A stretch of DNA of 64,000 nt. It comes from Actinomycetota bacterium (GTDB lineage Bacteria > Actinomycetota > Thermoleophilia > Solirubrobacterales > Solirubrobacteraceae). Below are positions 1 to 64,000 of this stretch, piece by piece (the first letter of the stretch is position 1; the number at the start of each line of letters is the position of its first letter). Under the pieces are notes generated by a model that made no database searches, was not told the origin of the DNA, and worked only from the letters and a program-made list of their open reading frames with translations. The stretch covers positions 62,001-126,000 of the forward strand of contig JAFDWH010000004.1 in assembly GCA_018268595.1 (NCBI GenBank). The letters are read 5' to 3'. A program made the translations under genes and the position numbers.

Positions 1-1
1 C

Positions 2-745
2 GGCAGCGGCGGCTGGTCGACGATCGAGGCGATACTGAGAACGCCGTCGGACGGGCGCGCGTCGCGGCTCGTCGTGCAGCGCCTGCGCCGCGCGCTCGCG
101 CGCCGCACGCGCGAGACGTACGTCGGCGGCACGATCGCCGGCAGCGTCGACCTCGTCGACCGCATCGCTTCGCGCGCGCCGTGGGCGATCCTGACCGCGA
201 CCGCGCTCTGCTTCGTGCTGCTGGCGTGGGGGCTGCGCTCGCTCGTGATCCCGCTCAAGGCGGTGCTGACGACGCTGCTGTCGGTCGGCGCGACGCTCGG
301 CCTGCTGCTGCGGCTGTTCGACGGCGGCGCAGCGACGCCGCACCTGGAGTTCTTCGTGCCGCTGTCGCTGTTCGCGATCGTGTTCGGGCTGTCGGTCGAC
401 TACGAGGTGTTTTTGCTGAGCCGCATCCGCGAAGCGGCGGCGGCCGGGCACGACCACCGCGAGGCGGTGCGGCGGGGGCTCGTCGGCAGCGGCCGCTCGA
501 TCACGCTCGCCGGCCTGACGCTGACGACGGTGTTCCTCGCGTTCGCGAGCTCGCGGCTGCTGCCGCTGCAGCAGCTCGGCGTCGGGCTCGCGCTCGCGGT
601 CGCGATCGACGTGACGCTCGTGCGCTGCGTGCTGGTGCCGGCGACGGTCGTGCTGCTGCGGCAGTGGAACTGGTGGTGGCCGTTCGACCGCCGCCGGGCG
701 CTCAACGCGCCGGCGCGGGGGCCGGCGCCCGCCGAGCGCTCCTGA
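2..745 (+). CDS. MMPL/RND-family transporter, C-terminal part (5' end outside window)
   Basis: This is the C-terminal membrane domain of an MMPL-type (RND superfamily) exporter, which moves lipids or hydrophobic compounds across the cytoplasmic membrane using the proton gradient. The reading frame is open to the left window edge, so the GTG at 74 is internal and the protein is truncated by the window. Several hydrophobic helices are visible, with the typical motif GLSVDYEVFLLSRIREA, whose Asp-Tyr pair belongs to the proton-relay helix of this family, followed by a short charged loop and two more helices. The tail is Pro/Ala/Arg-rich. The last 44 bases overlap the 3' end of the convergent kinase-like gene. 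The substrate cannot be inferred. Confidence 0.85.
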   Translation, partial: GSGGWSTIEAILRTPSDGRASRLVVQRLRRALARRTRETYVGGTIAGSVDLVDRIASRAPWAILTATALCFVLLAWGLRSLVIPLKAVLTTLLSVGATLGLLLRLFDGGAATPHLEFFVPLSLFAIVFGLSVDYEVFLLSRIREAAAAGHDHREAVRRGLVGSGRSITLAGLTLTTVFLAFASSRLLPLQQLGVGLALAVAIDVTLVRCVLVPATVVLLRQWNWWWPFDRRRALNAPARGPAPAERS

Positions 746-1904
746 GCGCGTCGAGGCCCGGCAGCGGGTCGCCGGCGAGCAGGTGCAGCAGCACGGTCCC
801 GCCGGTCGAGACGTGCGTCACGCGGTCGGCCAGGCGCAGCGCGCGCAGCGGCATGCTCGTCGTGCCGCCGCCGACGATCGTCGGGCCGGACGCGTCCGCG
901 CAGGCGACGGCGAGCGCCTCCGCGCCGCGCCGCCCGGCCGGCGCGTGCTGGAAGCCGGGCGGCCCGTTCCACACGACCGTCCCGGCCGCGCGGATGCGCC
1001 CGCCGAAGCGTGCGCAGGCGCGCGGCCCGAGATCGATCGCGCGCATGTCCGGGCGCAGGTCGGCGAGCGCCACGACGCGCAGCCGGCCGGCGTCGTCGAC
1101 GAGCAGGTCCGGCGGCAGCAGCGTGCGCTCGTGCGCCAGCACCCGCCGCGCGCGCTCCCCGTCCGGCTCCGCGGCCGCGCGCGCCACCCCCTCGGCGATC
1201 TGCGCGCCGAGCAGCAGCGTCGCGCCCGCCGCCGCCAGCCGCTCCAGCAGCGGGAGCTTCTCGCGCGCCCGCGTCCCGCCGACGACGACCACGAGCGGGG
1301 CGGGCGGCGCGCGCAGCGGCGCGAGCAGCTCCAGCTCCGTCGCGACGAGCGCACCGGCGGTCGCCGGCCCGGCTTCGACCAGCTCCGCGATCGACGCGTG
1401 GGGACGGTGGAGACTGCCGAACGCGTCACTCACGACGAGGTCGGCGCCGGCACGCAGCTCGTCCGCGAGCGCGCGCCGCTCGGCGCCCCACGCGCTCGTC
1501 TCGCGCGCGTCGAAGCGGACGTTCTCCAGCAGCGCGACGCGGGCGCCGCGCGGCGGCCGCTCATCGCGGTCGCGCACGAGCGGGACGTCCGTCCCGAGCA
1601 GTCGCGCGAGCGCCGCGGCGACGGGCGCGAGCGACAGGCGCGGCTCGGCCCCCGCGGGCCGACCGAGGTGCGCGACCGCCAGCACACGATTCTCGCCCGC
1701 GAGCAGCCGCCGCAGCGTCGGCAGCGCAGCCCGCACCCGCGCGTCGTCGGCGATCGCGCGGCCGGCGAGCGGCACGTTGAGGTCGAGCCGCGCGAGCACC
1801 GCGGCCCCGGCCAGCTCGTCCAGCGCCAGCCCGGCGCCGCCAGCCCCCGCCACCTCGTCCAGCGCCAGCCGGGACCCCGCGACCACCGGTCCGTCCACGC
1901 TCAC
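702..1904 (-). CDS. Divergent phosphoglycerate-kinase-like protein
   Basis: The 400-residue protein follows phosphoglycerate kinase along its whole length. The 3-phosphoglycerate site looks intact: RLDLNVPL (39-46), HLGRP (79-83), LLENVRF (125-131) and SDAFGSLHRPHAS (159-171). The nucleotide side is altered. The usual GGAKVSDK reads GGTRAREK (209-216), so the phosphate-binding Lys is Arg. GGGDT/S reads GGGTTS (345-350), losing the conserved Asp. The Gly-rich STGGG is shortened to STGG (366-369). I infer a paralogue that may still bind a glycerate-phosphate-like acid but is unlikely to be the main glycolytic enzyme. The GTG start sits in a GTGA overlap with the upstream dehydrogenase gene, making it the last gene of a four-gene operon. 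Confidence 0.8.
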   Translation of the reverse strand: MSVDGPVVAGSRLALDEVAGAGGAGLALDELAGAAVLARLDLNVPLAGRAIADDARVRAALPTLRRLLAGENRVLAVAHLGRPAGAEPRLSLAPVAAALARLLGTDVPLVRDRDERPPRGARVALLENVRFDARETSAWGAERRALADELRAGADLVVSDAFGSLHRPHASIAELVEAGPATAGALVATELELLAPLRAPPAPLVVVVGGTRAREKLPLLERLAAAGATLLLGAQIAEGVARAAAEPDGERARRVLAHERTLLPPDLLVDDAGRLRVVALADLRPDMRAIDLGPRACARFGGRIRAAGTVVWNGPPGFQHAPAGRRGAEALAVACADASGPTIVGGGTTSMPLRALRLADRVTHVSTGGTVLLHLLAGDPLPGLDALRSARRAPAPAPAR

Positions 1905-2845
1905 GCCCCGACCACGGCGACCCGCTCCAGCGTCTCCAGCGCCGCGCGCGCGGCGGCGCCGTAGTAGCGCGCCGCGGCCTCGGCGGTGCGGCCGGCCGCG
2001 TGCGGCGTCAGCAGCACGCGCGGATGCGCGCGCAGCCGCGGGTCGACGCGCGGCTCGTCCGGGAAGACGTCGAGCGCGGCGCCGGCGAGCCGCTCGTCGA
2101 GCGCGCGCAGCAGCGCCTCGTGGTCGAGCAGATGCGCTCGCGCGGTGTTGACGAGCCAGGCGCCGGGCCGCATCGCGTCCAGCTCCCGCGCGCCGAGCAG
2201 GAACGCTCCCGGCGCGGCGCGCACATGCAGCGAGACGGCGTCGGCGGCGCCCAGCAGCTCCCCCAGCGCGACCCGCTCGCCCGGCACGCCGGCCGCCGCC
2301 TCGCCGGAGCGCCGCGTGTAGACGATGCGCGTGCCGAACGGCTCCAGCAGCCGCGCGAGCCGCGCGCCGGTGCGTCCGAGCCCGACGATCCCGACCGTCA
2401 GCGCGCCCAGCTCGCGTGCCGTGTCGTCGAAGGCGCTCGGCACGCGCCAGTCGCCCGCGCGCACGTGCGCGTCCGCCGCCACGAGCCGCTTCGTCAGCGC
2501 AAGCAGCAGCGCGAGCGCGTGCTCGGCCGTCGCGGCGGCCGACAGGCCTGGCGGCGGGCCGCTGACCGCGACGCCGCGCGCCCGCAGCGCCGCCGCCTCG
2601 CCGCGCGCGGCGCTCGCCCCGCCGACCCGGTACACGCGCGCCAGCCGCTCCGCGCGCGCGAGGAAGCGCTCCGGCAGCGGCGGACCGCCGACGATCGCGA
2701 CGGTCGCAGCGCCGGCGAGGTCGAGCGCGGCGTCGGCGTCGGGTCGGAACGCGACGTCCGCCACCCCGCGCAGCGCCTCGCGCAGGATCCGCTGACCGGG
2801 CGCGCTGGTCGGCCCGATCGCCAGCACGAGCGGGCGCGCGCTCAT
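1901..2845 (-). CDS. D-2-hydroxyacid dehydrogenase (phosphoglycerate dehydrogenase-like)
   Basis: This 314-residue NAD(P)-dependent 2-hydroxyacid dehydrogenase would interconvert a 2-oxoacid and a D-2-hydroxyacid in the cytoplasm. The Rossmann motif is GLGRTG at 155-160. The catalytic triad of the family is present: Arg236 in NTARAHLLD, Glu264 in FPDEP and His282 in LTPHAAG. It lacks the C-terminal ACT/ASB regulatory domains of long SerA enzymes. The gene lies 19 bases after the S-adenosylhomocysteine-hydrolase-like gene and overlaps the kinase-like gene by four bases. With a glycerate-kinase-like neighbour, a three-carbon hydroxyacid substrate is plausible, but this is inference from context. 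Confidence 0.85.
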   Translation of the reverse strand: MSARPLVLAIGPTSAPGQRILREALRGVADVAFRPDADAALDLAGAATVAIVGGPPLPERFLARAERLARVYRVGGASAARGEAAALRARGVAVSGPPPGLSAAATAEHALALLLALTKRLVAADAHVRAGDWRVPSAFDDTARELGALTVGIVGLGRTGARLARLLEPFGTRIVYTRRSGEAAAGVPGERVALGELLGAADAVSLHVRAAPGAFLLGARELDAMRPGAWLVNTARAHLLDHEALLRALDERLAGAALDVFPDEPRVDPRLRAHPRVLLTPHAAGRTAEAAARYYGAAARAALETLERVAVVGA

Positions 2846-2864
2846 CGCCCCGCGCCCCGCGCCC

Positions 2865-4073
2865 TCATCGCCCCGCGCGGGCGCTCGCCAGGCCCAGCGT
2901 CTGCAGCTTGATCTGCGCGACCCGCTCGGCGTCGGCGGCGTCCACCTCCGCGACCCCCGCGCCGTAGCGGCCCGGACGCTCCCACAGCGTCTGCAGGCAG
3001 AGCACGTGGAGCGCGAGCGAGAGGTCCATCACGTCGCTCGCGTTGCCCTCGCCGCAGTGATGGTTGATCTGCCGCCCGCCGGCCAGCAGCACGACGCGAC
3101 GGCTGCCGAGCACGTACTCGGCGACGCCGCCGCCGTGGTCGCGCGCGCTCGACGCGCGCGCCGCGAGCGCCTCGACGCGTATCTCGCCGTCGCGGCGGCC
3201 GGCGTTGCCGAGCACGCAGCCGTCCTTCAACAGGTCCATGTGCTGCTCGCGGATCACGTCCGCTTCGCCGGTCGCGGTGAGGACGAAGTCGGCGCTCGGC
3301 AGCACGGTCTCGAGCTGCGCGAGCTGCATGCCGTCGTAGACGGCGATCAGGCCGGCCTGCGCGGAGCGCTCGACGACGATCACGCGCGCGTGCGCGGCGC
3401 GCAGATAGGCGGCGATCCCGCGGCCGTTGGCGCCGTAGCCGACCACGACCGCGACCGCCCCGGCGAGCTGACGGCGCGAGGCGGTCATGAGCGCGGCGAC
3501 GGTCGACTGCCCGGTCCCGTGCGCCGTCTCGATCTGCTCCTTGATCGGGCACGAGGCGAGCCCGACGAGCGGGAACGGCGCCGGCTCCGCTTCGGCGAGC
3601 GCGCGCCGCACGAGCGTCTCGGCGTTGCGCGAGTGCAGCGTGCCGCCGGCAACCTGCCCGCGCTGCGCGAGTGCCGCCACCGACAGGCGGCCGTTGTCGA
3701 GCAGCAGGTGCGGCTCGAAGCCGGCGAGCACCTCCTCTGGCGACGCGTCGCGCGGGTAGTACGCGACCGCGCCGAGCGCGCGGCGCAGGCCGTCGCGCTC
3801 GTGCAGCGGCTCGGGGTCGTCCTCGACCAGCAGCCTCGCGCCGGCGCGCTTGAGCACGTTGAGCAGGTAGGCGCGCTCCTTCGTCAGGCGGCCGGCCGCG
3901 GCGACGCGCGCACCGTCGAACGGCCGCGTCCCCTGGAGCTGGCGCTCCAGCACGGCGAGGACCGGCATGCGCCGCCAGCAGGCGCGCACGCGCGCGTAGC
4001 TGTCCGCCGCCGGCGACGCGTCCGTGTCCGGCGCCGCCGCGGGCGCCGCGCTCGCTACGCCTGCGACTTCCAC
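2865..4073 (-). CDS. S-adenosylhomocysteine hydrolase-like NAD-binding protein, divergent
   Basis: The 402-residue protein has the overall layout of adenosylhomocysteinase with a degraded N-terminal substrate domain. It retains an MP motif (36-37), an NAD fold with GYGANGRG (212-219), an equivalent of the catalytic Lys (Lys178 in PIKEQIETAHGTGQS, where the family has NDSVTKSKFDN), and the late motifs TATGEADVI, GNAGRRDGEI and GEGNASDVM. The catalytic Asp after the Lys is Glu182, and the STQDHAAA and EETTTG substrate segments are not recognisable. A redox role on a nucleoside-like or other substrate is possible, but true S-adenosylhomocysteine hydrolysis is doubtful. The GTG start at 4073 overlaps the end of the radical SAM gene by 19 bases. 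A start further in would remove the conserved MP region. Confidence 0.75.
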   Translation of the reverse strand: MEVAGVASAAPAAAPDTDASPAADSYARVRACWRRMPVLAVLERQLQGTRPFDGARVAAAGRLTKERAYLLNVLKRAGARLLVEDDPEPLHERDGLRRALGAVAYYPRDASPEEVLAGFEPHLLLDNGRLSVAALAQRGQVAGGTLHSRNAETLVRRALAEAEPAPFPLVGLASCPIKEQIETAHGTGQSTVAALMTASRRQLAGAVAVVVGYGANGRGIAAYLRAAHARVIVVERSAQAGLIAVYDGMQLAQLETVLPSADFVLTATGEADVIREQHMDLLKDGCVLGNAGRRDGEIRVEALAARASSARDHGGGVAEYVLGSRRVVLLAGGRQINHHCGEGNASDVMDLSLALHVLCLQTLWERPGRYGAGVAEVDAADAERVAQIKLQTLGLASARAGR

Positions 4074-5113
4074 AGCCGGCAGATCGAGACGAGGTCGTCG
4101 GGCGTCTCGGGCTTCCCGTTGTGGGCGAGCACCGTCTCGGCCGGGCAGCCGCTGAGCCACGGCTGGTCGCCGGCCTGGAAGGTCGCCTGCGTGAACAGCT
4201 CGAACTCGTTCTGCTCGCGGTTGAGCCGCAGGCCCTGCGGCGTCATGACGGCGAAGTGCAGCGGCTCGTCGAACAGCAGCGAGCAGACGTAGGCGCGGCC
4301 GTCGGGGAAGATCGAGAGGCGGTCGAGCGAGCAGCCGACGCAGCCGCGGTAGCCCTCGTCGACGTAGCGCTCCAGCTTCGCGGGCGTCGCGTACGTCGGC
4401 GGGTACCAGATCGAGGTGCGGTAATCGTCCTTGATCTGCTCGAGCCGCTCGTAGAAGTCGATCCACTCCTGCGGGCTGAGCGACCAGTCGGCGGCGTTGG
4501 CGATGCCGCGCCCCTCCTCGGAGAAGACGTGGAAGTTCGTCATCGCGACGCCGAGCTCGTCGGCGAGCGCGAGCATCGCCTCGGCGTCGTGGAGGTTGCG
4601 CTGCGAGATCGTGCAGATGATGCGGACGGGGTAGCCGGCCGCGACGGTTCTCGCGATGCACGGGACGGTCCTCGCGTAGGTGCCCGCGCCGCGCACGGCG
4701 TCGTGCGTCTCGGCGGTGGCGCCGTCGAGGCTGAAGGAGATGTAGTGCAGCTTCTCCGGCGTGATCTTGTCGATCGTGCGCTCGAGCAGGCCGTTGGAGT
4801 TGATCATCACCTGCCGGTAGCCGACCGCGAGCGCATGGTCGACCATGCGCGGCAGGTCGGGGTGCAGCGTCGGCTCGCCGCCGAGGAAGGTGATGTACTC
4901 GCCGCCGAGCGTGCGGCAGCGGTCGATGATCCCGGTCGCCTCCTCGAAGTCGAGCATCAGGCCGCGCTCGAGCCGGTCGCCCATGTAGCAGTGGCCGCAC
5001 CGAAGCTGGCAGCGCTCCGTGATGTAGAGATAGATGTTGTGGAAGCGCTTGTAGTGGATGCGCGATCTGTCGCGCGAACGCGGCTCCGGAGAGCTCGCGA
5101 GCAGCTCGGGCAT
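4055..5113 (-). CDS. Radical SAM enzyme with SPASM/twitch-like C-terminus
   Basis: The 352-residue protein carries the canonical radical SAM cluster motif CQLRCGHC (Cys35, Cys39, Cys42), a GGEPTLHP motif (78-85) typical of the SAM-binding strand, and SFSLDGA (127-132). The C-terminus has Cys258, Cys261, Cys277, Cys323 and Cys345 around an IFPDGRAYVC core, which resembles a SPASM/twitch domain holding an auxiliary iron-sulfur cluster. Such enzymes carry out radical chemistry on peptides, sugars or other small molecules. No short precursor-peptide gene was noticed nearby, so a small-molecule substrate is more likely. The ATG at 5113 follows GGAGG with a four-base gap. It is the first gene of the operon that continues through the three oxidoreductase- and kinase-like genes. 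Confidence 0.85.
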   Translation of the reverse strand: MPELLASSPEPRSRDRSRIHYKRFHNIYLYITERCQLRCGHCYMGDRLERGLMLDFEEATGIIDRCRTLGGEYITFLGGEPTLHPDLPRMVDHALAVGYRQVMINSNGLLERTIDKITPEKLHYISFSLDGATAETHDAVRGAGTYARTVPCIARTVAAGYPVRIICTISQRNLHDAEAMLALADELGVAMTNFHVFSEEGRGIANAADWSLSPQEWIDFYERLEQIKDDYRTSIWYPPTYATPAKLERYVDEGYRGCVGCSLDRLSIFPDGRAYVCSLLFDEPLHFAVMTPQGLRLNREQNEFELFTQATFQAGDQPWLSGCPAETVLAHNGKPETPDDLVSICRLWKSQA

Positions 5114-5422
5114 GTGTCCTCCAGTCGTGCGGCCGACCGGAGAGATCAGGCGGACGACGCGCTCCGCGGACTCGATCCCCTCGCCCCCATCCCCCTGACC
5201 TCCCCGCGCGCGGTCCCGCCTTGGTGCGCTGCGAGTTGGCTTCGCTCCATTATGCAGTAGGAAGCGGGCGCGTGGGGCGTTTGTTCGTGTTCGGACCCCT
5301 GCGCTCGCGGGCCTCCGCCGCCGTGCGCCCAGAGCCGTCGTCGTCTCCCATCGACGGCCGCGGCGGCCGCGCCTCTCCGGGCGCGGGCCCTGAAACGGCC
5401 TGCTCTGGTAGGCTCGCCCGCG
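5114..5422. other. Divergent intergenic region between radical SAM operon and rpsL
   Basis: No gene is supported in these 309 bases. The region must hold promoters for the leftward radical SAM operon and the rightward rpsL. On the minus strand a CATAAT-like -10 element (5249-5254) stands out against the GC-rich background, without a convincing -35 element. The rest is GC-rich and shows no obvious operator. Confidence 0.5.
5409..5414 (+). promoter_or_regulatory. Possible -10 element of rpsL
   Basis: TAGGCT ends eight bases before the ATG and no Shine-Dalgarno sequence is visible, as expected for a leaderless transcript. No good -35 hexamer lies 17 bases upstream, so support is weak. Confidence 0.3.
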
Positions 5423-5794
5423 ATGGCTACGAACAATCAGCTGGTGCGCCTCGGGCGCAGAAGAAGACGCCGCATCACGAAGCGCGCGGCGTTGAGAGGC
5501 GCTCCGATGAAGCGCGGCGTGTGCACGCGTGTCTACACGACGACGCCTCGTAAGCCGAACTCCGCGCTCCGCAAGGTCGCGCGTATCCGCTTGACGAACG
5601 GGAACGAGGTCACGGCCGCGATCCCGGGCGAGGGCCACAACCTGCAGGAGCACTCGGTCGTGCTCGTGCGCGGCGCCTCGCTGAAGGACCTCGGTGGCAT
5701 CAGCTACAAGGTCGTGCGCGGCACGCTCGACGCCGCAGGCGTCAGCGACCGCAAGAAGGCCCGCTCGAAGTACGGCGCGAAGCGCCCGAGCTGA
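5423..5794 (+). CDS. rpsL: Ribosomal protein S12 (stand-alone, variant residues)
   Basis: This 123-residue S12 is a core protein of the 30S decoding centre. The diagnostic segments [46 protein letters not shown] and [14 protein letters not shown] are present. In E. coli numbering, which aligns without gaps, residue 43 is Arg (TTTPRKPN instead of TTTPKKPN) and residue 91 is Gly (KDLGG instead of KDLPG). Both are positions where changes give streptomycin resistance or dependence in other bacteria. Lys88 and the modified Asp89 are retained. The N-terminal arm is unusually Arg-rich ([12 protein letters not shown]). The usual downstream rpsG, fusA and tuf genes are absent, and the gene ends in its own terminator, so it may be a second, divergent copy. 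It faces away from the radical SAM operon. Confidence 0.93.
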
Positions 5795-5850
5795 GCGACC
5801 GCCTCCGGTAGGGGGCGGCAGCGCCCGCTCCACCTCGTCGCGTTCTCACC

Positions 5851-5883
5851 ACGGCCCGCTCGCTCGAGCGGGCCGTTGCATTT
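5851..5883 (+). terminator. Intrinsic terminator after rpsL
   Basis: An inverted repeat with 11-12 bp GC-rich arms (ACGGCCCGCTCG paired with its complement ending at 5876) and a minimal loop is followed by TGCATTT. It lies 57 bases after the rpsL stop and marks rpsL as monocistronic. Confidence 0.75.
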
Positions 5884-5942
5884 GGCAGGGGCGCACCATG
5901 CTGGTCCCCCGAGGTCGAGGCGGCCCGCACCAAAGCCGGCGG

Positions 5943-6758
5943 CTATGCCGTTGCCACCTCGGCGCTCGTCCCGCGGTGGCGTGCGTAGATGTCCTCGACC
6001 CACTTGAACCCGGGGCGGTCCTTGAGCGAGTCGCGGAACCGTCGTGACTGGGGGGTCCGCTCGGCCGGGTGGAGCTTGATGTAGGGGAACTCGGGTGGCA
6101 TGACGATGGGCGCGAGGAGCGAGGCGGCCGTCAGGTCTGCGACGGTGAACGACTCGCCGACGAGATAGCCGCTCGGGCCGACCTCTGCCTCAATCTCGTC
6201 GAACGCCGCACGCACCTTGTCGCGCGACTGCTCAACGGTCTCCGGCCGGATTCGGTAGCGCAGCTTCACGGCTTGGCCGAGCAGCGGACTGAGCGCCTTG
6301 ATCAGACCGATTCGCGGGTGCTCGGCGCCGTAGAGCATCGCGAGGAACTTCTCCGGCTCCGCCAAGTTGTCGTTGAACAGCACCCGCCGCACGTCATGAC
6401 CGCACTGCTCGTCGAAGTACTCCTCGAGGCCGAGCGCGCGTCTGCGCGCCTCCGGATCGGCCGGGTAGAGCGGCGGCTCCGGCCACCGCCGCTCGACCTC
6501 CTCGAGGATCTTCGTCGAATCGCCGAACGCACGCCCGTTCATCTCCAGCACCGGCAGCGTGCGGCCCGCGCGCTGGCGCCGCGCCGTGAACTCCTGCAGC
6601 GCCGGCGTCACCGCGCGGCGCACGTGCGCGACGCCCTTGTAGTCAAGCGCCCACCGGGCCTTCTCGTTGTAGTGCGAGATCTCGAGGTGCCAGAGGACCG
6701 GCGTGTCGACGGCGGCACAGCCCGGAGACCCTTGGAGATGCCCATCTTGTGCCGGCAT
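5943..6758 (-). CDS. Glutathione S-transferase family protein
   Basis: The 271-residue protein has a thioredoxin-like N-terminal domain beginning TPVLWHLEISHYNEKARW, with the TLPVLEMNG and DSTKILEEVE segments that normally form the cis-Pro and glutathione-gamma-glutamyl site, then an all-helical C-terminal domain with the VADLTAAS capping-box region. It probably conjugates or reduces electrophiles in the cytoplasm. Actinobacteria usually lack glutathione, so another thiol or a non-catalytic role is possible. The ATG at 6758 is preceded by AGGAGG eleven bases upstream. The open frame extends further upstream, but that part shows no conserved sequence and was excluded. Confidence 0.8.
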   Translation of the reverse strand: MPAQDGHLQGSPGCAAVDTPVLWHLEISHYNEKARWALDYKGVAHVRRAVTPALQEFTARRQRAGRTLPVLEMNGRAFGDSTKILEEVERRWPEPPLYPADPEARRRALGLEEYFDEQCGHDVRRVLFNDNLAEPEKFLAMLYGAEHPRIGLIKALSPLLGQAVKLRYRIRPETVEQSRDKVRAAFDEIEAEVGPSGYLVGESFTVADLTAASLLAPIVMPPEFPYIKLHPAERTPQSRRFRDSLKDRPGFKWVEDIYARHRGTSAEVATA

Positions 6759-6871
6759 CGCTCTACTGACCTCCTGGCGCAGGATCTGGGGAGCGGGTTC
6801 GGCTTGCAGCTGCCGCCAGTCCCAATCGTACTCATCGAGCTCAAAAACGGAGCTATGGCTCGACATCGCGA

Positions 6872-6889
6872 CCCATGGGCGCGGGTGGT
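6872..6889. repeat. 18-bp fragment matching the tRNA-Val 3' boundary
   Basis: CCCATGGGCGCGGGTGGT is identical to the sequence spanning the 3' end of the tRNA-Val gene at 29946-29963, including three bases outside the tRNA. It lies 132 bases left of the IS element. A chance match is unlikely but not excluded at this GC content. Confidence 0.45.
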
Positions 6890-7021
6890 CTGATTCGGCG
6901 GACATCCCTGGCGCAGCGGCGTTCTCGGAAGGGAGGTTCCCGCCGGGTTCCCGGTTTGGCGTAGCGGCGCTCTGTCGTCGTCCCCGAAGCGCTCGGCCGG
7001 CGTGACGAAATCGCAAAGGGG

Positions 7022-7038
7022 TGAGCCATCCCGGGTTT
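7022..7038 (+). repeat. Left terminal inverted repeat of IS3-family element
   Basis: TGAGCCATCCCGGGTTT pairs with the right end (8315-8331) at 15 of 17 positions. Confidence 0.75.
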
Positions 7039-7081
7039 GACGGAGGTCTTGTTGCCAGGATGTCGTGCCTGGTGAAAGGAG

Positions 7082-7397
7082 ATGCTCTGTTCGATGGCTG
7101 CACCGAGGAAGTATCCGGAAGGAGTTGCGTGAGCGCGCGATCCGGCTCGTGTTCGAGTCGGGCCGGCCGGTCAAGCACGTCGCTGATGATCTCGGCGTGC
7201 ATCCGGAGGCGTTGCGCAGCTGGGTGCGTCAGGCCGAGGCGGACGCTGGCAAGCGTCCGGAGCGGCTCACGAGCGATGAGCGCGAACGGCTCAAGGCGCT
7301 CGAGCGTGAGAACCGGGAGCTGCGCAAGGCGAACGAGATCTTGAAGGCTGCCAGCGTGTTTTTCGCGAAGGAGCTCGACGCTCCCCGACCGAAGTGA
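7082..7397 (+). pseudogene. IS3-family transposase OrfA, frameshifted near the N-terminus
   Basis: The small helix-turn-helix protein of an IS3-type element binds the terminal repeats. The expected start encodes MAAPRKYPE (ATG at 7094, or the in-frame ATG at 7082 right after GAAAGGAG). One extra base near 7119-7122 then moves the reading frame, and the conserved continuation LRERAIRLVFESGRPVKH, a helix-turn-helix, and a leucine-zipper-like RENRELRKANEIL segment are encoded in the next frame to 7397. Removing one base restores the standard protein. Translation from the GTG at 7065 in the downstream frame is possible but would replace the normal N-terminus. Confidence 0.75.
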
Positions 7398-8301
7398 GCG
7401 CGTTCATCGACGCGTATCGGGGCCGCTTCGGGGTCGAGCTCGTCTGCCGGACCGTGGGCGTGTCGGCGTCCGCCTACTACCAGCGCGCCACCGGCGAGCG
7501 CTCGGCCCGTGTCCTCGAGGACGAACGGCTGCTCGCGGTGATCCGTCAGCTGCATGCCGCCAACTACCACGCCTACGGATCGCGGCGAATGTGGAAGGCG
7601 CTGCTGCGCGCGGGAGAGCCGGTCGGCCGCGGCCGGGTCGAGCGGCTGATGCGTACCCACGGCATCCAGGGCGCCAAGCGCCGCGGCAAGCCATGGCGGA
7701 CAACGACGCCCGATCCGATGGCACGCCGCAGCCCGGATCTTGTGCGTCGTCAGTTCGTTGCGAGCCATCCGAACGAGCTGTGGTGCTCGGACTTCACCTA
7801 CCTGCGCTGTTGGGAGGGGCTGGTGTTCTTCGCGTTCGTGATCGACGTCTACAGCCGCCGCATCGTCGGCTGGCAATTCGCGCCGCACATGCGCACGACG
7901 CTCGTCCTCGACGCGCTGAAGATGGCGCTCGCCCAACGCGGCCCGGCCAGCGAGGTCCGGCTCGTGCATCACTCAGATGCCGGCAGCCAATACACCAGCG
8001 GCGAGTTCACTCAGGTGCTTGCCGACCACGAGGTGCTCGCCTCGATTGGAACCGTCGGCGACGCCTACGACAACGCACTGGCCGAGAGCTTCGTCGACAC
8101 GTTCAAGACCGAGCTGATCCGCGACCCGTCTGGCGGACCCGCACCCAGCTCGAACTCGCGATCGTCGAATACGTCGGCTGGTTCAACCAAGCGCGCATGC
8201 ACGAGAGCCTCGGCGATCGCTCCCCCGAAGAGTTCGAGTCCCTCGCAGCGACCCAATATGGTCCGCTTCGCAACACCAACAACACCGACCGAGACAGATA
8301 A
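7394..8301 (+). pseudogene. IS3-family transposase OrfB (DDE integrase), frameshifted near the C-terminus
   Basis: This is an rve-type DDE transposase. The catalytic residues are in ELWCSDFTYL, HHSDAGSQYTS and DNALAESF, all before the lesion. One base is missing near 8124-8128, so the conserved C-terminal helix (VEYVGWFNQARMHESLG and SPEEFE) lies in another frame that stops at 8301. Without the correction the protein runs on to 8347 with an unrelated Ser/Pro-rich tail. The GTG start overlaps orfA by four bases, the usual arrangement for programmed -1 frameshifting in this family. Confidence 0.8.
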
Positions 8302-8314
8302 AACGCTCTCCGCG

Positions 8315-8331
8315 AAACCCGGGGCGGCTCA
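8315..8331 (-). repeat. Right terminal inverted repeat of IS3-family element
   Basis: Read on the minus strand it is TGAGCCGCCCCGGGTTT, matching the left end at 15 of 17 bases. Confidence 0.75.
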
Positions 8332-8343
8332 ATGCCCTTGCCG

Positions 8344-8375
8344 TTGATGCATTCGCGCTGCATTCTTGCTACAGT
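8344..8375 (+). promoter_or_regulatory. Promoter/operator region of the RES-Xre module
   Basis: A TACAGT -10 element (8370-8375) ends six bases before the antitoxin ATG, predicting a leaderless transcript. TTGATG (8344-8349) is a possible -35 element but is 20 bases away. GCATTC is directly repeated at 8349-8354 and 8360-8365 and could be an autoregulatory site for the antitoxin. Confidence 0.45.
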
Positions 8376-8381
8376 CCCCTC

Positions 8382-8738
8382 ATGGCTTCAGCCACGCTCG
8401 CCACGCGCCCTCTCATCCGCGAGGCGGTCTACCTGCACGAGATCGCACAGCTCAGCGATGCGGACATCGCACGCGCAACGGGCGTGGCGCGCAGCACCGC
8501 GCGCGCGTGGCTTGCGCACACGCGCTCGCCGACCGGAGATCGCGGAGAGCGGCTGATCGAGCTCTCGGCGATGGTCGAGCGGCTCGCGCGGCTGATGGAG
8601 CCCTCCTACATCGCCGTCTGGTTGCGCAAGCCCGTGCCGGCGTTGGGCGATGAGAAGCCGATCGATCTGATCGCGCGCGGTGAGTACATGCGCGTCGCGA
8701 GCCTGATTTCGGCGCTCGAAGAGGCTCCCTTCACGTAG
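8382..8738 (+). CDS. Antitoxin of RES-Xre module (MbcA/ParS/Xre family)
   Basis: The 118-residue protein has an N-terminal helix-turn-helix (IAQLSDADIARATGVARSTARAWL) and a C-terminal toxin-binding domain with the family signature WLRKPVPALGDEKPIDL and ARGEYMRVASLI. It should neutralise the downstream RES toxin and repress its own promoter. The ATG is directly downstream of a TACAGT -10 element. The toxin gene follows after 15 bases in the standard antitoxin-first order. The left neighbour is the end of the IS element, 50 bases away. Confidence 0.9.
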   Translation: MASATLATRPLIREAVYLHEIAQLSDADIARATGVARSTARAWLAHTRSPTGDRGERLIELSAMVERLARLMEPSYIAVWLRKPVPALGDEKPIDLIARGEYMRVASLISALEEAPFT

Positions 8739-8753
8739 CCCGCCCTCGGTCCG

Positions 8754-9281
8754 GTGGCGCTCAAGGTCGATCGGATCTCGGTCGCCGGCTCGTGGTGGCG
8801 GCAGATCCCGCACGGCTCCGACCCGCTCTGGCTTGCCACCCCGCCCTCGAGCGGACGCTGGCAACGCGGCGAGCACCTTGCCGCGCTCTACTTCGCCGAC
8901 GAGGCCGAGACCGCCTGGGCCGAGTGGTACCGGATGCTCGCCGAGGTCGGCATGCCACCTACGCACGGCATGCCACGCGACCTCTGGCGCTGGACGATCG
9001 CCGTCGACGACGTCGCCGACCTAACCACCCCAGCCAAGCTCGCCGCGCTCGACCTCCAGCCGCCACGTCCGAGCCAGCACACGTGGACTCCGTTCCAAGA
9101 AGCCGGCGAACAACTTGCCCGCGACGGCTGCCGCGGCATCCTCTACGCGAGCGCCGCCCGACCCGAGCACCGCGCGCTCTGCCTCTTCCGCGACAACATC
9201 GCGATCCCCGGCGCCGAACCCGTCCGACCGCCCGGGACGCACCGCGACCCGCCGGCGCCGCCGAGAGGCATGCGCACCTGA
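8754..9281 (+). CDS. RES-domain toxin (NAD-degrading)
   Basis: The 175-residue protein fits the RES family, whose members deplete NAD+ by phosphorolysis or hydrolysis when freed from the Xre antitoxin. Visible motifs are GRW (Arg35), Tyr46 in ALYFAD, acidic residues in AETAWAEWY (Glu52, Glu57) and GILYASAAR with Ser133 near the C-terminus, in the order seen in characterised toxins. The start is a GTG 15 bases after the antitoxin stop without a clear ribosome-binding site, consistent with low or coupled translation. The C-terminus ends in a Pro/Arg-rich tail. No frameshift is visible, so the module may be active. Confidence 0.87.
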   Translation: MALKVDRISVAGSWWRQIPHGSDPLWLATPPSSGRWQRGEHLAALYFADEAETAWAEWYRMLAEVGMPPTHGMPRDLWRWTIAVDDVADLTTPAKLAALDLQPPRPSQHTWTPFQEAGEQLARDGCRGILYASAARPEHRALCLFRDNIAIPGAEPVRPPGTHRDPPAPPRGMRT

Positions 9282-9402
9282 GCCGCGCCACCACCGTCGA
9301 CGACATCCCGAAGCCGCTTAGCTTGGGAATCCGCGCCGGCCAAGCTCCGGCGCGGCCGCACCCGAGCGCTGTCATCGTGTGCGCGGAACAGAGGAGAACA
9401 GC

Positions 9403-10101
9403 GTGGGATCGAGCACGTGCGGCCGGGTCGCATTGTCGATTGAGTCCAAGCGCCGCCTTTGGAGCGAGTCAGGCGGCTACTGCCAGAACCCATCGTGCGC
9501 GCGTGATCTGTTCGCCGATGGCTCAGATGTCGACTTCGCGGAGATGGCCCACATCATTCCGGCTAGCAAAGGTGGTCCGCGTGACATCCCCCACGACCAG
9601 CTTTCAGCGCATGATCGTGCGCACCACGAGAACGTCGTCCTGCTGTGCGCCAACTGCCACACGATCGTCGACAAGGATCCTGGGACGTTTCCCGCCGAGC
9701 TGATGCGGGACTGGAAGCAGGACCGCAAGGCCCTGCTCGAGCAAACGCTCGGCACCCCGAAGTACGCCAATCGGCAGCGAGCACGCGAGCACATCACCCC
9801 GTTGTTGGAGCAAAACGAGGTGATCCACCGTCGCTACGCCCCGAGACCGGGAGTCTTCTCCAACGCGACGGCCGAGCGCTGGCACCGCCACATGGTCGCG
9901 ACCGTCATTCCCAACAACCGTGCCATCCTGCGGGTCCTTGAACGGAATCAGGATCTGCTCACCAGCGAAGAACGCGAAACTCTCGCCCTGTTCTCCTTGC
10001 ACGTCCGTGAGCTGGCATATCGCCATTTCCTGAACGACTGGACCGCCGGAGCCACCCGTTTTCCGGAGCGTCTGACTTCGATCCTGGGCCCGGAGCAATG
10101 A
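9403..10101 (+). CDS. HNH endonuclease with unassigned helical C-terminal domain
   Basis: The 232-residue protein has an N-terminal zinc-bound HNH nuclease: CQNPSC (Cys27, Cys32), AHIIPASKGGPR with His50, ENVVLLCANCH with Asn77, Cys82, Cys85 and His86. The C-terminal half from about residue 120 is helical and ends with IPNNRAILRVLERNQDLL and a FSLH...FLNDW segment. I know this arrangement from HNH proteins of unassigned function but cannot name a characterised relative. The GTG at 9403 is chosen because GAGGAG lies six bases upstream. The frame is open to a GTG at 9379. The stop overlaps the start of the next gene (ATGA), so the two are translationally coupled. A role in DNA defence is inferred from domain and location. 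Confidence 0.82.
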   Translation: MGSSTCGRVALSIESKRRLWSESGGYCQNPSCARDLFADGSDVDFAEMAHIIPASKGGPRDIPHDQLSAHDRAHHENVVLLCANCHTIVDKDPGTFPAELMRDWKQDRKALLEQTLGTPKYANRQRAREHITPLLEQNEVIHRRYAPRPGVFSNATAERWHRHMVATVIPNNRAILRVLERNQDLLTSEERETLALFSLHVRELAYRHFLNDWTAGATRFPERLTSILGPEQ

Positions 10102-10619
10102 GCAACCCTCGTCCCTGGGTCATGAGGAAGTTGGAAGAAGAGGCTCGACATGACGGCGAGTTGAGCGGCCTCCGGTTGGAGCACGTCGGCACAAACGGTC
10201 TGCGGATCGTCCGAAGGGCGCGGCCGGATGCGCTGGTCTACTGCGCTAGCGTAGAGCACGGCGAGACCTTCGGCCCTCAAGATCTCGAGCATGTACTGGG
10301 TGTGCTCTCGGAGGCCCAGTTCGTCGTCGTCGTCCCAACGCGAATCGACCACGAGGTCTTCGTGCACGCCGAGGAACTCGGCGTGTGCGTGGACGGCTTC
10401 GGAGAGCTCGTCGCGGCGTTCGGTTCAGCGCTCCGACAAGACGATCCGCACGATCTCGACGTGCTGTTGCTCTATGACAGCCGCGCCTCCGAAGTCGCGG
10501 TCCGAGGTGCAGAACGGTGGTCGGAGACGAGACCCCCGGTGCACATCATCGCGATGACCCGCGCCGAGGAGCGGGAATACCGATTCATACAGGGCACGAG
10601 CGCCGTCAGATTGCTCTAG
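10098..10619 (+). CDS. Unknown protein coupled to the HNH nuclease
   Basis: I do not recognise this 173-residue protein. It is soluble, acidic and looks alpha/beta: an N-terminal charged helix, then strands DALVYCASVE and QFVVVVPTRI, followed by YxxAEELG-like VFVHAEELGVCVDGF, DVLLLYDSR and VHIIAMTR. The strand-helix pattern with scattered Glu/Asp could be a degenerate restriction-endonuclease fold or a sensor domain, but no complete PD-(D/E)xK motif is clear. Its start codon overlaps the HNH stop codon, so it is probably an obligate partner (regulator, specificity or immunity protein). It is the last gene before the tRNA-Val remnant. Confidence 0.75.
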   Translation: MSNPRPWVMRKLEEEARHDGELSGLRLEHVGTNGLRIVRRARPDALVYCASVEHGETFGPQDLEHVLGVLSEAQFVVVVPTRIDHEVFVHAEELGVCVDGFGELVAAFGSALRQDDPHDLDVLLLYDSRASEVAVRGAERWSETRPPVHIIAMTRAEEREYRFIQGTSAVRLL

Positions 10620-10759
10620 TGCGATCCTCGGGACCTGCGTTGCAGGGAGAGCCCCGGTAGACATCGAGCGCAGACGTTGCGAGCCTTTGCGAGCGGCCAT
10701 GTCGGGGCGCGTCGCGAGCCAGTCGACGAACCAACGCGCCGCCATCGGTTCGAAACACT

Positions 10760-10804
10760 ATGGGCGCGGGTGGTTTCGAAGCACCGACCTCTCGCGTGTG
10801 AAGC
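10760..10804 (-). repeat. Truncated tRNA-Val 3' half (att-like)
   Basis: These 45 bases match 29948-29992 at 44 positions, with one C-to-G change in the T-loop region. They cover the acceptor 3' strand, T-arm, variable loop and anticodon-arm 3' side up to the anticodon loop, where identity stops abruptly. That is the usual extent of an integrase crossover core in a tRNA gene. No functional tRNA can form here. Confidence 0.75.
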
Positions 10805-10909
10805 AGCGGATTTCTGAGAGCTCAGACGCCGAACCGCCGACCAGAGCGGCAGATCCGCGCAAACGCGCAGCCTCCCAATTCGGCTCAAGAAGGCTGATTC
10901 CGGGGACGT

Positions 10910-10930
10910 TTGGCCCAACGATTGACCCAA
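10910..10930. repeat. 21-bp imperfect repeat near the tRNA remnant
   Basis: The sequence TTGGCCCAACG-ATTGACCCAA matches 29888-29908 at 18 of 21 positions and contains an internal direct repeat of the TTGRCCCAACG type. It lies 105 bases inside the putative left att site and could be an integrase arm-type site or a remnant of an integrase gene end. Confidence 0.4.
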
Positions 10931-11055
10931 CGGCACGGAAGCGACCCCACGGTCCGGCACCGACTACCCCGTTGGTCTGAAGATGCCTGGCAAACCAGTG
11001 CGCGACCCGCCGATCGTCGCGGGCTTCTACTGACGCGGCTCCGCGCCACCGCGGG

Positions 11056-11084
11056 ATGACGGCGCTCGGGCAGCTCCATACGGT
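11056..11084 (+). promoter_or_regulatory. Promoter of the PEP synthase operon
   Basis: ATGACG (11056-11061), a 17-base spacer and TACGGT (11079-11084) form a sigma70-like promoter. Its -10 element ends eight bases before the ATG at 11093, indicating a leaderless mRNA. Confidence 0.5.
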
Positions 11085-11092
11085 CCTTGCTC

Positions 11093-13489
11093 ATGCACAC
11101 CCCAATCGCCTCCGGCCCCGACAGCGCACGGTCCGCACACGCGGCGATCCGGCCATTCGACGATCTCTCGCGAGACGACGTCGACTGGGCCGGCGGCAAG
11201 GGCGCGAACCTCGGCGAGCTGACGCGTGCGGGCCTGCCGGTCCCGCCGGGCTTCGTCGTCGGCGCCCCTGCATACGCCGCGATGTGCGAGGCGAGCGACC
11301 TGCGCGCCCACCTCGTCCGTCTGCTGGAGGGGCTCGACGTCGACGACACGACGGCGCTCGAGGCGAGCGCCGAGCAGGCGCGGTGCCTCGTGCTGGGGGT
11401 GGCCGTGCCGCCCGACCTCGATCGGGCGATCCGCGACGCGTACGCGGCGCTGTGCGCCGGCACGCAGGACGCCGCGGTCGCCGTGCGCTCCTCGGCGACC
11501 GCCGAGGACACGGCGTCGGCGTCGTTCGCGGGGATGAACGAGAGCTTCCTCAACGTGCGCGGCGCGGACGCCGTCGTGAGAGCGGTCCACGAGTGCTGGG
11601 CCTCCCTGTTCGGCGCGCGCACCGTCTTCTACCGCGCCAAGCGCGGGCTCGGCCAGGCCGACATGGACATCGCGGTCGTCGTGCAGCGGCAGATCGCGTC
11701 GCTGCGCGCCGGCGTGATGTTCACGCTCGACCCCGCCACCGGCGCGCACGACCGGCTCGTGATCGAGGGCTCGCTCGGGCTCGGCGAGGCGGTCGTCTCC
11801 GGCGCCGTCTCGCCCGACCGCTACGTCGTCGACAAGCACGACGGCGCGATCCTCGCGCGCGAGGTGCGCCGCAAGCGGATCGCGATCGAGCCGCTGGGCG
11901 GCGGCGGCACGCGCCAGCGCGAGCTCCAGGGCGACGAGGCTCTGACGCCCGTGCTGAGCGACGACGAGGTGCGCCAGCTCGCCGAGCTGGGGACGCGGAT
12001 CGAGCGCCACTACGGCGCGCCGCAGGACACGGAGTGGGCGTTCGACGCCGACGGCGCCGTGTGGATGCTGCAGTCGCGTCCGGTCACGACGGCCGGCGGC
12101 GCGGCAGCCGGGGCTGAGGCTTCGAGCGACGGTCACCCGCGCGGCGAGCTGCTCGCGAGCGGCCTCGGCGCCGCGCCCGGCGCCGCGAGCGGGCCGGTGC
12201 GCGTGATCGAATCGCTCGCCGGCGCCGATCGCCTGCGCGAGCGCGACGTGCTCGTCGCGCCGATGACCGCCCCCGACTGGGTCCCGCTGCTGCGCCGCGC
12301 CGCCGCGCTCGTCACCAACACCGGCGGCATGACCTGTCACGCCGCGATCGTCTCGCGCGAGCTGGGAATTCCCTGCGTCGTCGGCACGGGCGACGCGACC
12401 GACACGCTGCGCGACGGCGAGACCGTCACGGTCGACGGCAGCCGCGGGCAGGTGCGCGCGGGGGGTGACGTCGCTCGCAGCGAGCGAAACCCGGCACCGG
12501 CCGCGCCCACGCCGGCCGGGGCGCCCGCCGCCACGGGCGCCGCGGCCGCGGAGGCGCCGGTTACCGGCACGCAGCTGCTCGTCAACCTGTCCGAGCCCTC
12601 GCAGGCCGAGCGCGCCGCGGCGCTGCCCGTCGACGGCGTCGGCCTGCTGCGCGCCGAGCTGATGCTGCTGGAGGCGCTCGGCGGCGACCACCCGCGCGCG
12701 CTGCTGGAGGAGGGCCGCGGCGAGCAGGTCATCGCGCGGATGGCGGACGGCCTGACGACGTTCGCCTCAGCGTTCGCGCCCCGGCCGGTCACCTACCGCA
12801 CGATCGACTTCCGCACGAACGAGTTCCGCGGCCTGCGCGGCGGCGAGCGCTTCGAGCCGGTCGAGGCGAACCCGATGATCGGCTACCGCGGCGCGCTGCG
12901 CTACCCGCGCGAGCCGGAGGTCTTTCGGCTGGAGCTCGACGCGATCGCGCGCGTGTGGGACGCCGGCCACGCGAACCTGCACGTGATGCTGCCGTTCGTG
13001 CGCAGCGCACGCGAGCTGGCGCGCTGCCTGACGCTCGTCGAGGCGAGCGGCCTGCTCGCCCGGCCCGGCTTCGAGCTGTGGATCATGGCCGAGGTGCCGT
13101 CCGTGCTGTTCGCGCTGCCCGCGTACGCGCAGATGGGCGTCGCCGGCATCTCGATCGGCTCGAACGACCTCACGCAGCTCCTGCTCGGCGCCGACCGCGA
13201 CTCCGACCTCGTCGCCGAGGCGTTCGACGAGCGCGACCCGGCCGTGCGCGCCTACCTGCGCGAGCTGATCCCGGCCGCGAGAGCGCTCGGCCTGCGCACG
13301 TCGATCTGCGGCCAGGCGCCCTCCGTGCATCCCGAGTACGCCGAGCTGCTCGTGCGCGCAGGGATCGACGCGATCTCGGTCAGCGCCGACGCGGTCGCGC
13401 GCACACGCCGACTCGTGGCCGCCGCCGAGCGGCGCCTGCTGCTCGACGCGGCGCGCACGCAACAGCCCACCGACTCGGGAGGCATCTGA
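11093..13489 (+). CDS. ppsA: Phosphoenolpyruvate synthase (pyruvate, water dikinase)
   Basis: The 798-residue protein converts pyruvate, ATP and water to PEP, AMP and phosphate, the entry step of gluconeogenesis from C2/C3 compounds. The N-terminal ATP-binding domain has [20 protein letters not shown] and [18 protein letters not shown]. The swivelling phosphohistidine domain has [21 protein letters not shown] with His416. The C-terminal PEP/pyruvate barrel has [33 protein letters not shown] and the catalytic Cys near 739 in SICGQAPS. A Pro/Ala-rich linker of about 40 residues separates the swivel and barrel. ATG 11093 was chosen over the TTG six bases upstream. It heads an operon with acetyl-CoA synthetase and a 2-oxoacid dehydrogenase. 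Confidence 0.93.
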
Positions 13490-13686
13490 TGGCGACTCGC
13501 GTCGTGTTCGCGAACGGCCGGGAGCTGCTCGTCGCAGAGGACGAGGACGACGTGATCGGCGCGGTGCGCCGCGAGCATCCGAACCCGGTCTCGCTCGAGA
13601 GCGCGATCGGCGGCCGGCTGCACGTCAACTGGGACCACGTCGCCTATGTCGAGGAGGCGCCGCCGCAGAGCGGCGAGGCGGGATGA
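13489..13686 (+). CDS. Small conserved-looking hypothetical protein (65 aa)
   Basis: The 65-residue acidic protein begins [18 protein letters not shown] and has a [22 protein letters not shown] segment, a beta-rich pattern that ends in a strand typical of small regulatory or binding domains. No family is recognised. Its ATG overlaps the PEP synthase stop (TGATG) and its stop overlaps the next start (ATGA), so it is translated within the operon and unlikely to be spurious. Confidence 0.7.
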
Positions 13687-15506
13687 CCGCGCTGCGCGGC
13701 GCTCCCGTCCCGGCGCGCATCGCCAAGGCGCTGCGCATCGGCGACCCGCCGCCCAACCTGCGCGACTACGAGCAGGCGCGCCGGGCGTTCTCGTGGGAGC
13801 GGGCGCGCGCGCAGCTCGACGGGCTGCCGCACGGCCGCGGGCTCAACATCGCGCACGAGGCGGTCGACCGCCACGCCGCCGGCGCACGTGCGGACACGGT
13901 CGCGCTGCGCTGGCTCGCGCGCACCGGCGCCCGTCGCGAGATCTCCTACCGCGAGCTGGGCGAGCTGACGAGCCGCTTCGCGGACGTCCTCGCCGGCCTC
14001 GGCGTCGAGCCCGGCGAGCGGGTCGCGTCGCTGCTCGGGCGGGTGCCGGAGCTGCACGTCGCGGCGCTGGGGACGCTCAAGCGCGGCGCCGTCTTCAGCC
14101 CCCTGTTCTCCGCTTTCGGCCCGGAGCCGGTGCGCCAGCGGCTCGCGCTCGGCGACGCGCGCGTGCTCGTGACGACGCCGCGCCTGTACGCGCGCAAGGT
14201 CGCGCCGGTGCGCGAGCAGCTGCCAGCGCTGCGGCACGTGCTGCTCGTGGGCTATCCCGACGAGATCGCGGCGGCCGGGGAGGTCGCCGGCGGCATCGAC
14301 CTGCGAGCGGCGCTCGCCGCCGCCGACGCCGCGTGGGAGATCCCCCCGACCGATCCCGGGCAGCTTGCGCTGCTGCACTTCACGAGCGGCACGACCGGCA
14401 TGCCGAAGGGCGCGATGCACGTCCACGAGGCGGTGCTCGCGCACTGGGCGACCGGGTCGCTCGCGCTCGACCTGCACCCCGGCGACGTCTTCTGGTGCAC
14501 GGCCGATCCCGGCTGGGTGACCGGCACCTCCTACGGGATCGTCGCGCCGCTCGTGCACGGCGTCACCGTCGTCGTGGACGAGGGCGAGCTGGACGTCGAC
14601 CGCTGGTACCGGATCCTGCAGGACGAGCGCGTGAACGTCTGGTACACCGCGCCGACCGCGGTGCGGATGCTGATGCGCGCCGGCGCGGAGGTCGCGCGCG
14701 AGTACGACCTCTCGGCGCTGCGCTTCGCCGCGAGCGTCGGCGAGCCGCTGGCACCGGAGGCGGTCGCGTGGGGCGCCGAGGCGCTCGGGCAGCCGCTGCA
14801 CGACAACTGGTGGCAGACGGAGACGGGCGGGATCATGATCGCCAACTACCGCGCGATGGACGTCAAGCCGGGCTCGATGGGCCGGCCGCTGCCGGGGATC
14901 GAGGCGGCGATCCTGCGCCGTGACGACGAAGGCCGCGTGCTGCTCGACGCCGGCGGGCATGCGGTCGAGGCGGCCGCCGGCGAGCAGGGCGAGCTGGCGC
15001 TGCGGCCCGGCTGGCCGTCGATGCTGCGCGGCTACCTCGGCGAGCCGGAGCGCTACGCGCGCTGCTTCGCCGGCGGCTGGTACTGCTCCGGCGACCTCGC
15101 GCGACGCGACGCCGACGGCTACTACTGGTTCGTCGGCCGCGGCGACGACGTGATCAAGTCGGCCGGGCACCTGATCGGCCCGTTCGAGGTCGAGAGCGCG
15201 CTGCTGGAGCACCCGGCGGTCGCCGAGTGCGGCGTGATCGGCGTGCTTGACGAGGTCGCCGGACAGGTCGTCAAGGCGTTCGTCGTGCCGGCCCCGCCGG
15301 CCGAGGGAGACCCGGCGCTCGCGCGCGAGCTGCTCGGCTGGGCGCGCAGACGGCTCGGCCCGGCGGTCGCCCCGCGCGAGATCGCGTTCGTCGCGTCGAT
15401 CCCCAAGAACCGCTCGGGCAAGATCGTGCGGCGCCTGCTGCGCGCGCGCGAGTTGGGGCTGCCGGAGGGCGACGTCTCGACGCTGGAGCCGGAGCCGCCG
15501 TCATGA
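13683..15506 (+). CDS. acsA: Acetyl-CoA synthetase, AcsA-type (AMP-forming)
   Basis: The 607-residue adenylate-forming ligase activates acetate, or a similar short acid, to acyl-CoA via acyl-AMP. Adenylation motifs are complete: [20 protein letters not shown] (P-loop), [40 protein letters not shown] and [11 protein letters not shown] with the catalytic C-terminal Lys. The [14 protein letters not shown] and [14 protein letters not shown] segments match the Bacillus AcsA type rather than the longer enteric Acs. It overlaps its neighbours by four bases on both sides. Together with PEP synthase and the dehydrogenase it suggests a node linking acetate, acetyl-CoA, pyruvate and PEP. Confidence 0.92.
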
Positions 15507-16492
15507 GCGCGGTGGCCGTCGAGCGCGAGCACGCGCTGCACCTGCTGCGCGAGATGACGCGCATCCGGCGCTTCGAGGAGGCCTGCGTCCAGCTCTACAG
15601 CGCGACGAAGATCCGCGGCTTCCTGCACCTCTACATCGGCGAGGAGGCTGTCGGCGTCGGCGCGATGCAGGCGCTGGGGCCCGAGGACGCGGTCGTCGCG
15701 ACCTACCGCGAGCACGGCCACGCGCTCGTGCGGGGCGTGCCGGCGCGGGCGCTGATGGCGGAGATGCTTGGCCGCGTGGAGGGCTGCTGTCGCGGCCGCG
15801 GCGGCTCGATGCACATCTTCGACGCCGCGCGGCGCTTCTACGGCGGCAACGCGATCGTCGGCGGCGGGCTGCCGCTCGCCGTCGGGCTCGCGCTTGCCGA
15901 CAAGCTGGCCGGACGGCACGAGCGCGTGACGGCCTGCTTCTTCGGCGAGGGCGCGATGGCCGAGGGCGAGTTCCACGAGTCGATCAACCTCGCGGCGCTG
16001 TGGCAGCTGCCGGTGCTGTTCCTGTGCGAGAACAACCGCTACGCGATGGGCACCGCGCTGGAGCGCTCCGAGTCCGAGACCGACCTGTCGCTGAAGGCGG
16101 CGAGCTACGAGGTCCCGGCGTGGCCGGTCGACGGGATGGACGTGCTCGCCGTCGAGCAGGCCGTGCGGCGCGCCGCGGCGATGGTGCGCGGCGGCGAGGG
16201 GCCGGTCTTCCTGGAGCTGCGCACGTACCGCTTCCGCGCGCACTCGATGTACGACCCCGACCTCTACCGCAGCAAGGAGGAGATCGCGCGCTGGCGCGAG
16301 CGCGACCCGCTGACGACCTTCCCGGAGCTGCTGCGCTCGCAGGAGCTGCTGGACGACGCCGCGCTGAGCGGCATCGAGGACGAGGTCGCGGCGGAGGTGG
16401 CGGACGCGATCGCGTTCGCCGACGCCGGCACGCCGGAGCCGGTTGAGGAGCTGGAGTGGTTTGTCACGATGGACGAGGTGCCGGCGGCATGA
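15503..16492 (+). CDS. 2-oxoacid (pyruvate/acetoin) dehydrogenase E1 alpha subunit
   Basis: The 329-residue protein is the thiamine-diphosphate-binding alpha subunit of a heterotetrameric E1. The TPP motif runs [19 protein letters not shown] to LFLCENN. The substrate-site region [24 protein letters not shown] and the regulatory-loop sequence [16 protein letters not shown] are typical. With E1 beta it decarboxylates a 2-oxoacid and reductively acylates the lipoyl group of E2. Pyruvate or acetoin is likeliest given the neighbours, but the substrate cannot be fixed from sequence. It overlaps acsA and the beta-subunit gene by ATGA junctions. Confidence 0.9.
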
Positions 16493-17484
16493 GCGGGACG
16501 ACCGCAACCCGCACGCTGACCTACCGCGAGGCCCTGCGCGAGGGCCTGCGTGACGCGCTGCGCGCCGACGAGCGTGTCTTCCTGATGGGCGAGGACGTCG
16601 GCGCCTACGGCGGCTCCTTCGGCGTCAGCCGCGACCTGCTCGGCGAGTTCGGCCCGGAGCGGATCCGCGACACGCCGCTGTCGGAGTCGGCCTTCACGGG
16701 CGCCGGGATCGGCGCCGCGCTCGGCGGGATGCGGCCGATCGTGGAGGTGATGACGGTCAACTTCAGCCTGCTTGCGCTCGACCAGATCGTCAACAACGCG
16801 GCCGCGATCGCGCACATGTCGGGCGGCCAGTTCGCCGTGCCGCTCGTGGTCCGCATGACGACCGGCGCCGGCCGCCAGCTCGCCGCGCAGCACTCGCACT
16901 CGCTGGAGGGCTGGTACGCGCATGTGCCGGGCCTGAAGGTGCTCGCGCCCGGCACGCTGGAGGACGCGCGCGGCATGCTCGCGCCCGCTTTGGCGGATCC
17001 CAACCCGGTGCTGATCTTCGAGCACGGCTCGCTCTACGGGCTGGAGGGCTCGCTCACGGACCCGCCCGCGGAGGTCGCGCTGACCGGCGCCGCGATCCGC
17101 CGCCCCGGCTCCGACGTCACGCTCGTCGCCTACGGCGGCTCGCTGCCGAAGGCGCTCGACGCCGCCGAGACGCTCGCCGCCGACAGGATCGACGCCGAGG
17201 TGCTCGACCTGCGCGCGCTGCGGCCGCTCGACGACGCGGCGGTGCTGGCGTCGGTCGCGCGCACGCACCGCGTCGTCGTCGTCGACGAGGCGTGGCGGAC
17301 CGGCTCGTTCGCCGCCGAGGTCGTCGCGCTCGTCGCCGAGCGGGCGCTGTACGAGCTCGACGCGCCGCCCGAGCGCGTCTGCAGCGTCGAGGTGCCGATC
17401 CCCTACGCGAAGCACCTCGAGGACGCGGCGCTGCCGAGCGCCGAGCGGATCGCCGCCGCCGCGCGCAGGACGGTCGGCCGATGA
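16489..17484 (+). CDS. 2-oxoacid (pyruvate/acetoin) dehydrogenase E1 beta subunit
   Basis: The 331-residue transketolase-like beta subunit completes the E1 active site. It begins [18 protein letters not shown] with [17 protein letters not shown], then the conserved [43 protein letters not shown] and [18 protein letters not shown] segments, and ends with the [16 protein letters not shown] motif typical of E1 beta. The ATG at 16489 overlaps the alpha stop. It is co-translated with the E2 gene downstream. Confidence 0.92.
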
Positions 17485-18776
17485 GCGACTTCACGATGCC
17501 CTCGCTCGGCGCCGACATGACCGCCGGCACGCTTCTGGAGTGGTACGTCAGACCGGGCGACGCGGTCAGACGCGGCGACATCGTCGCCTCCGTCGACACG
17601 AGCAAGGCCGAGATCGAGATCGAGATCTTCGAGGACGGCGTCGTCGGCGAGCTGCTCGTCGAGGTCGGCACCAGAGTCCCTGTCGGCACGCCGCTCGCGA
17701 CGATCCTGCCGGTGGCCGGCAGCGCGGCGGCCGCCGGCAACGGCGCCGCCCCCGCGACGCCGACGGCAACCCCGGTCGCAGCCGCGCCGCCTCCGGCCTC
17801 GTCTCCGCCCACGCCGCGAACCGTCGCGCCGCTCGCGGCCGCCTCGCCTCCTGCGGCGCCACCCCTCGCCGTGCCAGTGGAAGGCCACCGCACCCGCGTC
17901 TCGCCGCTCGCGCGCCGGGTCGCGGCGCAGATGGGCATCGACCCGGAGACGGTGCCTGGGACCGGCTCCGGAGGCGCCGTCACGCGCGAGGACGTCGAGC
18001 GGGCCGCGACCACCGGCACCACGCCCCCGGCCGCTGAGCCGCTCGTGCCGGCCGCTGCGCCGGCCGCACCCGCTGTGCAGTCGGCGGCCGAGCCGGCGGT
18101 CGCCGACCGCCGGTCCGCCATGCGCAAGGCGATCGGCGACCTGATGGCGCGCTCCAAGCGCGAGATCCCCCACTACCACCTCGAGACCGCGATCGACATG
18201 ACCGCGGCGCTCGCCTGGCTCGCGGAGCGCAACGCGACGCTGGCGCCGCCCGAGCGCGCGATCCCGGCCGCGCTGCTGCTCGCCGCCGCCGCCCGCGCCG
18301 CCGCGAAGCACGCCCAGCTCAACGGCTTCTTCGCCGACGGCGCGCCGCAGCCGGCCGAGCACGTCCACCTCGGCGTCGCGCTCGCACTGCGCGGCGGCGG
18401 CCTCGTCGCGCCCGCGATCCACGACGCCGACCGCCTGCCGCTCGGCGAGCTGATGGCGGCACTGCGCGACCTCACCGCGCGCGTGCGCGCCGGCACGATG
18501 CGCGGCTCGGAGATGGCCGACCCGACGATCACCGTCACGAGCCTCGGCGACCGCGGTGCCGACAAGGTCTTCGGTGTGATCTACCCGCCGCAGGTCGCGC
18601 TGATCGGCTTTGGCGCGATCCGCGAGCGGCCGTGGGCGGCCGGCGGGATGGTCGGCGCCCGCCCGACCGCGATCGCCACGCTCGCCGCCGACCACCGCGC
18701 CAGCGACGGGCACGACGGCAGCCTCCTGCTCGCCGAGCTCGACCGGCTGCTCCAGCATCCCGAGGAGCTCGCATGA
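17481..18776 (+). CDS. Dihydrolipoamide acyltransferase (E2)
   Basis: The 431-residue E2 core protein carries one N-terminal lipoyl domain with Lys42 in [10 protein letters not shown], a Pro/Ala linker, a peripheral-subunit-binding domain ([30 protein letters not shown] at about 140-180), a second Ala/Pro linker and the acyltransferase domain ending with the catalytic DHRASDG (His405, Asp409). It transfers the acyl group from lipoate to CoA. No E3 (dihydrolipoamide dehydrogenase) gene is present in the operon, so E3 must be shared from elsewhere. An ACP gene follows in an ATGA overlap, which is unusual for this complex. Confidence 0.92.
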
Positions 18777-19030
18777 GCACGACCGACGAGCTGCGCACCC
18801 AGGTGCTCGAGGCGCTCGGCGCGATCGCGCCCGACGCGGACCTCGCGACGCTGTCCGACGACGCATCGCTGCGCGACGAGCTGGACCTCGACAGCATGGA
18901 CATGCAGGGCCTCGTCGTCGGCCTCTACGAGGCGACCGGGATCGACGTGCCCGAGCGCGACTACGGCAAGCTCGACACCGTCGCCGACACCGTCGCCTAC
19001 CTCGCGGCGCACCGTCCCGGCGGTCAGTAG
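18773..19030 (+). CDS. Acyl carrier protein
   Basis: The 85-residue acidic protein has the 4'-phosphopantetheine attachment motif DLDSMDM with Ser41, preceded by LRDELDL and followed by a helix-III region ERDYGKLDTVADTVAYL, so it is a genuine carrier protein. It is the last gene of the PEP synthase/AcsA/dehydrogenase operon and overlaps the E2 gene by four bases. An ACP here could accept the acyl group made by the complex or by AcsA. This is inference, as no partner acyltransferase or ketosynthase is nearby. Confidence 0.88.
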   Translation: MSTTDELRTQVLEALGAIAPDADLATLSDDASLRDELDLDSMDMQGLVVGLYEATGIDVPERDYGKLDTVADTVAYLAAHRPGGQ

Positions 19031-19111
19031 GTACAAGCGGGAAGCTCGGGTAGTCGGCACCGATGCAGGCGCACGTCGCGTCGGAGACGCTGCGAACAGG
19101 AGGTGATCGAA

Positions 19112-19417
19112 GTGGCAACCCACACCGTGACGACGCACGAGCACTCGGGCACGAGCCGCGCCTCGGAGCCAGCCAGCCCGCAGCGCGAGGACCGCCTGCG
19201 CACACTGGCCTTGGAACAGATCTATCGCGTCCGGCGCTTCAAGCTGCACTTGGTCGTGTTCGCGGTCGGCCTGCCGGCGCTGGGGATCCTGTGGGTCCTG
19301 ACCGAGTACTTCGAGGAGCACACCTGGCCCAGCCGGTTCGCGTCGGCGCCAGCTGAGGTAGTGGCGGGCGGTGACGATGAGCTCGTCGGCGATCTCGTGC
19401 AGTGCGCAGAAGGGTGA
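19112..19417 (+). CDS. Small single-span membrane protein (2TM-like)
   Basis: The 101-residue protein has a soluble His/Ser/Glu-rich N-terminus, then RRFKLHLVVFAVGLPALGILWVL, one clear membrane segment at about 45-65. It resembles the start of 2TM-domain proteins, but the second helix is not evident and the C-terminus is Asp/Glu-rich. GTG 19112 is well supported by AGGAGG (19098-19103) with an eight-base gap. Its last bases overlap the decayed DUF2294 sequence, so the present C-terminus may be a product of that decay. Confidence 0.6.
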   Translation: MATHTVTTHEHSGTSRASEPASPQREDRLRTLALEQIYRVRRFKLHLVVFAVGLPALGILWVLTEYFEEHTWPSRFASAPAEVVAGGDDELVGDLVQCAEG

Positions 19418-19688
19418 AGGAGCGCTCGACCCTCAGCGGCACCGAGCGCGCCGACGCCGTCACCAACATCCGCCATCTCTTCCAGACGACGATGGCCCCG
19501 GCTTCCGCGCGGCGATCGAGCGGCTCACCGGCCGCACGGTCGTGGCGTTCATCAGCGGCAACCACGTTGCCGCCGAGATGTTCATCCTCGACGCAGCAAT
19601 CTCGCCTCGGCTGCCGGATGGCGCCGACGCCGCGCACGGTACGTACCTACTACGCAAATCGCTCGGTCGTGCCCCCGATGCCTGGTGA
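19402..19688 (+). pseudogene. Remnant of a DUF2294-like protein, frameshifted
   Basis: Pieces of a DUF2294-type domain are seen in two frames. ERSTLSGTERADAVTNIRHL followed by FQTTM is in one frame, and FRAAIERLTGRTVVAFISGN followed by HVAAEMFILDAA is in the next. The join is near 19485-19495. The N-terminal part of the family is missing. It lies between the small membrane protein and the ABC transporter. Confidence is moderate because recognition is by pattern only. Confidence 0.5.
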
Positions 19689-19713
19689 CGAAGCCGCTCT
19701 CTACGGTGTGGCC

Positions 19714-20478
19714 ATGCCACGTTCGAGTGTCGCGCCCACCGCGCTCCCGCCGAGTGCCGCGCCCGGTACGACGCTGATCGAGCTGGATGGCGTCGGGCGC
19801 CGGTATGAGATCGGCGGTGGCGAGGTGGTCGCGCTCGCGGACGTCTCGCTGCGGATCGCGGCGGAGGACTTCGTCGTCGTGCTGGGGCCGTCGGGCAGTG
19901 GCAAGACGACGCTGCTGAACATGATCGGCGCGCTCGACTCGCCAACGGACGGGCGCGTCGTGGTCGCCGGGCAGGACATCACGGGCGCCTCACGCAAGGA
20001 GCTGTTCGCCTTTCGCCGTCACGGGGTGAGCTTCGTCTTCCAGACGTTCAACCTGTTCCCGGCGCTGACGGCCGCGGAGAACGTCGAGTTCGGGGCCGAC
20101 GTCGCCGGACGCGAGGATCCGCGCGCGGTCGCGCGCGAGATGCTCGGGCGCGTCGGGCTCGGCGATCGCACGACGCACTTCCCGCACGAGCTCTCCGGCG
20201 GCGAGCAGCAGCGGGTGGCGATCGCGCGGGCGCTCGCGAGCGGGAACCCGATCCTGCTGGCGGACGAGCCGACGGGCGAGTTGGACTTCCGCACCGGCGT
20301 GCAGATCCTCGAGCTGCTGCACGCGCAGGCGCACACGGGTCGGGCGGTGCTGGTGGTCTCGCACAATCGCGAGATCGCGCGCGTGGCCGATCGCGTGATC
20401 GAGCTCTCGAGCGGGCGCGTGGTCGCGGACGGGCCGCCGGAGGGCGGGCAGGTCGAGATCTCCGAGCTGCGGTGGTGA
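19714..20478 (+). CDS. ABC transporter ATPase (LolD/MacB type)
   Basis: The 254-residue ATPase has Walker A GPSGSGKTT, the Q-loop in FVFQTFNLFPALTAAENVEF, signature LSGGEQQRVAIARAL, Walker B ILLADEPTGELD and the switch His in VVSHNR. It belongs to the LolD/FtsE/MacB group that powers FtsX-like permeases, working by mechanotransmission rather than classical transport. ATG 19714 follows a TACGGT element by six bases, suggesting a leaderless start; the frame is open further upstream but without conserved sequence. The cognate permease gene begins three bases after the stop. Confidence 0.9.
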   Translation: MPRSSVAPTALPPSAAPGTTLIELDGVGRRYEIGGGEVVALADVSLRIAAEDFVVVLGPSGSGKTTLLNMIGALDSPTDGRVVVAGQDITGASRKELFAFRRHGVSFVFQTFNLFPALTAAENVEFGADVAGREDPRAVAREMLGRVGLGDRTTHFPHELSGGEQQRVAIARALASGNPILLADEPTGELDFRTGVQILELLHAQAHTGRAVLVVSHNREIARVADRVIELSSGRVVADGPPEGGQVEISELRW

Positions 20479-20481
20479 GCG

Positions 20482-22929
20482 GTGGGCCGCTCGGGCCGAG
20501 CGCGGCTGTGGGTGCGCTGGACGCTGCGCGACGCGCGCCGGCGCTGGGTGCAGGTGCTCTCGATCGCGCTTCTGCTGGCGCTCGGGGTCGGGATGTACGC
20601 GGCGCTGGGGAGCATGTCAGCGTGGCGCAAGGACTCGGCCGATCAGAGCTTCTCGGCGCTGCGGATGCACGACCTGCGCGTCTCGCTCGCGGACGGCAGC
20701 TTCGCGCGGGCGGGCGCACTGCGCGCCGCCCTCCACCGCATGCCGGAGCGGGATGCGGTCACGGTCGCCGAGGAGCGGCTCGTCGTGCCGGCGCAGGTCG
20801 ACGCCTCGGCCCGCGGGCGGACGATCATCGTCCCCGGGCGGATCGTCGGTGCGCCCGTCGACGCGCGCGTGGACACGCTCTTCGTGCGGGGCGGGCGGGC
20901 GCTGCGCGCAGGCGACGCGGCCCGGCCGGTCGCTGAGCTGGAGTACAGCTTCGCCCGACACTACGGGTTGCCGGCGTCGGGCACGATCCGGCTGACCGGC
21001 GGCCGGACGCTGCGCTATGTCGGGCAGGTGCAGGCGCCGGAGTACTTCGTCGTGACCGCTCCCGGGGCGGACTTCGGCGCCGAGGCGAGCTTCGCCGTCG
21101 CGTTCGTGCCGCTCCGCGCCGCGCAGGTCCTCACGGGGCACGCGGGCCGGGTGAACGAGCTGGTGCTGCGGACCCGACCCGGGACGGACCTCGCGGCGTT
21201 GCGGCGCGACCTCACACGCAACCTGCGCGCCGCGCTGCCAGCCACCGGCTTCGCGTTCACGGAGGCCTCGCAAGAGCCGGCGCGACGGTTGATCGAGAAG
21301 GACGCCGAGGGCGACCAGCAGCTGATGAACATCTTCGCGTTCCTGCTGCTCGGTGCGGCGACCTTCGCAGCGTTCAACTTGATCAGTCGCACGATCGAGG
21401 CGCAGCGCCGCGAGATCGGCGTCGGGATGGCGCTCGGCGTCGAGCCGCGCGCGCTTGCCCGCCGCCCGCTGCTGCTGGGAGCGCAGATCGCATTGCTCGG
21501 GGTGCTGCTGGGCCTGCCCGTCGGGATCGCGGGCAACGCGGCGCTGGGCTCGGTGATGGAGACGTTCTTCCCGTTGCCGGTGCTGACGACCTCGTTGCGC
21601 CCTGCGACGTTCGCTCAGGGCGCGGCGCTCGGGCTCGTGCTGCCGCTGGCAGCGACCGCGCTGCCGGTGTGGCGGGCGGTGCGCGTGACGCCGATCGAGG
21701 CGATCCGCGTCGGCGCACGCGCCGCCAAGAGCAGCGGCCTCGCGTGGGTCCTGCGCGGCGTGCGGCTGCCGGGCGGCAGCCTCGGCAACTTGCCGATCCG
21801 CAACGTGCTGCGCACCCCGCGGCGCACGCTGACGACGCTGCTCGGGATCGCCGCCGTCGTGACGATCGTGATCGCGCTCGCCGGCCTGCTCGACTCGTTC
21901 GAAGCGACGCTCGACGCCAGTCGCCGGGAGGCGCTCGCCGGCGCGCCCGATCGGCTGACCGTCGACCTCGCCGCGCCGCTGCCGGCCGGCAGCCGGGCCG
22001 TGGCCGCGATCGCCGGTGCGCCCAGCGTCGGCGCGACGCAAACCTCGCTGCGACTGCCGAGCACGCTGCGAGCCGGCGAAGACCGCGTCAACGCGTTCGT
22101 CGAGGTCATCGAGTCCGACGGTCGTCTGTGGCATCCGACGCTCACTGCCGGCACGCTGCCCGCCACTCGTTCCGGGCTGGTCATCTCCAGCCGCGCCGCG
22201 CGCGACCTCAACGTCGGCGTCGGCGACCGCGTGGACGTGGTCCACCCGGTGCCGACCGGCCCCGACAGCTCCCAGCTCGTCTCGACGACGCTGCCCGTCA
22301 GCGGCATCAACGCGAGCCCGTTCCGCTTCGTCGCCTACGCCAACCGGGCCGCCGCTGGATCGCTGCACGTCGCCGGGCTCGTGAGCCGCATCTCCGTGGT
22401 GCCGGCCGCCGGCCGCAGCCCCGAGGACGTCAAGCACGCTCTGCTGCGCCTGCCCGTCGTCACCGGCGTCCAAGGCGCCTCCGCGACGACCGACGCCGTC
22501 GACCAGCGCATGGGTCAGTTCACCGACGTGCTCCTCATCACCGTCACCGTCGCGCTCCTGATGGCGCTGCTGATCGCGTTCAACTCGACCGCCATCAACG
22601 CCGACGAGCGCGCCCGCGAGAACGCCACCATGTTCGCCTACGGCGTCCCCACCGGACGCGTGACCCGCGCGAGCATGATCGAGGCGCTCATCACCGGCAT
22701 GCTCGGCACCGCTCTCGGGATCGCCGCCGGCTACGGCGTGCTGCGCTGGGTCATCGACACGACCATGCCGACCACGATGCCCGACATCGGCACGCTCACC
22801 TCGATCGGTGCCGGCACCTACGCGCTTGCGATCCTCACCGGCACCGTCATCGTCACGCTCGCCCCGCTGCTCACGCTCCGGCGCTTGCGCCGCACCGACA
22901 TCCCCGCCACCCTGCGCGTGGTCGAGTGA
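20482..22929 (+). CDS. FtsX-like ABC permease
   Basis: The 815-residue protein has an N-terminal membrane helix (about 20-45), an extracytoplasmic MacB-like periplasmic-core domain, an FtsX domain of three to four helices (about 275-410) containing NLISRTIEAQRREIGVGMALG and VRVTPIEAIR, a second extracytoplasmic domain, and a last FtsX domain near the C-terminus. This duplicated layout is typical of permeases paired with LolD-type ATPases and acting on lipoproteins, peptides or cell-wall hydrolases. The substrate is unknown. The GTG start follows the ATPase stop by three bases. Confidence 0.88.
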   Translation: MGRSGRARLWVRWTLRDARRRWVQVLSIALLLALGVGMYAALGSMSAWRKDSADQSFSALRMHDLRVSLADGSFARAGALRAALHRMPERDAVTVAEERLVVPAQVDASARGRTIIVPGRIVGAPVDARVDTLFVRGGRALRAGDAARPVAELEYSFARHYGLPASGTIRLTGGRTLRYVGQVQAPEYFVVTAPGADFGAEASFAVAFVPLRAAQVLTGHAGRVNELVLRTRPGTDLAALRRDLTRNLRAALPATGFAFTEASQEPARRLIEKDAEGDQQLMNIFAFLLLGAATFAAFNLISRTIEAQRREIGVGMALGVEPRALARRPLLLGAQIALLGVLLGLPVGIAGNAALGSVMETFFPLPVLTTSLRPATFAQGAALGLVLPLAATALPVWRAVRVTPIEAIRVGARAAKSSGLAWVLRGVRLPGGSLGNLPIRNVLRTPRRTLTTLLGIAAVVTIVIALAGLLDSFEATLDASRREALAGAPDRLTVDLAAPLPAGSRAVAAIAGAPSVGATQTSLRLPSTLRAGEDRVNAFVEVIESDGRLWHPTLTAGTLPATRSGLVISSRAARDLNVGVGDRVDVVHPVPTGPDSSQLVSTTLPVSGINASPFRFVAYANRAAAGSLHVAGLVSRISVVPAAGRSPEDVKHALLRLPVVTGVQGASATTDAVDQRMGQFTDVLLITVTVALLMALLIAFNSTAINADERARENATMFAYGVPTGRVTRASMIEALITGMLGTALGIAAGYGVLRWVIDTTMPTTMPDIGTLTSIGAGTYALAILTGTVIVTLAPLLTLRRLRRTDIPATLRVVE

Positions 22930-22957
22930 CGCCGCGACTGCTCCACCCACGCACGGA

Positions 22958-22986
22958 TTGACAAAGGCGCCGGGGACACCGAGGCT
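22958..22986 (+). promoter_or_regulatory. Promoter of the DUF4177-like gene
   Basis: TTGACA (22958-22963), a 17-base spacer and GAGGCT (22981-22986) lie six bases before the ATG. The -35 element is a perfect consensus; the -10 element is weaker. Confidence 0.5.
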
Positions 22987-22992
22987 GGAGGG

Positions 22993-23181
22993 ATGCAGCA
23001 GTGGGAGTACCTCCTGGTCCCGCTCGAGGACGCCGCGGGGCTCAAGAAGAAGTCCGACGGCTTGGCACCCGGCCGCCTCAACGAGCTCGGCGCCCAAGGC
23101 TGGGAGGCCGTCGGCCTCACGCTCAAGCGGGGCGACCTCGTCGCATGGCCGGTCGTCCTGCTCAAGCGCCCGGCCGGCTAG
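22993..23181 (+). CDS. DUF4177-like small protein
   Basis: The 62-residue protein has the compact DUF4177 pattern: an N-terminal QQWEYLLVPLED strand, then LNELGAQGWEAVGL and a C-terminal VVLLKRP strand. The family function is unknown; members are small soluble proteins often encoded next to membrane or stress genes. It has its own promoter six bases upstream of the ATG and is followed by a DsrE-like fragment on the same strand. Confidence 0.75.
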   Translation: MQQWEYLLVPLEDAAGLKKKSDGLAPGRLNELGAQGWEAVGLTLKRGDLVAWPVVLLKRPAG

Positions 23182-23233
23182 CACCGTCCGGCACGCGCGC
23201 CTGGCCGGCGCGCGCGTCGACAAGGAGCCGCCC

Positions 23234-23407
23234 GTGCAGCGGATGCACGAGCAGTTCCAGCAGAAGGGCGGCACGTTCTACGTCTGCCCGATCTGCTTCA
23301 ACGAGCGCAGACTCGACGCCGACCAGCTCGTCGCCGGTGCCGAGCTCAAGGGCGCGACGCCGCTGATGGAGTTCGCCGCCGAGGGCGCCATGACGTTCAC
23401 GTACTGA
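23234..23407 (+). CDS. Short DsrE-family-like protein (57 aa)
   Basis: The 57-residue product matches only the C-terminal half of DsrE/DsrF-like sulfur-relay proteins: GGTFYVCPICFNERRLD, then LVAGAELKGATPLMEF and a final MTFTY. The usual N-terminal strand-helix unit is absent. The GTG at 23234 is preceded by AAGGAG with a six-base gap, so the short form seems to be translated as such rather than being a simple fragment. The Cys-x-x-Cys in the expected active region is kept. It may be a truncated relic or a mini-domain protein. Confidence 0.6.
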   Translation: MQRMHEQFQQKGGTFYVCPICFNERRLDADQLVAGAELKGATPLMEFAAEGAMTFTY

Positions 23408-23423
23408 GGACGCCGGTGCGACC

Positions 23424-24173
23424 TCAGCCGTGGGCGGCGACGGCGCGTCGCAGCAGCAGCGTGACGGCGAGCAGCAGCGCCCCGGTCCATGCGAGCGAGA
23501 GCAGCAATGGGCCGGTGGCGTGGAACGGTGCCGAGTAGGCGCCGTCGACCATGACGCGGGTGGGTCCGTAGGCGGGCAGGAGCGGCGCGAGGCGGCCAGG
23601 GGTGCCGTCGCCGAACATCGGGTTCTGGACGATGCCGATGTCGGTCATGACGATGAACAGCATCAGGTAGGTGGCTGAGAGCTTGTCGAGCACAGCACCG
23701 AGCAGCGCGCCGAGCGGCGCGTAGATCAGGCCGATCAGCACCCCGGCGGCGGCGAACCGCAGCCACGATGCGGGCGTGAAGTAGAGGGCGGTCACCAGCA
23801 GCGAGACGGCGACGACGAGCACGGCGTCCACGGCCAGCACGACCAGGCGGGCGCGGACCGCCTCGCCGGGACGGAAGCCGGCGAGCACGAGCCGCCGGTC
23901 GCCGGCGAGCGCGGCGTGCATCACGAAGACGCCGCAGAGCCCGGCGACGAACGCGATCGCGGTGCCGGCCATGATCGCGCCGTGCAGCTCCTTCATCGTC
24001 GTGAGGACCGTGCCGCCGCCGGGCAGCCCGATCCGGCGCGGCGTGGGCTCGGTGATCGCGATGCTGCGCGTGACGACGTAGGCCGGGACGACGACGAGCA
24101 GGATCAGCAGCAGCGGCCGTCGTCGCTGCTCGCGAAAGCCCATCGCGGTCGCCGTCCAAGCGCGCGCGGACAT
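23424..24173 (-). CDS. ABC-2 type permease
   Basis: The 249-residue protein has about six hydrophobic helices with a first helix PLLLILLVVVPAYVV after a basic N-terminus, as in ABC-2 permeases that export drugs, lipids or polysaccharides. It is the last gene of a minus-strand operon with a second permease (three-base gap) and an ATPase. The two permeases probably form a heterodimer. Confidence 0.8.
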   Translation of the reverse strand: MSARAWTATAMGFREQRRRPLLLILLVVVPAYVVTRSIAITEPTPRRIGLPGGGTVLTTMKELHGAIMAGTAIAFVAGLCGVFVMHAALAGDRRLVLAGFRPGEAVRARLVVLAVDAVLVVAVSLLVTALYFTPASWLRFAAAGVLIGLIYAPLGALLGAVLDKLSATYLMLFIVMTDIGIVQNPMFGDGTPGRLAPLLPAYGPTRVMVDGAYSAPFHATGPLLLSLAWTGALLLAVTLLLRRAVAAHG

Positions 24174-24176
24174 CGC

Positions 24177-24890
24177 TCACGCCCTCGAGCGGGCCGCGAG
24201 CCAGAACGCGCCGAGCGCGACCGTCAGCGCGACGAGCACGCTTGCGGCGACGGCGAGCCAGTCCCCGCCGGGCGAGCCGTGACCGGTCCCGGCGGCGATC
24301 AGCAGGGTTGCGGCGTCGCGGCTGGGGCCGTAGCTCAGCACGCCGCCGCTGCTGGTCATCGACGGTCCGGAGAAGACGTCGACCGCGAAGACGAGCACGA
24401 CGAGCAGCGAGCCCTCCAGCGGGCCGGCGACGAGCGAGCCGATCAGCGCGCCGACGCCGACGTAGACCAGCGCGAACGCGAGGATCGCCGCGGCGGCGTG
24501 CGCGGGATGCGCGATCCCGCTGCGCACGAGCAGTGTCAAGAACGCGACCGCGCTCACGACGATCCCCAGCACGATCGCCGCCGCGATCCGCGCCAGCGCG
24601 ACATGCAGCGCGCCGAGCCCGGCCGCCGCCAGGCGACGGTCCGCGCCGCGCGAGGAGGAGACCTGGAAGAACGCCAGCGCGCCGCACAGGAACGCGGCGG
24701 CCCATCCGGCGCTGATCGCGCTCGTCGCCTCCCCGGCCATCGTGCCGCCGAGCGCCTTGGCGAACTGGCCGAGCACGCTCGCGAAGATCACCACGAAGAA
24801 GACGGGGATCAGCACGAGCATCGCGAGCGTCAGCCGTGCACGCAGGTGCTCGCGCACGAAGCTCCCGCCCGCGAGCGCGAACGTGCTCAT
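24177..24890 (-). CDS. ABC-2 type permease
   Basis: The 237-residue protein has roughly six membrane helices and begins with the cytoplasmic FVREHLRARLTLAMLVLIP typical of ABC-2 permeases. Its ATG overlaps the ATPase stop (ATGA), and the partner permease follows after three bases. Together they make a complete exporter of unknown substrate. Confidence 0.8.
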   Translation of the reverse strand: MSTFALAGGSFVREHLRARLTLAMLVLIPVFFVVIFASVLGQFAKALGGTMAGEATSAISAGWAAAFLCGALAFFQVSSSRGADRRLAAAGLGALHVALARIAAAIVLGIVVSAVAFLTLLVRSGIAHPAHAAAAILAFALVYVGVGALIGSLVAGPLEGSLLVVLVFAVDVFSGPSMTSSGGVLSYGPSRDAATLLIAAGTGHGSPGGDWLAVAASVLVALTVALGAFWLAARSRA

Positions 24891-25582
24891 GTCACGCTCG
24901 TGCGGCCGTCGCTCAGCGTGTAGACGCGATCGAGCCGGTCGCGCTCGGCGAGCAGGTGCGAGACGATCAAGATCCCCATGCCGCTGTCGCGGCGGCGCGC
25001 GCTCATCTCCCAGAAGCGCACGTAGGTCTCCCAGTCAAAGCCGGCGTAGGGCTCGTCGAGCAGCAGCAGCTCCGGCTCGTGCATCAACGCCAACGCGAGA
25101 TTCAGCTTCTGGCGCGTGCCGCCCGAGAGATCCTCGACCCGGTAGCCGCGATACCGGGCGAACTGCAACTCACCGAGCAGTCCTTCGCTCGCGTGCTCGG
25201 CCGTCGGCTCGTCGAGCCGGTAGGCGCGCGCGAACAACGCGAAGTGCTCGTCGACGGTCAGCTTCTCCCACAGCATCGGCGACTGCGGGCAGTAGCCCAG
25301 CCGTGCCGGCCGGTCGACCTCGCCGCCGTCGCGCGCGAGCAGCCCGACGACGATCTGCATCAGCGTGCTCTTGCCCGACCCGTTCTCGCCGACCAACCCG
25401 ACCAGCTCCCCGGCACGCACCTCCAGGTCCGCGCCCTTGAGCACCTCGACATGGCGCCGCCACGGCCACACGCCGCGCCCGAAACGCTTACGCACCCCAC
25501 GCGCTCCCAGCACGACGGGACCGTCGACGACAGGCCGCGCGAGCGCCGCCGCGGGCGCCCGGCTGCGCTCAGCGGCCGACAC
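24887..25582 (-). CDS. ABC transporter ATPase
   Basis: The 231-residue ATPase has Walker A GENGSGKST, signature LSGGTRQKLNLALAL (with Thr-Arg in place of the usual Gln-Gln), Walker B LLLLDEPYAGFDW and switch LIVSHLL. The Gly-Phe-Asp-Trp D-loop is slightly unusual. It energises the two ABC-2 permeases downstream. The GTG start overlaps the SHOCT-protein gene by 14 bases, so all four genes are co-transcribed from 25880 leftwards. Confidence 0.87.
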   Translation of the reverse strand: MSAAERSRAPAAALARPVVDGPVVLGARGVRKRFGRGVWPWRRHVEVLKGADLEVRAGELVGLVGENGSGKSTLMQIVVGLLARDGGEVDRPARLGYCPQSPMLWEKLTVDEHFALFARAYRLDEPTAEHASEGLLGELQFARYRGYRVEDLSGGTRQKLNLALALMHEPELLLLDEPYAGFDWETYVRFWEMSARRRDSGMGILIVSHLLAERDRLDRVYTLSDGRTSVT

Positions 25583-25880
25583 CGCCCGCCGCTCCCGCTG
25601 GACGATCGGCGTCCTCGAGCAGCGCCCGGCGCTGCTCGAACTCCTCGACTGAGATCGACCCGTCCGCGAGGCGCCGGCGCAACAGCTCCAACGGCTCCTC
25701 CTTCTGGGCGGCCGCGTCGCCGCGCGCGCCCAGGCCGCCGCGCAGCAGCCACACCACGAACGCGATCACCGCGCCCCAGAACACCACCATCGCGAGCATC
25801 ATCACGATCCACCACCCGATCCCGACGTCGCCGTGGTGCCAACCCCAGCTATCGGCGAACACCGCCACGAACGCGCTCAT
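25569..25880 (-). CDS. SHOCT-domain membrane protein
   Basis: The 103-residue protein has one membrane helix (WWIVMMLAMVVFWGAVIAFVVW at about 23-46) and a C-terminal SHOCT motif (LELLRRRLADGSISVEEFEQ), a short oligomerisation module common in bacterial membrane proteins. GGAGG lies six bases before the ATG. As the first gene of the ABC-2 exporter operon it may be an accessory or regulatory subunit. Confidence 0.85.
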   Translation of the reverse strand: MSAFVAVFADSWGWHHGDVGIGWWIVMMLAMVVFWGAVIAFVVWLLRGGLGARGDAAAQKEEPLELLRRRLADGSISVEEFEQRRALLEDADRPAGAAGGVGR

Positions 25881-25904
25881 CTCGTGCCTCCAAAGGTCAT
25901 GCGA

Positions 25905-25933
25905 GGGACGCTACGAAGGTCCGCGAGCGTCCC
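25905..25933. terminator. Hairpin between MMPL gene and SHOCT operon
   Basis: GGGACGCT and AGCGTCCC form a perfect 8-bp stem with a 13-base loop. There is no T-run on either side, so it could be a weak terminator or a regulatory site upstream of the SHOCT gene. Confidence 0.3.
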
Positions 25934-25978
25934 CATCGGAAGCAACCCGCAATGCTCCGCGGGCAAGTACGACGTAGC

Positions 25979-28144
25979 TCAGGCGTGCCCGAAGCGCACG
26001 TCCGGCAGCAGCCGGTGCGCCCAACGCGGCAGGTACCACGCCCAGCGGCCCATCAGGCGCAGCAGCACCGGGACGAGCAGCAGCCGCACGAGCGCGGCGT
26101 CGAGCAGGACGGCGATGCCGAGGATGATCCCCATCTCCTTCGGCGGCAGCGGGCCGGAGAGCGCGAAGGTGAAGAAGACGGCGACCATGACGGCGCCGGC
26201 GGCGAAGATCACGCGGCCGGAGTGCGCGAGGCCGCCGACCATCGCCTCGTGTGGGTCCTGGGAGCGGTCCCAGTGCTCCTTGGCGGAGGACAGCAGGAAG
26301 ACGGTGTAGTCCATCGAGATCGCGAAGATCATCGCGAAGAAGAAGACGGGCCCCCACGCGTCGAGGAAGCCTTGGGGCTGGAAGCCCAGCAGCGAATGCA
26401 GCGCCCCGCCCTGGAAGATCAGCCGTGCGACGCCGAACGCGGCGGCGGTCGCGAGCAGGTTCGTCAGCACGCCGGCGGCGGCGATCAGCGGCGCCTGCAG
26501 CGCGACGAGCAGCAGCAGGAAGCCGAGCCCGAGCACGACGCCGATCACCAGCGGCGTCTTGGCCGACAGCGCCTGCTGGAGGTCGTGGTTCTCGGCGACC
26601 GCGCCGCCGAGCAGCGCGCCGGGCGGAAGCTGCGCGCGCAGGCGGTCGATCGTCGCGCCGACCGCCGTGCTCGACGGGTCCTGGCGCGGGATCGCGGTCA
26701 CGAGCGCGAGCCCGCCACTGCCCGGCTGGACGGGGAGCGTCTGCGCCACGCCCGGGTCGGCGGCGACCAGGCGCGCGACGCTCGCCGCCTGCGTTCGGGG
26801 GACGACGATCTGCAGTGGCCCGACCGCTCCCGGTCCGAACGCCCGCTGCACCTGCGCATAACCGATCCGCGAAGCATCGCCGGTCGGGACGACCTTGATC
26901 GACGGCATCGCCGTCTTGAGGCCAAGCACCGGCAGCGCGAGCGCGACGAGCAGTCCCAGCGCGAGCGCGCCGTAGGCGTAGGGCCGGCGCCACAGCCGCT
27001 CGCCCCAGGCCGCGAAGCGCGCCGAGCGGTGCTCGCCCGAGTGGACCCATGGAAGCGCGAGCTTGTCGACGCGCGGGCCGAGCTTCGCCAGCACGGCCGG
27101 CAGCAGCGTGAGCGTCGCGGCCAGCACGAAGATCACCGCGAGCATGATCCCGAGCGCCATCGAGCGGAACGCCGGGCTCGGCACGAGCATCACCGCGGTC
27201 AGCGAGATCAACACCGTCACGCCGCTGAACAGCACCGCCTTGCCGGCCGTGTCCATCGTCTCCGCGACCGCCTCGACCGGCCGCTCGCGCGAGCCGAACA
27301 GCGCGCCGCGGAAGCGCATCACGACGAACAGCGCGTAGTCGATCCCAAGCGCGAGCGCGAACATCAGCGCGAAGTTCATCGCCCAGATCGAGACCGCCAG
27401 CACCTGCGTGACGAGGAACAACGAGCCCGCGGCGGCGAGCAGCCCGACCATCGTCAGCATCAGCGGCAGCCCGGCGGCGACGAGCGAGCCGAACGCCAGC
27501 ACCATGATCCCCAGCGTCACCGGCCACGAGATCACCTCGCTCTTGAGCATCGCGCTGCGGTTGGCCGCGTTGAAGTCCGACCACATCCCGGCCGCGCCCG
27601 TCAGGTGGACCTGGACGCCCCGCGCACCCGGCGTCGAGAGCGCGGCGAGGCGGCCCTTCAGCTTGTCGGCGGCAGCCACCATCGCATTGCTGTCGCGCCC
27701 GGCGCCGGCCTGCACGATCGCGGTGCGGCCGTCGCGCGAGAGCGAGACGCCGGGCGCGGGCGCGAGCACGTCGGCGACGGCCGGATCGGCGCGCAGCGCG
27801 CGCTCGACGCGCCCGATCGTCGCCCGGAACGCCGGGTCGCCGGCAGTGCGCGTCCCCGAGTGCACGACGACCATCAGCCCGTAGCCGGAGAGACCGCCGA
27901 AGTGGCGGTCGATCTGCGCGCGCGCCTGCACCGACTGCGACCCGCTCGCCTCCCAGCCCGCGCCCGAGAGCGCCGTCTCCACACGCGGCGCGAAGAAGCC
28001 GAGCAGCAGCCCGACCACGAGCCAACCGGCGAGCGTGGCGCGCACGTGCGTCGCGGTGAAGCGTCCCAGGCGGCCGACCGGGCCCACTACTGCGGCGGTC
28101 TCTGCAGGCCCGGCGGCGACTGTGCCCGACACCGGGGCGCTCAT
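25979..28144 (-). CDS. MMPL/RND-family transporter
   Basis: The 721-residue protein has the full MMPL layout: helix 1 (about 39-58), an extracytoplasmic domain (60-190), helices 2-6 with ALALGIDYALFVVMRFR (the proton-relay Asp-Tyr), a cytoplasmic loop, helix 7, a second extracytoplasmic domain, and helices 8-12 with FAISMDYTVFLLSSAKEHWD. It would export lipids, siderophores or toxic hydrophobic compounds. The ATG overlaps the DUF2892-like gene by four bases, and the operon starts with an ArsR regulator, so expression probably responds to a metal or thiol stress. Confidence 0.9.
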   Translation of the reverse strand: MSAPVSGTVAAGPAETAAVVGPVGRLGRFTATHVRATLAGWLVVGLLLGFFAPRVETALSGAGWEASGSQSVQARAQIDRHFGGLSGYGLMVVVHSGTRTAGDPAFRATIGRVERALRADPAVADVLAPAPGVSLSRDGRTAIVQAGAGRDSNAMVAAADKLKGRLAALSTPGARGVQVHLTGAAGMWSDFNAANRSAMLKSEVISWPVTLGIMVLAFGSLVAAGLPLMLTMVGLLAAAGSLFLVTQVLAVSIWAMNFALMFALALGIDYALFVVMRFRGALFGSRERPVEAVAETMDTAGKAVLFSGVTVLISLTAVMLVPSPAFRSMALGIMLAVIFVLAATLTLLPAVLAKLGPRVDKLALPWVHSGEHRSARFAAWGERLWRRPYAYGALALGLLVALALPVLGLKTAMPSIKVVPTGDASRIGYAQVQRAFGPGAVGPLQIVVPRTQAASVARLVAADPGVAQTLPVQPGSGGLALVTAIPRQDPSSTAVGATIDRLRAQLPPGALLGGAVAENHDLQQALSAKTPLVIGVVLGLGFLLLLVALQAPLIAAAGVLTNLLATAAAFGVARLIFQGGALHSLLGFQPQGFLDAWGPVFFFAMIFAISMDYTVFLLSSAKEHWDRSQDPHEAMVGGLAHSGRVIFAAGAVMVAVFFTFALSGPLPPKEMGIILGIAVLLDAALVRLLLVPVLLRLMGRWAWYLPRWAHRLLPDVRFGHA

Positions 28145-28422
28145 GCCGCGCCGGCCCTCGGCGCCGGACGCGCAGCGCCGTCCGGGTGATCCGGGTAGAC
28201 GACCGAGCGCAGATGGCACGCCCGCTTGAGCAGCAGCGAAGCGGGGCAGGCGCCGGCGACGACGTAGAGCCATTGGTTGACGCCGACGAACCCGGCCAGC
28301 AGCAGGAACCACGGCGAGACCAACGCCGCAAGGGCAGCAGACACGAGCGTGACGGTCCCCGCGAGCGCGAACAGGACGCGCTCCAGCGGCCAGCCACGCG
28401 AGCGCTCGACAGCGGAGCTCAT
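28141..28422 (-). CDS. DUF2892-like small membrane protein
   Basis: The 93-residue protein begins VERSRGWPLERVLFALAGTV, with two hydrophobic helices (about 12-33 and 37-56) and a Cys-containing loop (GACPASLLLKRAC), the pattern of YgaP-type DUF2892 proteins, which are often linked to sulfur or thiosulfate handling. It sits between the ArsR gene and the MMPL gene with four-base overlaps on both sides. Confidence 0.75.
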   Translation of the reverse strand: MSSAVERSRGWPLERVLFALAGTVTLVSAALAALVSPWFLLLAGFVGVNQWLYVVAGACPASLLLKRACHLRSVVYPDHPDGAARPAPRAGAA

Positions 28423-28772
28423 CGGGACGCGCCCCCTTGGAGCACGGAGTCGAGCTCGGCGAGCTGCTGGCGCAGCCCGCCACAGACTTGCTCGCAGAGC
28501 GCGAAGACGCCCTCGTCGGCGATCTCGTAGCGCGCGAACGTGCCCTCCTTCGTGCGGCGCACAAGACCGGCACGGTGCAGCACGCCCAGGTGCTTGGAGA
28601 CGTTCTGCTGCGAGGCGCCGGTCGCCTGTTGCAGCGCGCCGACGGTCAGCGGGCCGCCGCGCAGCGCGTCGAGCAGTCGGATCCGCATCGGCTCGCCGAA
28701 CACCCGGAAGCGCTGCGCGATCAACTCGACCAGCGGCCCGGGAAGCGGAGCGAGAGGTTCAGTGTGAGACAC
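28419..28772 (-). CDS. ArsR-family transcriptional regulator
   Basis: The 117-residue winged-helix regulator has LRGGPLTVGALQQATGASQQ, NVSKHLGVLHRAGLV and RRTKEGTFARYEI. It lacks the ELCVCDL metal site of SmtB/ArsR but has a C-x3-C pair (Cys93, Cys97 in ALCEQVC) in the last helix, which could sense metal or a reactive sulfur species. The GTG at 28772 lies six bases after a TATGCT -10 element, so the mRNA is probably leaderless. It likely represses its own operon and perhaps the divergent cation transporter. Confidence 0.85.
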   Translation of the reverse strand: MSHTEPLAPLPGPLVELIAQRFRVFGEPMRIRLLDALRGGPLTVGALQQATGASQQNVSKHLGVLHRAGLVRRTKEGTFARYEIADEGVFALCEQVCGGLRQQLAELDSVLQGGASR

Positions 28773-28862
28773 GTCGCCAGCATAACACAACTTCACGTTT
28801 GTATAGCTGTATTATTGGCTCACGTGCGGGCGCGAGCCGGAGTCGGGATACGCTGGGCGGAG
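28773..28862. promoter_or_regulatory. Shared control region of ArsR operon and CDF gene
   Basis: This 90-base divergent spacer holds an AT-rich core (28782-28817) unlike its surroundings. Leftward, TATGCT (28779-28784 on the minus strand) precedes the ArsR start by six bases. Rightward, TACGCT (28849-28854) precedes the CDF ATG by eight. The AT-rich stretch between them, with TATAC and GTATT elements, is the likely ArsR operator. Confidence 0.5.
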
Positions 28863-29609
28863 ATGAGCCATTCGACGAGCTACGAGCCGATCGTCGGCGA
28901 GCGCCATCGCCACCGCGGCGTCGAGCACGCACATCCGCACAGTGGCCCGCACACCCACGAGCACACCCACGGTTCTCCCGGCCACGGCCACAGCCACGGC
29001 CTGATCGATCCGTCGATCCAGCGCTCGCGCGAGGGCGTGCGCGCGGTGCTGCTGGCGCTGCTCGTCCTCGGCCTCGCGGCCGTGGCGCAGCTCATCGTGT
29101 TCGTCGCCTCGGGGTCGGTTGCGCTGCTCGCCGACTTGATCCACAACATCGGCGACGCGGCCACGGCAATCCCCTTGGGGATCGCGTTCCTGCTGCGCAG
29201 CAGACGGGCGGAGCGCTGGGCGGGGCTCGCGGTCGTCGCGGCGATCTTCGCCTCCGCCTGCGTCGCCGCGTTCGAGGCGATCGACCGGCTCGTGAACCCC
29301 CAGGACGTTCACCACCTCGCCGCGCTCGCCGCCGCCGGAGCGATCGGGTTCTCCGGCAACTGGCTCGCCGCGCTGGTCCGCACGCGCGCCGGTCGACGGC
29401 TCGACAGCGCCGCGCTCATCGCCGACGGCGCGCACGCGCGCGCGGACGCCTACATCTCACTCGCAGTGATCGCCAGCGCCGTCGTCGTCGCGATCGGCGT
29501 CCCGATCGCCGACCCGCTGATCGGCCTCGCGATCACGCTCGTGATCCTGCGAATCACCTGGCACTCGTGGCAGACCATCCGCGGCAGCGAACACGACCAC
29601 GCCCACTGA
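28863..29609 (+). CDS. Cation diffusion facilitator family transporter
   Basis: The 248-residue CDF protein exports divalent cations such as zinc, cobalt or cadmium by proton antiport. Its N-terminus is strongly His-rich (residues 14-45), followed by six helices. The metal site is seen as ADLIHNIGD (helix II, His and Asp) and DGAHARADAYISL (helix V, HxxxD). It lacks a full cytoplasmic C-terminal domain. The gene is divergent from the ArsR operon and shares its control region, which points to metal-dependent regulation. Confidence 0.9.
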   Translation: MSHSTSYEPIVGERHRHRGVEHAHPHSGPHTHEHTHGSPGHGHSHGLIDPSIQRSREGVRAVLLALLVLGLAAVAQLIVFVASGSVALLADLIHNIGDAATAIPLGIAFLLRSRRAERWAGLAVVAAIFASACVAAFEAIDRLVNPQDVHHLAALAAAGAIGFSGNWLAALVRTRAGRRLDSAALIADGAHARADAYISLAVIASAVVVAIGVPIADPLIGLAITLVILRITWHSWQTIRGSEHDHAH

Positions 29610-29948
29610 GCGCCAGCGAGCTGCGTCCGCACCGGTCCCAGCAACCGGCGCCCAACATGCGTACATGCCCCACGCGCCCATGCTCCGGCTCGCCGAGGCC
29701 GACCCTAACCCGACGTAGTCTCCTCATCCGGAGGCGTCGATCCGGCCCACGACCCGCCTGTTCCTCGACTCGTGGCACGTGGGAGGAGAGGACGGCGGAT
29801 CCCGAGACTCTTCCGCGCCCGGCCAGTTCCTCCTCCGGGCGAAGGTCCCGTTGGAGCGACCTTTCGCTCGCCGATCAACAGCTCGGGTTGGTCCAACGAA
29901 TGGCCCAATATGGCTACATACGAGAGGTCACACCTCCCGTGATCCCCA
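29610..29948. other. Gene-free region left of tRNA-Val
   Basis: No gene is supported in these 339 bases. It contains the 21-bp repeat near 29888 that matches the one at 10910, located 40 bases from the tRNA 3' end. Short open frames here lack homology and ribosome-binding sites. Confidence 0.55.
29888..29908. repeat. 21-bp imperfect repeat beside tRNA-Val
   Basis: TTGGTCCAACG-AATGGCCCAA matches 10910-10930 at 18 of 21 positions. Both copies lie on the inner side of the segment bounded by the tRNA gene and its truncated copy. Confidence 0.4.
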
Positions 29949-30020
29949 TGGGCGCGGGTGGTTTCGAACCACCGACCTCTCGCGTGTGAAGCGAGCGCTC
30001 TCCCACTGAGCTACGCGCCC
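29949..30020 (-). tRNA. tRNA-Val (anticodon CAC)
   Basis: The 72-base gene folds into a standard cloverleaf: acceptor GGGCGCG/CGCGCCC, D-arm GCTC-GAGC, anticodon arm CTCGC-TTCACAC-GCGAG with anticodon CAC, T-arm GGTGG-TTCGAAA-CCACC, discriminator A. CCA is not encoded. Its 3' half is repeated at 10760. Confidence 0.97.
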
Positions 30021-30030
30021 TGCCCGCCGG

Positions 30031-30036
30031 ATTGTA
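30031..30036 (-). promoter_or_regulatory. -10 element of tRNA-Val
   Basis: TACAAT on the minus strand ends ten bases before the mature 5' end. A -35 element is not clear because the preceding terminator hairpin occupies that site. Confidence 0.4.
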
Positions 30037-30052
30037 TGCGTTCCGGAACGAG

Positions 30053-30087
30053 AGAGGGGATGGCGCCTTGCGGCTGCCATCCCCTCT
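30053..30087 (-). terminator. Terminator of the secreted-protein operon
   Basis: Perfect 12-bp arms AGAGGGGATGGC and GCCATCCCCTCT enclose an 11-base loop, 54 bases after the stop of the leftward 1086-residue secreted protein gene. The T-content after the stem is modest. It also insulates tRNA-Val. Confidence 0.65.
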
Positions 30088-30141
30088 GCTCACCCCCCGG
30101 GCGCGCTCGACCAGAAGCGAGCCGGCGTGCCGGCGGCTCGT

Positions 30142-33100
30142 CTACCTCGAGCCGCCGCGCCGCCCCCTCGCGCAGCCCCTCACGCGGAGCGCCTGCTTGA
30201 CGTGGCGCTCTCGGCCGTTCTGCGCGATGAAGTCCAACTGGGCCTTGTGGCGTCCGTTGGCTCTCGAGCAGAGGTTGGCCAGCGCCCCGATCGACGCCGT
30301 CGAGCGGCCGCCGAGCAGGCGCAGCGAGAACGATCTGATCGGCACGTCCGGCGCGGTCGCGAAGGTCGTGCGCAGCAGTTGGCTGTTCACGATCACGATC
30401 CGGCCGATCAGGTCGAACGACACTTCGCCGCGCAGCGCGATGAACAGGTCGGGGATCCCGTGCCCGTTCTTCACGAAGTACGCGTTGCCCCGCAGCGGGT
30501 GTCTCAGCAACGGCGTCACGGCCGTGCCGACACCGGCCTTGGCGTGGGCGCACTTGCTGATGTCCGCCTCGAACTGCGCGCGGGTGCACGCGTCGCCGAT
30601 GACGTTGAGGCGGGCGTTGATCGTGTCGGGCAGCGTCACCCGCACGTATCTGAGGTTCGCCTGGCCTCGCTGCGGCATCGTGATCGTCGTGCTGAGCGGC
30701 GTCACCTGGCCGCGGCGCGTGTGCCCTCTGCCACCGACCGTCAGCACCATGTGCGGGCTGAAGCCGAGGTTGGCGCACTCGCCGACCTGGAAGCGGTCGG
30801 ACACGTTCGCCGCAGCTCCGGCCGTCGGCGTGATCGTGCCGTCGACCGACTTCTCGGCGCAGCTCGTCGGGTTGATGATGAACCCGGGCTTGTTCACGTC
30901 AACGCGAACGTCCCGGACGTCGAGCCGGATCCCCTGGAGGATCGTCGGCAGCGGATCGCTCACGACCCGCAGCGACGAGTCGTGCTTGTCGACGAAGATC
31001 GCCGAGCGCACGATCACCTTGCCGAGGTCGAACGGACCCGCGACCGCCGGGACGGCGATCGAGAGGCCGTACGGAGCGCCCTTGTACGGACCGGTCAGGT
31101 AGGCGCGGCCGTTCGTGATGTAGAACGGGTTGCTGCCCGGACCGGAGCCGACGGTGACGCTGCCGACCTGCGCGCCCGCCGGGCACGCGTCGACCTTCGC
31201 CGCCGCGTCGCTGCACTGGTCGACGCTCGCGATTCTGCCGAGCAGGCCCTCCGGCATGTGGACCGCAATCGAGCCAAGCTGCTGATCGCCGTCCCCGCGC
31301 GTGACCGACAGCAGGAACGAGGTCTTCGCTCCTGCCACCGGGTTTTGCGTGCCGGCGCTGAAGCCAGGCGAGAAGCCGAGCGGCTTGCACGGCCCGCCGT
31401 CGCTCGCCTGCGTCACGCCGAACGTGCTGTCGGACGTGACGGTTCTGCCGCTCCACGAGGTCAGCACCGCGTGCGTCTGGTAGGTGCCGCAGGTCGGCGG
31501 CGTCATCAGCGGAGCGCGCGCGCCGTCCTTGAACTCGAGGTGCAGGTTGCTGAACGGGAGCTGCGGGTTGTTGTCGAACGTGGTCGTGACCTGACCCGTG
31601 TTGAGGTCGGGCTCGACCTTGCCCGGCAGCTTCAGCATGACGCCGTGCCCGCTCGCGACGATGTAGATCGCGACCAGCGAGTCGAACGGGTTGTCATGCG
31701 GGGTCGCCAGGTAGACCGACCCTCTGAGCGGGTCTTCGAGCAGCGGCGTCTCGACCGTGACCGTGCCGACCTTTGACGCGTCGGGGCATGTGGGCGCCGA
31801 CGTCGAGGTGAGCGCGATCTGCGCAGGCGAGCAGGCCTGCAGGCCGTTCGCCGACGAGGGCGAGATCCCGACCTGGCCCGGCAGCGTGACGACGGCCGTT
31901 CTGAGGTCGGCCTGCCCGAGCGGACCGAAGTCGTTGGTCTGCGGCATGGACAGGTCGAACGCGAAGCCGCTCGGACTGCCGGCGCGCGCCACCGCTGTCG
32001 TTCTCGCCGCGAGCGTCGGATCGAATGGCACGATCTCGCACCCGGTCATCTTCTGGGCGCCGCCCATCAGCTCCGGCGGGAACGGATAGAACGGCGCGCT
32101 GTGGAGAACGAACGAGCGCTGGTCGAAGATGCCCGGGTTGTCCCACGAGTCGGTCCGCACCGCCATCGGCAGGTTCGAGTCGCAGGAGGTCGGGTTGCGG
32201 AGGAAGGCCTTCGCCGCGATGCCGGCGTCGCACGTCGGGCCGCCTTCGTCAGGCTGAGCGACACCGGGGCACGCGCGCTCCGGCGTGTGCGACGGGTCAG
32301 CCGGGGCGCCCCAGAACGTGATCGACGAGCCGATCAGAGCAACCGCCTCAGGCGTGTTGCGCACGTTCACCGAGAGGCGGTAGTTCGGCCCGCTGCTCAG
32401 GGAGGCGTCGAGCGTCACCACCGTGCCGGACACGTTCATGCCGAAGCGCGCCGGCACGCCGGGCGGCGTCTCCATGTTGAAGACGGGGATCGGGCCGAAC
32501 AGCTTGCCCTGCGGGAACGGATACGTGATCGGGAGGCCGCCGCGCCGGATCAGCGCCACGCCGACCTGCGACGCGGGCGCGCACAGCGAGCGCGGATTGA
32601 ACGCCTCGGAGTTCGCGAGGTCGCCGACCGAGCATCTCGCGGCCACCGTCGGGTTGCCGACGAGGCCGGGCGGCAGGTCGACGAACACGTCCTTGATCGA
32701 CTCGACCGGCGCGTTCGGCCCGGTGTTCGGGTCGGGCGACGTCTCGGAGTTGAAGTCGACGTCGGTCGTGATCGCGTACGGATGCGCGCCGGCCTGCGTC
32801 GAGGGTGTCCCCGCGGCGTCAGCCGTGAGGTGCGCATCGAACGCGTCGATCCCGAAGGCCGGCGCATCGTTCGAGACGATCGTCGGGTCCGCCGTGCTGG
32901 CGTCGGCCGCACCGCCACCGCTGATCGTCCCCGTGGCTGTCGCGGTGCCGAGCGGCGCGTCCGGCGGGACGCTGGCCGTGATGTCAACCGTGATCGACGC
33001 ATGGGGTGAAACCATGACCGACGGATCGGAGTCACACGTCACCACGTCCGTGCCGGTTCCCGAGCAGCTTGCGAAGACCGGGAAGAGGCCGAAGAAGCCG

Positions 33101-33402
33101 AACGGGCTCTGGCTCGTCCCGGTGGCCGTCCACCCGGAGGGCAAGTTGAAGGTGAGCGTGTACGGCGGGCTCGCCGGCGAGTCGCCGTCGTTCGTGACGG
33201 TCACGAAGTAGTCCAGCGCGCCGCTCTGCGGGACGGTCGAGTTGGCGATCGAGTCGATGCGCCAGATCGGCCCGGCCAGCGCCGAGCCGCTCCCACCGAG
33301 CAACAGGGCGCTGACGAGCAGCGCGAACATCCAGCCGCGCGAGCGGCGACGGGACGCGGGCGTCGCGATAGACGAGCGCCGGATCGAGTGCCAGATACGC
33401 AT
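30142..33402 (-). CDS. Large secreted repeat-like protein (1086 aa), function unknown
   Basis: The protein begins MRIWHSIRRSSIATP and has an Arg-rich n-region, a hydrophobic core FALLVSALLLGGS and an ALA-type signal-peptidase site near residue 42. The rest is Thr/Ser/Gly/Pro-rich and beta-type. It opens with a DUF11-like domain (GALDYFVTVTNDGDSP), then several related blocks containing VDLPPGLVGNPTVAARCS-like, GTVTVETPLLEDPLRGSVY and MPQRGQANLRYVRVTLPD units with paired cysteines, suggesting three to four repeated domains. Large proteins of this type are frequent in Solirubrobacterales, but the function is unknown. ATG 33402 is chosen because AGAGGA lies six bases upstream. It follows the NHL-type gene by 29 bases and is probably co-transcribed. 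Confidence 0.8.
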   Translation of the reverse strand: MRIWHSIRRSSIATPASRRRSRGWMFALLVSALLLGGSGSALAGPIWRIDSIANSTVPQSGALDYFVTVTNDGDSPASPPYTLTFNLPSGWTATGTSQSPFGFFGLFPVFASCSGTGTDVVTCDSDPSVMVSPHASITVDITASVPPDAPLGTATATGTISGGGAADASTADPTIVSNDAPAFGIDAFDAHLTADAAGTPSTQAGAHPYAITTDVDFNSETSPDPNTGPNAPVESIKDVFVDLPPGLVGNPTVAARCSVGDLANSEAFNPRSLCAPASQVGVALIRRGGLPITYPFPQGKLFGPIPVFNMETPPGVPARFGMNVSGTVVTLDASLSSGPNYRLSVNVRNTPEAVALIGSSITFWGAPADPSHTPERACPGVAQPDEGGPTCDAGIAAKAFLRNPTSCDSNLPMAVRTDSWDNPGIFDQRSFVLHSAPFYPFPPELMGGAQKMTGCEIVPFDPTLAARTTAVARAGSPSGFAFDLSMPQTNDFGPLGQADLRTAVVTLPGQVGISPSSANGLQACSPAQIALTSTSAPTCPDASKVGTVTVETPLLEDPLRGSVYLATPHDNPFDSLVAIYIVASGHGVMLKLPGKVEPDLNTGQVTTTFDNNPQLPFSNLHLEFKDGARAPLMTPPTCGTYQTHAVLTSWSGRTVTSDSTFGVTQASDGGPCKPLGFSPGFSAGTQNPVAGAKTSFLLSVTRGDGDQQLGSIAVHMPEGLLGRIASVDQCSDAAAKVDACPAGAQVGSVTVGSGPGSNPFYITNGRAYLTGPYKGAPYGLSIAVPAVAGPFDLGKVIVRSAIFVDKHDSSLRVVSDPLPTILQGIRLDVRDVRVDVNKPGFIINPTSCAEKSVDGTITPTAGAAANVSDRFQVGECANLGFSPHMVLTVGGRGHTRRGQVTPLSTTITMPQRGQANLRYVRVTLPDTINARLNVIGDACTRAQFEADISKCAHAKAGVGTAVTPLLRHPLRGNAYFVKNGHGIPDLFIALRGEVSFDLIGRIVIVNSQLLRTTFATAPDVPIRSFSLRLLGGRSTASIGALANLCSRANGRHKAQLDFIAQNGRERHVKQALRVRGCARGRRGGSR

Positions 33403-33431
33403 GCGCATTCCTCTCATCTCGTCCGCGGCCC

Positions 33432-36400
33432 TCACCGGACGCTCCGTCCGCTCGAGGCGCTCCGGGTCCTCTGGTGGTGGTGCCGGTGCGCTCTTCTCTT
33501 CTTGACGCATCTGATGCGCCCCTTGACCTTCTTACGCACGGTGCCTCTGCGGCACTTCCGCACTCTGTGTCTCGGCTTCGCCTGCTTGACGTTGCCGGCG
33601 CTGTGCAAGTCTCTCGACCCAGGGACCGCGCCGGGCGGCACCGAACCCTGAGCCCCCTGACAGCCGTCGCCGGTGCAGACGGTGGGGGCCACCGGGTCCG
33701 GAACCCCGCCGTTCACACGGACGTCGTAGACGTCGTAGTTGCCGTCGTTGTCCCACCCATTGAGCTGCTGGCGCGTCAGGATGAACACGTTTCTCCCGTC
33801 GGCGCTCGCGTCCAGGAAGTACGAGTCGCTCGGATCCTTACCGGTGGAGAGCAAGCGCGGCTCTCCCGTCAGCGTGTCGTACTCGTATGCATCGACTCTT
33901 CCGTTCACGTCGCCTGGCACAAGGGCCTCACGAGTGTTGAAGAACGCCCAGCGCCCGTCGTCGGTAAGCGAGCGGTTGAGGTGCATCGCAGTCACGGCGC
34001 CGCCCGTTCCCGCTCGTACCATGTCGGTGCCATCTGACGTGGCCGGCGCACCGGTTGGGTTACAGCTCGCGCATGACACAGTGCTAGTTGCCTCACTGTA
34101 AACGTACAACTCGCCACACGCCTCCGGTCCACTCTCCAGCGAGCTATTGGACGTGCACGCGTGGCCCTGGTCGTACCCTGTGACACCCTCGCCGCTGTGC
34201 GACATGAACAGCAGGGCCCTGCCGTCAGGCGTAACACGCGCGCGCATGAACCCGTTGATGAAGATCCATTGGGCCCGCGGGAGATTCTGATCCAAGTCAA
34301 TAGAAGGTCTCTGAATGCGGGCGACGTAACTGATGGCCCCATCGCGCCACTCAAAGATTGCATCAGAGCCAACAAACGGCCCTCTCGCTGCGATCTGCCT
34401 CCCGGCAATGAAATAGACAGCGTGCCCGTCGTCGCTAGCGCCGATGACGCCAGCAACATCCCCACCTGACACAAGCACGAGGTTGTGCGGATCGCTGTCA
34501 GGAAGCGCCGAGTCGTACGCGTACAAATGGGGCAGACCCGGAACCGCGTCGTCGGTGAGAGCCTCGGTCGATGTGAAGAAGACTCGGGATCCACTCGGAG
34601 TTGCTGTCCAGAAGGTCGCAGTTGCAGGACCGTTCGGATCTGGCGTTCCCCGCTCTGACGCATTCAGCTTGACCGTTAAGGCGTCAGGCGTGCCATTGTC
34701 GGTTCGCATGTAAAGCGCACCATCTGGCGTCGCGAAGAAAATCCGCCGACCATCATCCGAGATGGTCCGTCGCGTGTACCAACCACGCCCCGATGGACCC
34801 GGTCGCGCCGCCTTTGCACTCGGTGCGGGAGCACCGTCTGGCAGGATGCCTGCAAGCGTGACGGTGCCGTTGTGCCACTCGTAGAGGTAGGGCCCACCAG
34901 CCGGCGCATCGCCTGTGAGTTGGAAGGGCGACTCGAACAGCACGTGGCTGTAGTCAGCAGATGCCCCGACGAACACTGGCTGTGCAACGTCGTAGGTCGG
35001 CAACGCGAAGAAATCCGAGGGCATTTGGAGCGGGGACGAGCAGGCGGGACATGCGGTCACGAGGTCGTAGCTCCCCGGACCATGGGTGCGAAGGTCTCCG
35101 CGCACATACAGATTCAGGACTCTGGCTGTCATCGGGTCCTCAGTCACGGGGGACCAGGCATTAAAGACACCGTGGGACAGGTCGGCCGAGAACTCACCCT
35201 GCCAGAGCGGGTCGACTCCTCCAGTCAGAGCGAGCGCGTTCATCGCCTTTTGCGAGGGCGTGATGCCATGGGTGGTCCACCCGTTTGTTCCCGCCTGGCC
35301 TGTCCGCTGGCTCAGGTACTCAGCCGCCGCCCCTGTGCCTCGCACATCCCCAAACCCGGTCAACGACGCGAAGCTCACGGCGTCACCGCTCGCGCTTGCG
35401 CGGGTGCGCTGAGAATCGCCCATGACATCGCCGCCGTTCTTGTCTGGCGGAGACACCAGCTCATAGGCACGACAGTCAGGCAAAGCAGCCGACGGACCGG
35501 TTCGGAATTGCGCGTTTGAGCAGGCGCTCGCCACAAGTTGCGTATTAGTCGTAAAAGTCTTGTCGTCACCTGCACTCGTCCCGGCGACATTCGTCGCAAC
35601 AAGCCGATAGTGATACGTCGTCCCAGGCTGAAGTCCACCGACAAGACGAAACTCCTCAACGGTCAGGTTCCCTGAGCCGGCGTCCCCATCCTGCGTCACC
35701 GGCACGCTCGTGCCATAGCTCGTCGTCGGCCCGTACTCGAAGTAGTAGGTCGTCGCCGCGTGATGCGGATTGATGAACCCGCGCAGGACGACATGCGACG
35801 GAGTGATGTCCTCAGCCCGGTCACTGTCCACCGTCGGCGCAAGCGCGTCCGTCGTGAACTGGACATCAGACGAGATCACCGGCGCATTGAAGGGCCGCGC
35901 CGCCACCAACCGGACAAAGTACGTCTGGTTCGGGAGGAGATCGGTGAGCGACTGCGACACCGGCACGTCGCTGCTGCCGGAACCTGCGTCTTGATCGCTT
36001 GCGAGGGGGCTCCAGCTCGACTCGTCGGTGCTGATCTCGAAGTGCCAGCTCGTGTCGGTGCCCTGCGGGTTGACCGTGCCACTCGCCGACGCGCTATCGC
36101 TTGTGATGCCGGAGATCGGGTCCATCGAGACGGTCGCGGGCGTCAGTTCGGTCATGATGAAGACGCGCGCGTTGAAGCCGTCCGCCAGGTAGATCGTCGC
36201 TCCGGTCCCGTCGAGTGCGAGCCCAGACGAGTTGTTCGCCGTCGACCCGACGCCGTGCGTGTCGACCAGCGTCCCAGCCGGGTCCACCTCGATCACCCGC
36301 TGCTCAGAGAAGTCCTGCGCCCACTGGGCGATGTAGACGTGGTCGCTCGGGCCGATCGCGATCTCGGCCGGCAAGAAGACGTCGGTCGTGTCGAAGACCT

Positions 36401-37154
36401 CGTCGAACGCACCTGCGCTCGTAAAGCGCTCGACACGGCTGTTGCCCGAGTCGAGGACGTAGATGCGGCCGGTGGAGTCCACGGCGACACGAGTCGGGCC
36501 CTCGAACTGCCCATCCCCCGAACCCTCGGACCCGAACTGCGAGACGTACGCGCCTCTCGAGTCGAACTTCTCGATGCGATGGTTCGACGTGTCGGCGACA
36601 TAGACGGAGCCGTCCGATGGGTCGACCGCGGCCCCTTGGGGACCGCTGAACTGCCCATCGCCTGAGCCGGCGGTCCCGAACTGCGAGACATACGCTCCGG
36701 CGCTCGTGAACTTCTCGACCCGTGCGTTGTTGCCGTCGACCACGTACACCGAGCCGTCGGACTGGTCGATTGCGATCCCTTGCGGCGTGTCGAACTGGCC
36801 GTCCCCGGATCCGCCGACACCCGCTTGACAGGTGCTCGTGCAGGTCTGGAAGGCGCTGCTGCCGTCGGCGACGCCCCAACCCCAGGTGCGGATGAAGTTG
36901 CCGTCCGCGTCGAACTGCTGAACGCGGTTGTTGTACGTGTCGACGACATAGACGTCGCCGCTCGACGCGTTGACTGCAGTCGCTCCAGCAGCAGCGAACT
37001 GCCCCTCGGCCGATCCGGACGACCCGAAGACGCTCTTGACGCCCTTCCCGGCCCACGCAGCGCTCGTGCCGAGTGCAAGCGCAAAGACCGTCACGCATGC
37101 GACCAGCAAGCTCGTCAACGCCCACTTCCGGCGACCGGCAACAGCATCAGACAT
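33432..37154 (-). CDS. Large secreted NHL-repeat/Fn3 surface protein (1240 aa)
   Basis: A signal peptide (LLVACVTVFALALG, cleavage near AWA-GKG) is followed by about five NHL beta-propeller repeats (50-330) with the recurring GSGDGQF...PQGIAID and VYVVDxxNxRVEKF pattern. Two fibronectin-type modules follow (about 335-545; TTYYFEYGPTTSYGT, GLQPGTTYHYRLVATN), then a long second propeller-like region with SxDGRxxFFxT repeats. The C-terminus is a strongly basic tail with KCRRGTVRKKVKG and a second Cys (RCVKK) 13 residues after the first. It is extracellular or wall-associated; the ligand is unknown. Parts of the gene have visibly lower GC than the flanks. GAAGG precedes the ATG. Confidence 0.83.
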   Translation of the reverse strand: MSDAVAGRRKWALTSLLVACVTVFALALGTSAAWAGKGVKSVFGSSGSAEGQFAAAGATAVNASSGDVYVVDTYNNRVQQFDADGNFIRTWGWGVADGSSAFQTCTSTCQAGVGGSGDGQFDTPQGIAIDQSDGSVYVVDGNNARVEKFTSAGAYVSQFGTAGSGDGQFSGPQGAAVDPSDGSVYVADTSNHRIEKFDSRGAYVSQFGSEGSGDGQFEGPTRVAVDSTGRIYVLDSGNSRVERFTSAGAFDEVFDTTDVFLPAEIAIGPSDHVYIAQWAQDFSEQRVIEVDPAGTLVDTHGVGSTANNSSGLALDGTGATIYLADGFNARVFIMTELTPATVSMDPISGITSDSASASGTVNPQGTDTSWHFEISTDESSWSPLASDQDAGSGSSDVPVSQSLTDLLPNQTYFVRLVAARPFNAPVISSDVQFTTDALAPTVDSDRAEDITPSHVVLRGFINPHHAATTYYFEYGPTTSYGTSVPVTQDGDAGSGNLTVEEFRLVGGLQPGTTYHYRLVATNVAGTSAGDDKTFTTNTQLVASACSNAQFRTGPSAALPDCRAYELVSPPDKNGGDVMGDSQRTRASASGDAVSFASLTGFGDVRGTGAAAEYLSQRTGQAGTNGWTTHGITPSQKAMNALALTGGVDPLWQGEFSADLSHGVFNAWSPVTEDPMTARVLNLYVRGDLRTHGPGSYDLVTACPACSSPLQMPSDFFALPTYDVAQPVFVGASADYSHVLFESPFQLTGDAPAGGPYLYEWHNGTVTLAGILPDGAPAPSAKAARPGPSGRGWYTRRTISDDGRRIFFATPDGALYMRTDNGTPDALTVKLNASERGTPDPNGPATATFWTATPSGSRVFFTSTEALTDDAVPGLPHLYAYDSALPDSDPHNLVLVSGGDVAGVIGASDDGHAVYFIAGRQIAARGPFVGSDAIFEWRDGAISYVARIQRPSIDLDQNLPRAQWIFINGFMRARVTPDGRALLFMSHSGEGVTGYDQGHACTSNSSLESGPEACGELYVYSEATSTVSCASCNPTGAPATSDGTDMVRAGTGGAVTAMHLNRSLTDDGRWAFFNTREALVPGDVNGRVDAYEYDTLTGEPRLLSTGKDPSDSYFLDASADGRNVFILTRQQLNGWDNDGNYDVYDVRVNGGVPDPVAPTVCTGDGCQGAQGSVPPGAVPGSRDLHSAGNVKQAKPRHRVRKCRRGTVRKKVKGRIRCVKKRRAHRHHHQRTRSASSGRSVR

Positions 37155-37212
37155 CAGCGAGTTCCCTTCGTCGACACGAACGCACCATCACTCCCGGACC
37201 CATTCAGCTCAA

Positions 37213-37746
37213 TCACTGCCGGCTTCCAAGCCCGGTCACACATCCGGCGAAAGCAGCGCGGCGCCCGTTGACCGGGCGCTCGACCGCATACAGGGCCGCC
37301 GCCATACGCGCGCCTGCGGGGCCGCGTTGGGCGGCCGCAGTCAGCGCACGGGCTTGCAGCATCAAAGATCTCCGCACGTTGAGCGGGCGGCGCGCCTGCG
37401 CCCGTCTGGCTCGCACCAGCATGCGATGGAGTGCGGAAGCCGGCTGACCGAAGCGACGACAGGTCCGTGCAGCCGCGACTCGCACCCGCGGGTCTGTCGG
37501 TGCCTTGTTCTGCCGTGCAGCATTGTGGTCGCTCCGGTGCCCGCGGGCAGTCTTGCCCTCAGCCTTGTGCTTTGCCGAGAGGTCAGCGGTCGTTGACGTC
37601 CGGCCACTCGTCGCGGGACGTCTCCCCGTAGCGCCCGCGCCGCTGCCGCAACCGGCGGCGACGACGAGTGCGCAAACGACGAGCAGAGCGGCGCGCGCAA
37701 GCGCACCCACCCCGAAGACCTCTCTCTCCTCATTACGGTCCTTCAT
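37213..37746 (-). CDS. Putative lipoprotein, function unknown
   Basis: The 177-residue protein has a signal with lipobox VAAGC (Cys33), a Ser/Thr/Lys-rich linker, then an Arg/Ala-rich helical C-terminal domain with two cysteines (TCRRFG and AGCVTG). ATG 37746 is 12 bases downstream of an excellent promoter (TTGCAA, 17 bases, TACAGT), so the longer open frame starting upstream was rejected. It is encoded 58 bases downstream of the NHL protein's start, on the same strand and transcribed towards it. Confidence 0.68.
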   Translation of the reverse strand: MKDRNEEREVFGVGALARAALLVVCALVVAAGCGSGAGATGRRPATSGRTSTTADLSAKHKAEGKTARGHRSDHNAARQNKAPTDPRVRVAAARTCRRFGQPASALHRMLVRARRAQARRPLNVRRSLMLQARALTAAAQRGPAGARMAAALYAVERPVNGRRAAFAGCVTGLGSRQ

Positions 37747-37758
37747 GGGTCGCGACGG

Positions 37759-37787
37759 ACTGTAGACGCGCATGGCTCTTATTGCAA
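37759..37787 (-). promoter_or_regulatory. Promoter of the lipoprotein gene
   Basis: On the minus strand, TTGCAA (37782-37787) and TACAGT (37759-37764) are separated by 17 bases, 12 bases before the ATG. Confidence 0.6.
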
Positions 37788-37823
37788 GGAGGCACTGTCA
37801 GAGCAGCTCTGGCGACCGCTCTT

Positions 37824-37852
37824 TTGACACCCAGACTTGAGGTCTGTACGCT
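37824..37852 (+). promoter_or_regulatory. Strong promoter-like element upstream of a structured region
   Basis: A perfect TTGACA (37824-37829), a 17-base spacer and TACGCT (37847-37852) predict a start near 37859. The spacer holds a small inverted repeat (CAGAC/GTCTG). No gene starts soon after, so the transcript has a long non-coding 5' part. Confidence 0.6.
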
Positions 37853-37858
37853 TGCCCC

Positions 37859-38048
37859 CGCGTCGGGGGAACGGACTCTGGGAAGTCCAGAGTGCCCGCT
37901 CGGTCAACACCGGCGTGGCGCCTGCACACGCTGCGCGCCAGGGGGAAATCGCTGCTCGACGTTCCGACCGGTACTCGCCGGTGAGGAGTAAGGGCAGTCT
38001 CACCAGATCGGAGGTGGGTTCATCACTCGACGCAGATCTGCGTCTTTT
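37859..38048 (+). ncRNA. Candidate structured RNA or riboregulatory leader
   Basis: About 190 bases between a consensus promoter and a terminator-like hairpin contain no open frame with support, but several stems: ACTCTGG/CCAGAGT with a five-base loop at 37875-37893, CCGGT-type pairs near 37960-37985, and the final GACGCA/TGCGTC hairpin followed by TTTT. It ends 92 bases before the ATG of a secreted-protein gene on the same strand. It may be a small RNA or a transcription attenuator for that gene. I do not recognise a known riboswitch class. Confidence 0.35.
38029..38048 (+). terminator. Terminator-like hairpin with T-run
   Basis: GACGCA-GATC-TGCGTC followed by TTTT, at the end of the candidate RNA and upstream of the 38141 gene. 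Confidence 0.5.
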
Positions 38049-38140
38049 GGAGGCGACTCGCGGCGCATGGCGCGCCCGCCCCGCGCAACCGGTCCGCGCA
38101 CCGTCGGCCTCGCTACGACTACTCCTTAGGAGACATCTCA

Positions 38141-38788
38141 ATGCGGACACGCAGCAAGCTCCTGCTGACTGCCCTCACCGCGGCCTTCGTCATGGCTGCA
38201 GCCGTGGGCACCGCCAGTGCCGGTCGCTTCTCGACCAGTGAACAGAGGTTTAGAGTCACCTGGTCGAGCCTTGAACTCTCCGGCTTCGCCACCAACGTCA
38301 GGTGCGCGGTCACCCTTGAAGGCTCATACCACTACAGGACGTTCGCGAAGACTCCTGAAGCGCTAGTTGGCTATGTCACTGGCGTCACGGTCAGGCACCC
38401 GTGCACCGGTGGTGAAGCGTGGGCCTTCAATGGCACTGAAAACCTAGAAGGCACTACGCTTAGCAACAGCCTTCCGTGGCACATTCGTTATGAATCCTTT
38501 GCTAGTGCACTACCTGAAATAAGAGAAATCATACAGAGACTGATCGGCTCAAGATTCCTAGTCAAGGCCACGTTCCTCGGCATCACCGTCAGGTGCACCT
38601 ACACCACGTCGACCACGGAACCGGCCAGAGGCCCGGCAAACCGTGAAACGGCGACCAGGGTCTTGACCGAACTGAGAGCAGAAGGCACCATAAGGTCTGA
38701 AACCGGTGGATGCCCAAGCGGAACGTTTGCAGGTTCCGGACCGATCACAACGCCCGCCGGCGCAAGGATCACCGTCACCCTAATATAG
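38141..38788 (+). CDS. Small secreted protein (215 aa), function unknown
   Basis: The protein has a signal peptide (MRTRSKLLLTALTAAFVMAA..., cleavage after TASA) and a mature part of about 187 residues rich in Thr and Gly with Cys pairs in NVRCAV, RHPCTGG, TVRCTY and GGCPSG, suggesting disulfides in an extracellular beta-fold. The ATG follows AGGAG by eight bases. GC is clearly lower than in the flanks. A second, decayed copy lies directly downstream. The tail TGGCPSGTFAGSGPITTP is the best-conserved part between the copies. Function is unknown. Confidence 0.82.
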   Translation: MRTRSKLLLTALTAAFVMAAAVGTASAGRFSTSEQRFRVTWSSLELSGFATNVRCAVTLEGSYHYRTFAKTPEALVGYVTGVTVRHPCTGGEAWAFNGTENLEGTTLSNSLPWHIRYESFASALPEIREIIQRLIGSRFLVKATFLGITVRCTYTTSTTEPARGPANRETATRVLTELRAEGTIRSETGGCPSGTFAGSGPITTPAGARITVTLI

Positions 38789-38828
38789 GCTTCACCCTGA
38801 TATAGGCTACAAGCCTGATCTGGCAGTC

Positions 38829-38857
38829 GCACGGGGGCCGAATTTCGGCCCCCGTGC
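38829..38857 (+). terminator. Intrinsic terminator after the secreted protein gene
   Basis: GCACGGGGGCCGAA pairs with TTCGGCCCCCGTGC around a central base, a nearly perfect 29-base palindrome. It is 40 bases after the stop and followed by CCATTCTTG. Confidence 0.7.
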
Positions 38858-39030
38858 CCATTCTTGTAGATAGCGGTGCCGAGCGGTCGAGGCAGTCAGC
38901 GTCGTGCCGACGTCGATGCGTCGATACGCTTGGCAGCCTATCGTCGCCTTCCTTATCAAGAACACATCGAAGGCGACGGCCTCCACCGCCTACATCGACG
39001 GTCAGCGCCTGTTCCATGGGAGACAACTCG

Positions 39031-39666
39031 ATGCGGACACACAGCAAGCTCCTGCTGACTGCCGTCGCCGCCGCCTTCTTCACGGCTGCGGCTGCGGGCA
39101 CAGCCAATGCCGGGCCGCTTCTCGACCAGTGAACAGAGTTCGCGTCGCCTCGTCGAGCCTTCATTCTCGGCTGCTTTACCAATATTAGGTGCTCTCTGAA
39201 ACGCTTGAAAGGTCATACCACTACAGGACGTTCGCTAAGAGCCAGGAAGCCCTAATCGGCTATGTCACTGGCGCCACCATCAGGCATCCGTGCACTGGCG
39301 CAGAAGTCTTGGTATACAACGGCAGCGAACCCGAACCCTAGAGGGCACAGCTCTCTCGACTAGCCTCCCGTGGCATATACGCTACGAGGCCTTCGGCAGA
39401 TTAACATAACAGGATCCACAGAGACTCATAAGTCACTAATAGAATCAGCGTTCCTTGGTGTCACGGTGAGGTGCACCTACACCTCTTCCGCCGGGGAACC
39501 CGCAACGGGTTCGGCAGGGCGCAATGTGACAACAAGGGCGCTCATGGAACTTGGAGCCGAAGGCACCATAAGGTCCGAAACCGGCGGTTGCCCGAGTGTA
39601 ACCTTCCTCGGCAATGGCCCGATCACGACGCCAGGTGGCGGAGCGATCACTGTCACACTAATGTGA
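39031..39666 (+). pseudogene. Decayed tandem copy of the small secreted protein gene
   Basis: The start is intact (MRTHSKLLLTAVAAAFF, cleavage after ANA, with GGGAG upstream), but an extra G at about 39108-39112 shifts the frame and produces a stop after 33 codons. Homology to the 38141 protein resumes in other frames (HYRTFAKS-like, LPWHIRYEAFG) and finally runs without interruption to 39666 (FLGVTVRCTYTSS, SETGGCPSVTF, GNGPITTPGGG). At least two frameshifts separate the parts. This is a recent tandem duplication undergoing decay, or a sequence with assembly errors. Confidence 0.75.
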
Positions 39667-39749
39667 GACGACAGTCGATAAGCTGAAGTAAGGCGACCCG
39701 GGGCGCATCGGCCTTTGCTGTGTACGAATAGAACCACCACATCGAACCA

Positions 39750-42395
39750 TCAGCCGGGCACGCGCTGGCGGCGGTGCGCCGCCAAGCCGCCCAGCGTAAG
39801 CCCCGCCAGCAACCCTACGAGTGACAACAGCACCCCCACCCGCAGCCCCGGCACCCGATACCGCCACTCCACCAGGTGCGCGCCGGCCGGCACGGCCACG
39901 CCGCGCATCACGTCGTTGACCCGAACCGGAGGGGCGGGGTGGCCGTCGACCTGGACGCTCCAGCCCGGTGCCCAACTGTCGTTCAGCACCACCAGCCCCG
40001 GCCTGTCCAGCTCCGCGTGGAGCGCCACGTCGGCGTTCGATCGGTCGACGACCGAGACGCGGCCCGTCGAGCCGCCCGCGCGGGGCGACCCGCCGGCGCC
40101 CGCTCCCCCCGCCGCCCCCGCGACCCCGGAAGCAGCCAGCGCAGCTGTCCCCTCCGCACCCCGCTCCACCACCGCTTCGCGGCGCGGATCGAAGCCCGAT
40201 TCCGCGAGCGTCGCGACCGTCCCCGCCTCGCCTTCGACCACCCGCACCCGCACGGGCACGAGCGCCCGCGGCGCCGCCCGGTCGTTCGAGAAGATCCGCG
40301 CGTCTATCCCGTCGTACGCGCGCCTCAGCCCCCGGAGCGCTTCTTCGCCCGTTCCGCCGTTCCCGAGTTCTGTGCCGGGGTTCGTCACGACGTACCGCGC
40401 CCCCAGCACGCTCATCACCTGCAGCGCCGCCGGGCTCACCAATTCCATCGTCAGCGTCGTCCAGTCGAGCTGTTCCGATTCGGCGGTCCGCCAGAAGCGC
40501 AAGTAGCGACCCGAGGGCTGGGGCGGGTCGTAGCCGCGGATGTCTCGAAGCCCGTATGTGAGAGCCCAGTCGTTCGTCAGCGCTTCTTCGATCCCGACTA
40601 TCCGCCCCTCGGCCTCATGCTTCTGCAGGAACGCGATCGCGTCCGTCCGCGGCGGGATCACCTTCGACGCGGGCCCCATCGGCTGGTAGCCGTGCGCGAA
40701 GTGCAGCATGTCGAACGCCGCCAGCAGCACGATCCCCGCAGCGACCAACGCACGCCGCTCCGGCCACCGCCGCGCCGCCAGCAGCGCAACCCCCACCCCG
40801 ACCACCAACAGCAGGAACCACGCGACGCTCGTCGCCGCCAGCACCGCGTCGGACGGGAAGTCCTTGCCGCTCACGAAGTGCACGACCGTGTCGCCGAGCG
40901 CCGTCGCGCCGCCCCTCTCCGACGTCGCCGCCACCAGCCCCGCCACGCCGGCCAGCCCGGCCGCGACGAGCACGCCCAGCCGCCGGCGGTCTCCCGCCGG
41001 CCGCTCGAGCAGCGCCTCCAGCCCGAACGCCGCCAGCACCGACATCCCCATCGCCCACACGAAGTGCAGCCGCTGGTTCTGCACCTGTTCGAACAGCGGC
41101 AGGTGCGTGATGAGCTGCCACAGCCCCGGGAAGTGCAGCGGGATCGCAAGCCCCAGCACCGCCAGCACGGCGAACGGGCCCTTGCTGCGCCAGCGCCCCC
41201 CGGCGGCCACGCCGACGAGCGCGAGCAGCAGCCCGACCGTCCCCGCGTAGAACGTGCGCTCGTTGTAGTTCAACGGCACGAACAGCCGTGCCGAGACCCG
41301 CGTGATCGGTCCCCGCGTCTCGATCGCGCTCGGCCGCCCCCACCAGTCCGGGAACACGACCGTGCGGATCGCCGAGAACGGCATCTGCGTGCCTGGCAGC
41401 GTCCCGCGGCCGTGGGCGCGTGCCGCGGTGCCGACCGTCCCGTGCGTCGAGAGCGCCTCCGGCACCAGCATGAACGCCATCAGCAGGCTCCCGAGCGCCA
41501 GCCCGCCGGCCGCGAAGCCGAACGGCACCAGGCGCCGCCCAAGCGGCACGTCGCGCGGGAGGAACGCCGCCCGCAGGAGCGCGTACATCCCGACCGCCGC
41601 CATCAGGTGCACCTGCATCCCCGGATGCCCGCCGCCGAGCCCGATCGCGGTCGCGAGCGCCAGCCCCAGCAGCGACCCGAGCCGCCCGCCGCCCTCGCGG
41701 CGGTAGATCCGCTCGACGAGCCACAGCATCCACGGCAGCAGCGCCGCGACGGCCGGCAGCGTCTCGTGCGTCAGCCACACGATGTTGATCGCGCTGAAGC
41801 TGAAGCAGACCCCCGCCAGCAGCGCGGGCAGGAAGCCGAGCCGCAGCTCGCGCACGAGCAGGTAGCTGCCGAAGCCCGCCGCCCACAGCTTCAGCGCCGC
41901 GCCGACGCCGATCCCATAGTTGAGCGGCAGGATCCACAGCGGCAGGCTGAAGATCGAGAACAGCCCCGTCTGCGGGTTCGACCACAGCGGGATGCCGCCC
42001 AGCACGTACGGGTTCCACGACGGGAACGTCCCTTCGTGCAGCATCCTGCGCACGAGGAAGCGCCACGGGTAGTCGGCCGTGGGCACGTCCGACAGCAGCG
42101 GGTTCAGGTACCTGCCGACGTCGTCCGGCGCGAACGCCTTCCACGGCGTCGACCCGTACAGCACGGAGAGCGGCGACAGCAGCTCGCCGCGCACGAGCGC
42201 GGGCCACAGGTACACGAGCACGAACAGGCCGAACAGCAGCGCGGCCGCGATGTTCGGATGCGCGAACAGGTACCGCGACGGGGCGCTCGAGCGCAGTGTC
42301 TGCGCGAGCGCTCCGCCGCGGGCGCCGCTGCCTCCCCCAGGCGCATGCCGCCCCCTCGGCCGCGCCGGCCGCGTCGCTTGGCTCCCCCGGGCCAT
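39750..42395 (-). CDS. YfhO-like polytopic membrane protein
   Basis: The 881-residue protein has 11-13 predicted helices and then a soluble C-terminal domain. PTADYPWRFLVRRMLHEGTF, PSWNPYVLGGIPLWSNPQTG and the later VLGARYVVTNPG and GLVVLNDSWAPGWSVQVDG follow the YfhO/GT-C pattern of proteins that glycosylate teichoic acids or lipids with undecaprenyl-linked sugars. The basic/Gly-rich N-terminus is poorly conserved; ATG 42395 is the first good start and GAGG lies upstream. It is divergent from the transketolase/glycosyltransferase cluster and likely acts on the same cell-surface glycan. Confidence 0.82.
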   Translation of the reverse strand: MARGSQATRPARPRGRHAPGGGSGARGGALAQTLRSSAPSRYLFAHPNIAAALLFGLFVLVYLWPALVRGELLSPLSVLYGSTPWKAFAPDDVGRYLNPLLSDVPTADYPWRFLVRRMLHEGTFPSWNPYVLGGIPLWSNPQTGLFSIFSLPLWILPLNYGIGVGAALKLWAAGFGSYLLVRELRLGFLPALLAGVCFSFSAINIVWLTHETLPAVAALLPWMLWLVERIYRREGGGRLGSLLGLALATAIGLGGGHPGMQVHLMAAVGMYALLRAAFLPRDVPLGRRLVPFGFAAGGLALGSLLMAFMLVPEALSTHGTVGTAARAHGRGTLPGTQMPFSAIRTVVFPDWWGRPSAIETRGPITRVSARLFVPLNYNERTFYAGTVGLLLALVGVAAGGRWRSKGPFAVLAVLGLAIPLHFPGLWQLITHLPLFEQVQNQRLHFVWAMGMSVLAAFGLEALLERPAGDRRRLGVLVAAGLAGVAGLVAATSERGGATALGDTVVHFVSGKDFPSDAVLAATSVAWFLLLVVGVGVALLAARRWPERRALVAAGIVLLAAFDMLHFAHGYQPMGPASKVIPPRTDAIAFLQKHEAEGRIVGIEEALTNDWALTYGLRDIRGYDPPQPSGRYLRFWRTAESEQLDWTTLTMELVSPAALQVMSVLGARYVVTNPGTELGNGGTGEEALRGLRRAYDGIDARIFSNDRAAPRALVPVRVRVVEGEAGTVATLAESGFDPRREAVVERGAEGTAALAASGVAGAAGGAGAGGSPRAGGSTGRVSVVDRSNADVALHAELDRPGLVVLNDSWAPGWSVQVDGHPAPPVRVNDVMRGVAVPAGAHLVEWRYRVPGLRVGVLLSLVGLLAGLTLGGLAAHRRQRVPG

Positions 42396-42466
42396 GAGGC
42401 GATCCTCGCACAACGAGACGCCTCGATGTGCACCTTAACGGGCTGGCTGATCTACCGCCACCCTGG

Positions 42467-42618
42467 TTGACACCGCGCCATATAATTGCTGGGGATCGTC
42501 CGCACTCGAAGCTTCGTGGGGGAGCGGCGGGCGACATCCGCAGCGCGGTCTGTCAGGCGTCGGGGAGCGACGCCCGGCAGCCGCTGCCCGTCCACGGCCC
42601 TGGGGGACCGCACACGCC
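42467..42618 (+). promoter_or_regulatory. Promoter and structured leader of the glycan cluster
   Basis: A perfect TATAAT (42481-42486) is striking in this GC-rich DNA; TTGACA lies only eight bases before it, so the two do not form one standard promoter. The following 130-base leader holds two strong small stems (GGCGTC/GACGCC with a seven-base loop, then GGCAGC/GCTGCC) before the transketolase-like gene. No known riboswitch class is recognised. Confidence 0.4.
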
Positions 42619-43575
42619 ATGCGCTCAGCGTTCGCACAGACCCTGCTCGACCTCGCCGCGGAGGACGAGCGGATCGCCCTGCTCACGGGCGATCTCGGCT
42701 TCGCCGTGCTCGAGCCGTTCGCCGAGCGCTTCCCGGACCGCTTCTGGAACGCCGGCGTCGCCGAGCAGAACATGGTCGGGCTCGCGACCGGCCTCGCCGA
42801 GGCCGGCTACACGCCCTACGTCTACTCGATCGCGACGTTCGCCTCGATGCGCGGCTACGAGTTCGTGCGCAACGGGCCGATCCTGCACGAGCTGCCGGTC
42901 CGCGTCGTCGGCGTCGGCGGCGGGATGGACTACGGCCACAACGGCGTCACGCACTACGCGCTGGAGGACGCCGGCATCATGCGCGTGCAGCCGGGGATCG
43001 CGGTCGTCGCACCGGCCGACCCGCAGCAGACGCGCGCCGCGCTGCCGGCGATCCAAACGCTGCCCGGGCCGGTCTACCTGCGGCTCGGGAAGGAGTCGCA
43101 GCCGGTGCCCGGCCTCGACGGCCGCTTCGCGCTCGGGCGCGCCGAGCGGATCGGCGAGGGCCGGGACGTCGCGCTCGTCGCGCTCGGCGGCATGGCCGCG
43201 ACGGCAGTCGAGACGGCCGAGCGGCTCGCCGCCGACGGGGTCGAGGCGTCCGTGCTCGTCGTCTCCAGCCTCAACCCGGCGCCGACCGAGGACCTCGCCG
43301 AGGCGCTCGCCGAGGTCCCGGTCGCGCTGAGCGCGGAGGCCCACTACGTCAATGGCGCGCTCGGCTCGCTCGTCGCCGAGACGATCGCCGAGCACGGCCT
43401 CGGCTGCCGGCTCGTGCGCGCCGGCCTGCGCGCGATGCCGATCGGCGCCACCGGCAGCCGCCCGCACCTCTACGAGCGTCACGGGCTCGCGCCCGAGCAG
43501 CTCGCCGCGAGCGCCCTGCGCGCGCTCGACGGCGCATCCGCACCCGTCACGACCGGAGCCACGCACCCACGATGA
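42619..43575 (+). CDS. Transketolase C-terminal subunit (pyrimidine-binding and C-domain)
   Basis: The 318-residue protein corresponds to the second half of transketolase or a DXS-like enzyme. MRSAFAQTLLDLA, LTGDLGFAVLEPF and RFWNAGVAEQNMVGLATGLA (with the catalytic Glu of AEQN that activates thiamine diphosphate), GGGMDYGHNGVTHYALED and a C-terminal domain with VALVALGGMA are all present. It must pair with a separate N-terminal TPP-binding subunit, encoded at 48466. The location among glycosyltransferases suggests a role in making a special sugar precursor for a surface glycan. Its stop overlaps the next gene start (ATGA). Confidence 0.88.
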   Translation: MRSAFAQTLLDLAAEDERIALLTGDLGFAVLEPFAERFPDRFWNAGVAEQNMVGLATGLAEAGYTPYVYSIATFASMRGYEFVRNGPILHELPVRVVGVGGGMDYGHNGVTHYALEDAGIMRVQPGIAVVAPADPQQTRAALPAIQTLPGPVYLRLGKESQPVPGLDGRFALGRAERIGEGRDVALVALGGMAATAVETAERLAADGVEASVLVVSSLNPAPTEDLAEALAEVPVALSAEAHYVNGALGSLVAETIAEHGLGCRLVRAGLRAMPIGATGSRPHLYERHGLAPEQLAASALRALDGASAPVTTGATHPR

Positions 43576-44363
43576 CCGACACCGCCACGCCCTTCGCCTC
43601 GCTGATCCTGCCGATCCACAACCAGGCCGACCACATATCGAAGGTCGTCACCGGCTTCCTCGCCGACTTCGCGAAGCTGCCGCGGCCGGTCGAGCTGGTG
43701 CTCGTGCCGAACGGCTGCCACGACGCCTCGCCGGAGATCTGCGCGGAGCTCGCCGCGCAGTATCCCGGCCGCGTCCAGCTCGTCGGCCCGCTCAAGCGCG
43801 GCGGCTGGGGCCGCGCGATCAACGCCGGCCTCGACGCCTGCCGCGGCGAGATCGTCGGCTACACGAACTCCGCGCGCACGACGCCGGAGACGGCGACGCT
43901 GATGCTCGCGTACGCGATGGCCTACCCCGACGCCGCGCTGAAGGCGCAGCGGCGCATCCGCGAGAGCGCGCTGCGGCGCGCCGGATCGGTGCTCTACAAC
44001 TTCGAGTGCCGCCGCTTGTTCGACCTCGCGACGTGGGACATCGACGGGACGCCGAAGTTCTTCCCGAGACGCTTCCACCATCTGACGAGGCTCAGCAGCG
44101 ATGCCGAGCTGTACGACCTGGAGTGGATGCGCGCCTGCCGCTTCGCCGGCTATCCGGTCGTCGAGATCCCGATCTATCCGACCGAGCGCTTCGGCGGCAG
44201 ATCGACGACCAGCTACAAGTCGGCGATCCGCATGCTCGTGGGCGCCTACCGCATGCGCGGGTCGTTCCACAGCGCGCCGCCCGGCGGCGTGCTGCCCGAG
44301 CAGGCCGACGCCGGCGCCGACGAGCGCCTGCCCGCAGGGCAGCTCGGCCGCGTCGCCGGCTGA
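43572..44363 (+). CDS. Family 2 glycosyltransferase, atypical
   Basis: The 263-residue GT-A-type protein begins ASLILPIHNQADHISKVVTGF, then ELVLVPNGCHDAS and GGWGRAINAGLDACRGEIVGY, the usual nucleotide-sugar fold. Where most GT2 enzymes have a DxD or DAD motif for the metal, this protein reads YTNSARTTPE, so the metal site is missing or moved. Otherwise it resembles dolichol-phosphate-mannose-synthase-like transferases (VEIPIYPTERFGGRST near the end). It overlaps the transketolase gene by four bases. Confidence 0.82.
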   Translation: MTDTATPFASLILPIHNQADHISKVVTGFLADFAKLPRPVELVLVPNGCHDASPEICAELAAQYPGRVQLVGPLKRGGWGRAINAGLDACRGEIVGYTNSARTTPETATLMLAYAMAYPDAALKAQRRIRESALRRAGSVLYNFECRRLFDLATWDIDGTPKFFPRRFHHLTRLSSDAELYDLEWMRACRFAGYPVVEIPIYPTERFGGRSTTSYKSAIRMLVGAYRMRGSFHSAPPGGVLPEQADAGADERLPAGQLGRVAG

Positions 44364-44368
44364 GCCGG

Positions 44369-46453
44369 ATGGGCGCCATCGCGACGCGCGCCGCCGCGGC
44401 TCGACGGGCGCTCGCCCCCGCCGAGGCGGCGTGGCTGCTGGCGCTGCCGGTCGCGGCGCTCACGGTGCTGCTTATCGCCGTGCTCGGCCCGCCGCTCGGG
44501 GAGCTGCTGCTGCCGAAGTCGCGGCTCGCGTTCTTCGCAGCGGCGCTCCCGCAGCTGCAGCCGGAGGCGCACGAGCAGGGGCGCGTGTTGGTGGCGCTCG
44601 CCGGGCCGCTGCTGCTCGCCGGCGCCGTCGCGCTCGCCGCGCGGCGCCCGCCGCACCTGCCGGCGGCAACGATCGCGCCGCTCGTGTGGAGCGCGCAGGC
44701 CGCGCTCGCCGTCGCCGCCGCCGCGCTGCTCGCGATCCAGCGCAGGATCGTCTTCGGCGAAATCTACGAGACGCTGAAGCCGTTCCACCAGCGCTACTTC
44801 ACGGACGCGACGCTCGTCGTCGCCGTGATCGGCGCGGCCGCGATCGTCGCCGCGACCGGCAGCGCGGCGGTGCGCGCCCGCGCCACCGGCTGGGCGCGCG
44901 ACACGAGCTCGCGGCGGATCGCCTGGACGCTCGCCGCCGGGCTGCTGATCGCCATCTGGCTGCTGCACGCGGTCAACGTCGAAGGGACGGTCCTCAACGA
45001 GAACTACGCCGCCCGCTACCACCTGTCGTTCACGCTCGACGAAACGTGGGCGGTGCTGAACGGCCGCACGCCGCTGGTGAACTTCGACGCGCAGTACGGC
45101 TCGCTGTGGCCGTATCCGGTCGCCGCGCTGATGTCGCTGGTCGGCCCGTCGGTCGGCAGCTTCACGATCCTCATGTGCCTGATCGGCGGCGTCGCGCTGC
45201 TGGCGATCTACGACCTGCTGCGGCGCGTCGCGCGCAGCTCGCTCGCCGGGCTGCTGCTGTTCGCGCCGTTCCTCGCGACGAGCTTCTTCCTGCTGCGCGG
45301 CCCGCTGTCGAACCGCTACACGCTCGCGACGATCTTCGCCGACTACCCGCTGCGCTTCGCCGGCCCGTGGCTGCTCGCGTGGCTGACCGTGCGCCGGCTC
45401 GACAGCCGCGCCGCGCGCGCGTGGCCGCTGTTCCTCGTCGCCGGGCTGGTGGTGCTGAACAACACCGACCACGGGCTGCCGGCGCTCGGCGCGCTCGCGG
45501 CGGCGCTGCTGTGGACCGCGCGGCCGACAACCCGGCGGCTGTCGCGCCTGGCGCTCGAAGCGCTCGCCGGCCTCGCCGCCGCGTACGCGCTCGTCGCGCT
45601 GCTGACGCTCGCGCGCGCGGGCGCGCTGCCCGACCTCGCGGTCCTGTTCCGCTTCGCGACGCTGTACGCCGGCGCCGGCTTCGCGATGCTGCCGATGCCG
45701 ACGCTCGGCTTCCACACGCTGATTTACCTGACGTTCGCCGCCGCGCTCGCAGTCGCGACCGTGCGTGCGCTCGCGGCCGGGGGGCCGCAGCCCGACGCGC
45801 CCGAGCAAGCGCTGACCGGGGCGCTCGCGTTCGTCGCCGTCTTCGGCCTCGGCAGCGGGACCTACTACGCCGGGCGCTCGCATCCGGAGGTGCTCGTCAC
45901 CTCCTTTGCCGCCTGGTCGCTCGCGCTCGCGCTGCTGACGCTCGTCGCCATGCGCCGCCTCGCCGCGCAGGCCGCCGCCGGCCGCCGCTGGCCCGAGCCG
46001 GCCGTCGCGCTGTGCCTCGTCGGCTTCGGCATCGCGGCCTGCTCGCTCGCGCAGACGCCGACGCCGTGGTCGCAGCTCGACCGCCTGCGCGCGACCGGCG
46101 AACCGCTCCTGCGCGCGCCGGCCGGCCAGGCATTCGTCGCGGCCCACACGAGGCGCGGCGAGCGTGTCGCGATCCTGCTCCAGCTGAGCCACCGCATCGC
46201 CGACGACGTCGGCGTGACGAACGTCTCCCCCTACACGACCGCGTTCGCGATGCCCGCCGTCACGCAGCTCGTTGACGTGCTGCGCGCGCTGCAACGCGCG
46301 GGCGGGACGAAGGTGTTCGTGCCGACGCAGCCAGCCGCGATGCCGGACGTGCGGCCCGCGCTCGAGGCGTTCGGCTACGGCAGAGTCGTCGGGGACCCCG
46401 AAGGCGACGAGCTGTGGGTGCAGGGCGCGCCGGCGGCGGGCAGCGGGCCGTAG
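44369..46453 (+). CDS. Polytopic membrane protein, GT-C-like
   Basis: The 694-residue protein has 12-14 hydrophobic helices and an extracytoplasmic loop near TLDETWAVLNGRTPLVNFDAQ, followed by YGSLWPYPVAAL. The architecture fits GT-C-type glycosyltransferases or flippase-linked proteins that use polyprenyl-phosphate sugars, but no clear catalytic motif is identified. The C-terminal soluble stretch includes FVAAHTRRGERVAILLQLSH. The gene starts five bases after the GT2 stop and ends in a convergent arrangement with the methyltransferase gene. Confidence 0.75.
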   Translation: MGAIATRAAAARRALAPAEAAWLLALPVAALTVLLIAVLGPPLGELLLPKSRLAFFAAALPQLQPEAHEQGRVLVALAGPLLLAGAVALAARRPPHLPAATIAPLVWSAQAALAVAAAALLAIQRRIVFGEIYETLKPFHQRYFTDATLVVAVIGAAAIVAATGSAAVRARATGWARDTSSRRIAWTLAAGLLIAIWLLHAVNVEGTVLNENYAARYHLSFTLDETWAVLNGRTPLVNFDAQYGSLWPYPVAALMSLVGPSVGSFTILMCLIGGVALLAIYDLLRRVARSSLAGLLLFAPFLATSFFLLRGPLSNRYTLATIFADYPLRFAGPWLLAWLTVRRLDSRAARAWPLFLVAGLVVLNNTDHGLPALGALAAALLWTARPTTRRLSRLALEALAGLAAAYALVALLTLARAGALPDLAVLFRFATLYAGAGFAMLPMPTLGFHTLIYLTFAAALAVATVRALAAGGPQPDAPEQALTGALAFVAVFGLGSGTYYAGRSHPEVLVTSFAAWSLALALLTLVAMRRLAAQAAAGRRWPEPAVALCLVGFGIAACSLAQTPTPWSQLDRLRATGEPLLRAPAGQAFVAAHTRRGERVAILLQLSHRIADDVGVTNVSPYTTAFAMPAVTQLVDVLRALQRAGGTKVFVPTQPAAMPDVRPALEAFGYGRVVGDPEGDELWVQGAPAAGSGP

Positions 46454-46480
46454 GGCCCGCCCCCGCGCCGACACGAAGGC

Positions 46481-47260
46481 CTACACGCGCCGCATCACCG
46501 CGAGCAGCGAGAGCCCGGCCGGCAGCGAGCGCCGGCCGCGGTCGAGCCACTTCGCCTCGAGCTTCATCGGCAGCTCGAGCATCGGCGACATCCACGGCGG
46601 CGTCAGCTCGACGTCGGAGCTGTGCCTGCCGTGCTGCGAGGAGTTCGAGACGTCTCCGTTGCCGTCGATGGCGTCCCTGTGGCGGACCCGCTGCAAGAGG
46701 CGCACCGCAGCCGCGGGCGGCAGCAGCAGCGAGTTGAAGTACGTCATGCGCTCGATGCTCCAGCCGGTCTCGGCGGCGAGCGCGCGCATCATCTTGCGGT
46801 CGTAGCGACGGAAGTGGTTGTTGAAGACGTCGTGGCTCGACCACAGCGCTCTCAGCGCCGGCACCGTCATCAGGAAGTAGCCGCCCGGCTTCGTCACGCG
46901 CCGCAGCTCGCGCAGCGTCACGCGGTCGTCGGCGGTGTGCTCGACCATGTCGAGCGAGATCACGAGGTCGAACGTCTCGTCCGGCCACGGCAGCTGCTCG
47001 ACCGGCCCCTGCACGACGTCCTCGTGACCGCGGCTGCGCGCGATCTCGACCGAGTCGGGGTTGAGGTCGAGACCCGTCACGTGCCCGTAGGCGCGCAGCT
47101 CGTCGAGCAGGCGGCCGGAGCCGCAGCCGGCGTCGAGCACGCGCATCGTCGGACCGCTCGGCAGTTGCGCGAGCTCCTCGCAGACGATCCGGCGCCGGCC
47201 GCGGTACCACCAGTGGCGGTCCTCCTGGTCGAGCATCGCTTGCACCTCAACGCGGTCCAT
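46481..47260 (-). CDS. Class I SAM-dependent methyltransferase
   Basis: The 259-residue protein has the Rossmann methyltransferase motifs VLDAGCGSGRLLDEL (42-56), GLDLNPDSVEIAR (63-75), FDLVISLDMVEH (97-108) and LRRVTKPGGYFLMTVP (119-134). The N-terminal QEDRHWWYRGRRRIV box is shared with sugar- and lipid-modifying methyltransferases in glycan clusters. The C-terminus is less conserved and may hold a helical membrane-proximal segment (PPWMSPMLELP). It lies downstream of the GT gene at 48363 with a 44-base gap and is likely co-transcribed with it. Confidence 0.87.
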   Translation of the reverse strand: MDRVEVQAMLDQEDRHWWYRGRRRIVCEELAQLPSGPTMRVLDAGCGSGRLLDELRAYGHVTGLDLNPDSVEIARSRGHEDVVQGPVEQLPWPDETFDLVISLDMVEHTADDRVTLRELRRVTKPGGYFLMTVPALRALWSSHDVFNNHFRRYDRKMMRALAAETGWSIERMTYFNSLLLPPAAAVRLLQRVRHRDAIDGNGDVSNSSQHGRHSSDVELTPPWMSPMLELPMKLEAKWLDRGRRSLPAGLSLLAVMRRV

Positions 47261-47304
47261 GACGTTCGCAGTCTCCTTGGTCTCGGTTCGATTGACAGTA
47301 GCGG

Positions 47305-48363
47305 TCAGAAGGTTCGGCCGACCGACACGGGGCGCGGGCGTCCCGGCGGGCGCGGCGTCGCGCCGCTGCGGACGACGGCTGCCGTGAGCGCCTCCTCCCA
47401 CAGTCCGGCGTTCGCCCCTATCGCCTGCTCGCGCCCCCAGCGGCGCGCGTGCTTGGCGAGCTTGCGCCGCTCGCGCGGCTTGTCGAGCAGCCGGGCGATC
47501 GCCTCGAACCAGCCGTCGTCGGGCACGAGCCGCCCGCCCTGCTTCTCGCCGAGCGACGCGTACGGCCCGACCGGCGACGCGAGCCACGGTCTGCCGAGCG
47601 CCGCGTATTCCTTGACCTTGATGCTCGAGCGCGCGTGGTTGAACGGGATGTCGGCGATCGGCGCGAGCCCGACGTCCCACTCGGCGAGCTTCGGCGGCAG
47701 GTCGAAGAAGTCGACGTGCGGCGTCAGCCGGTAGCGCTCGTGGCGCATGCCGATGCTGCAGCCGATCGTCTCGACCACGAGCTGCGGGTAGGCGTCCAGC
47801 AGCCGTTCGAACTGCTCGCGCAGCGGCAGCCGCTCGACGTCGACGTGGTGCTCGTTGCCGGCGAGCCAGCCGAACACGACCCTGTCGCCGTTCGCCGGGG
47901 CGGACGCCTTCAGCGCCGAGTTGGGGACGTAGTTCTCGATCACCTGCACGTGCGGCGCGCCGTACTCGCGGAAGCGCTCCGCGATCGTCGCGCTCGAGGC
48001 GATCGCCAGGTCGGACAGCTGCACGAGTCTGCGTATCTGGCGCAGCGCGCGGTCGCCGGCGAAGCCGCCGTAGTCCCTGTGCGCGACGTTGTTTCTCGGC
48101 ACGGCGCGCATGTCGTCGTCGTTGTCGTAGACGACCGTCATCCCGCGCTGCTTCGCCGTGCGCGCAAGCTGCAGGACGCCGTCTTCGTGCTCGCGGTAGA
48201 CGTGCAGCACGTCGTGGCCGGCGGCCAGCTCGCCGCGTATCCCGACCTGCGGCTGCCACAGCTGCGTGATGTCGTGGCCGCGCTCGGCGAGCGCGATCAT
48301 CGGCCCTATGCCGCGATACCAGCCACCCGGCGCTTCCGGGTTGGCGATGAAGGCTATGCGCAC
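47305..48363 (-). CDS. GT-B-type glycosyltransferase, paralogue 1
   Basis: The 352-residue protein begins MRIAFIANPEAPGGWYRGIGP, has the conserved block VYDNDDDMRAVP (about 79-90), a linker ENYVPNSAL, and the C-terminal donor domain with DVGLAPIADIPFNHARSSIK, EYAALGRPWLASPVGPYASLG and EKQGGRLVPDDGWFEAI. The same family occurs twice more at 52985 and 54025. It resembles family-4-like transferases with an NDDD motif that I cannot assign to a characterised member. It is divergent from the transketolase N-subunit gene. Confidence 0.83.
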   Translation of the reverse strand: MRIAFIANPEAPGGWYRGIGPMIALAERGHDITQLWQPQVGIRGELAAGHDVLHVYREHEDGVLQLARTAKQRGMTVVYDNDDDMRAVPRNNVAHRDYGGFAGDRALRQIRRLVQLSDLAIASSATIAERFREYGAPHVQVIENYVPNSALKASAPANGDRVVFGWLAGNEHHVDVERLPLREQFERLLDAYPQLVVETIGCSIGMRHERYRLTPHVDFFDLPPKLAEWDVGLAPIADIPFNHARSSIKVKEYAALGRPWLASPVGPYASLGEKQGGRLVPDDGWFEAIARLLDKPRERRKLAKHARRWGREQAIGANAGLWEEALTAAVVRSGATPRPPGRPRPVSVGRTF

Positions 48364-48465
48364 CTGTCCCCCTCGTTTCCCCCGTGGTGCGAGGACGAGC
48401 CTACCAGCCGCATCCCGCCCGATCGACCGCTGCTAGAGTCGGACGAAAGTCGCGAAGGGGGAGCG

Positions 48466-49287
48466 ATGGAGGGGGATCGGCTCGCATACGAGATCCGCCG
48501 CACGGTCGTCGACGAGTCGATGCGCGCGGGGGTCGGACACATCGGCTCGGCGTTGTCGATCGCCGACCTGCTCGCCGCGCTCTACGGCGGCGTGCTGCGC
48601 ATAGGCGAAGCAGACGAACCGGAGCGCGACCGCTTCGTGCTGTCGAAGGGCCACGCCGCGCTCGGCCTGTACGCCGCGCTGGCGGCCACCGGCCGCATCG
48701 ACCGCGAGCTGCTGTCGACCTACTGCGGCGAGGGCTCGATGCTCGGCGCGCACCCGGAGCACGTGCTGCCCGGCGTCGACTTCTCGACCGGCTCGCTCGG
48801 CCAGGGCCTCTCGATCGCCGCCGGCGCCGCGCTCGCGGCGCGCCGCCAGGGCTCGCCGCGACGCGTCTTCGCGCTGCTGAGCGACGCCGAGACGAACGAG
48901 GGCTCGATATGGGAGGCGGCGATGTTCGCCGCCCACCACGGGCTCGCCAACCTCGTCGCGCTGATCGACGTCAACGGCCAGCAGGCGCTCGGCTACACGC
49001 GCGACGTGATGGACCCCGGTCCGCCCGCCGCCGCCCGCTGGGCGGCGTTCGGGTGGGACGTGCACGAGGTCGACGGCACCGACCCGGACGCGATCGCGGG
49101 CGCGATCGAACGGCTCGACCTGCGCGACGGCCCACCGCACGTGCTGCTGGCGAGGACCGTCTTCGGCCGCGGCGTGTCGTTCATGGAGAGCAGGATCGAG
49201 TGGCACTACCTGCCGCTCGAAGCGGAGACGCACCGCCGCGCGGTCGAGGAGCTGGAGGCCGCGTGCCCGCCGCCCGTTCGCTCGTGA
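48466..49287 (+). CDS. Transketolase N-terminal (TPP-binding) subunit
   Basis: The 273-residue protein is the first half of a split transketolase: RRTVVDESMRAGVGHIGSAL, RDRFVLSKGHAALGLYAAL, the metal/TPP site LLSDAETNEGSIWEAAMFA (E in the GDG-equivalent position) and LVALIDVNGQQALGYT, then WEVxxxDG-like VHEVDGTDPD. It should join the C-subunit encoded at 42619 to form an enzyme transferring two-carbon units between sugar phosphates. ATG 48466 follows GGGGGAG. Its 3' end overlaps the epimerase gene by 25 bases, tying it to sugar-nucleotide metabolism. Confidence 0.9.
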   Translation: MEGDRLAYEIRRTVVDESMRAGVGHIGSALSIADLLAALYGGVLRIGEADEPERDRFVLSKGHAALGLYAALAATGRIDRELLSTYCGEGSMLGAHPEHVLPGVDFSTGSLGQGLSIAAGAALAARRQGSPRRVFALLSDAETNEGSIWEAAMFAAHHGLANLVALIDVNGQQALGYTRDVMDPGPPAAARWAAFGWDVHEVDGTDPDAIAGAIERLDLRDGPPHVLLARTVFGRGVSFMESRIEWHYLPLEAETHRRAVEELEAACPPPVRS

Positions 49288-50237
49288 CGGGCGCCGCGGG
49301 CTTCATCGGCGCCGCGCTCGCACGCCGCCTGATCGCCCGCGGAGACACGGTGACGCTGCTGTCCGGGCCGGGCTCGGACCCGTGGCGGCTGGCGGCGCTG
49401 CGCGACGACGCGCACGTGCTCGAAGTCGACCTGCGCGACGCCGACGCGGTCGGCCGCGCGGTCGGCAGCGCGCGGCCGGAGCTGGTCTTCCACCTCGCCG
49501 CGCACGGCGCGTACTCGTGGCAGCGCTCGCTGCCGCGCATGATCGAGACGAACGTCGCCGGCAGCGCGCACGTCGCCGAGGCGGCGCTCGCGGCCGGCGC
49601 ACGCGCGATCGTCAACGCCGGCTCCTCCTCGGAGTACGGGCTCAAGGACCACGCGCCGCCCGAGCACGAGCTGCCCGAGCCGAACAGCGCCTACGCCGTC
49701 ACGAAGGCGTCGGCGACGCTGCTCGGCGGCTGGCTCGCGCGCGAGCGCGGCGCGGCGATCACGACGCTGCGGCTGTACTCCGCCTACGGTCCGTGGGAGG
49801 AGCCCAGACGCCTGATGCCGGCGCTCGTCGCAGCCGGACTCGACCGGCGCCTGCCACCGCTCGCCGACCCGTCGATCGCGCGCGACTTCGTGTTCGTGGA
49901 AGACGTCTGCGACGCGTTCCTGCTCGCGGCCGAGCGTGCGGAGCCGGGCGCCGGGGCGGTCTACAACGTCGGCGGCGGGCGGCAGACGACGCTGCGTGAG
50001 CTGGCGGAGGTCGCACGCCGCACCTTCTCGATCGAGGAGGAGCCGGCGTGGGCGGCGTTCCCGGCGCGCGACTGGGACACCGACGTGTGGGTCGCCGACG
50101 CGCGCCGCGCCGAGGCGGAGCTGGGCTGGCGCGCGCGCACGTCGCTGGAAGCCGGGCTCGCCGCGTTCGCGCAGTGGATCGACGAGCTGCCGGCCGAGGT
50201 GGCGGGCCGTTACCGCACCGCGGTCGGCGCCGCCTGA
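49263..50237 (+). CDS. NAD-dependent epimerase/dehydratase (extended SDR)
   Basis: The 324-residue protein has TGAAGFIGAALARRL (NAD-binding GxxGxxG), LVFHLAAHGAY, the catalytic NAGSSSEYG Ser region and the YAVTKASA Tyr-x3-Lys pair, plus RLYSAYGPWEEPRRLMPAL and YNVGGGRQTTLRELA. It is an extended short-chain dehydrogenase acting on a nucleoside-diphosphate sugar, such as a 4-epimerase or 4,6-dehydratase. The catalytic TxxxYxxxK is complete. GTG 49263 overlaps the transketolase subunit gene, so the two are co-translated and probably act in one sugar pathway. Confidence 0.88.
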   Translation: MPAARSLVTGAAGFIGAALARRLIARGDTVTLLSGPGSDPWRLAALRDDAHVLEVDLRDADAVGRAVGSARPELVFHLAAHGAYSWQRSLPRMIETNVAGSAHVAEAALAAGARAIVNAGSSSEYGLKDHAPPEHELPEPNSAYAVTKASATLLGGWLARERGAAITTLRLYSAYGPWEEPRRLMPALVAAGLDRRLPPLADPSIARDFVFVEDVCDAFLLAAERAEPGAGAVYNVGGGRQTTLRELAEVARRTFSIEEEPAWAAFPARDWDTDVWVADARRAEAELGWRARTSLEAGLAAFAQWIDELPAEVAGRYRTAVGAA

Positions 50238-50270
50238 GCGTCCGCGCTCGCCGATCCCACACATCGTGTG

Positions 50271-50299
50271 TTGAAGCCCCGCCGCAGCGGGACTAGCGT
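50271..50299 (+). promoter_or_regulatory. Promoter of the pRiA4b ORF3-like gene
   Basis: TTGAAG (50271-50276), 17 bases, TAGCGT (50294-50299), then six bases to the GTG start. Confidence 0.55.
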
Positions 50300-50305
50300 G
50301 CAGTC

Positions 50306-50776
50306 GTGAGCCTCACCCCGCTGCCATGGCTGCAAGTCCAGGTGGAGCTGGAAGGGAGCGCCGAGCTCGAGTGCGACCCGCCGCCGGGGCGGATCGTGAT
50401 CGTCGGCCCGGGCCACACGTTCCTGCAGCTCGCGGACGCGATCGACGCCGCCTTCGCGCGCTGGGACCTCGCGCACCTGCACGCGTTCGAGCTGCCGGAC
50501 GGCCGCTTCGTCGGCCTGCCGGACAGCGGCCCGCCGCTCGGCGACGCGCCGCGTTGGCTCGACCACCGCGCCGTCGAGGTGCTCGCGGCCGTCGGCCCGG
50601 GCGACCGCTTCGGCTACACGTTCGACCTCACCGAGGGCTGGCGCCACGCCTGCCAGGTGCTGGAGGAGACGGTCGACCCGCTGAGCGTCTTCGGCGAGCG
50701 GCCCGACCGCCCGGCGATCGCGTTCGGCTGGGGCTGGATCCCCGACCAGTACGGCCGCACCGCGCGAGAGGACTGA
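50306..50776 (+). CDS. pRiA4b ORF3-like protein
   Basis: The 156-residue protein has the pRiA4b ORF-3-like domain: LQVQVELEGS near the start, FLQLADAIDAAFARWDLAHLHAFEL and GDRFGYTFDLTEGWRHACQVLE. The domain is common as a plasmid or IS passenger and also chromosomal; its function is unknown. The GTG start is six bases after a good promoter, so the mRNA is leaderless. Confidence 0.82.
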   Translation: MSLTPLPWLQVQVELEGSAELECDPPPGRIVIVGPGHTFLQLADAIDAAFARWDLAHLHAFELPDGRFVGLPDSGPPLGDAPRWLDHRAVEVLAAVGPGDRFGYTFDLTEGWRHACQVLEETVDPLSVFGERPDRPAIAFGWGWIPDQYGRTARED

Positions 50777-50793
50777 CGATGCGCGCGGAGAAG

Positions 50794-50883
50794 CGGAGGG
50801 GGAGGGATTCGAACCCTCGATGGACGGAACCCGCCCATAACGGTTTTCGAGACCGCCGCATTCAACCGCTCTGCCACCCCTCC
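50794..50883 (-). tRNA. tRNA-Ser (anticodon CGA)
   Basis: The 90-base gene has acceptor GGAGGGG/CCCCTCC, an anticodon arm with loop CTCGAAA (anticodon CGA), a long class II variable arm and T-arm GAGGG-TTCGAAT-CCCTC. The discriminator is G, as usual for tRNA-Ser. CCA is not encoded. Confidence 0.97.
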
Positions 50884-50941
50884 TGGGCGCAGCCCGGACA
50901 GGGTAGCGGTTGCCCGCCGCGCCCGGCGCCTCAGCGGACCC

Positions 50942-51406
50942 TCAGCGCCGGCTCGCGAAGAAGCTCGACAGCAGCCCGCCGCACTCGTCCGCGAGCAGCC
51001 CGCCGGCGACCTCGGGACGGTGGTTGAGCTGCGGCTGGCCAAGCACGTCGAGCACGCTTCCGCCGGCGCCCGCCTTCGGGTCCCAGGCGCCGAACACGAC
51101 GCGCGGCACGCGCGCCAGCACGATCGCGCCGGCGCACATCGCGCACGGCTCGAGCGTCACGTACAGGACCGACTCCAGCACGCGCCAGCTGCCCAGCTTC
51201 GCCGCCGCCTCGCGCAGCGCGAGCACCTCCGCGTGCGCCGTCGGGTCCTGACGCAGCTCGCGCTCGTTGCGCCCGCTCGCGAGCACCTCGCCCTCGTGCA
51301 CGATCACCGCGCCGATCGGCACGTCGTCATGCTCCATCGCGCGCTCGGCCTCGCGCAGCGCCAGGCGCATGAAGTACTCGTCGCGTGGGAAGAAGTGGCT
51401 GGTCAC
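50942..51406 (-). CDS. tadA: tRNA-specific adenosine deaminase
   Basis: The 154-residue cytidine-deaminase-fold enzyme makes inosine at the wobble position of tRNA-Arg(ACG). The zinc site is complete: TAHAEVLALREA and TLEPCAMCAGAIVLAR, with the N-terminal YFMRLALREAERA helix and DVPIGAVIV strand. GTG 51406 gives the full N-terminus. It is divergent from the subtilase gene and shares a 118-base spacer with a perfect inverted repeat. Confidence 0.93.
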   Translation of the reverse strand: MTSHFFPRDEYFMRLALREAERAMEHDDVPIGAVIVHEGEVLASGRNERELRQDPTAHAEVLALREAAAKLGSWRVLESVLYVTLEPCAMCAGAIVLARVPRVVFGAWDPKAGAGGSVLDVLGQPQLNHRPEVAGGLLADECGGLLSSFFASRR

Positions 51407-51443
51407 TGGACTCCGCAGCGTCCAAGCACCCGGACGGCGGGTT

Positions 51444-51463
51444 GCGGCGAAACCTTTCGCCGC
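51444..51463. promoter_or_regulatory. Perfect inverted repeat between tadA and subtilase
   Basis: GCGGCGAAA-CC-TTTCGCCGC is a 20-base palindrome with 9-bp arms, 38 bases from the tadA start and 61 from the subtilase start. As both genes point away from it, an operator is more likely than a terminator. Confidence 0.45.
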
Positions 51464-51523
51464 CGATGATGTCTTAAGGAAGACGCGGCAGGATGGCTGC
51501 AGCGTTTCACGTCCCCGCTGCCG

Positions 51524-52924
51524 ATGCCCTCCTTCCCCCGTCTCCGTCCCCTCCTCGCGTCGCTGATCGCCGCCGCGGTGCTCACCGCGCTCCCCGGCGC
51601 CGCCGCCGCGAACCCGTCGCCGCCCGCCTACGCGCCCGGCGAGGTCGTCGTCGGCTACGCGCCGAGCGCCGGCGGCGCCGCCGCGCAGGCGGCCGTCGCC
51701 GCCTCGGTCGGGGCGCGCGTCGGCGGCGCGCCGGCGCCGCGCACGCGCGTGCTGCACGTCGCGCCCGGGCGCGTGCGCGCGACCGTCGCTGAGCTGCGCC
51801 GCACGCCCGGCGTCGCGTTCGCGGCGCCCAACCCGATCGCGCACGCGAGCGAGCTGGCGCTGCCGGACGATCCCGGCCTGCGCGGCTTTCCGGGCGGCCT
51901 CGCGGCGCTGCAGTGGAACTTCTTCGGCAGCTTCGGCGTGAACGCTTTGCAGGCGTGGTCGAACGTCGCCGGTCGCGCGCCGGGCGGACGCGGCGTGCGG
52001 ATCGCGGTGCTGGACACCGGCGTCGCCTACCGCAACCTCGGCCGCTTCCGCCGCTCGCCCGACTTCGCCGGCACGAAGTTCGTCGCGCCGTGGGACTTCG
52101 TCGACGGCACGCGCTTCCCCGTCGACCGCAACGGCCACGGGACGCACGTCGCCGGCACGATCGCGGAGGCGACCGACAACGCGCTCGGCGTCGCCGGCCT
52201 CGCGTGGGGCGCGACGATCATGCCGGTGCGCGTGCTGGACGCGCGCGGCTACGGCGACGCGACGACGATCGCGAAGGGGATCCGCTACGCGGTCCGCCAC
52301 AACGCGCGCGTGATCAACATGAGCCTCGAGTTCTCGACCAGCGTGCGCCAGTCGGAGATCCCCGACATCACGGCGGCGCTGCGCTACGCGAACCGGCACG
52401 GCGTCGTGGTCGTCGGCAGCTCGGGCAACGAGGGCGAGGCGCGCATCGCCTACCCGGCGCGCACGAGCAACGTCATCTCGGTCGGCGCGACGACCGACGA
52501 CGGCTGCCTCGCGAACTTCTCCAACGACGGCTTCGGGCTCGACCTCGTCGCGCCCGGCGGCGGCGTCGACGCAGACCTCACGAACGACCCGAACTGCCGT
52601 CCCGGCCACCGCGGCGGCGACATCTACCAGATGACCTACACCGACTCGGTCACGCGCTTCGGGCTGCCGTCCGGCTACGACGGCACCTCGATGGCCGCAC
52701 CCCACGTGTCCGCGAGCGCGGCGCTCGTGATCGCCAGCCGCCTGCTCGGCGCGCGGCCGACGCCCGGCCAGGTCGAGTGCCGCCTGAAGGCGACCGCGAA
52801 GGCGCTCGGGATCCCCGCGCCCAACCGCGTCTACGGCTACGGGCTGGTCGACGCCGGCGCCGCCACCTCCGCCGCCGTGCAGACGCCGCAGTGCCTCAGC
52901 GCGAGCGCGCGCTCGCGCCGCTGA
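51524..52924 (+). CDS. Secreted subtilisin-like serine protease (S8)
   Basis: The 466-residue protein has a signal peptide (cleavage near AAA-NPS), an N-terminal inhibitor-like prodomain (EVVVGYAP, RTRVLHVAPG, RTPGVAFAAPNPI) and the peptidase domain with the complete triad: Asp in IAVLDTGVAY, His in NGHGTHVAGTIAE, Ser in GTSMAAPHVSA, plus the oxyanion Asn in SSGNEG. It ends soon after the catalytic domain with no wall anchor, so the enzyme is probably released. It is the first gene of the segment that also holds two of the glycosyltransferase paralogues. Confidence 0.93.
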   Translation: MPSFPRLRPLLASLIAAAVLTALPGAAAANPSPPAYAPGEVVVGYAPSAGGAAAQAAVAASVGARVGGAPAPRTRVLHVAPGRVRATVAELRRTPGVAFAAPNPIAHASELALPDDPGLRGFPGGLAALQWNFFGSFGVNALQAWSNVAGRAPGGRGVRIAVLDTGVAYRNLGRFRRSPDFAGTKFVAPWDFVDGTRFPVDRNGHGTHVAGTIAEATDNALGVAGLAWGATIMPVRVLDARGYGDATTIAKGIRYAVRHNARVINMSLEFSTSVRQSEIPDITAALRYANRHGVVVVGSSGNEGEARIAYPARTSNVISVGATTDDGCLANFSNDGFGLDLVAPGGGVDADLTNDPNCRPGHRGGDIYQMTYTDSVTRFGLPSGYDGTSMAAPHVSASAALVIASRLLGARPTPGQVECRLKATAKALGIPAPNRVYGYGLVDAGAATSAAVQTPQCLSASARSRR

Positions 52925-52984
52925 GCGCCCCCGCGCGACGGTTCCCGCTTGCCCGCAGCACCCGCGCCCAGGCATGCTGGGCTG

Positions 52985-54025
52985 ATGCGGATCGCATACG
53001 TGGCCGATCCGAGGACGGGGAACGGCTTCTACCGGGGGACAGGTCCGATGGCGGCGCTCGCGCAGTGCCGCGGACACGACGTGCGCGAGGTGCCGATCAA
53101 CGAGGGCGACCCGCCGCTCGCGGCCGTGCGCGGCGTCGACGTGCTGTACGTCCACCGCTACTCGGAACCGGGCGCGGTCGGGCTCGCGCGCGCGGCGAAG
53201 GCGCACGGCGCCGCCGTCGCCTGGGACAACGACGACGACATGGGCTCGGTGCCGAGGAACACGCCGGGCTACCGCAGGCAGGGCGGGATGATGTGGGAGC
53301 GGCGCCTCGCCGGGATGCGCAAGCTGTTCGAGCTGGCCGACCTCGTGACGGCGCCGAGCGCCGGGCTCGTCGAGCGGCTGCGCGAGTACGGCGCGCCGCA
53401 CGCCGAGGTCGTCGAGAACCACGTGCCCGACGAGTTCGTGCAGCGCTCGCGGCCGCCGCGCGACGGCGTCACGATCGGCTGGATAGCGGGCCTGGAGCAC
53501 GCGATCGACACGGAGCGAATCCCCGTCCGCGACGCGCTCCAGCGGCTGCTCGACGAGCGCCCGGAGGTGCGCGTCGTGTCGTTCGGGCTGAGACTCGGGC
53601 TGCGCGGGGAGCGCTACCGCCACGTCAGCGTCGTGCCGCTGCTGGAGCTGACGCGCGAGGCGGCCGCCTTCGACGTCGGGATCGCGCCCCTCTCCGACAT
53701 CGCGATGAACCGCGCGCGCTCGAACATCAAGCTGAAGGAGTACGCCGCCGCCGGCGCCTGCTGGCTCGCCTCGCCGGTCGGGCCGTACACGGGGCTCGGC
53801 GAGAAGCAGGGCGGCCGGCTCGTCCCGGACGACGGCTGGCACGAGGCGCTCGGCCGCCTGCTCGACAAGCCGCGCGAGCGCGCGAAGCTGACGAAGCGCG
53901 CCGGCAAGTGGGTCGCCGGCGAGACGCTCTCCAAGCACGCGCGCACGTGGGAGCGGCGCTTCGAGGAGGCGATCGCGCGGGCGCGCGCGGGCGCCGGCGC
54001 CGCCGTGCCGGCGGGGCGCGCGTGA
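52985..54025 (+). CDS. GT-B-type glycosyltransferase, paralogue 2
   Basis: The 346-residue protein belongs to the same family as the 47305 and 54025 products: MRIAYVADPRTGNGFYRGTGP, AWDNDDDMGSVP, ENHVPDEF, DVGIAPLSDIAMNRARSNIK, EYAAAGACWLASPVGPYTGL and GRLVPDDGWHEAL. A CATGCT element six bases before the ATG, with TTGCCC 18 bases further up, may be a leaderless promoter. The stop overlaps the next paralogue's start (TGATG), so the two are translated together. Confidence 0.83.
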   Translation: MRIAYVADPRTGNGFYRGTGPMAALAQCRGHDVREVPINEGDPPLAAVRGVDVLYVHRYSEPGAVGLARAAKAHGAAVAWDNDDDMGSVPRNTPGYRRQGGMMWERRLAGMRKLFELADLVTAPSAGLVERLREYGAPHAEVVENHVPDEFVQRSRPPRDGVTIGWIAGLEHAIDTERIPVRDALQRLLDERPEVRVVSFGLRLGLRGERYRHVSVVPLLELTREAAAFDVGIAPLSDIAMNRARSNIKLKEYAAAGACWLASPVGPYTGLGEKQGGRLVPDDGWHEALGRLLDKPRERAKLTKRAGKWVAGETLSKHARTWERRFEEAIARARAGAGAAVPAGRA

Positions 54026-55041
54026 TGCGGATCGCGTTCCTGGCCGAGCCGGCGTCGGGCAACGGCTTCTACCGCGGCGTCGCGCCGATGACGGCGCTCG
54101 CCGAGCAGCGCGGCCATCAGGTGCTCGCGCTGCCGACGGGCGAGGGCACCGCGCTCCCGCCGGGGATCCTGCGGGAGCTGGACGTGCTGCACATCCACCG
54201 CTTCCGCGAACCGCGCGCCACGCAGATCGCGCGCGAAGCGAAGGCCAACGGCGTCGCGCTCACGTGGGACAACGACGACCACCTCGCCGCGATACCGAAG
54301 GGCGTCTACAACGCCAAGCTGCACACCGGCTTCGAGGGACAGCGGCGACTGGCCGCGATGCGCAGGCTGCTGAGGGTCGTCGACCTCGTGACGACGCCGA
54401 GCGCGCACCTCGCCGAGCTGTTCGGACGCGAAGGCGCACCGGCGGTCGAGGTGATCCCGAACTACGTTCCCGACGCGTGGCTCGCCCCCGAGCGCGCCTC
54501 GCACGACGGCGTGACGATCGGCTGGCAGGCGGGGCTGGAGCACCAGGCGGACGCCGAGCGCCTGCCGCTCGGCGCGGTCCTGCAACGGCTGCTCGACGAG
54601 CGCGCCGACGTGTCGGTCGTCACGTTCGGCGTCAGGCTGCCGCTGCGCAGCGACCGCTACGCGCACGTGCCGTACGTGCCGCTCGAGGGGCTGACGCGCC
54701 GGCTCGCCGCGCTCGACGTCGGGATCGCCCCGCTCGCCGACATCGAGTTCAACCGCGCGCGCTCGGACCTCAAGCTGAAGGAGTACGCGGCCGCAGGCGT
54801 GCCCTGGCTCGCCTCGCCGATAGGCCCCTACGCCGCGCTCGGCGAGCAGCAGGGCGGCCGGCTGGTCGCCGACGACCGCTGGTTCGAGGAGCTGACGCGA
54901 CTGGTCGACAAGCCGCGCGAGCGCCGCAGGCTCGCCAAGCGCGGCGCCAAGTGGGTCGCGGGCCAGACGCTCTCGCGCAACGTCGGCGCGTGGGAGGACG
55001 CGCTGACGCAGGCGGTCGGGCGAGCGCGCGCGGTCGCCTGA
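54025..55041 (+). CDS. GT-B-type glycosyltransferase, paralogue 3
   Basis: The 338-residue third copy begins MRIAFLAEPASGNGFYRGVAP. The acidic block reads TWDNDDHLAAIP, where the third Asp of the other copies is His. The donor domain has DVGIAPLADIEFNRARSDLK, EYAAAGVPWLASPIGPYAAL and GRLVADDRWFEEL. It overlaps paralogue 2 by one base and ends one base before the convergent universal stress protein gene. Paralogues 2 and 3 probably add similar sugars in sequence; this is inference from similarity. Confidence 0.83.
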   Translation: MRIAFLAEPASGNGFYRGVAPMTALAEQRGHQVLALPTGEGTALPPGILRELDVLHIHRFREPRATQIAREAKANGVALTWDNDDHLAAIPKGVYNAKLHTGFEGQRRLAAMRRLLRVVDLVTTPSAHLAELFGREGAPAVEVIPNYVPDAWLAPERASHDGVTIGWQAGLEHQADAERLPLGAVLQRLLDERADVSVVTFGVRLPLRSDRYAHVPYVPLEGLTRRLAALDVGIAPLADIEFNRARSDLKLKEYAAAGVPWLASPIGPYAALGEQQGGRLVADDRWFEELTRLVDKPRERRRLAKRGAKWVAGQTLSRNVGAWEDALTQAVGRARAVA

Positions 55042-55042
55042 G

Positions 55043-55489
55043 TCAGGTCGTGCGGATGATCAGCACCGAGCAGGGCGCGTGGTGGCTGACCTTGTTCGGC
55101 ACCGAGCCGAGCAGGAAGCGCTTCGCGCCCGTCATGCCCTTGTTGCCGACGATGATCAGGTCGCTGCCCTGCTCCTCGGCGACGTCGAGGATCGCGTCGG
55201 CCGGGTCGCCCTGACGCGCGAACGTGCGCACGTCCGGCACGCCGGCGGTGCGCGCCTCCTCGGCGGCCTCGGCGAGCGTCGCGTCGACGTCCTCGCGCGG
55301 GTTGACCGACCACTGCAGGTCGCGCGGCGCCTCGATCGCCTCGTCCTTCAGGCGCTGGCCCGAGACCGGCTCGTAGGCGCTCACGACCTCGAGCGTCGCG
55401 CCCGCCAGCCTGGCCAGCTCGATCGCCTGGCGGACCGCCTCACGGGCGGTTTCCGAGCCATCGGTTCCAACGACGATCGAGCCGAACAC
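55043..55489 (-). CDS. Universal stress protein (UspA family)
   Basis: The 148-residue single-domain Usp has GTDGSETAREAVRQAIELA at the start and the ATP-binding motif GNKGMTGAKRFLLGSVPN near the end, matching the G-x2-G-x9-G-(S/T) pattern, so it probably binds ATP. Such proteins help survival under starvation or oxidative stress. GTG 55489 follows GGGAG by five bases. Its stop is one base from the convergent glycosyltransferase stop. Confidence 0.9.
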   Translation of the reverse strand: MFGSIVVGTDGSETAREAVRQAIELARLAGATLEVVSAYEPVSGQRLKDEAIEAPRDLQWSVNPREDVDATLAEAAEEARTAGVPDVRTFARQGDPADAILDVAEEQGSDLIIVGNKGMTGAKRFLLGSVPNKVSHHAPCSVLIIRTT

Positions 55490-55547
55490 GGACGCTCCCT
55501 TGGCCGCTGACGAAGTGCGCGCGGATCATAGCCGCGGCACCCGGTCG

Positions 55548-55634
55548 CTACGCCAGTTTCACGATCGCGATCACGATGCCCGCCAGCACGCACAGGACGA
55601 TCAGCGCCTGCGTCCAGATCCAGAAGGGCGACAT
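55548..55634 (-). CDS. Tiny single-span membrane protein (28 aa)
   Basis: A 28-codon frame starts MSPFWIWTQ and consists almost entirely of one hydrophobic helix ending VIAIVKLA, the composition of a membrane micropeptide. It lies between the TetR gene (11-base gap) and the universal stress gene on the same strand. Evidence is the coherent signal-anchor pattern and position; a chance frame cannot be excluded. Confidence 0.5.
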   Translation of the reverse strand: MSPFWIWTQALIVLCVLAGIVIAIVKLA

Positions 55635-55645
55635 CGCGCGGAAGC

Positions 55646-56257
55646 CTAGCGGCCGGCGCCGGCCGCGGCCCACGCGCCGGCGAGCGCGCACCAGCCGTCC
55701 TGCACGCGCTGCAGCGACCAGTCGCGCTCGTGGCGCAGGTGCACGTGGAGGCGCGCGTCGAACGCCATCACGAGCGAGTTGACGGCGTACTCGACGTCGA
55801 TCGCCGGCGCCAGCTCGCGCAACAGCACGGCGAGGTGGGTGCGGTAGGCGGCGTCGGGGCCGCGCAGCGTCGCGCCGCCGGCCTCGGCGGTCGTCAGCAG
55901 CATCGCGGCCTCGCCGTCGTCGAGCAGCGCGATCCGCGCACGCCCGAACGCGTGCAGCCGCTCGAGCGCGGGCGCCCCCGGGCCGAGCGGCGGCGCCCCG
56001 CGCAGCAGCTGCTCCTGCAGCTCGCGATGGCGCTCGCCGAGCAGCGCGAAGGTGAGGCCGGCGCGGTCACCGAAGCGGCGGTACATCGTGCCCATCCCGA
56101 CGCCCGCCGCCTTCGCGACGTCCTGCATCGAGACGCAGTCAGGACCGCGCTCGGCGAACAGCTGCGTGGCGGCGGCGAGGATGCGTCTGCGGTTCGAAGC
56201 GGCGTCGGCGCGCTCGGTCTGCTCGGTCGGCAGCTCGATCAGGGGGAGGTCCTCCAC
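55646..56257 (-). CDS. TetR-family transcriptional regulator
   Basis: The 203-residue regulator has the TetR helix-turn-helix: NRRRILAAATQLFAERGPDC, VSMQDVAKAAGVGMGTMYRRF and GDRAGLTFALL, then a variable ligand-binding domain. The GTG at 56257 is ten bases after the FMN reductase stop, so it is the third gene of an operon with YceI and the reductase, and it probably controls that operon through the palindromic sites at 57421-57471. Confidence 0.87.
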   Translation of the reverse strand: MEDLPLIELPTEQTERADAASNRRRILAAATQLFAERGPDCVSMQDVAKAAGVGMGTMYRRFGDRAGLTFALLGERHRELQEQLLRGAPPLGPGAPALERLHAFGRARIALLDDGEAAMLLTTAEAGGATLRGPDAAYRTHLAVLLRELAPAIDVEYAVNSLVMAFDARLHVHLRHERDWSLQRVQDGWCALAGAWAAAGAGR

Positions 56258-56267
56258 GGTGGACGCA

Positions 56268-56828
56268 TCATGCCGCCTCCGCGACCGTCGCGGGCTCAAC
56301 CTGCGCGACCAGCTCGGCGACCAGCTCCTCCAGCGCCGCTTGCAGGCCGGGGTCGCGCAGCGTCCCGTCCGCGGACCACGCCGCGTCCGCCTGCCCGACC
56401 GGCAGCTCGCGCTCGAGCACGCGCGCGCCGATCGTGCCGAGCACCTTGCGCGCCTCCGCCTGCGCCCACACCGCGCCGAACACACCGGTGCTGGCGCCGA
56501 CGACGGCCGCCGGCTTGCCGCGCAGCGGGTTCGTCGCGTACGGGCGCGAGGCCCAGTCGAGCGCGTTCTTGAGGCCGCCGGGGAGCGAGCCGTTGTACTC
56601 GGGGGTGGCGACGAGGACCGCGTCGGCGCCGGCGATCGCCGCGCGCAGCGCCCGCACCGGCTCGGGCGCCGCCGCGCCGTCGAGGTCCTCGTCGTAGGCG
56701 GGCAGCTCGGCGAGGCGATCCCACTCGACCAGCTCGACGCCGTAGGGGAGCGCCGCCGCGGCGGCGCGCAGCAGCGCGCGGTTGTGCGAGTCGCGCCGGA
56801 GGCTGCCGGAGAGGCCGAGCACCCGCAT
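56268..56828 (-). CDS. NADPH-dependent FMN reductase
   Basis: The 186-residue flavodoxin-like reductase has GLSGSLRRDSHNRALLRAA (FMN phosphate loop) and ATPEYNGSLPGGLKNALDW, the family signature, followed by the GKPAAVVGASTG strand. It reduces FMN or quinones/azo compounds with NADPH. It starts four bases after the YceI stop and is followed by the TetR gene, a typical reactive-electrophile response cassette. Confidence 0.9.
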   Translation of the reverse strand: MRVLGLSGSLRRDSHNRALLRAAAAALPYGVELVEWDRLAELPAYDEDLDGAAAPEPVRALRAAIAGADAVLVATPEYNGSLPGGLKNALDWASRPYATNPLRGKPAAVVGASTGVFGAVWAQAEARKVLGTIGARVLERELPVGQADAAWSADGTLRDPGLQAALEELVAELVAQVEPATVAEAA

Positions 56829-56832
56829 CGCG

Positions 56833-57399
56833 CTACGCCTCCTCGCCGTCGGCGGCGGCCGGCAGCAGCGTCAGCTCGACCGTCAGCGTGACGTCGTCCG
56901 CGAGCGCCTTGCCGCCGGTCGGCAGCTCGGCGTTCCAGTTGAGGCCGTAGGCGGTGCGGTCGACCGTCGCCTCGAGCGTGAGGCCGGCCTTGCGCGAGCC
57001 GAACAGCTCGGCCTCCGGCGTCCAGCTGCCCTCGGCCCGGAGCGGCAGCGTCGTGCCCTTGATCGTCAGCTCGCCGTCGACGCGCGCGCGACCGTCGTCG
57101 GCCAGCTCGACGCGCGTCGAGCGGAACGCGATCCGCGGGTGCTCGGCGACGTGGAAGAACTCCTCCGAGAGGACGTGGTCGCGGAACGCCTCGGGCGTGC
57201 GGATCGAGATCGACGCGACCTCCGCGCTGCCCTCGAGGACGGCCCCGCCGGGGCCGGCGACGAGCGTCGCGGCGACGTCGCCGAGCGTCCCGCGGAAGGT
57301 CGAGACGCCCATGTAGCGGACGGCGAAGGCGAAGCTGGAGTGGACCGGGTCGGCGGTGTAGGTGCCGGCGAGCGGCTGAACGGCGGTGGTGGTGGGCAT
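56833..57399 (-). CDS. YceI-family lipocalin-like protein
   Basis: The 188-residue protein has GTYTADPVHSSFAFAVRYMG, VSTFRGTLGD, SISIRTPEAFRDHVLSEEFF and the late ATVDRTAYGLNWNAELPTGG, the full YceI beta-barrel that binds polyisoprenoid or other amphiphiles. It has no signal peptide, so it should be cytoplasmic, unlike E. coli YceI. ATG 57399 is chosen because CGGAGG lies five bases upstream; longer starts at 57420 or 57453 lack this. It is the first gene of the YceI-FMN reductase-TetR operon. Confidence 0.88.
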   Translation of the reverse strand: MPTTTAVQPLAGTYTADPVHSSFAFAVRYMGVSTFRGTLGDVAATLVAGPGGAVLEGSAEVASISIRTPEAFRDHVLSEEFFHVAEHPRIAFRSTRVELADDGRARVDGELTIKGTTLPLRAEGSWTPEAELFGSRKAGLTLEATVDRTAYGLNWNAELPTGGKALADDVTLTVELTLLPAAADGEEA

Positions 57400-57420
57400 G
57401 CGGGCCTCCGTTTCGGACAT

Positions 57421-57471
57421 AAGCGGACCTTGTTCCGCTTCGTACTGTAGCACGAATCGGAACGCATTCCG
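57421..57471 (-). promoter_or_regulatory. Promoter with two palindromic operator candidates
   Basis: A TACAGT -10 element (57444-57449 on the minus strand) is flanked by AAGCGG-n8-CCGCTT (57421-57440) and CGGAA-CGCA-TTCCG (57458-57471). The positions bracket the yceI promoter, as expected for autoregulation by the TetR protein of the same operon. Confidence 0.5.
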
Positions 57472-57507
57472 GTTATGTCGGACGGCCGGTCCGTTGTCGA
57501 ACGCCCG

Positions 57508-59527
<2,020 letters not shown>

Positions 59528-59531
<4 letters not shown>

Positions 59532-60706
59532 GCAGGCCCCCTCGCCGCGACGACCACCATCGCGACGTCGTCGGTCAGGTCGCCGCCGTGCAGGCGCTCC
59601 ACCTCGGTCACCAGTTCGTCGAGCAGCGGCGAGGCGTCCGCGAGGCGCGAGACGTCGCCGTCGACGCGCTCGCGCAGCAGCTCCACCAGCCGCTCCTCGC
59701 CGAGCCGTTCCGGACCGTCCCCGACGCGACCGTCGATCAGCCCGTCGGTGTAGAGCAGCATCGCCCAGTCGCCCGCGAAGCGCAGCACGTTGCCGCGCCA
59801 CGCCCCCGGCTCCACGAAGCCGAGCGGCGGCGTCACGTGCGGCACCTCCAGCGCGCGCAGACCGAGGTCGTCGATGACGAGCGGCGGCGGATGCCCGGCG
59901 ACGCGCAGCTCCCCCTCGGCGCGGCCCGGCGCGACGCTCAGCATGCACAGCGTGGCGAAGATCGCCGGCGCGTGGCGCTCGTGCAGCAGCACCTCCTGCA
60001 GCAGCGCGAGCGCGTCGTCGGGCGGCGCGTCGGCGAGCATCAGCGTGCGCCACGCGACCCGCAGGCAGACGCCGAGCGCGGCTTCGTCGGGGCCGTGACC
60101 GCTGACGTCGCCGATCAGCACGTGCAGCGTGCCGTCGTCCAGCTCGACCGCGTCGTAGAAGTCGCCGCCGAGCAGCGAGCGCCGGCGGCCCGGCCGGTAC
60201 GTCGTGCTGAGCGACACGTGCGGGTCGCGCATCAGCGCCTGCGGCAGCAGGCCGCGCTCGAGGCGCGCGTTCTCGCGCGCGTGCAGGCGCGCCTCGATCA
60301 GCTCGCGCTGCGAGCGGTCGGCGCGGCAGCGCTCGATCGAGTAGCGGATCGCGCGCGCGAGCAGCGGGCCGTCGACGTTGCCCTTGACGAGGTAGTCCTC
60401 CGCGCCGCGCGAGAGCGCGTCGACGCCGCGCTGCTCGTCGTGGTGGCCGGTCAGCACGACGATCGCGGCGTCGGGCGCGGCGGCGCGCAGCCGCTCGACC
60501 GCTTCGAGCCCCATCGCGTCCGGCAGGCCGAGGTCGAGCAGCACGCAGTCGATCCCGCCGGGCAGCATCTCGGTCGCCTCCTGCAGGCGGCCGACGCGCA
60601 TCACGTCGACGTTCGGCGCGACGCCGGCGAGCAGCGACTCGACGAGCAGCGCGTCGCCCGGGTCGTCCTCGACGAGCAGCAGCTGTATGGGGAAGGAGAG
60701 CGACAT
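59528..60706 (-). CDS. REC-PP2C (SpoIIE-like) phosphatase
   Basis: The 392-residue protein joins a receiver (QLLLVEDDPGDALLVESLL, Asp in CVLLDLGLPDAMG, Lys in DYLVKGNVD) to a PP2C/SpoIIE domain (LLGGDFYDAVELDDG, LIGDVSGHGPDEA, MLLYTDGLIDGR, LTDDVAMVVV). RsbU-like enzymes dephosphorylate anti-sigma antagonists, so activation of an alternative sigma factor is likely, but no sigma or STAS gene is nearby. It is the first gene of the three-gene signalling operon. Confidence 0.92.
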
Positions 60707-60883
60707 TTCGTGGCTCTCAATCCTAGGAGGATTTGGCGAAACCCCCGCGAAGGGCGGATGCGTTGGGCGCCACCCCTCGAGGGCGCCGTCAGTGTGACGG
60801 CGCCCGCTCAACCACGCGGCGTACCGCGGTCGAGCCCGTGAGGCGATCTCCGCTCGGTCGACGCGGACGTTCCCCCACACTCC

Positions 60884-62047
60884 TCATCGCTGCTCGGCTG
60901 GCAGCGCGAGCTCCTTGTGAAGCAGCGGCAGGACCTGCTCGCCGAACAGCTCGATCGACCGCATGACGCTCTTGTGCGAGACGCCGTACCCGGCGCTCCA
61001 GCAGAGGAAGTGCTCGATCCCGTGCTGCTCGCGCAAGCGCAGGATCTGCTCGGCGACGGTCTCCGGCGTTCCGATCAGGAGATGGTCGCGCTCGACGAGG
61101 AAGTCGACCCAGGGGATGTCGTCGGCGCCGTCCAGGCTCTCGCCCTCGTCCGCGAACGCCGCCTTGCCGCGCAGCCCGCCGATGAACTTCGCGAGCATGT
61201 CGACCAAGCCCCCGACTGCCTGCCGGGCCTCCTGCTCGCTGTCGGCGACGAGCACGACGCGCAGCAGGCCGACCCCGTCCCCGAGCTCGGCGTCCGCGTC
61301 TCCGTTCGCGCGCCGGGCGTCTCGGTAGTGCGTGAGGAGATTGGTCAGGCGGCGTCCGCACGGCAGCCAGGTGTGCGCCCCGATGCCGAGCTCGGCGGCC
61401 GCCGTCATGCCGTCCTCGCTCTCGGTGACAGCCCACAGCGGCGGGTGCGGCTTCTGCACCGGATGCGGCATGACCGCAAGCGCCACCTGCTCGCCGTCCT
61501 CCGACCGCCACGCCGGGTTGCGCGGATACCAGCTCGCGGCGTGGTCCTTGATGCCGGCAGGCGGGAACGTGAAGTGCTCGCCGTCCCATCGGAGCGCCTC
61601 CTCGGTCCAGGCGCTCCTGAGGAGGTTGATCGACTCGCGGTACAGGCTGAAGCTGCGCTCCTTGTTTCTGCGGTCGGCATATGGGTTGAGCGTCATCAGC
61701 TCGCGTGCCATCAGGCCGCGCCCGAACGCCACGTCGACGCGACCGCCGGAGAAGTTGTCGAGCAGCGCGAGATCCTCCGCGACCCGGAGCGGATGCCACA
61801 GCGGCAGGCTGATGGCTCCCATCCCCAGTCGGATCCGCGACGTGCGCGCGGCGAGGTCGGCGCCGAGCAGGACCGGGTTCGGCGAGACGTCGAAGCCCTC
61901 GCCGTCGAAGTGGTGCTCCTGGATCTGCAGGCCGTCGAATGACGCCTGCTCCGCCAGGACCGCCTGCTCCCGGACCTCCTCCAGCACCTCGCGGTATGGG
62001 CGGGACGGTCCCTCGCGCCAAACGCTGAACATGTAGTCGAATCGCAT
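60884..62047 (-). CDS. Luciferase-like (LLM) flavin-dependent oxidoreductase
   Basis: The 387-residue TIM-barrel enzyme of the bacterial luciferase-like group begins FDYMFSVWREGPSRPYREVL and has the FDGLQIQEHHF, GMGAISLPLWHPLRVAEDLALLDN and GRVDVAFGRG signatures. It should use FMNH2 (or F420) and oxygen to hydroxylate or cleave an organic substrate. ATG 62047 is preferred over the GTG nine bases upstream because GAAGGG precedes it. It follows the aldehyde dehydrogenase gene by 15 bases on the same strand. Confidence 0.88.
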   Translation of the reverse strand: MRFDYMFSVWREGPSRPYREVLEEVREQAVLAEQASFDGLQIQEHHFDGEGFDVSPNPVLLGADLAARTSRIRLGMGAISLPLWHPLRVAEDLALLDNFSGGRVDVAFGRGLMARELMTLNPYADRRNKERSFSLYRESINLLRSAWTEEALRWDGEHFTFPPAGIKDHAASWYPRNPAWRSEDGEQVALAVMPHPVQKPHPPLWAVTESEDGMTAAAELGIGAHTWLPCGRRLTNLLTHYRDARRANGDADAELGDGVGLLRVVLVADSEQEARQAVGGLVDMLAKFIGGLRGKAAFADEGESLDGADDIPWVDFLVERDHLLIGTPETVAEQILRLREQHGIEHFLCWSAGYGVSHKSVMRSIELFGEQVLPLLHKELALPAEQR

Positions 62048-62062
62048 GTCGCTCACCCTTCG

Positions 62063-63589
62063 TCAGCCGCGCGCTGCCAGAGCGGCGGCAGCGAGCGGTC
62101 CGTTCGTTGCGTCCGCCCATCGCCCGAGGTCCGCGCCGGGCGGTCCGTACTCGAGCGCTTGGGCCTGCACCGCCGTCATCTCCTCGAACGCCTCGCGACC
62201 GCTCTCGCGGCCGTAGCCGGACTGCTTGACGCCGCCGAACGGAAGCTGCCAGTGGAACGCGCGATAGCAGTTGATCCAAACCGAGCCGACCTCGAGCCTG
62301 CCCGCGAGCCGCTCCGCGCGCGAGAGGTCGCTCGTCCACAACCCGGCCGCCAGCCCGTAGGCGGAGTCGTTGGCGATCTGCAGCGCCTCGTCCTCGCCGT
62401 CGAAGGGCAGCACCACGCCGACCGGCCCGAAGATCTCCTCCTGGGAGATCTCCAGCGCGTTGTCGGCGTTCGTGACGACCGTCGGGCGGTAGAAGCAGCC
62501 GCGCGCGAGGCGCTCGTCGTCCGGCGGCGCGCCGCCCGCCGCGATCGTCACGCCCTCGGCACGGGCGCGATCCACGAACCCCGCGACGCGCTCGCGCTGA
62601 CGCGCGGACACGAGCGGTCCGATCATGGTCGCCTCGTCGAACGGGTCGCCGACGCGAAGGTCGTCCGCGATCGCGCACAGGCGCTCGACGAAGCCGTCGT
62701 AGACCTCGCGCTGCACGAGCATGCGCGAGGGCGCGATGCAGCTCTGGCCGGCGGCGCCGAAGATCGCCGCGGCGGCCGACGACACGGCTTCGTCCAGCGC
62801 GGCATCCGCGAACACGATGTACGGCGACTTGCCCCCGGCCTCGATCACGACGCGCTTCAGCGTGCGGGCAGCCGACGCGGCGATCTGGCGCCCGACGCCG
62901 GTGCTCCCGGTGAACGAGACGAGCGCGACGTCCGGGTGCTCGACGAGCGCCTTGCCGACGGCGACGTCGCCGATCACGGCGTTGACGACGCCGTCGGGAA
63001 ATCCGGCCTCGGTGGCCAGGCGGGCGAGCGCGAACGGGGCGACGGGCGCGTCGGGCGACGGCTTGACGACGACCGTGTTGCCGGCCGCGAGCGCCGGAGC
63101 GATCTTCCAGCAGCCTGCCGAGACGGGCGAGTTGTACGGCGTCAGCGCCGCCACCACGCCGACCGGGCGATTGATCGTGAGGCCGCGCCGGCTCGACGAC
63201 AGCTCGAAGCTGCGGCCGCCCGACTCGCCCGCGAGGCCCGCGTAGTACGCGCACCAGTCGGCCATCGCCACCACCTCGTCGCGCGCCTGCCAGAGCGGCT
63301 TGCCGTTGTCGTGCGACTCGAGCGGCGCCAGCTCTGCGGCCCGCTCGCGCAGGAGCCCGGCGAAGCGGTGCAGGAGCTGCGCACGCTCGTCGGCGGACAG
63401 GCGCGCCCAGGCGCTGTCGCGGAAGGCTCGGCACGCAGAGGCGACCGCCTGCTCCACGGTCGCGGGCGTACCGTCGGCGACCATCGCCCAGGCCTCACCG
63501 GTCGCAGGGTCGATCGCCTCGCGGAAGCTCGCCTGCTCGACGACATGCGCACCGTCGATCCAGGCCCCGTAACGGACGGGTTCGTTCAT
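62063..63589 (-). CDS. NAD(P)-dependent aldehyde dehydrogenase
   Basis: The 508-residue protein has the complete ALDH fold: PYNSPVSAGCWKIAPALAAG, VVKPSPDAP, VSFTGSTGVGRQIAASA, catalytic Glu in VIEAGGKSPYIVF (about 262), catalytic Cys in FGAAGQSCIAPSR (about 296) and the EIFGPVGVVLPFDGE and FGGVKQSGYGRE segments. It oxidises an aldehyde from the catabolic route formed with the monooxygenase and amidohydrolase. It lies 28 bases downstream of the partial amidohydrolase gene. Confidence 0.93.
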   Translation of the reverse strand: MNEPVRYGAWIDGAHVVEQASFREAIDPATGEAWAMVADGTPATVEQAVASACRAFRDSAWARLSADERAQLLHRFAGLLRERAAELAPLESHDNGKPLWQARDEVVAMADWCAYYAGLAGESGGRSFELSSSRRGLTINRPVGVVAALTPYNSPVSAGCWKIAPALAAGNTVVVKPSPDAPVAPFALARLATEAGFPDGVVNAVIGDVAVGKALVEHPDVALVSFTGSTGVGRQIAASAARTLKRVVIEAGGKSPYIVFADAALDEAVSSAAAAIFGAAGQSCIAPSRMLVQREVYDGFVERLCAIADDLRVGDPFDEATMIGPLVSARQRERVAGFVDRARAEGVTIAAGGAPPDDERLARGCFYRPTVVTNADNALEISQEEIFGPVGVVLPFDGEDEALQIANDSAYGLAAGLWTSDLSRAERLAGRLEVGSVWINCYRAFHWQLPFGGVKQSGYGRESGREAFEEMTAVQAQALEYGPPGADLGRWADATNGPLAAAALAARG

Positions 63590-63617
63590 CAGTCGTTCTC
63601 CATCTTGGACAGGTCTT

Positions 63618-64000
63618 TCAGGCTCCCTGCACGGCCGGGAGCCGCAGGCCGGCGAGCGACAACGGACGCCGGTAGACGATCCCCTCGATGACTTCCTCGG
63701 AGATCTCCGGGAGCCGTCCCTCCGTGAGGGTGTTGATGTCTCGCAGCGCGGACAGGCAGAACGTCGGATGCAGAACCGGGAAGTCGGTTCCGAACAGCAC
63801 GCGATCGAGCACGCCGTAGTCGCGAGCGGCCAGCAGCATGTTGTGCAGCTGCCAGGGGCGATGGAACCGTGCGGAGATGTCCATCAGGACGTTCGGGTTC
63901 TTGTACATGAGCGCGATCGTCTCCGTGAACCACGGCTGGCCTCCGTGGGCGACGATCAACGTCAGCTCCGGGAAGCTGCGGGCGACCTTGTCGAGCAGCA
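63618..64000 (-). CDS. Amidohydrolase family 2 protein (5' part outside window)
   Basis: Only the C-terminal part is in the window; the frame is open to base 64000. It has LIVAHGGQPWFTETIALMYK with the metal-binding His, a PNVLMDISARFH strand and LFGTDFPVLHP with the conserved Asp, typical of metal-dependent amidohydrolase-2 enzymes (decarboxylases or lactonases of aromatic catabolism). It is the first visible gene of the catabolic cluster with ALDH and the luciferase-like oxidoreductase. Confidence 0.85.
   Translation of the reverse strand, partial: LLDKVARSFPELTLIVAHGGQPWFTETIALMYKNPNVLMDISARFHRPWQLHNMLLAARDYGVLDRVLFGTDFPVLHPTFCLSALRDINTLTEGRLPEISEEVIEGIVYRRPLSLAGLRLPAVQGA

Follow-up and report, generated by a model that had tools for sequence, protein, structure and literature searches.

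A four-gene operon in the analysed stretch of DNA (the window; 64,000 nucleotides) is very probably a cassette of specialised metabolism. Four coupled and intact minus-strand genes at window positions 702–5113 encode a radical SAM protein, a protein related to S-adenosylhomocysteine hydrolase (SAHH-like), a D-2-hydroxyacid dehydrogenase and a PGK-like protein. In its fuller form, our reading is that recruited paralogues make up a secondary-metabolite cassette, that the cassette was acquired horizontally and that it possibly comes with self-resistance through target replacement of ribosomal protein S12; we hold this combination to be evenly balanced between right and wrong, and the S12 link is its weakest step. 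The cassette reading is well supported. The link to S12 is weaker, and we infer it from position and residues because the cassette-bearing relatives have an ordinary S12.

The first gene of the operon encodes the radical SAM protein (4055–5113; 352 aa; ATG start; Pfam Radical_SAM, E 8e-23). It is followed on the minus strand by the SAHH-like gene (2865–4073; AdoHcyase_NAD, E 2e-29), the gene of the D-2-hydroxyacid dehydrogenase family protein (1901–2845; Pfam 2-Hacid_dh_C, E 4e-42) and the PGK-like gene (702–1904; Pfam PGK, E 4e-72, ~244 bits). The SAHH-like protein is read from a GTG start at 4073, with its core from 3968. This start creates a 19-base overlap with the radical SAM gene and retains a segment that is conserved in relatives (ARVRACWRRMPV / ARVKLAWRQMPV). 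A 19-base gap separates the dehydrogenase and SAHH-like genes, and the PGK-like and dehydrogenase genes overlap by 4 bases. The coordinates of this coupling are exactly those of the preliminary description, which had reported overlaps of 19 and 4 bases and one gap of 19. The G+C content at codon position 3 is 95–98% in all four ORFs, and the family assignments from Pfam and NCBIfam are concordant for the four proteins. Promoter, terminator and Rfam scans returned nothing useful.

The radical SAM protein contains the CxxxCxxC motif of the SAM cluster (C35, C39 and C42). Its C-terminus is SPASM/twitch-like: it retains C258, C277, C323 and C345, has an additional C261 and lacks a cysteine-rich stretch found in more distant relatives. 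BlsE, the cytosylglucuronate decarboxylase of blasticidin S, is the closest solved relative by both sequence and fold and the best fold match of the predicted model. However, the identity in the structural match is ~22%, and the protein scores 51.6 bits against a BlsE family cut-off of 400. No radical SAM reaction is claimed because the BlsE-like fold rests on a low-confidence model.

The SAHH-like protein shares the fold, the NAD domain and Lys186 with S-adenosylhomocysteine hydrolase but differs in its catalytic and substrate residues. Residue numbering follows human SAHH and human PGK, and site residues were assigned according to what is established for both enzymes. In the residue alignment, the NAD fold persists, and of the catalytic and ribose-contacting residues (D131, E156, K186, D190 and N191) only Lys186 is retained. 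D131 is replaced with Asn, E156-T157 with His-Ser, D190-N191 with Glu-Thr and H353 with Asn. The C-terminal tail of the NAD site is missing, and the protein scores below the curated adenosylhomocysteinase cut-offs. The SAHH-like proteins of relatives carry the same changes at D131 (Asn), E156-T157 (HS) and D190-N191 (ET or ES) and lack the same tail; the H353-to-Asn change is found in the window protein and most of the others. The predicted model displays a complete SAHH fold (pLDDT 89.6) with SAHH structures as its best fold matches, and the substrate domain is, as modelled, altered rather than absent. The preliminary description had stated that the NAD fold and one catalytic Lys are kept and that substrate-domain motifs are lost; the alignment agrees, with changed substrate-site residues in a fold that remains full. 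In the phylogenetic tree, the window protein and the SAHH-like proteins of relatives form one clade against the true SAHHs (support 100/100).

In the PGK-like protein, which was aligned to 16 housekeeping PGKs, the residues of the 3-phosphoglycerate site are intact (DLN, DDxR, HLGRP, ENVRF and HRxHAS). The ATP site is substituted: Lys215 is changed to Arg (GGAK to GGTR), the glycine loop reads GAQ, Glu343 is changed to His and Asp374 to Thr. The second ATP-site Lys, K219, is kept. The ATP site is thereby lost. The earlier claim of a kept 3-phosphoglycerate site and a lost nucleotide-site Lys (K215R) and Asp (D374T) was borne out, with K219 still present. In the tree the protein falls outside every housekeeping PGK sampled, with a very long branch that leaves its exact position unsure. 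The 396 genomes of the phylum yielded no close relative of it. The D-2-hydroxyacid dehydrogenase has an intact Arg-Glu-His triad and an NAD(P)-binding domain.

The host genome (3.57 Mb in 31 contigs; 98.9% complete, so that it may be incomplete) carries separate housekeeping copies of both enzymes. A full PGK is encoded at C31:24616 and scores 488 bits vs ~243 for the cluster copy. Two different full adenosylhomocysteinase genes lie in tandem at C31:107663–110396 (locus L067, 7663–10396), and their products (483 and 396 aa) both exceed the curated cut-off. A PF00670 search of the genome, the sole check made for a second SAHH-like gene, gave three matches. The full PGK and the two full SAHHs elsewhere rule out the window proteins as the housekeeping enzymes. 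The preliminary description had taken them for recruited paralogues, an idea that the absence of other PGK and SAHH genes would have overturned; such genes exist, and in the phylogeny the paralogues branch apart from the housekeeping enzymes.

The radical SAM protein has orthologues with 78–81% identity over the alignment in Micromonospora rosaria (L006), Streptomyces caatingaensis (L007) and S. varsoviensis (L008). The loci of these three actinobacteria share the radical SAM gene, two SAHH-like genes (a and b) and the D-2-hydroxyacid dehydrogenase gene; the dehydrogenase orthologues are 42–44% identical and occupy the same position. Also common to the three loci are a NodU-type carbamoyltransferase, a canonical SAHH and a P450. 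Both Streptomyces loci contain a NUDIX domain or gene, and a histidine or HAD phosphatase lies near the unit in the loci of relatives. The PGK-like gene was not found near any of the relatives' loci, and the one PGK of each relative genome is full-scoring. As an addition to the unit, the PGK-like gene has been seen in the present genome alone, and the four genes were rejected as a single conserved set. A search for the set as first described thus recovered three genes that recur together in relatives, with the PGK-like gene absent there. The conserved unit consists of the radical SAM gene, SAHH-like genes (usually two) and the D-2-hydroxyacid dehydrogenase gene.

None of 60 genomes from the same family yielded the unit, so the cassette was probably acquired. 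One other genome among the 396 of the phylum passed E 1e-40, with 46% identity and a different neighbour, and the family of S. caatingaensis contains two more matches (38–46%) with other neighbours. Viral contigs contained no relative. Plasmid records contained relatives of 34–44% identity only, with other neighbours where these were readable. In the neighbourhood read, no carbamoyltransferase or P450 lies beside the window cassette, and the window has a single SAHH-like gene; the pathway may differ at its end or be incomplete.

More distant relatives of the radical SAM protein lie in other settings. A Thiotrichaceae MAG (L009) encodes one with 37% identity, and this gammaproteobacterium has a distant version of the locus (5764–14794) with the radical SAM gene, two SAHH-like genes, a SAICAR-synthetase-like gene and a second radical SAM gene. 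A NUDIX gene, a kinase-like protein with no Pfam match and an adenosine-deaminase-like gene on the opposite strand accompany them. Relatives of 31–36% identity in Kitasatospora, Nocardia and another genome (L042 12785–16615, L043 7708–12147 and L066 5354–12080) form tandem pairs accompanied by a glutamate-tRNA ligase and a nucleotidyltransferase-like gene; this locus is a different one and is apparently conserved. Those of 43–45% identity, in Nocardia farcinica and two other genomes (L044 8647–10451, L041 14106–15697 and L065 1766–2419 and 9072–10151), adjoin or lie near a ~217-aa protein with no Pfam match.

An altered rpsL gene encoding ribosomal protein S12 (5423–5794, plus strand) is divergent from the radical SAM gene and lies ~310 bases from the radical SAM start. 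Its position makes it a putative member of the system. No second S12 gene was found in the genome, and the presence of two S12 copies was accordingly rejected. In two genomes of the same genus, rpsL encodes 131 aa with a family-specific insertion and lies in the order ald-rpsL-rpsG-fusA-tuf. In the genome under study, contig C30 passes straight from a PucR gene to rpsG, and ald is gone. The native rpsL of the str operon is present as an in-frame seven-codon scar (ATGCCTACGACCAGCCAGCCGTAATG) that reads MPTTSQP* (C30:30257–30280; L072 8258–8281), and the stop of the scar overlaps the rpsG start. The assignment of C30 and of C26, the contig of the window, to one genome is based on completeness, on composition and on the complementary pattern of an rpsL lost from one contig and gained on the other.

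The family-specific insertion is absent from the window S12. Over its C-terminal 90 residues, the protein matches the host-family type (74–77 of 90 identical, vs 66–69 for others), and an import from Streptomyces was rejected on this ground. The protein is changed at 12 of 72 positions that are invariant in 21 other S12s. Among these changes are K43R and substitutions at six of the 12 positions in 84–95 that are invariant (hypergeometric P = 0.003), and none of the 21 other S12s is changed at K43 or at the invariant positions in 84–95. K43 and the 84–95 loop are where streptomycin resistance maps. The K42/43R change confers streptomycin resistance (PMC6763770; PMC6557517). Resistant alleles are recessive to sensitive rpsL (PMC6557517), which would account for the need to lose the native gene. 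An altered S12 is a demonstrated route of self-resistance in the dityromycin producer, which is protected by changed residues in its own S12; the window S12 is likewise changed. The dityromycin changes are V32T and R55K (PMC6763770), whereas the window S12 is changed at K43 and in 85–94, its native gene is deleted and its host is a putative producer. An altered target copy that adjoins biosynthetic genes and replaces the sensitive copy, the arrangement by which target-based self-resistance is recognised, is present in this genome. The cassette-bearing Streptomyces and Micromonospora have an ordinary S12, and the altered S12 was rejected as a conserved part of the pathway.

In the proposed mechanism, the radical SAM enzyme would carry out the committing step on a precursor of the nucleoside, sugar or acid type. 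The SAHH-like protein would use its bound NAD and Lys to oxidise or epimerise a ribose-like secondary alcohol in a substrate other than adenosylhomocysteine. The dehydrogenase would set a 2-hydroxy or 2-keto acid centre, and the PGK-like protein may bind an acid that resembles 3-phosphoglycerate but would not use ATP to phosphorylate it. The proposal of a three-carbon phosphate or a nucleoside as the substrate is a guess. Less firmly, the product would act at S12 or the decoding site, and the host may protect itself by having replaced its own S12 with the altered one encoded next to the cassette. It is rather doubtful that this enzyme set, with the ATP-blind PGK-like protein, makes a new family of products that target the ribosome at S12 or the decoding site, in a lineage outside the usual producers and with self-resistance by complete replacement of the native rpsL.

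The S12 step is also where the chief rival departs from this mechanism. The cassette may be a secondary-metabolite module with no relation to the altered rpsL, which would have arisen under selection by an external streptomycin-type drug or by drift after duplication and come to lie there by chance. The ordinary S12 of the cassette-bearing Streptomyces and Micromonospora, the fact that exposure to streptomycin usually results in K43R-type changes and the mobility of the site, indicated by an IS3-type transposase at window 7065–8347, all favour such a coincidence. However, the altered gene is away from its native locus, in an accessory stretch and ~310 bases from the start of the radical SAM gene, and rather than a single point mutation it has numerous changes that cluster in the drug-site loop. 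A chance position is thus somewhat unlikely, though it deserves serious weight.

Two further alternatives concern the cassette itself. A role in SAM or nucleoside turnover, in which the radical SAM and SAHH-like proteins handle 5'-deoxyadenosine or SAH by-products, or in which the radical SAM enzyme transfers the adenosyl group of SAM to an acceptor for processing by the SAHH-like protein and the dehydrogenase, would accord with the adenosyl compounds normally bound by the SAHH fold and with the canonical SAHH gene that adjoins the unit in relatives. It is improbable, since the residues that hold ribose and adenine in SAHH are changed, the distribution is patchy and the neighbours are tailoring enzymes rather than salvage enzymes. 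The operon could also be the decaying remnant of a larger imported cluster that has lost a second SAHH-like gene, the carbamoyltransferase and the P450 and no longer makes its product. The several further genes shared by relatives and the long branches of the SAHH-like and PGK-like proteins point in this direction. Nevertheless, the four intact frames with a strong codon-position bias, the radical SAM protein that is still ~80% identical to distant orthologues and the intact dehydrogenase triad make decay very unlikely.

The herbicidin and aureonuclemycin clusters of Streptomyces (her, hcd and anm) are the nearest published architecture known to us and were compared by gene table only (PMC6794829, Table 1). 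They contain an SAHH homologue, a radical SAM gene and oxidoreductases that adjoin one another, as listed in that table. The table gives the SAHH homologue as 558 aa and the radical SAM protein as 435 aa, compared with ~400 and 352 aa in the window, and names no 2-hydroxyacid dehydrogenase, PGK-like protein or carbamoyltransferase (PMC6794829). Thionucleoside clusters of the 4'-thiothymidine/albomycin type, which combine a radical SAM gene with an AbmG-like kinase and a triphosphatase and for which no SAHH-like gene is mentioned, were rejected. The preliminary description had recognised no described pathway, and literature searches of open-licence papers, in which a description in a subscription journal could be missed, likewise gave no published match.

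The operon represents a previously undescribed biosynthetic unit with a searchable signature, a radical SAM gene with one or two truncated SAHH-like genes and a D-2-hydroxyacid dehydrogenase gene, and in it the SAHH and PGK folds have been put to different uses. Should the S12 link prove true, the target of the product is predicted, and the genome displays the fixation of target-replacement resistance, with the native gene removed and the altered copy as the sole one because the sensitive S12 is dominant.

The operon is flanked on its 3' side by the end of an MMPL-family exporter gene (window 1–745, plus strand; whole gene C26:60646–62745), which overlaps the end of the PGK-like gene by 44 bases. 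The gene is a possible member of an accessory island. At a threshold of E 1e-150, the other 60 genomes of the family gave no match to the MMPL protein. The arrangement suggests that the island extends from ~55.8 kb of C26 to the IS3-type transposase. To the left of the window, C26 (~55800–62745; L092 17801–18913 and L070 889–6746) contains genes for an NAD_binding_4 reductase, a carrier protein, an ABC-2 exporter, an acyl-AMP ligase and the MMPL protein. This group resembles biosynthesis and export genes, and its members possibly belong to the pathway. Farther to the right, a plus-strand run at window 11093–19030 consists of PEP-synthase-like, AMP-ligase, pyruvate-dehydrogenase-like E1 alpha, E1 beta, E2 and carrier-protein genes, named from their translations only, and looks like a separate acyl-supply group.

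What the first reader, a model, noticed from the sequence alone, without database searches (positions are those of the whole stretch)
37824..38140. Consensus promoter followed by a structured, terminator-ended region without a gene
TTGACA-17-TACGCT starts a segment with several perfect stems (for example ACTCTGG/CCAGAGT) and ends with GACGCA-GATC-TGCGTC-TTTT 92 bases before a secreted-protein gene. It looks like a small RNA or an attenuator/riboswitch-type leader. No known class fits what I can see.
Basis: partly seen in the sequence, partly recalled or inferred. Interest (0 to 1): 0.55.

Follow-up and report, generated by a model that had tools for sequence, protein, structure and literature searches.

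The report
Secreted-protein mRNA leader with ribosome-docking sites
The stretch is best read as the long untranslated start of the messenger RNA for a secreted protein; relatives of this gene carry, in otherwise unrelated leaders, unusually strong ribosome-binding sites that are mostly not followed by a start codon, which may dock ribosomes to protect the message.

Summary
The promoter is credible: the same layout precedes most paralogs. The region is most likely the 282-nt 5' leader of the secreted-protein gene at 38141, not a free small RNA or a riboswitch: Rfam finds nothing, no homologous leader aligns, covariation is nil. The 6-bp hairpin with TTTT at 38029-38048 is rare here, but no T run follows the matching hairpins of paralogs. 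Sites of at most -12 kcal/mol occur in 8 of 10 long family leaders against 3 of 57 other upstream regions. GAAAGGGGG occurs four times in the genome, three times in these leaders. Among 26 congener loci with this 9-mer, five more are leaders of signal-peptide ORFs. In 6 of 13 sites a perfect hairpin follows. I propose a STAB-SD-like stabilising or ribosome-docking leader; docking and stabilisation are inferred. At 38141 itself the sites are weaker than in several paralogs.

The parts
37824..37852 (+). promoter TTGACA-17-TACGCT of the leader
   Evidence: exact positions; TTG-type promoter found by scan in 12 of 20 family upstream regions, 11 of the 12 with spacer 17, L059 with 18
37859..38140 (+). 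predicted 282-nt 5' leader (TSS placed 7 nt after the -10; not measured)
   Evidence: leaders of 104-282 nt in 10 family members
37875..37893 (+). perfect 7-bp hairpin ACTCTGG/CCAGAGT near the 5' end
   Evidence: also in the MFE
37917..37939 (+). hairpin directly before distal site 1; partly conserved stem in L030-L033
   Evidence: 93.8% of cells paired, slid versions at most 46.9%, but only one double change and shuffles reach the same; energies not above shuffles
37940..37951 (+). distal Shine-Dalgarno-like site 1, AGGGGGAAATCG (G4+..ATCG motif)
   Evidence: motif in 6 of 10 long family leaders, shuffle mean 0.39, 0 of 200 reach 6
38005..38016 (+). distal Shine-Dalgarno-like site 2, AGATCGGAGGTG, -12.4 kcal/mol with the 16S 3' end; no ATG/GTG/TTG 3-11 nt behind it
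   Evidence: 4 of 100 shuffles; p 0.07; p 0.017; same distance from the predicted TSS in L032 (146 nt)
38029..38048 (+). perfect 6-bp hairpin GACGCA-GATC-TGCGTC plus TTTT, 12 nt after site 2; terminator-like
   Evidence: unique in the window; a hairpin at this place also in L032, L033, L035, L067, L059, without a T run
38128..38132 (+). own Shine-Dalgarno AGGAG of the gene
   Evidence: sequence; -7.3 kcal/mol
38141..38788 (+). gene of the secreted 215-aa protein, family expanded in this genome
   Evidence: AlphaFold model all-beta after an N-terminal helix, mean pLDDT 81
37759..37787 (-). divergent promoter TTGCAA-17-TACAGT
   Evidence: pattern also in L059, L060, L066; none in the eight 20-kb control stretches

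Best explanation
37824-38140 is the promoter and long structured 5' untranslated leader of the secreted-protein gene at 38141. The leader carries two Shine-Dalgarno-like sites (37940-37951 and 38005-38016) that are not followed by a start codon and lie between hairpins. By analogy with STAB-SD leaders, 30S subunits would dock there and, with the hairpins, block 5'-to-3' decay by RNase J and keep ribosomes close to the true start, giving a long-lived messenger. Shown: promoter layout, family-wide enrichment of distal SD-like sites, the 16S tail, presence of an RNase J-type gene. Inferred: transcription start, ribosome docking, stabilisation.
For: Promoter layout recurs before paralogs. Distal sites: summed duplex energy with the 16S tail in 10 long leaders -136.5 against -91.0 in shuffles, z -7.8, 0 of 500 reach it; reversed tail z -4.2, permuted tails -1.9 and -2.7. 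E of at most -12 in 8 of 10 family leaders against 3 of 57 other upstream regions, Fisher 1e-6; on a wider set 12 of 19 family members. GAAAGGGGG: 4 sites in the 3.57-Mb genome, 3 in leaders of this family (contexts). In congeners 5 of 26 read loci with this 9-mer are leaders of signal-peptide ORFs. A perfect hairpin 3-15 nt after the site in 6 of 13 sites against 17 of 286 sites elsewhere, p 1e-4. Of the strongest site in each of 10 leaders only that of L038 has ATG/GTG/TTG 3-11 nt after the G run (my reading of the rows; L033 has a TTG at 12). 16S tail GGATCACCTCCTTTCT. RNase J-type gene 538.7 bits, cut-off 400. STAB-SD mechanism as described in PMC4113751 (passages).
Against: No transcript data. 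The sites are not unusually unpaired in the predicted folds. At L030 alone the site is only modestly unusual (p 0.017 to 0.07), and L031, L032 and L040 are weak too. Members L037, L056, L057, L071 and L075 lack a strong site. Part of the signal is purine runs as such (reversed tail z -4.2). In L038 a GTG follows the site, and in the congener loci L119 and L114 an ATG and a TTG stand 1-2 nt behind it, so short leader ORFs are possible there. The ATCG behind the G run is not explained by longer pairing to 16S. The sites were noticed in these leaders before they were tested.
Confidence: 0.5

Rival explanations
1. Transcription attenuator: the hairpin 38029-38044 with TTTT stops transcription unless GCGTCG at 37860 pairs with CGACGC at 38028, a mutually exclusive long-range stem, in response to a ligand, protein or ribosome.
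For: The perfect stem plus TTTT is unique in the window and absent from 1000 shuffles. The MFE of 37859-38055 forms the competing long-range stem instead of the hairpin.
Against: Only four T, not listed by the terminator scan; no T run after the corresponding hairpins of the paralog leaders; with the rest of the leader included the MFE contains the hairpin and not the competing stem; no Rfam match.
Confidence: 0.15
2. A free small RNA of about 190 nt, 37859-38048.
For: Promoter, stems and terminator-like end.
Against: The promoter layout is shared with paralogs, where it leads to the coding sequence; no homologous stretch in the genome or in 40 relatives beyond short GC-rich matches; no Rfam family.
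Confidence: 0.1
3. Upstream open reading frame: the distal sites are genuine Shine-Dalgarno sequences for short leader peptides whose translation regulates the gene.
For: The distal site is stronger than the gene's own SD in 9 of 10 long leaders. In L038 a GTG follows and a 19-codon frame ends before the gene (sequence).
Against: Of the strongest site in each of 10 leaders only L038 has ATG, GTG or TTG 3-11 nt downstream (rows). I saw no shared peptide when reading frames by eye; no tool tested this.
Confidence: 0.15
4. A riboswitch of an undescribed class.
For: Long leader with several stems.
Against: Leaders of five close paralogs give a covariation term of +0.29 kcal/mol and no supported fold; c-di-AMP riboswitches are found elsewhere in this genome with the Rfam model, so absence of a match here is informative for that class.
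Confidence: 0.05

Closest known systems
STAB-SD of Bacillus thuringiensis cry3A (5' mRNA stabiliser)
   Same: Shine-Dalgarno-like site far upstream that can pair with the 16S 3' end and does not direct initiation (PMC4113751, passages); similar distance (cry3A about 129 nt, here 73-206 nt).
   Different: Different phylum by my inference; two sites in L030, L032 and L033; a perfect hairpin follows in 6 of 13 sites; no decay data here.
aprE-type leader (5' stem-loop plus ribosome binding, not translation)
   Same: Stem-loops beside a ribosome-binding site in the leader of a secreted-protein messenger; seen here only as a title in reference lists.
   Different: In aprE, as I recall, the binding site is the gene's own; here it is additional and distal.
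Mycobacterial katG polypurine stabiliser
   Same: Actinobacterial polypurine sequence complementary to 16S that stabilises mRNA (PMC2358910, abstract and passages).
   Different: It lies four bp before the start codon and needs translation; here it is 70-210 nt upstream.
c-di-AMP (ydaO) riboswitch RF00379
   Same: G-rich GGGGGA and GGGTGA-like pieces in leaders of secreted-protein genes.
   Different: No model match to these leaders, while six over-threshold members exist elsewhere in the genome.

Membership tests
STAB-SD type 5' stabiliser | SD-like sequence in the 5' UTR complementary to the organism's 16S 3' end | tested here: met
   family-wide z -7.8; at L030 alone p 0.017 to 0.07
STAB-SD type 5' stabiliser | does not direct translation initiation (no start codon behind it) | tested here: inconclusive
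   by sequence only: L030 and 8 other of 10 strongest family sites lack ATG/GTG/TTG 3-11 nt downstream (rows); no initiation assay
STAB-SD type 5' stabiliser | lies near the 5' end of a stable (processed) transcript | not testable with these tools
   no RNA data; strongest sites 29-154 nt from the predicted TSS
STAB-SD type 5' stabiliser | loss of the site shortens mRNA half-life | not testable with these tools
   needs mutants
STAB-SD type 5' stabiliser | host has a 5'-to-3' exonuclease of RNase J type | tested here: met
   TIGR00649 538.7 bits over cut-off 400
riboswitch (any Rfam class) | match to a curated covariance model | tested here: not met
riboswitch (new class) | conserved structure with covariation among homologs | tested here: not met
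   covariation term +0.29; one small stem before site 1 has one double change
intrinsic terminator / attenuator | stem followed by a T run, conserved at the leader position | tested here: inconclusive
   present once, only TTTT, no T run seen in paralogs

The most novel reading that the evidence does not exclude
A start-codon-less ribosome-docking module (distal anti-SD site followed by a perfect hairpin, often with G4..ATCG) is a lineage-wide leader element of an expanding secreted-protein family in this genus, kept while the rest of each leader has diverged beyond alignment.
Probability: 0.35. Interest if true: 0.6.

Novelty: new variant of a known kind. Interest (0 to 1): 0.42.

Why it matters
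As far as I know, STAB-SD sites have been studied in few leaders. A whole paralogous family with distal ribosome-binding sites and mostly no start codon would be a natural series for asking whether 30S docking, rather than translation, sets messenger life in GC-rich bacteria that have RNase J. It also warns that strong SD sequences in GC-rich genomes can mislead start-site annotation.

Tried and rejected
Rfam at gathering and permissive thresholds: nothing for this region. c-di-AMP riboswitch, suggested by the G-rich pieces: rejected because true members are found elsewhere by the same model and these leaders do not match. DNA similarity of the leader in its own genome, 40 relatives and plasmids: only short GC-rich matches or none. 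Named relatives by protein in genome contigs: none. Pfam and NCBIfam for the secreted protein: no match over a curated cut-off. Foldseek against PDB: no match at E <= 0.001. Consensus fold of five paralog leaders: unsupported. Pairing with a longer 16S tail does not raise the signal. Accessibility of the sites: not special. Folding energy of the stretch before site 1: not above shuffles. An unusual start codon ATC, suggested by the ATCG motif, was considered and dropped because it lies only 0-4 nt from the G run and no shared peptide was seen by eye.

Statistics are post hoc: the distal sites were noticed in the family before the tests. Rows left out of the 10-leader set: L068, L069 and L075 (leaders of 55, 33 and 47 nt), L036, L041, L042 (second or later genes of tandem clusters), L037 (pseudogene), L056, L060, L061, L071 (no promoter by the scan), L057, L058, L062 (not scanned for a promoter). 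The L032 promoter (TTGCTC-17-TAGAAT) was not found by the scan and was set by eye. Control genes come from a crude GC3-based caller that covers 0.66-0.90 of the sequence.

Full report
Observation. All named elements are present at the stated places. The region holds more perfect hairpins than shuffles, and the stem with TTTT is the only one of its kind in the window, but the global folding energy is ordinary (z -1.83 for 37859-38055; +0.28 for the whole leader). The standard scan lists neither the promoter nor the terminator because of its thresholds.

Context. The downstream gene 38141-38788 encodes a 215-aa protein with a signal-peptide-like start. The profile search lists 21 matching stretches in the own genome, some of them pieces of one gene or of the broken copy at 39031-39666, and matches in 3 of the 60 other genomes searched, all in the same genus. 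The AlphaFold model is all-beta after an N-terminal helix, mean pLDDT 81, with no PDB match at E <= 0.001. A divergent promoter TTGCAA-17-TACAGT lies at 37787-37759 on the minus strand; the same pattern stands upstream of family members L059, L060 and L066 and not in the eight 20-kb control stretches. In L059, L061 and L066 the divergent frame begins with ELVS/ELVP-type sequence like part of the large ORF 33432-37154, and L060 has a similar divergent frame (my reading; no alignment was run).

Promoter. A scan for a TTGACA-like hexamer, 16-18 nt, TAnnnT upstream of 20 family members found it in 12; the spacer is 17 in 11 of these and 18 in L059 (the scoring favours 17 by half a point). L032 has TTGCTC-17-TAGAAT, set by eye. 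The leaders that follow are 104-282 nt in ten members and 33-55 nt in three (L069, L075, L068).

What the leaders share. The leaders do not align: BLAST of the L030 leader against paralog upstream regions found only the promoter part of L031 and short pieces (L032, L033 and L039 were on the wrong strand in that search). They nevertheless share sites complementary to the 16S 3' end, which in this genome reads GGATCACCTCCTTTCT. In the ten long leaders the summed best duplex energy outside the last 30 nt is -136.5 kcal/mol against -91.0 (sd 5.9) in dinucleotide shuffles, 0 of 500 reaching it; the reversed tail gives z -4.2 and two permuted tails -1.9 and -2.7, so part of the signal is purine runs as such. 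Single-leader p values are 0.002-0.22. Energies of at most -12 occur in 8 of 10 leaders against 3 of 57 upstream regions of other genes. On 19 family members examined without regard to promoter, 12 reach -12 and 10 have p <= 0.05; those short of -12 are L031, L037, L040, L056, L057, L071 and L075.

Whole-genome check. GAAAGGGGG occurs four times in 3.57 Mb on both strands. Three are in leaders of this family (L034, L038, L067). The fourth precedes a small hydrophobic ORF as its SD. In six congeners the 9-mer occurs 34 times; 26 of these were read as loci. Five of the 26 (L107, L114, L119, L120, L121) are leaders of signal-peptide-like ORFs, the 9-mer lying roughly 70-200 nt before the start; four of the five have a promoter-like pair upstream by the scan. 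Two of these proteins (L114, L119) match the family profile weakly (E 5.7e-5 and 1.4e-4 in a small set), the other three do not. The remaining 21 show no such context in the short print. The reversed control pattern is nearly as frequent as the 9-mer in the genus, so it is the context and not the count that is unusual.

Module anatomy. In L030, L032 and L033 two sites lie 65-70 nt apart; in L030 and L032 the second starts 146 nt after the predicted start. A perfect hairpin of at least 6 bp begins 3-15 nt after the site in 6 of 13 sites; downstream shuffles give 0.47 on average and never reach 6 in 1000. Elsewhere, 17 of 286 equally strong sites have one (own site removed; p 1e-4). G4+..ATCG occurs in 6 of 10 leaders against 0.39 in shuffles; its role is unexplained. 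Perfect hairpins in the ten leaders number 30 against 7.9 in shuffles, counting nested registers.

Mechanism. Only one of the ten strongest sites has a canonical start codon 3-11 nt behind it, so they do not look like ordinary start sites. The closest described behaviour is the STAB-SD of cry3A, where a 30S subunit on a distal SD blocks RNase J1 (PMC4113751, passages). The genome has an RNase J-type gene. A polypurine stabiliser is known in mycobacteria (PMC2358910, abstract and passages). I therefore favour a docking or stabilising leader. Docking and stabilisation are inference. Evidence at 38141 alone is modest and leans on the family.

Rivals and limits. An attenuator remains possible because the competing stem of GCGTCG at 37860 with CGACGC at 38028 excludes the terminator hairpin in the short fold, although the longer fold has the hairpin. 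There is no RNA evidence of any kind. A search for papers holding both Solirubrobacter and untranslated region returned none; that and searches are the only literature searches behind any statement of novelty, and only listings were seen.

Noticed in passing
window 39031-39666: Second, broken copy of the secreted-protein gene directly downstream, with in-frame stops and frameshifts.
   Followed up: partly
window 37759-37787 (-): Divergent promoter with a conserved spacer, shared with three relatives and absent from the control stretches; possible common control of the beta-propeller-like gene and the secreted protein.
   Followed up: partly
window 38829-38857: Perfect 14-nt inverted repeat with a 1-nt centre, terminator-like, after the gene.
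   Followed up: no
G000:C26:46807 (L099): GAAAGGGGGTGATGCATATG precedes a 20-codon hydrophobic ORF, with a degenerate second copy just downstream.
   Followed up: no
L048-L053: Six over-threshold c-di-AMP riboswitches in the same genome.
   Followed up: no
six leaders, e.g. window 37941-37951: G4+..ATCG motif in 6 of 10 leaders; not explained by longer 16S pairing.
   Followed up: partly
window 48383 (-): GGGGGAAACGAGGGGGACAGG shortly after a TAGGCT -10-like hexamer.
   Followed up: no
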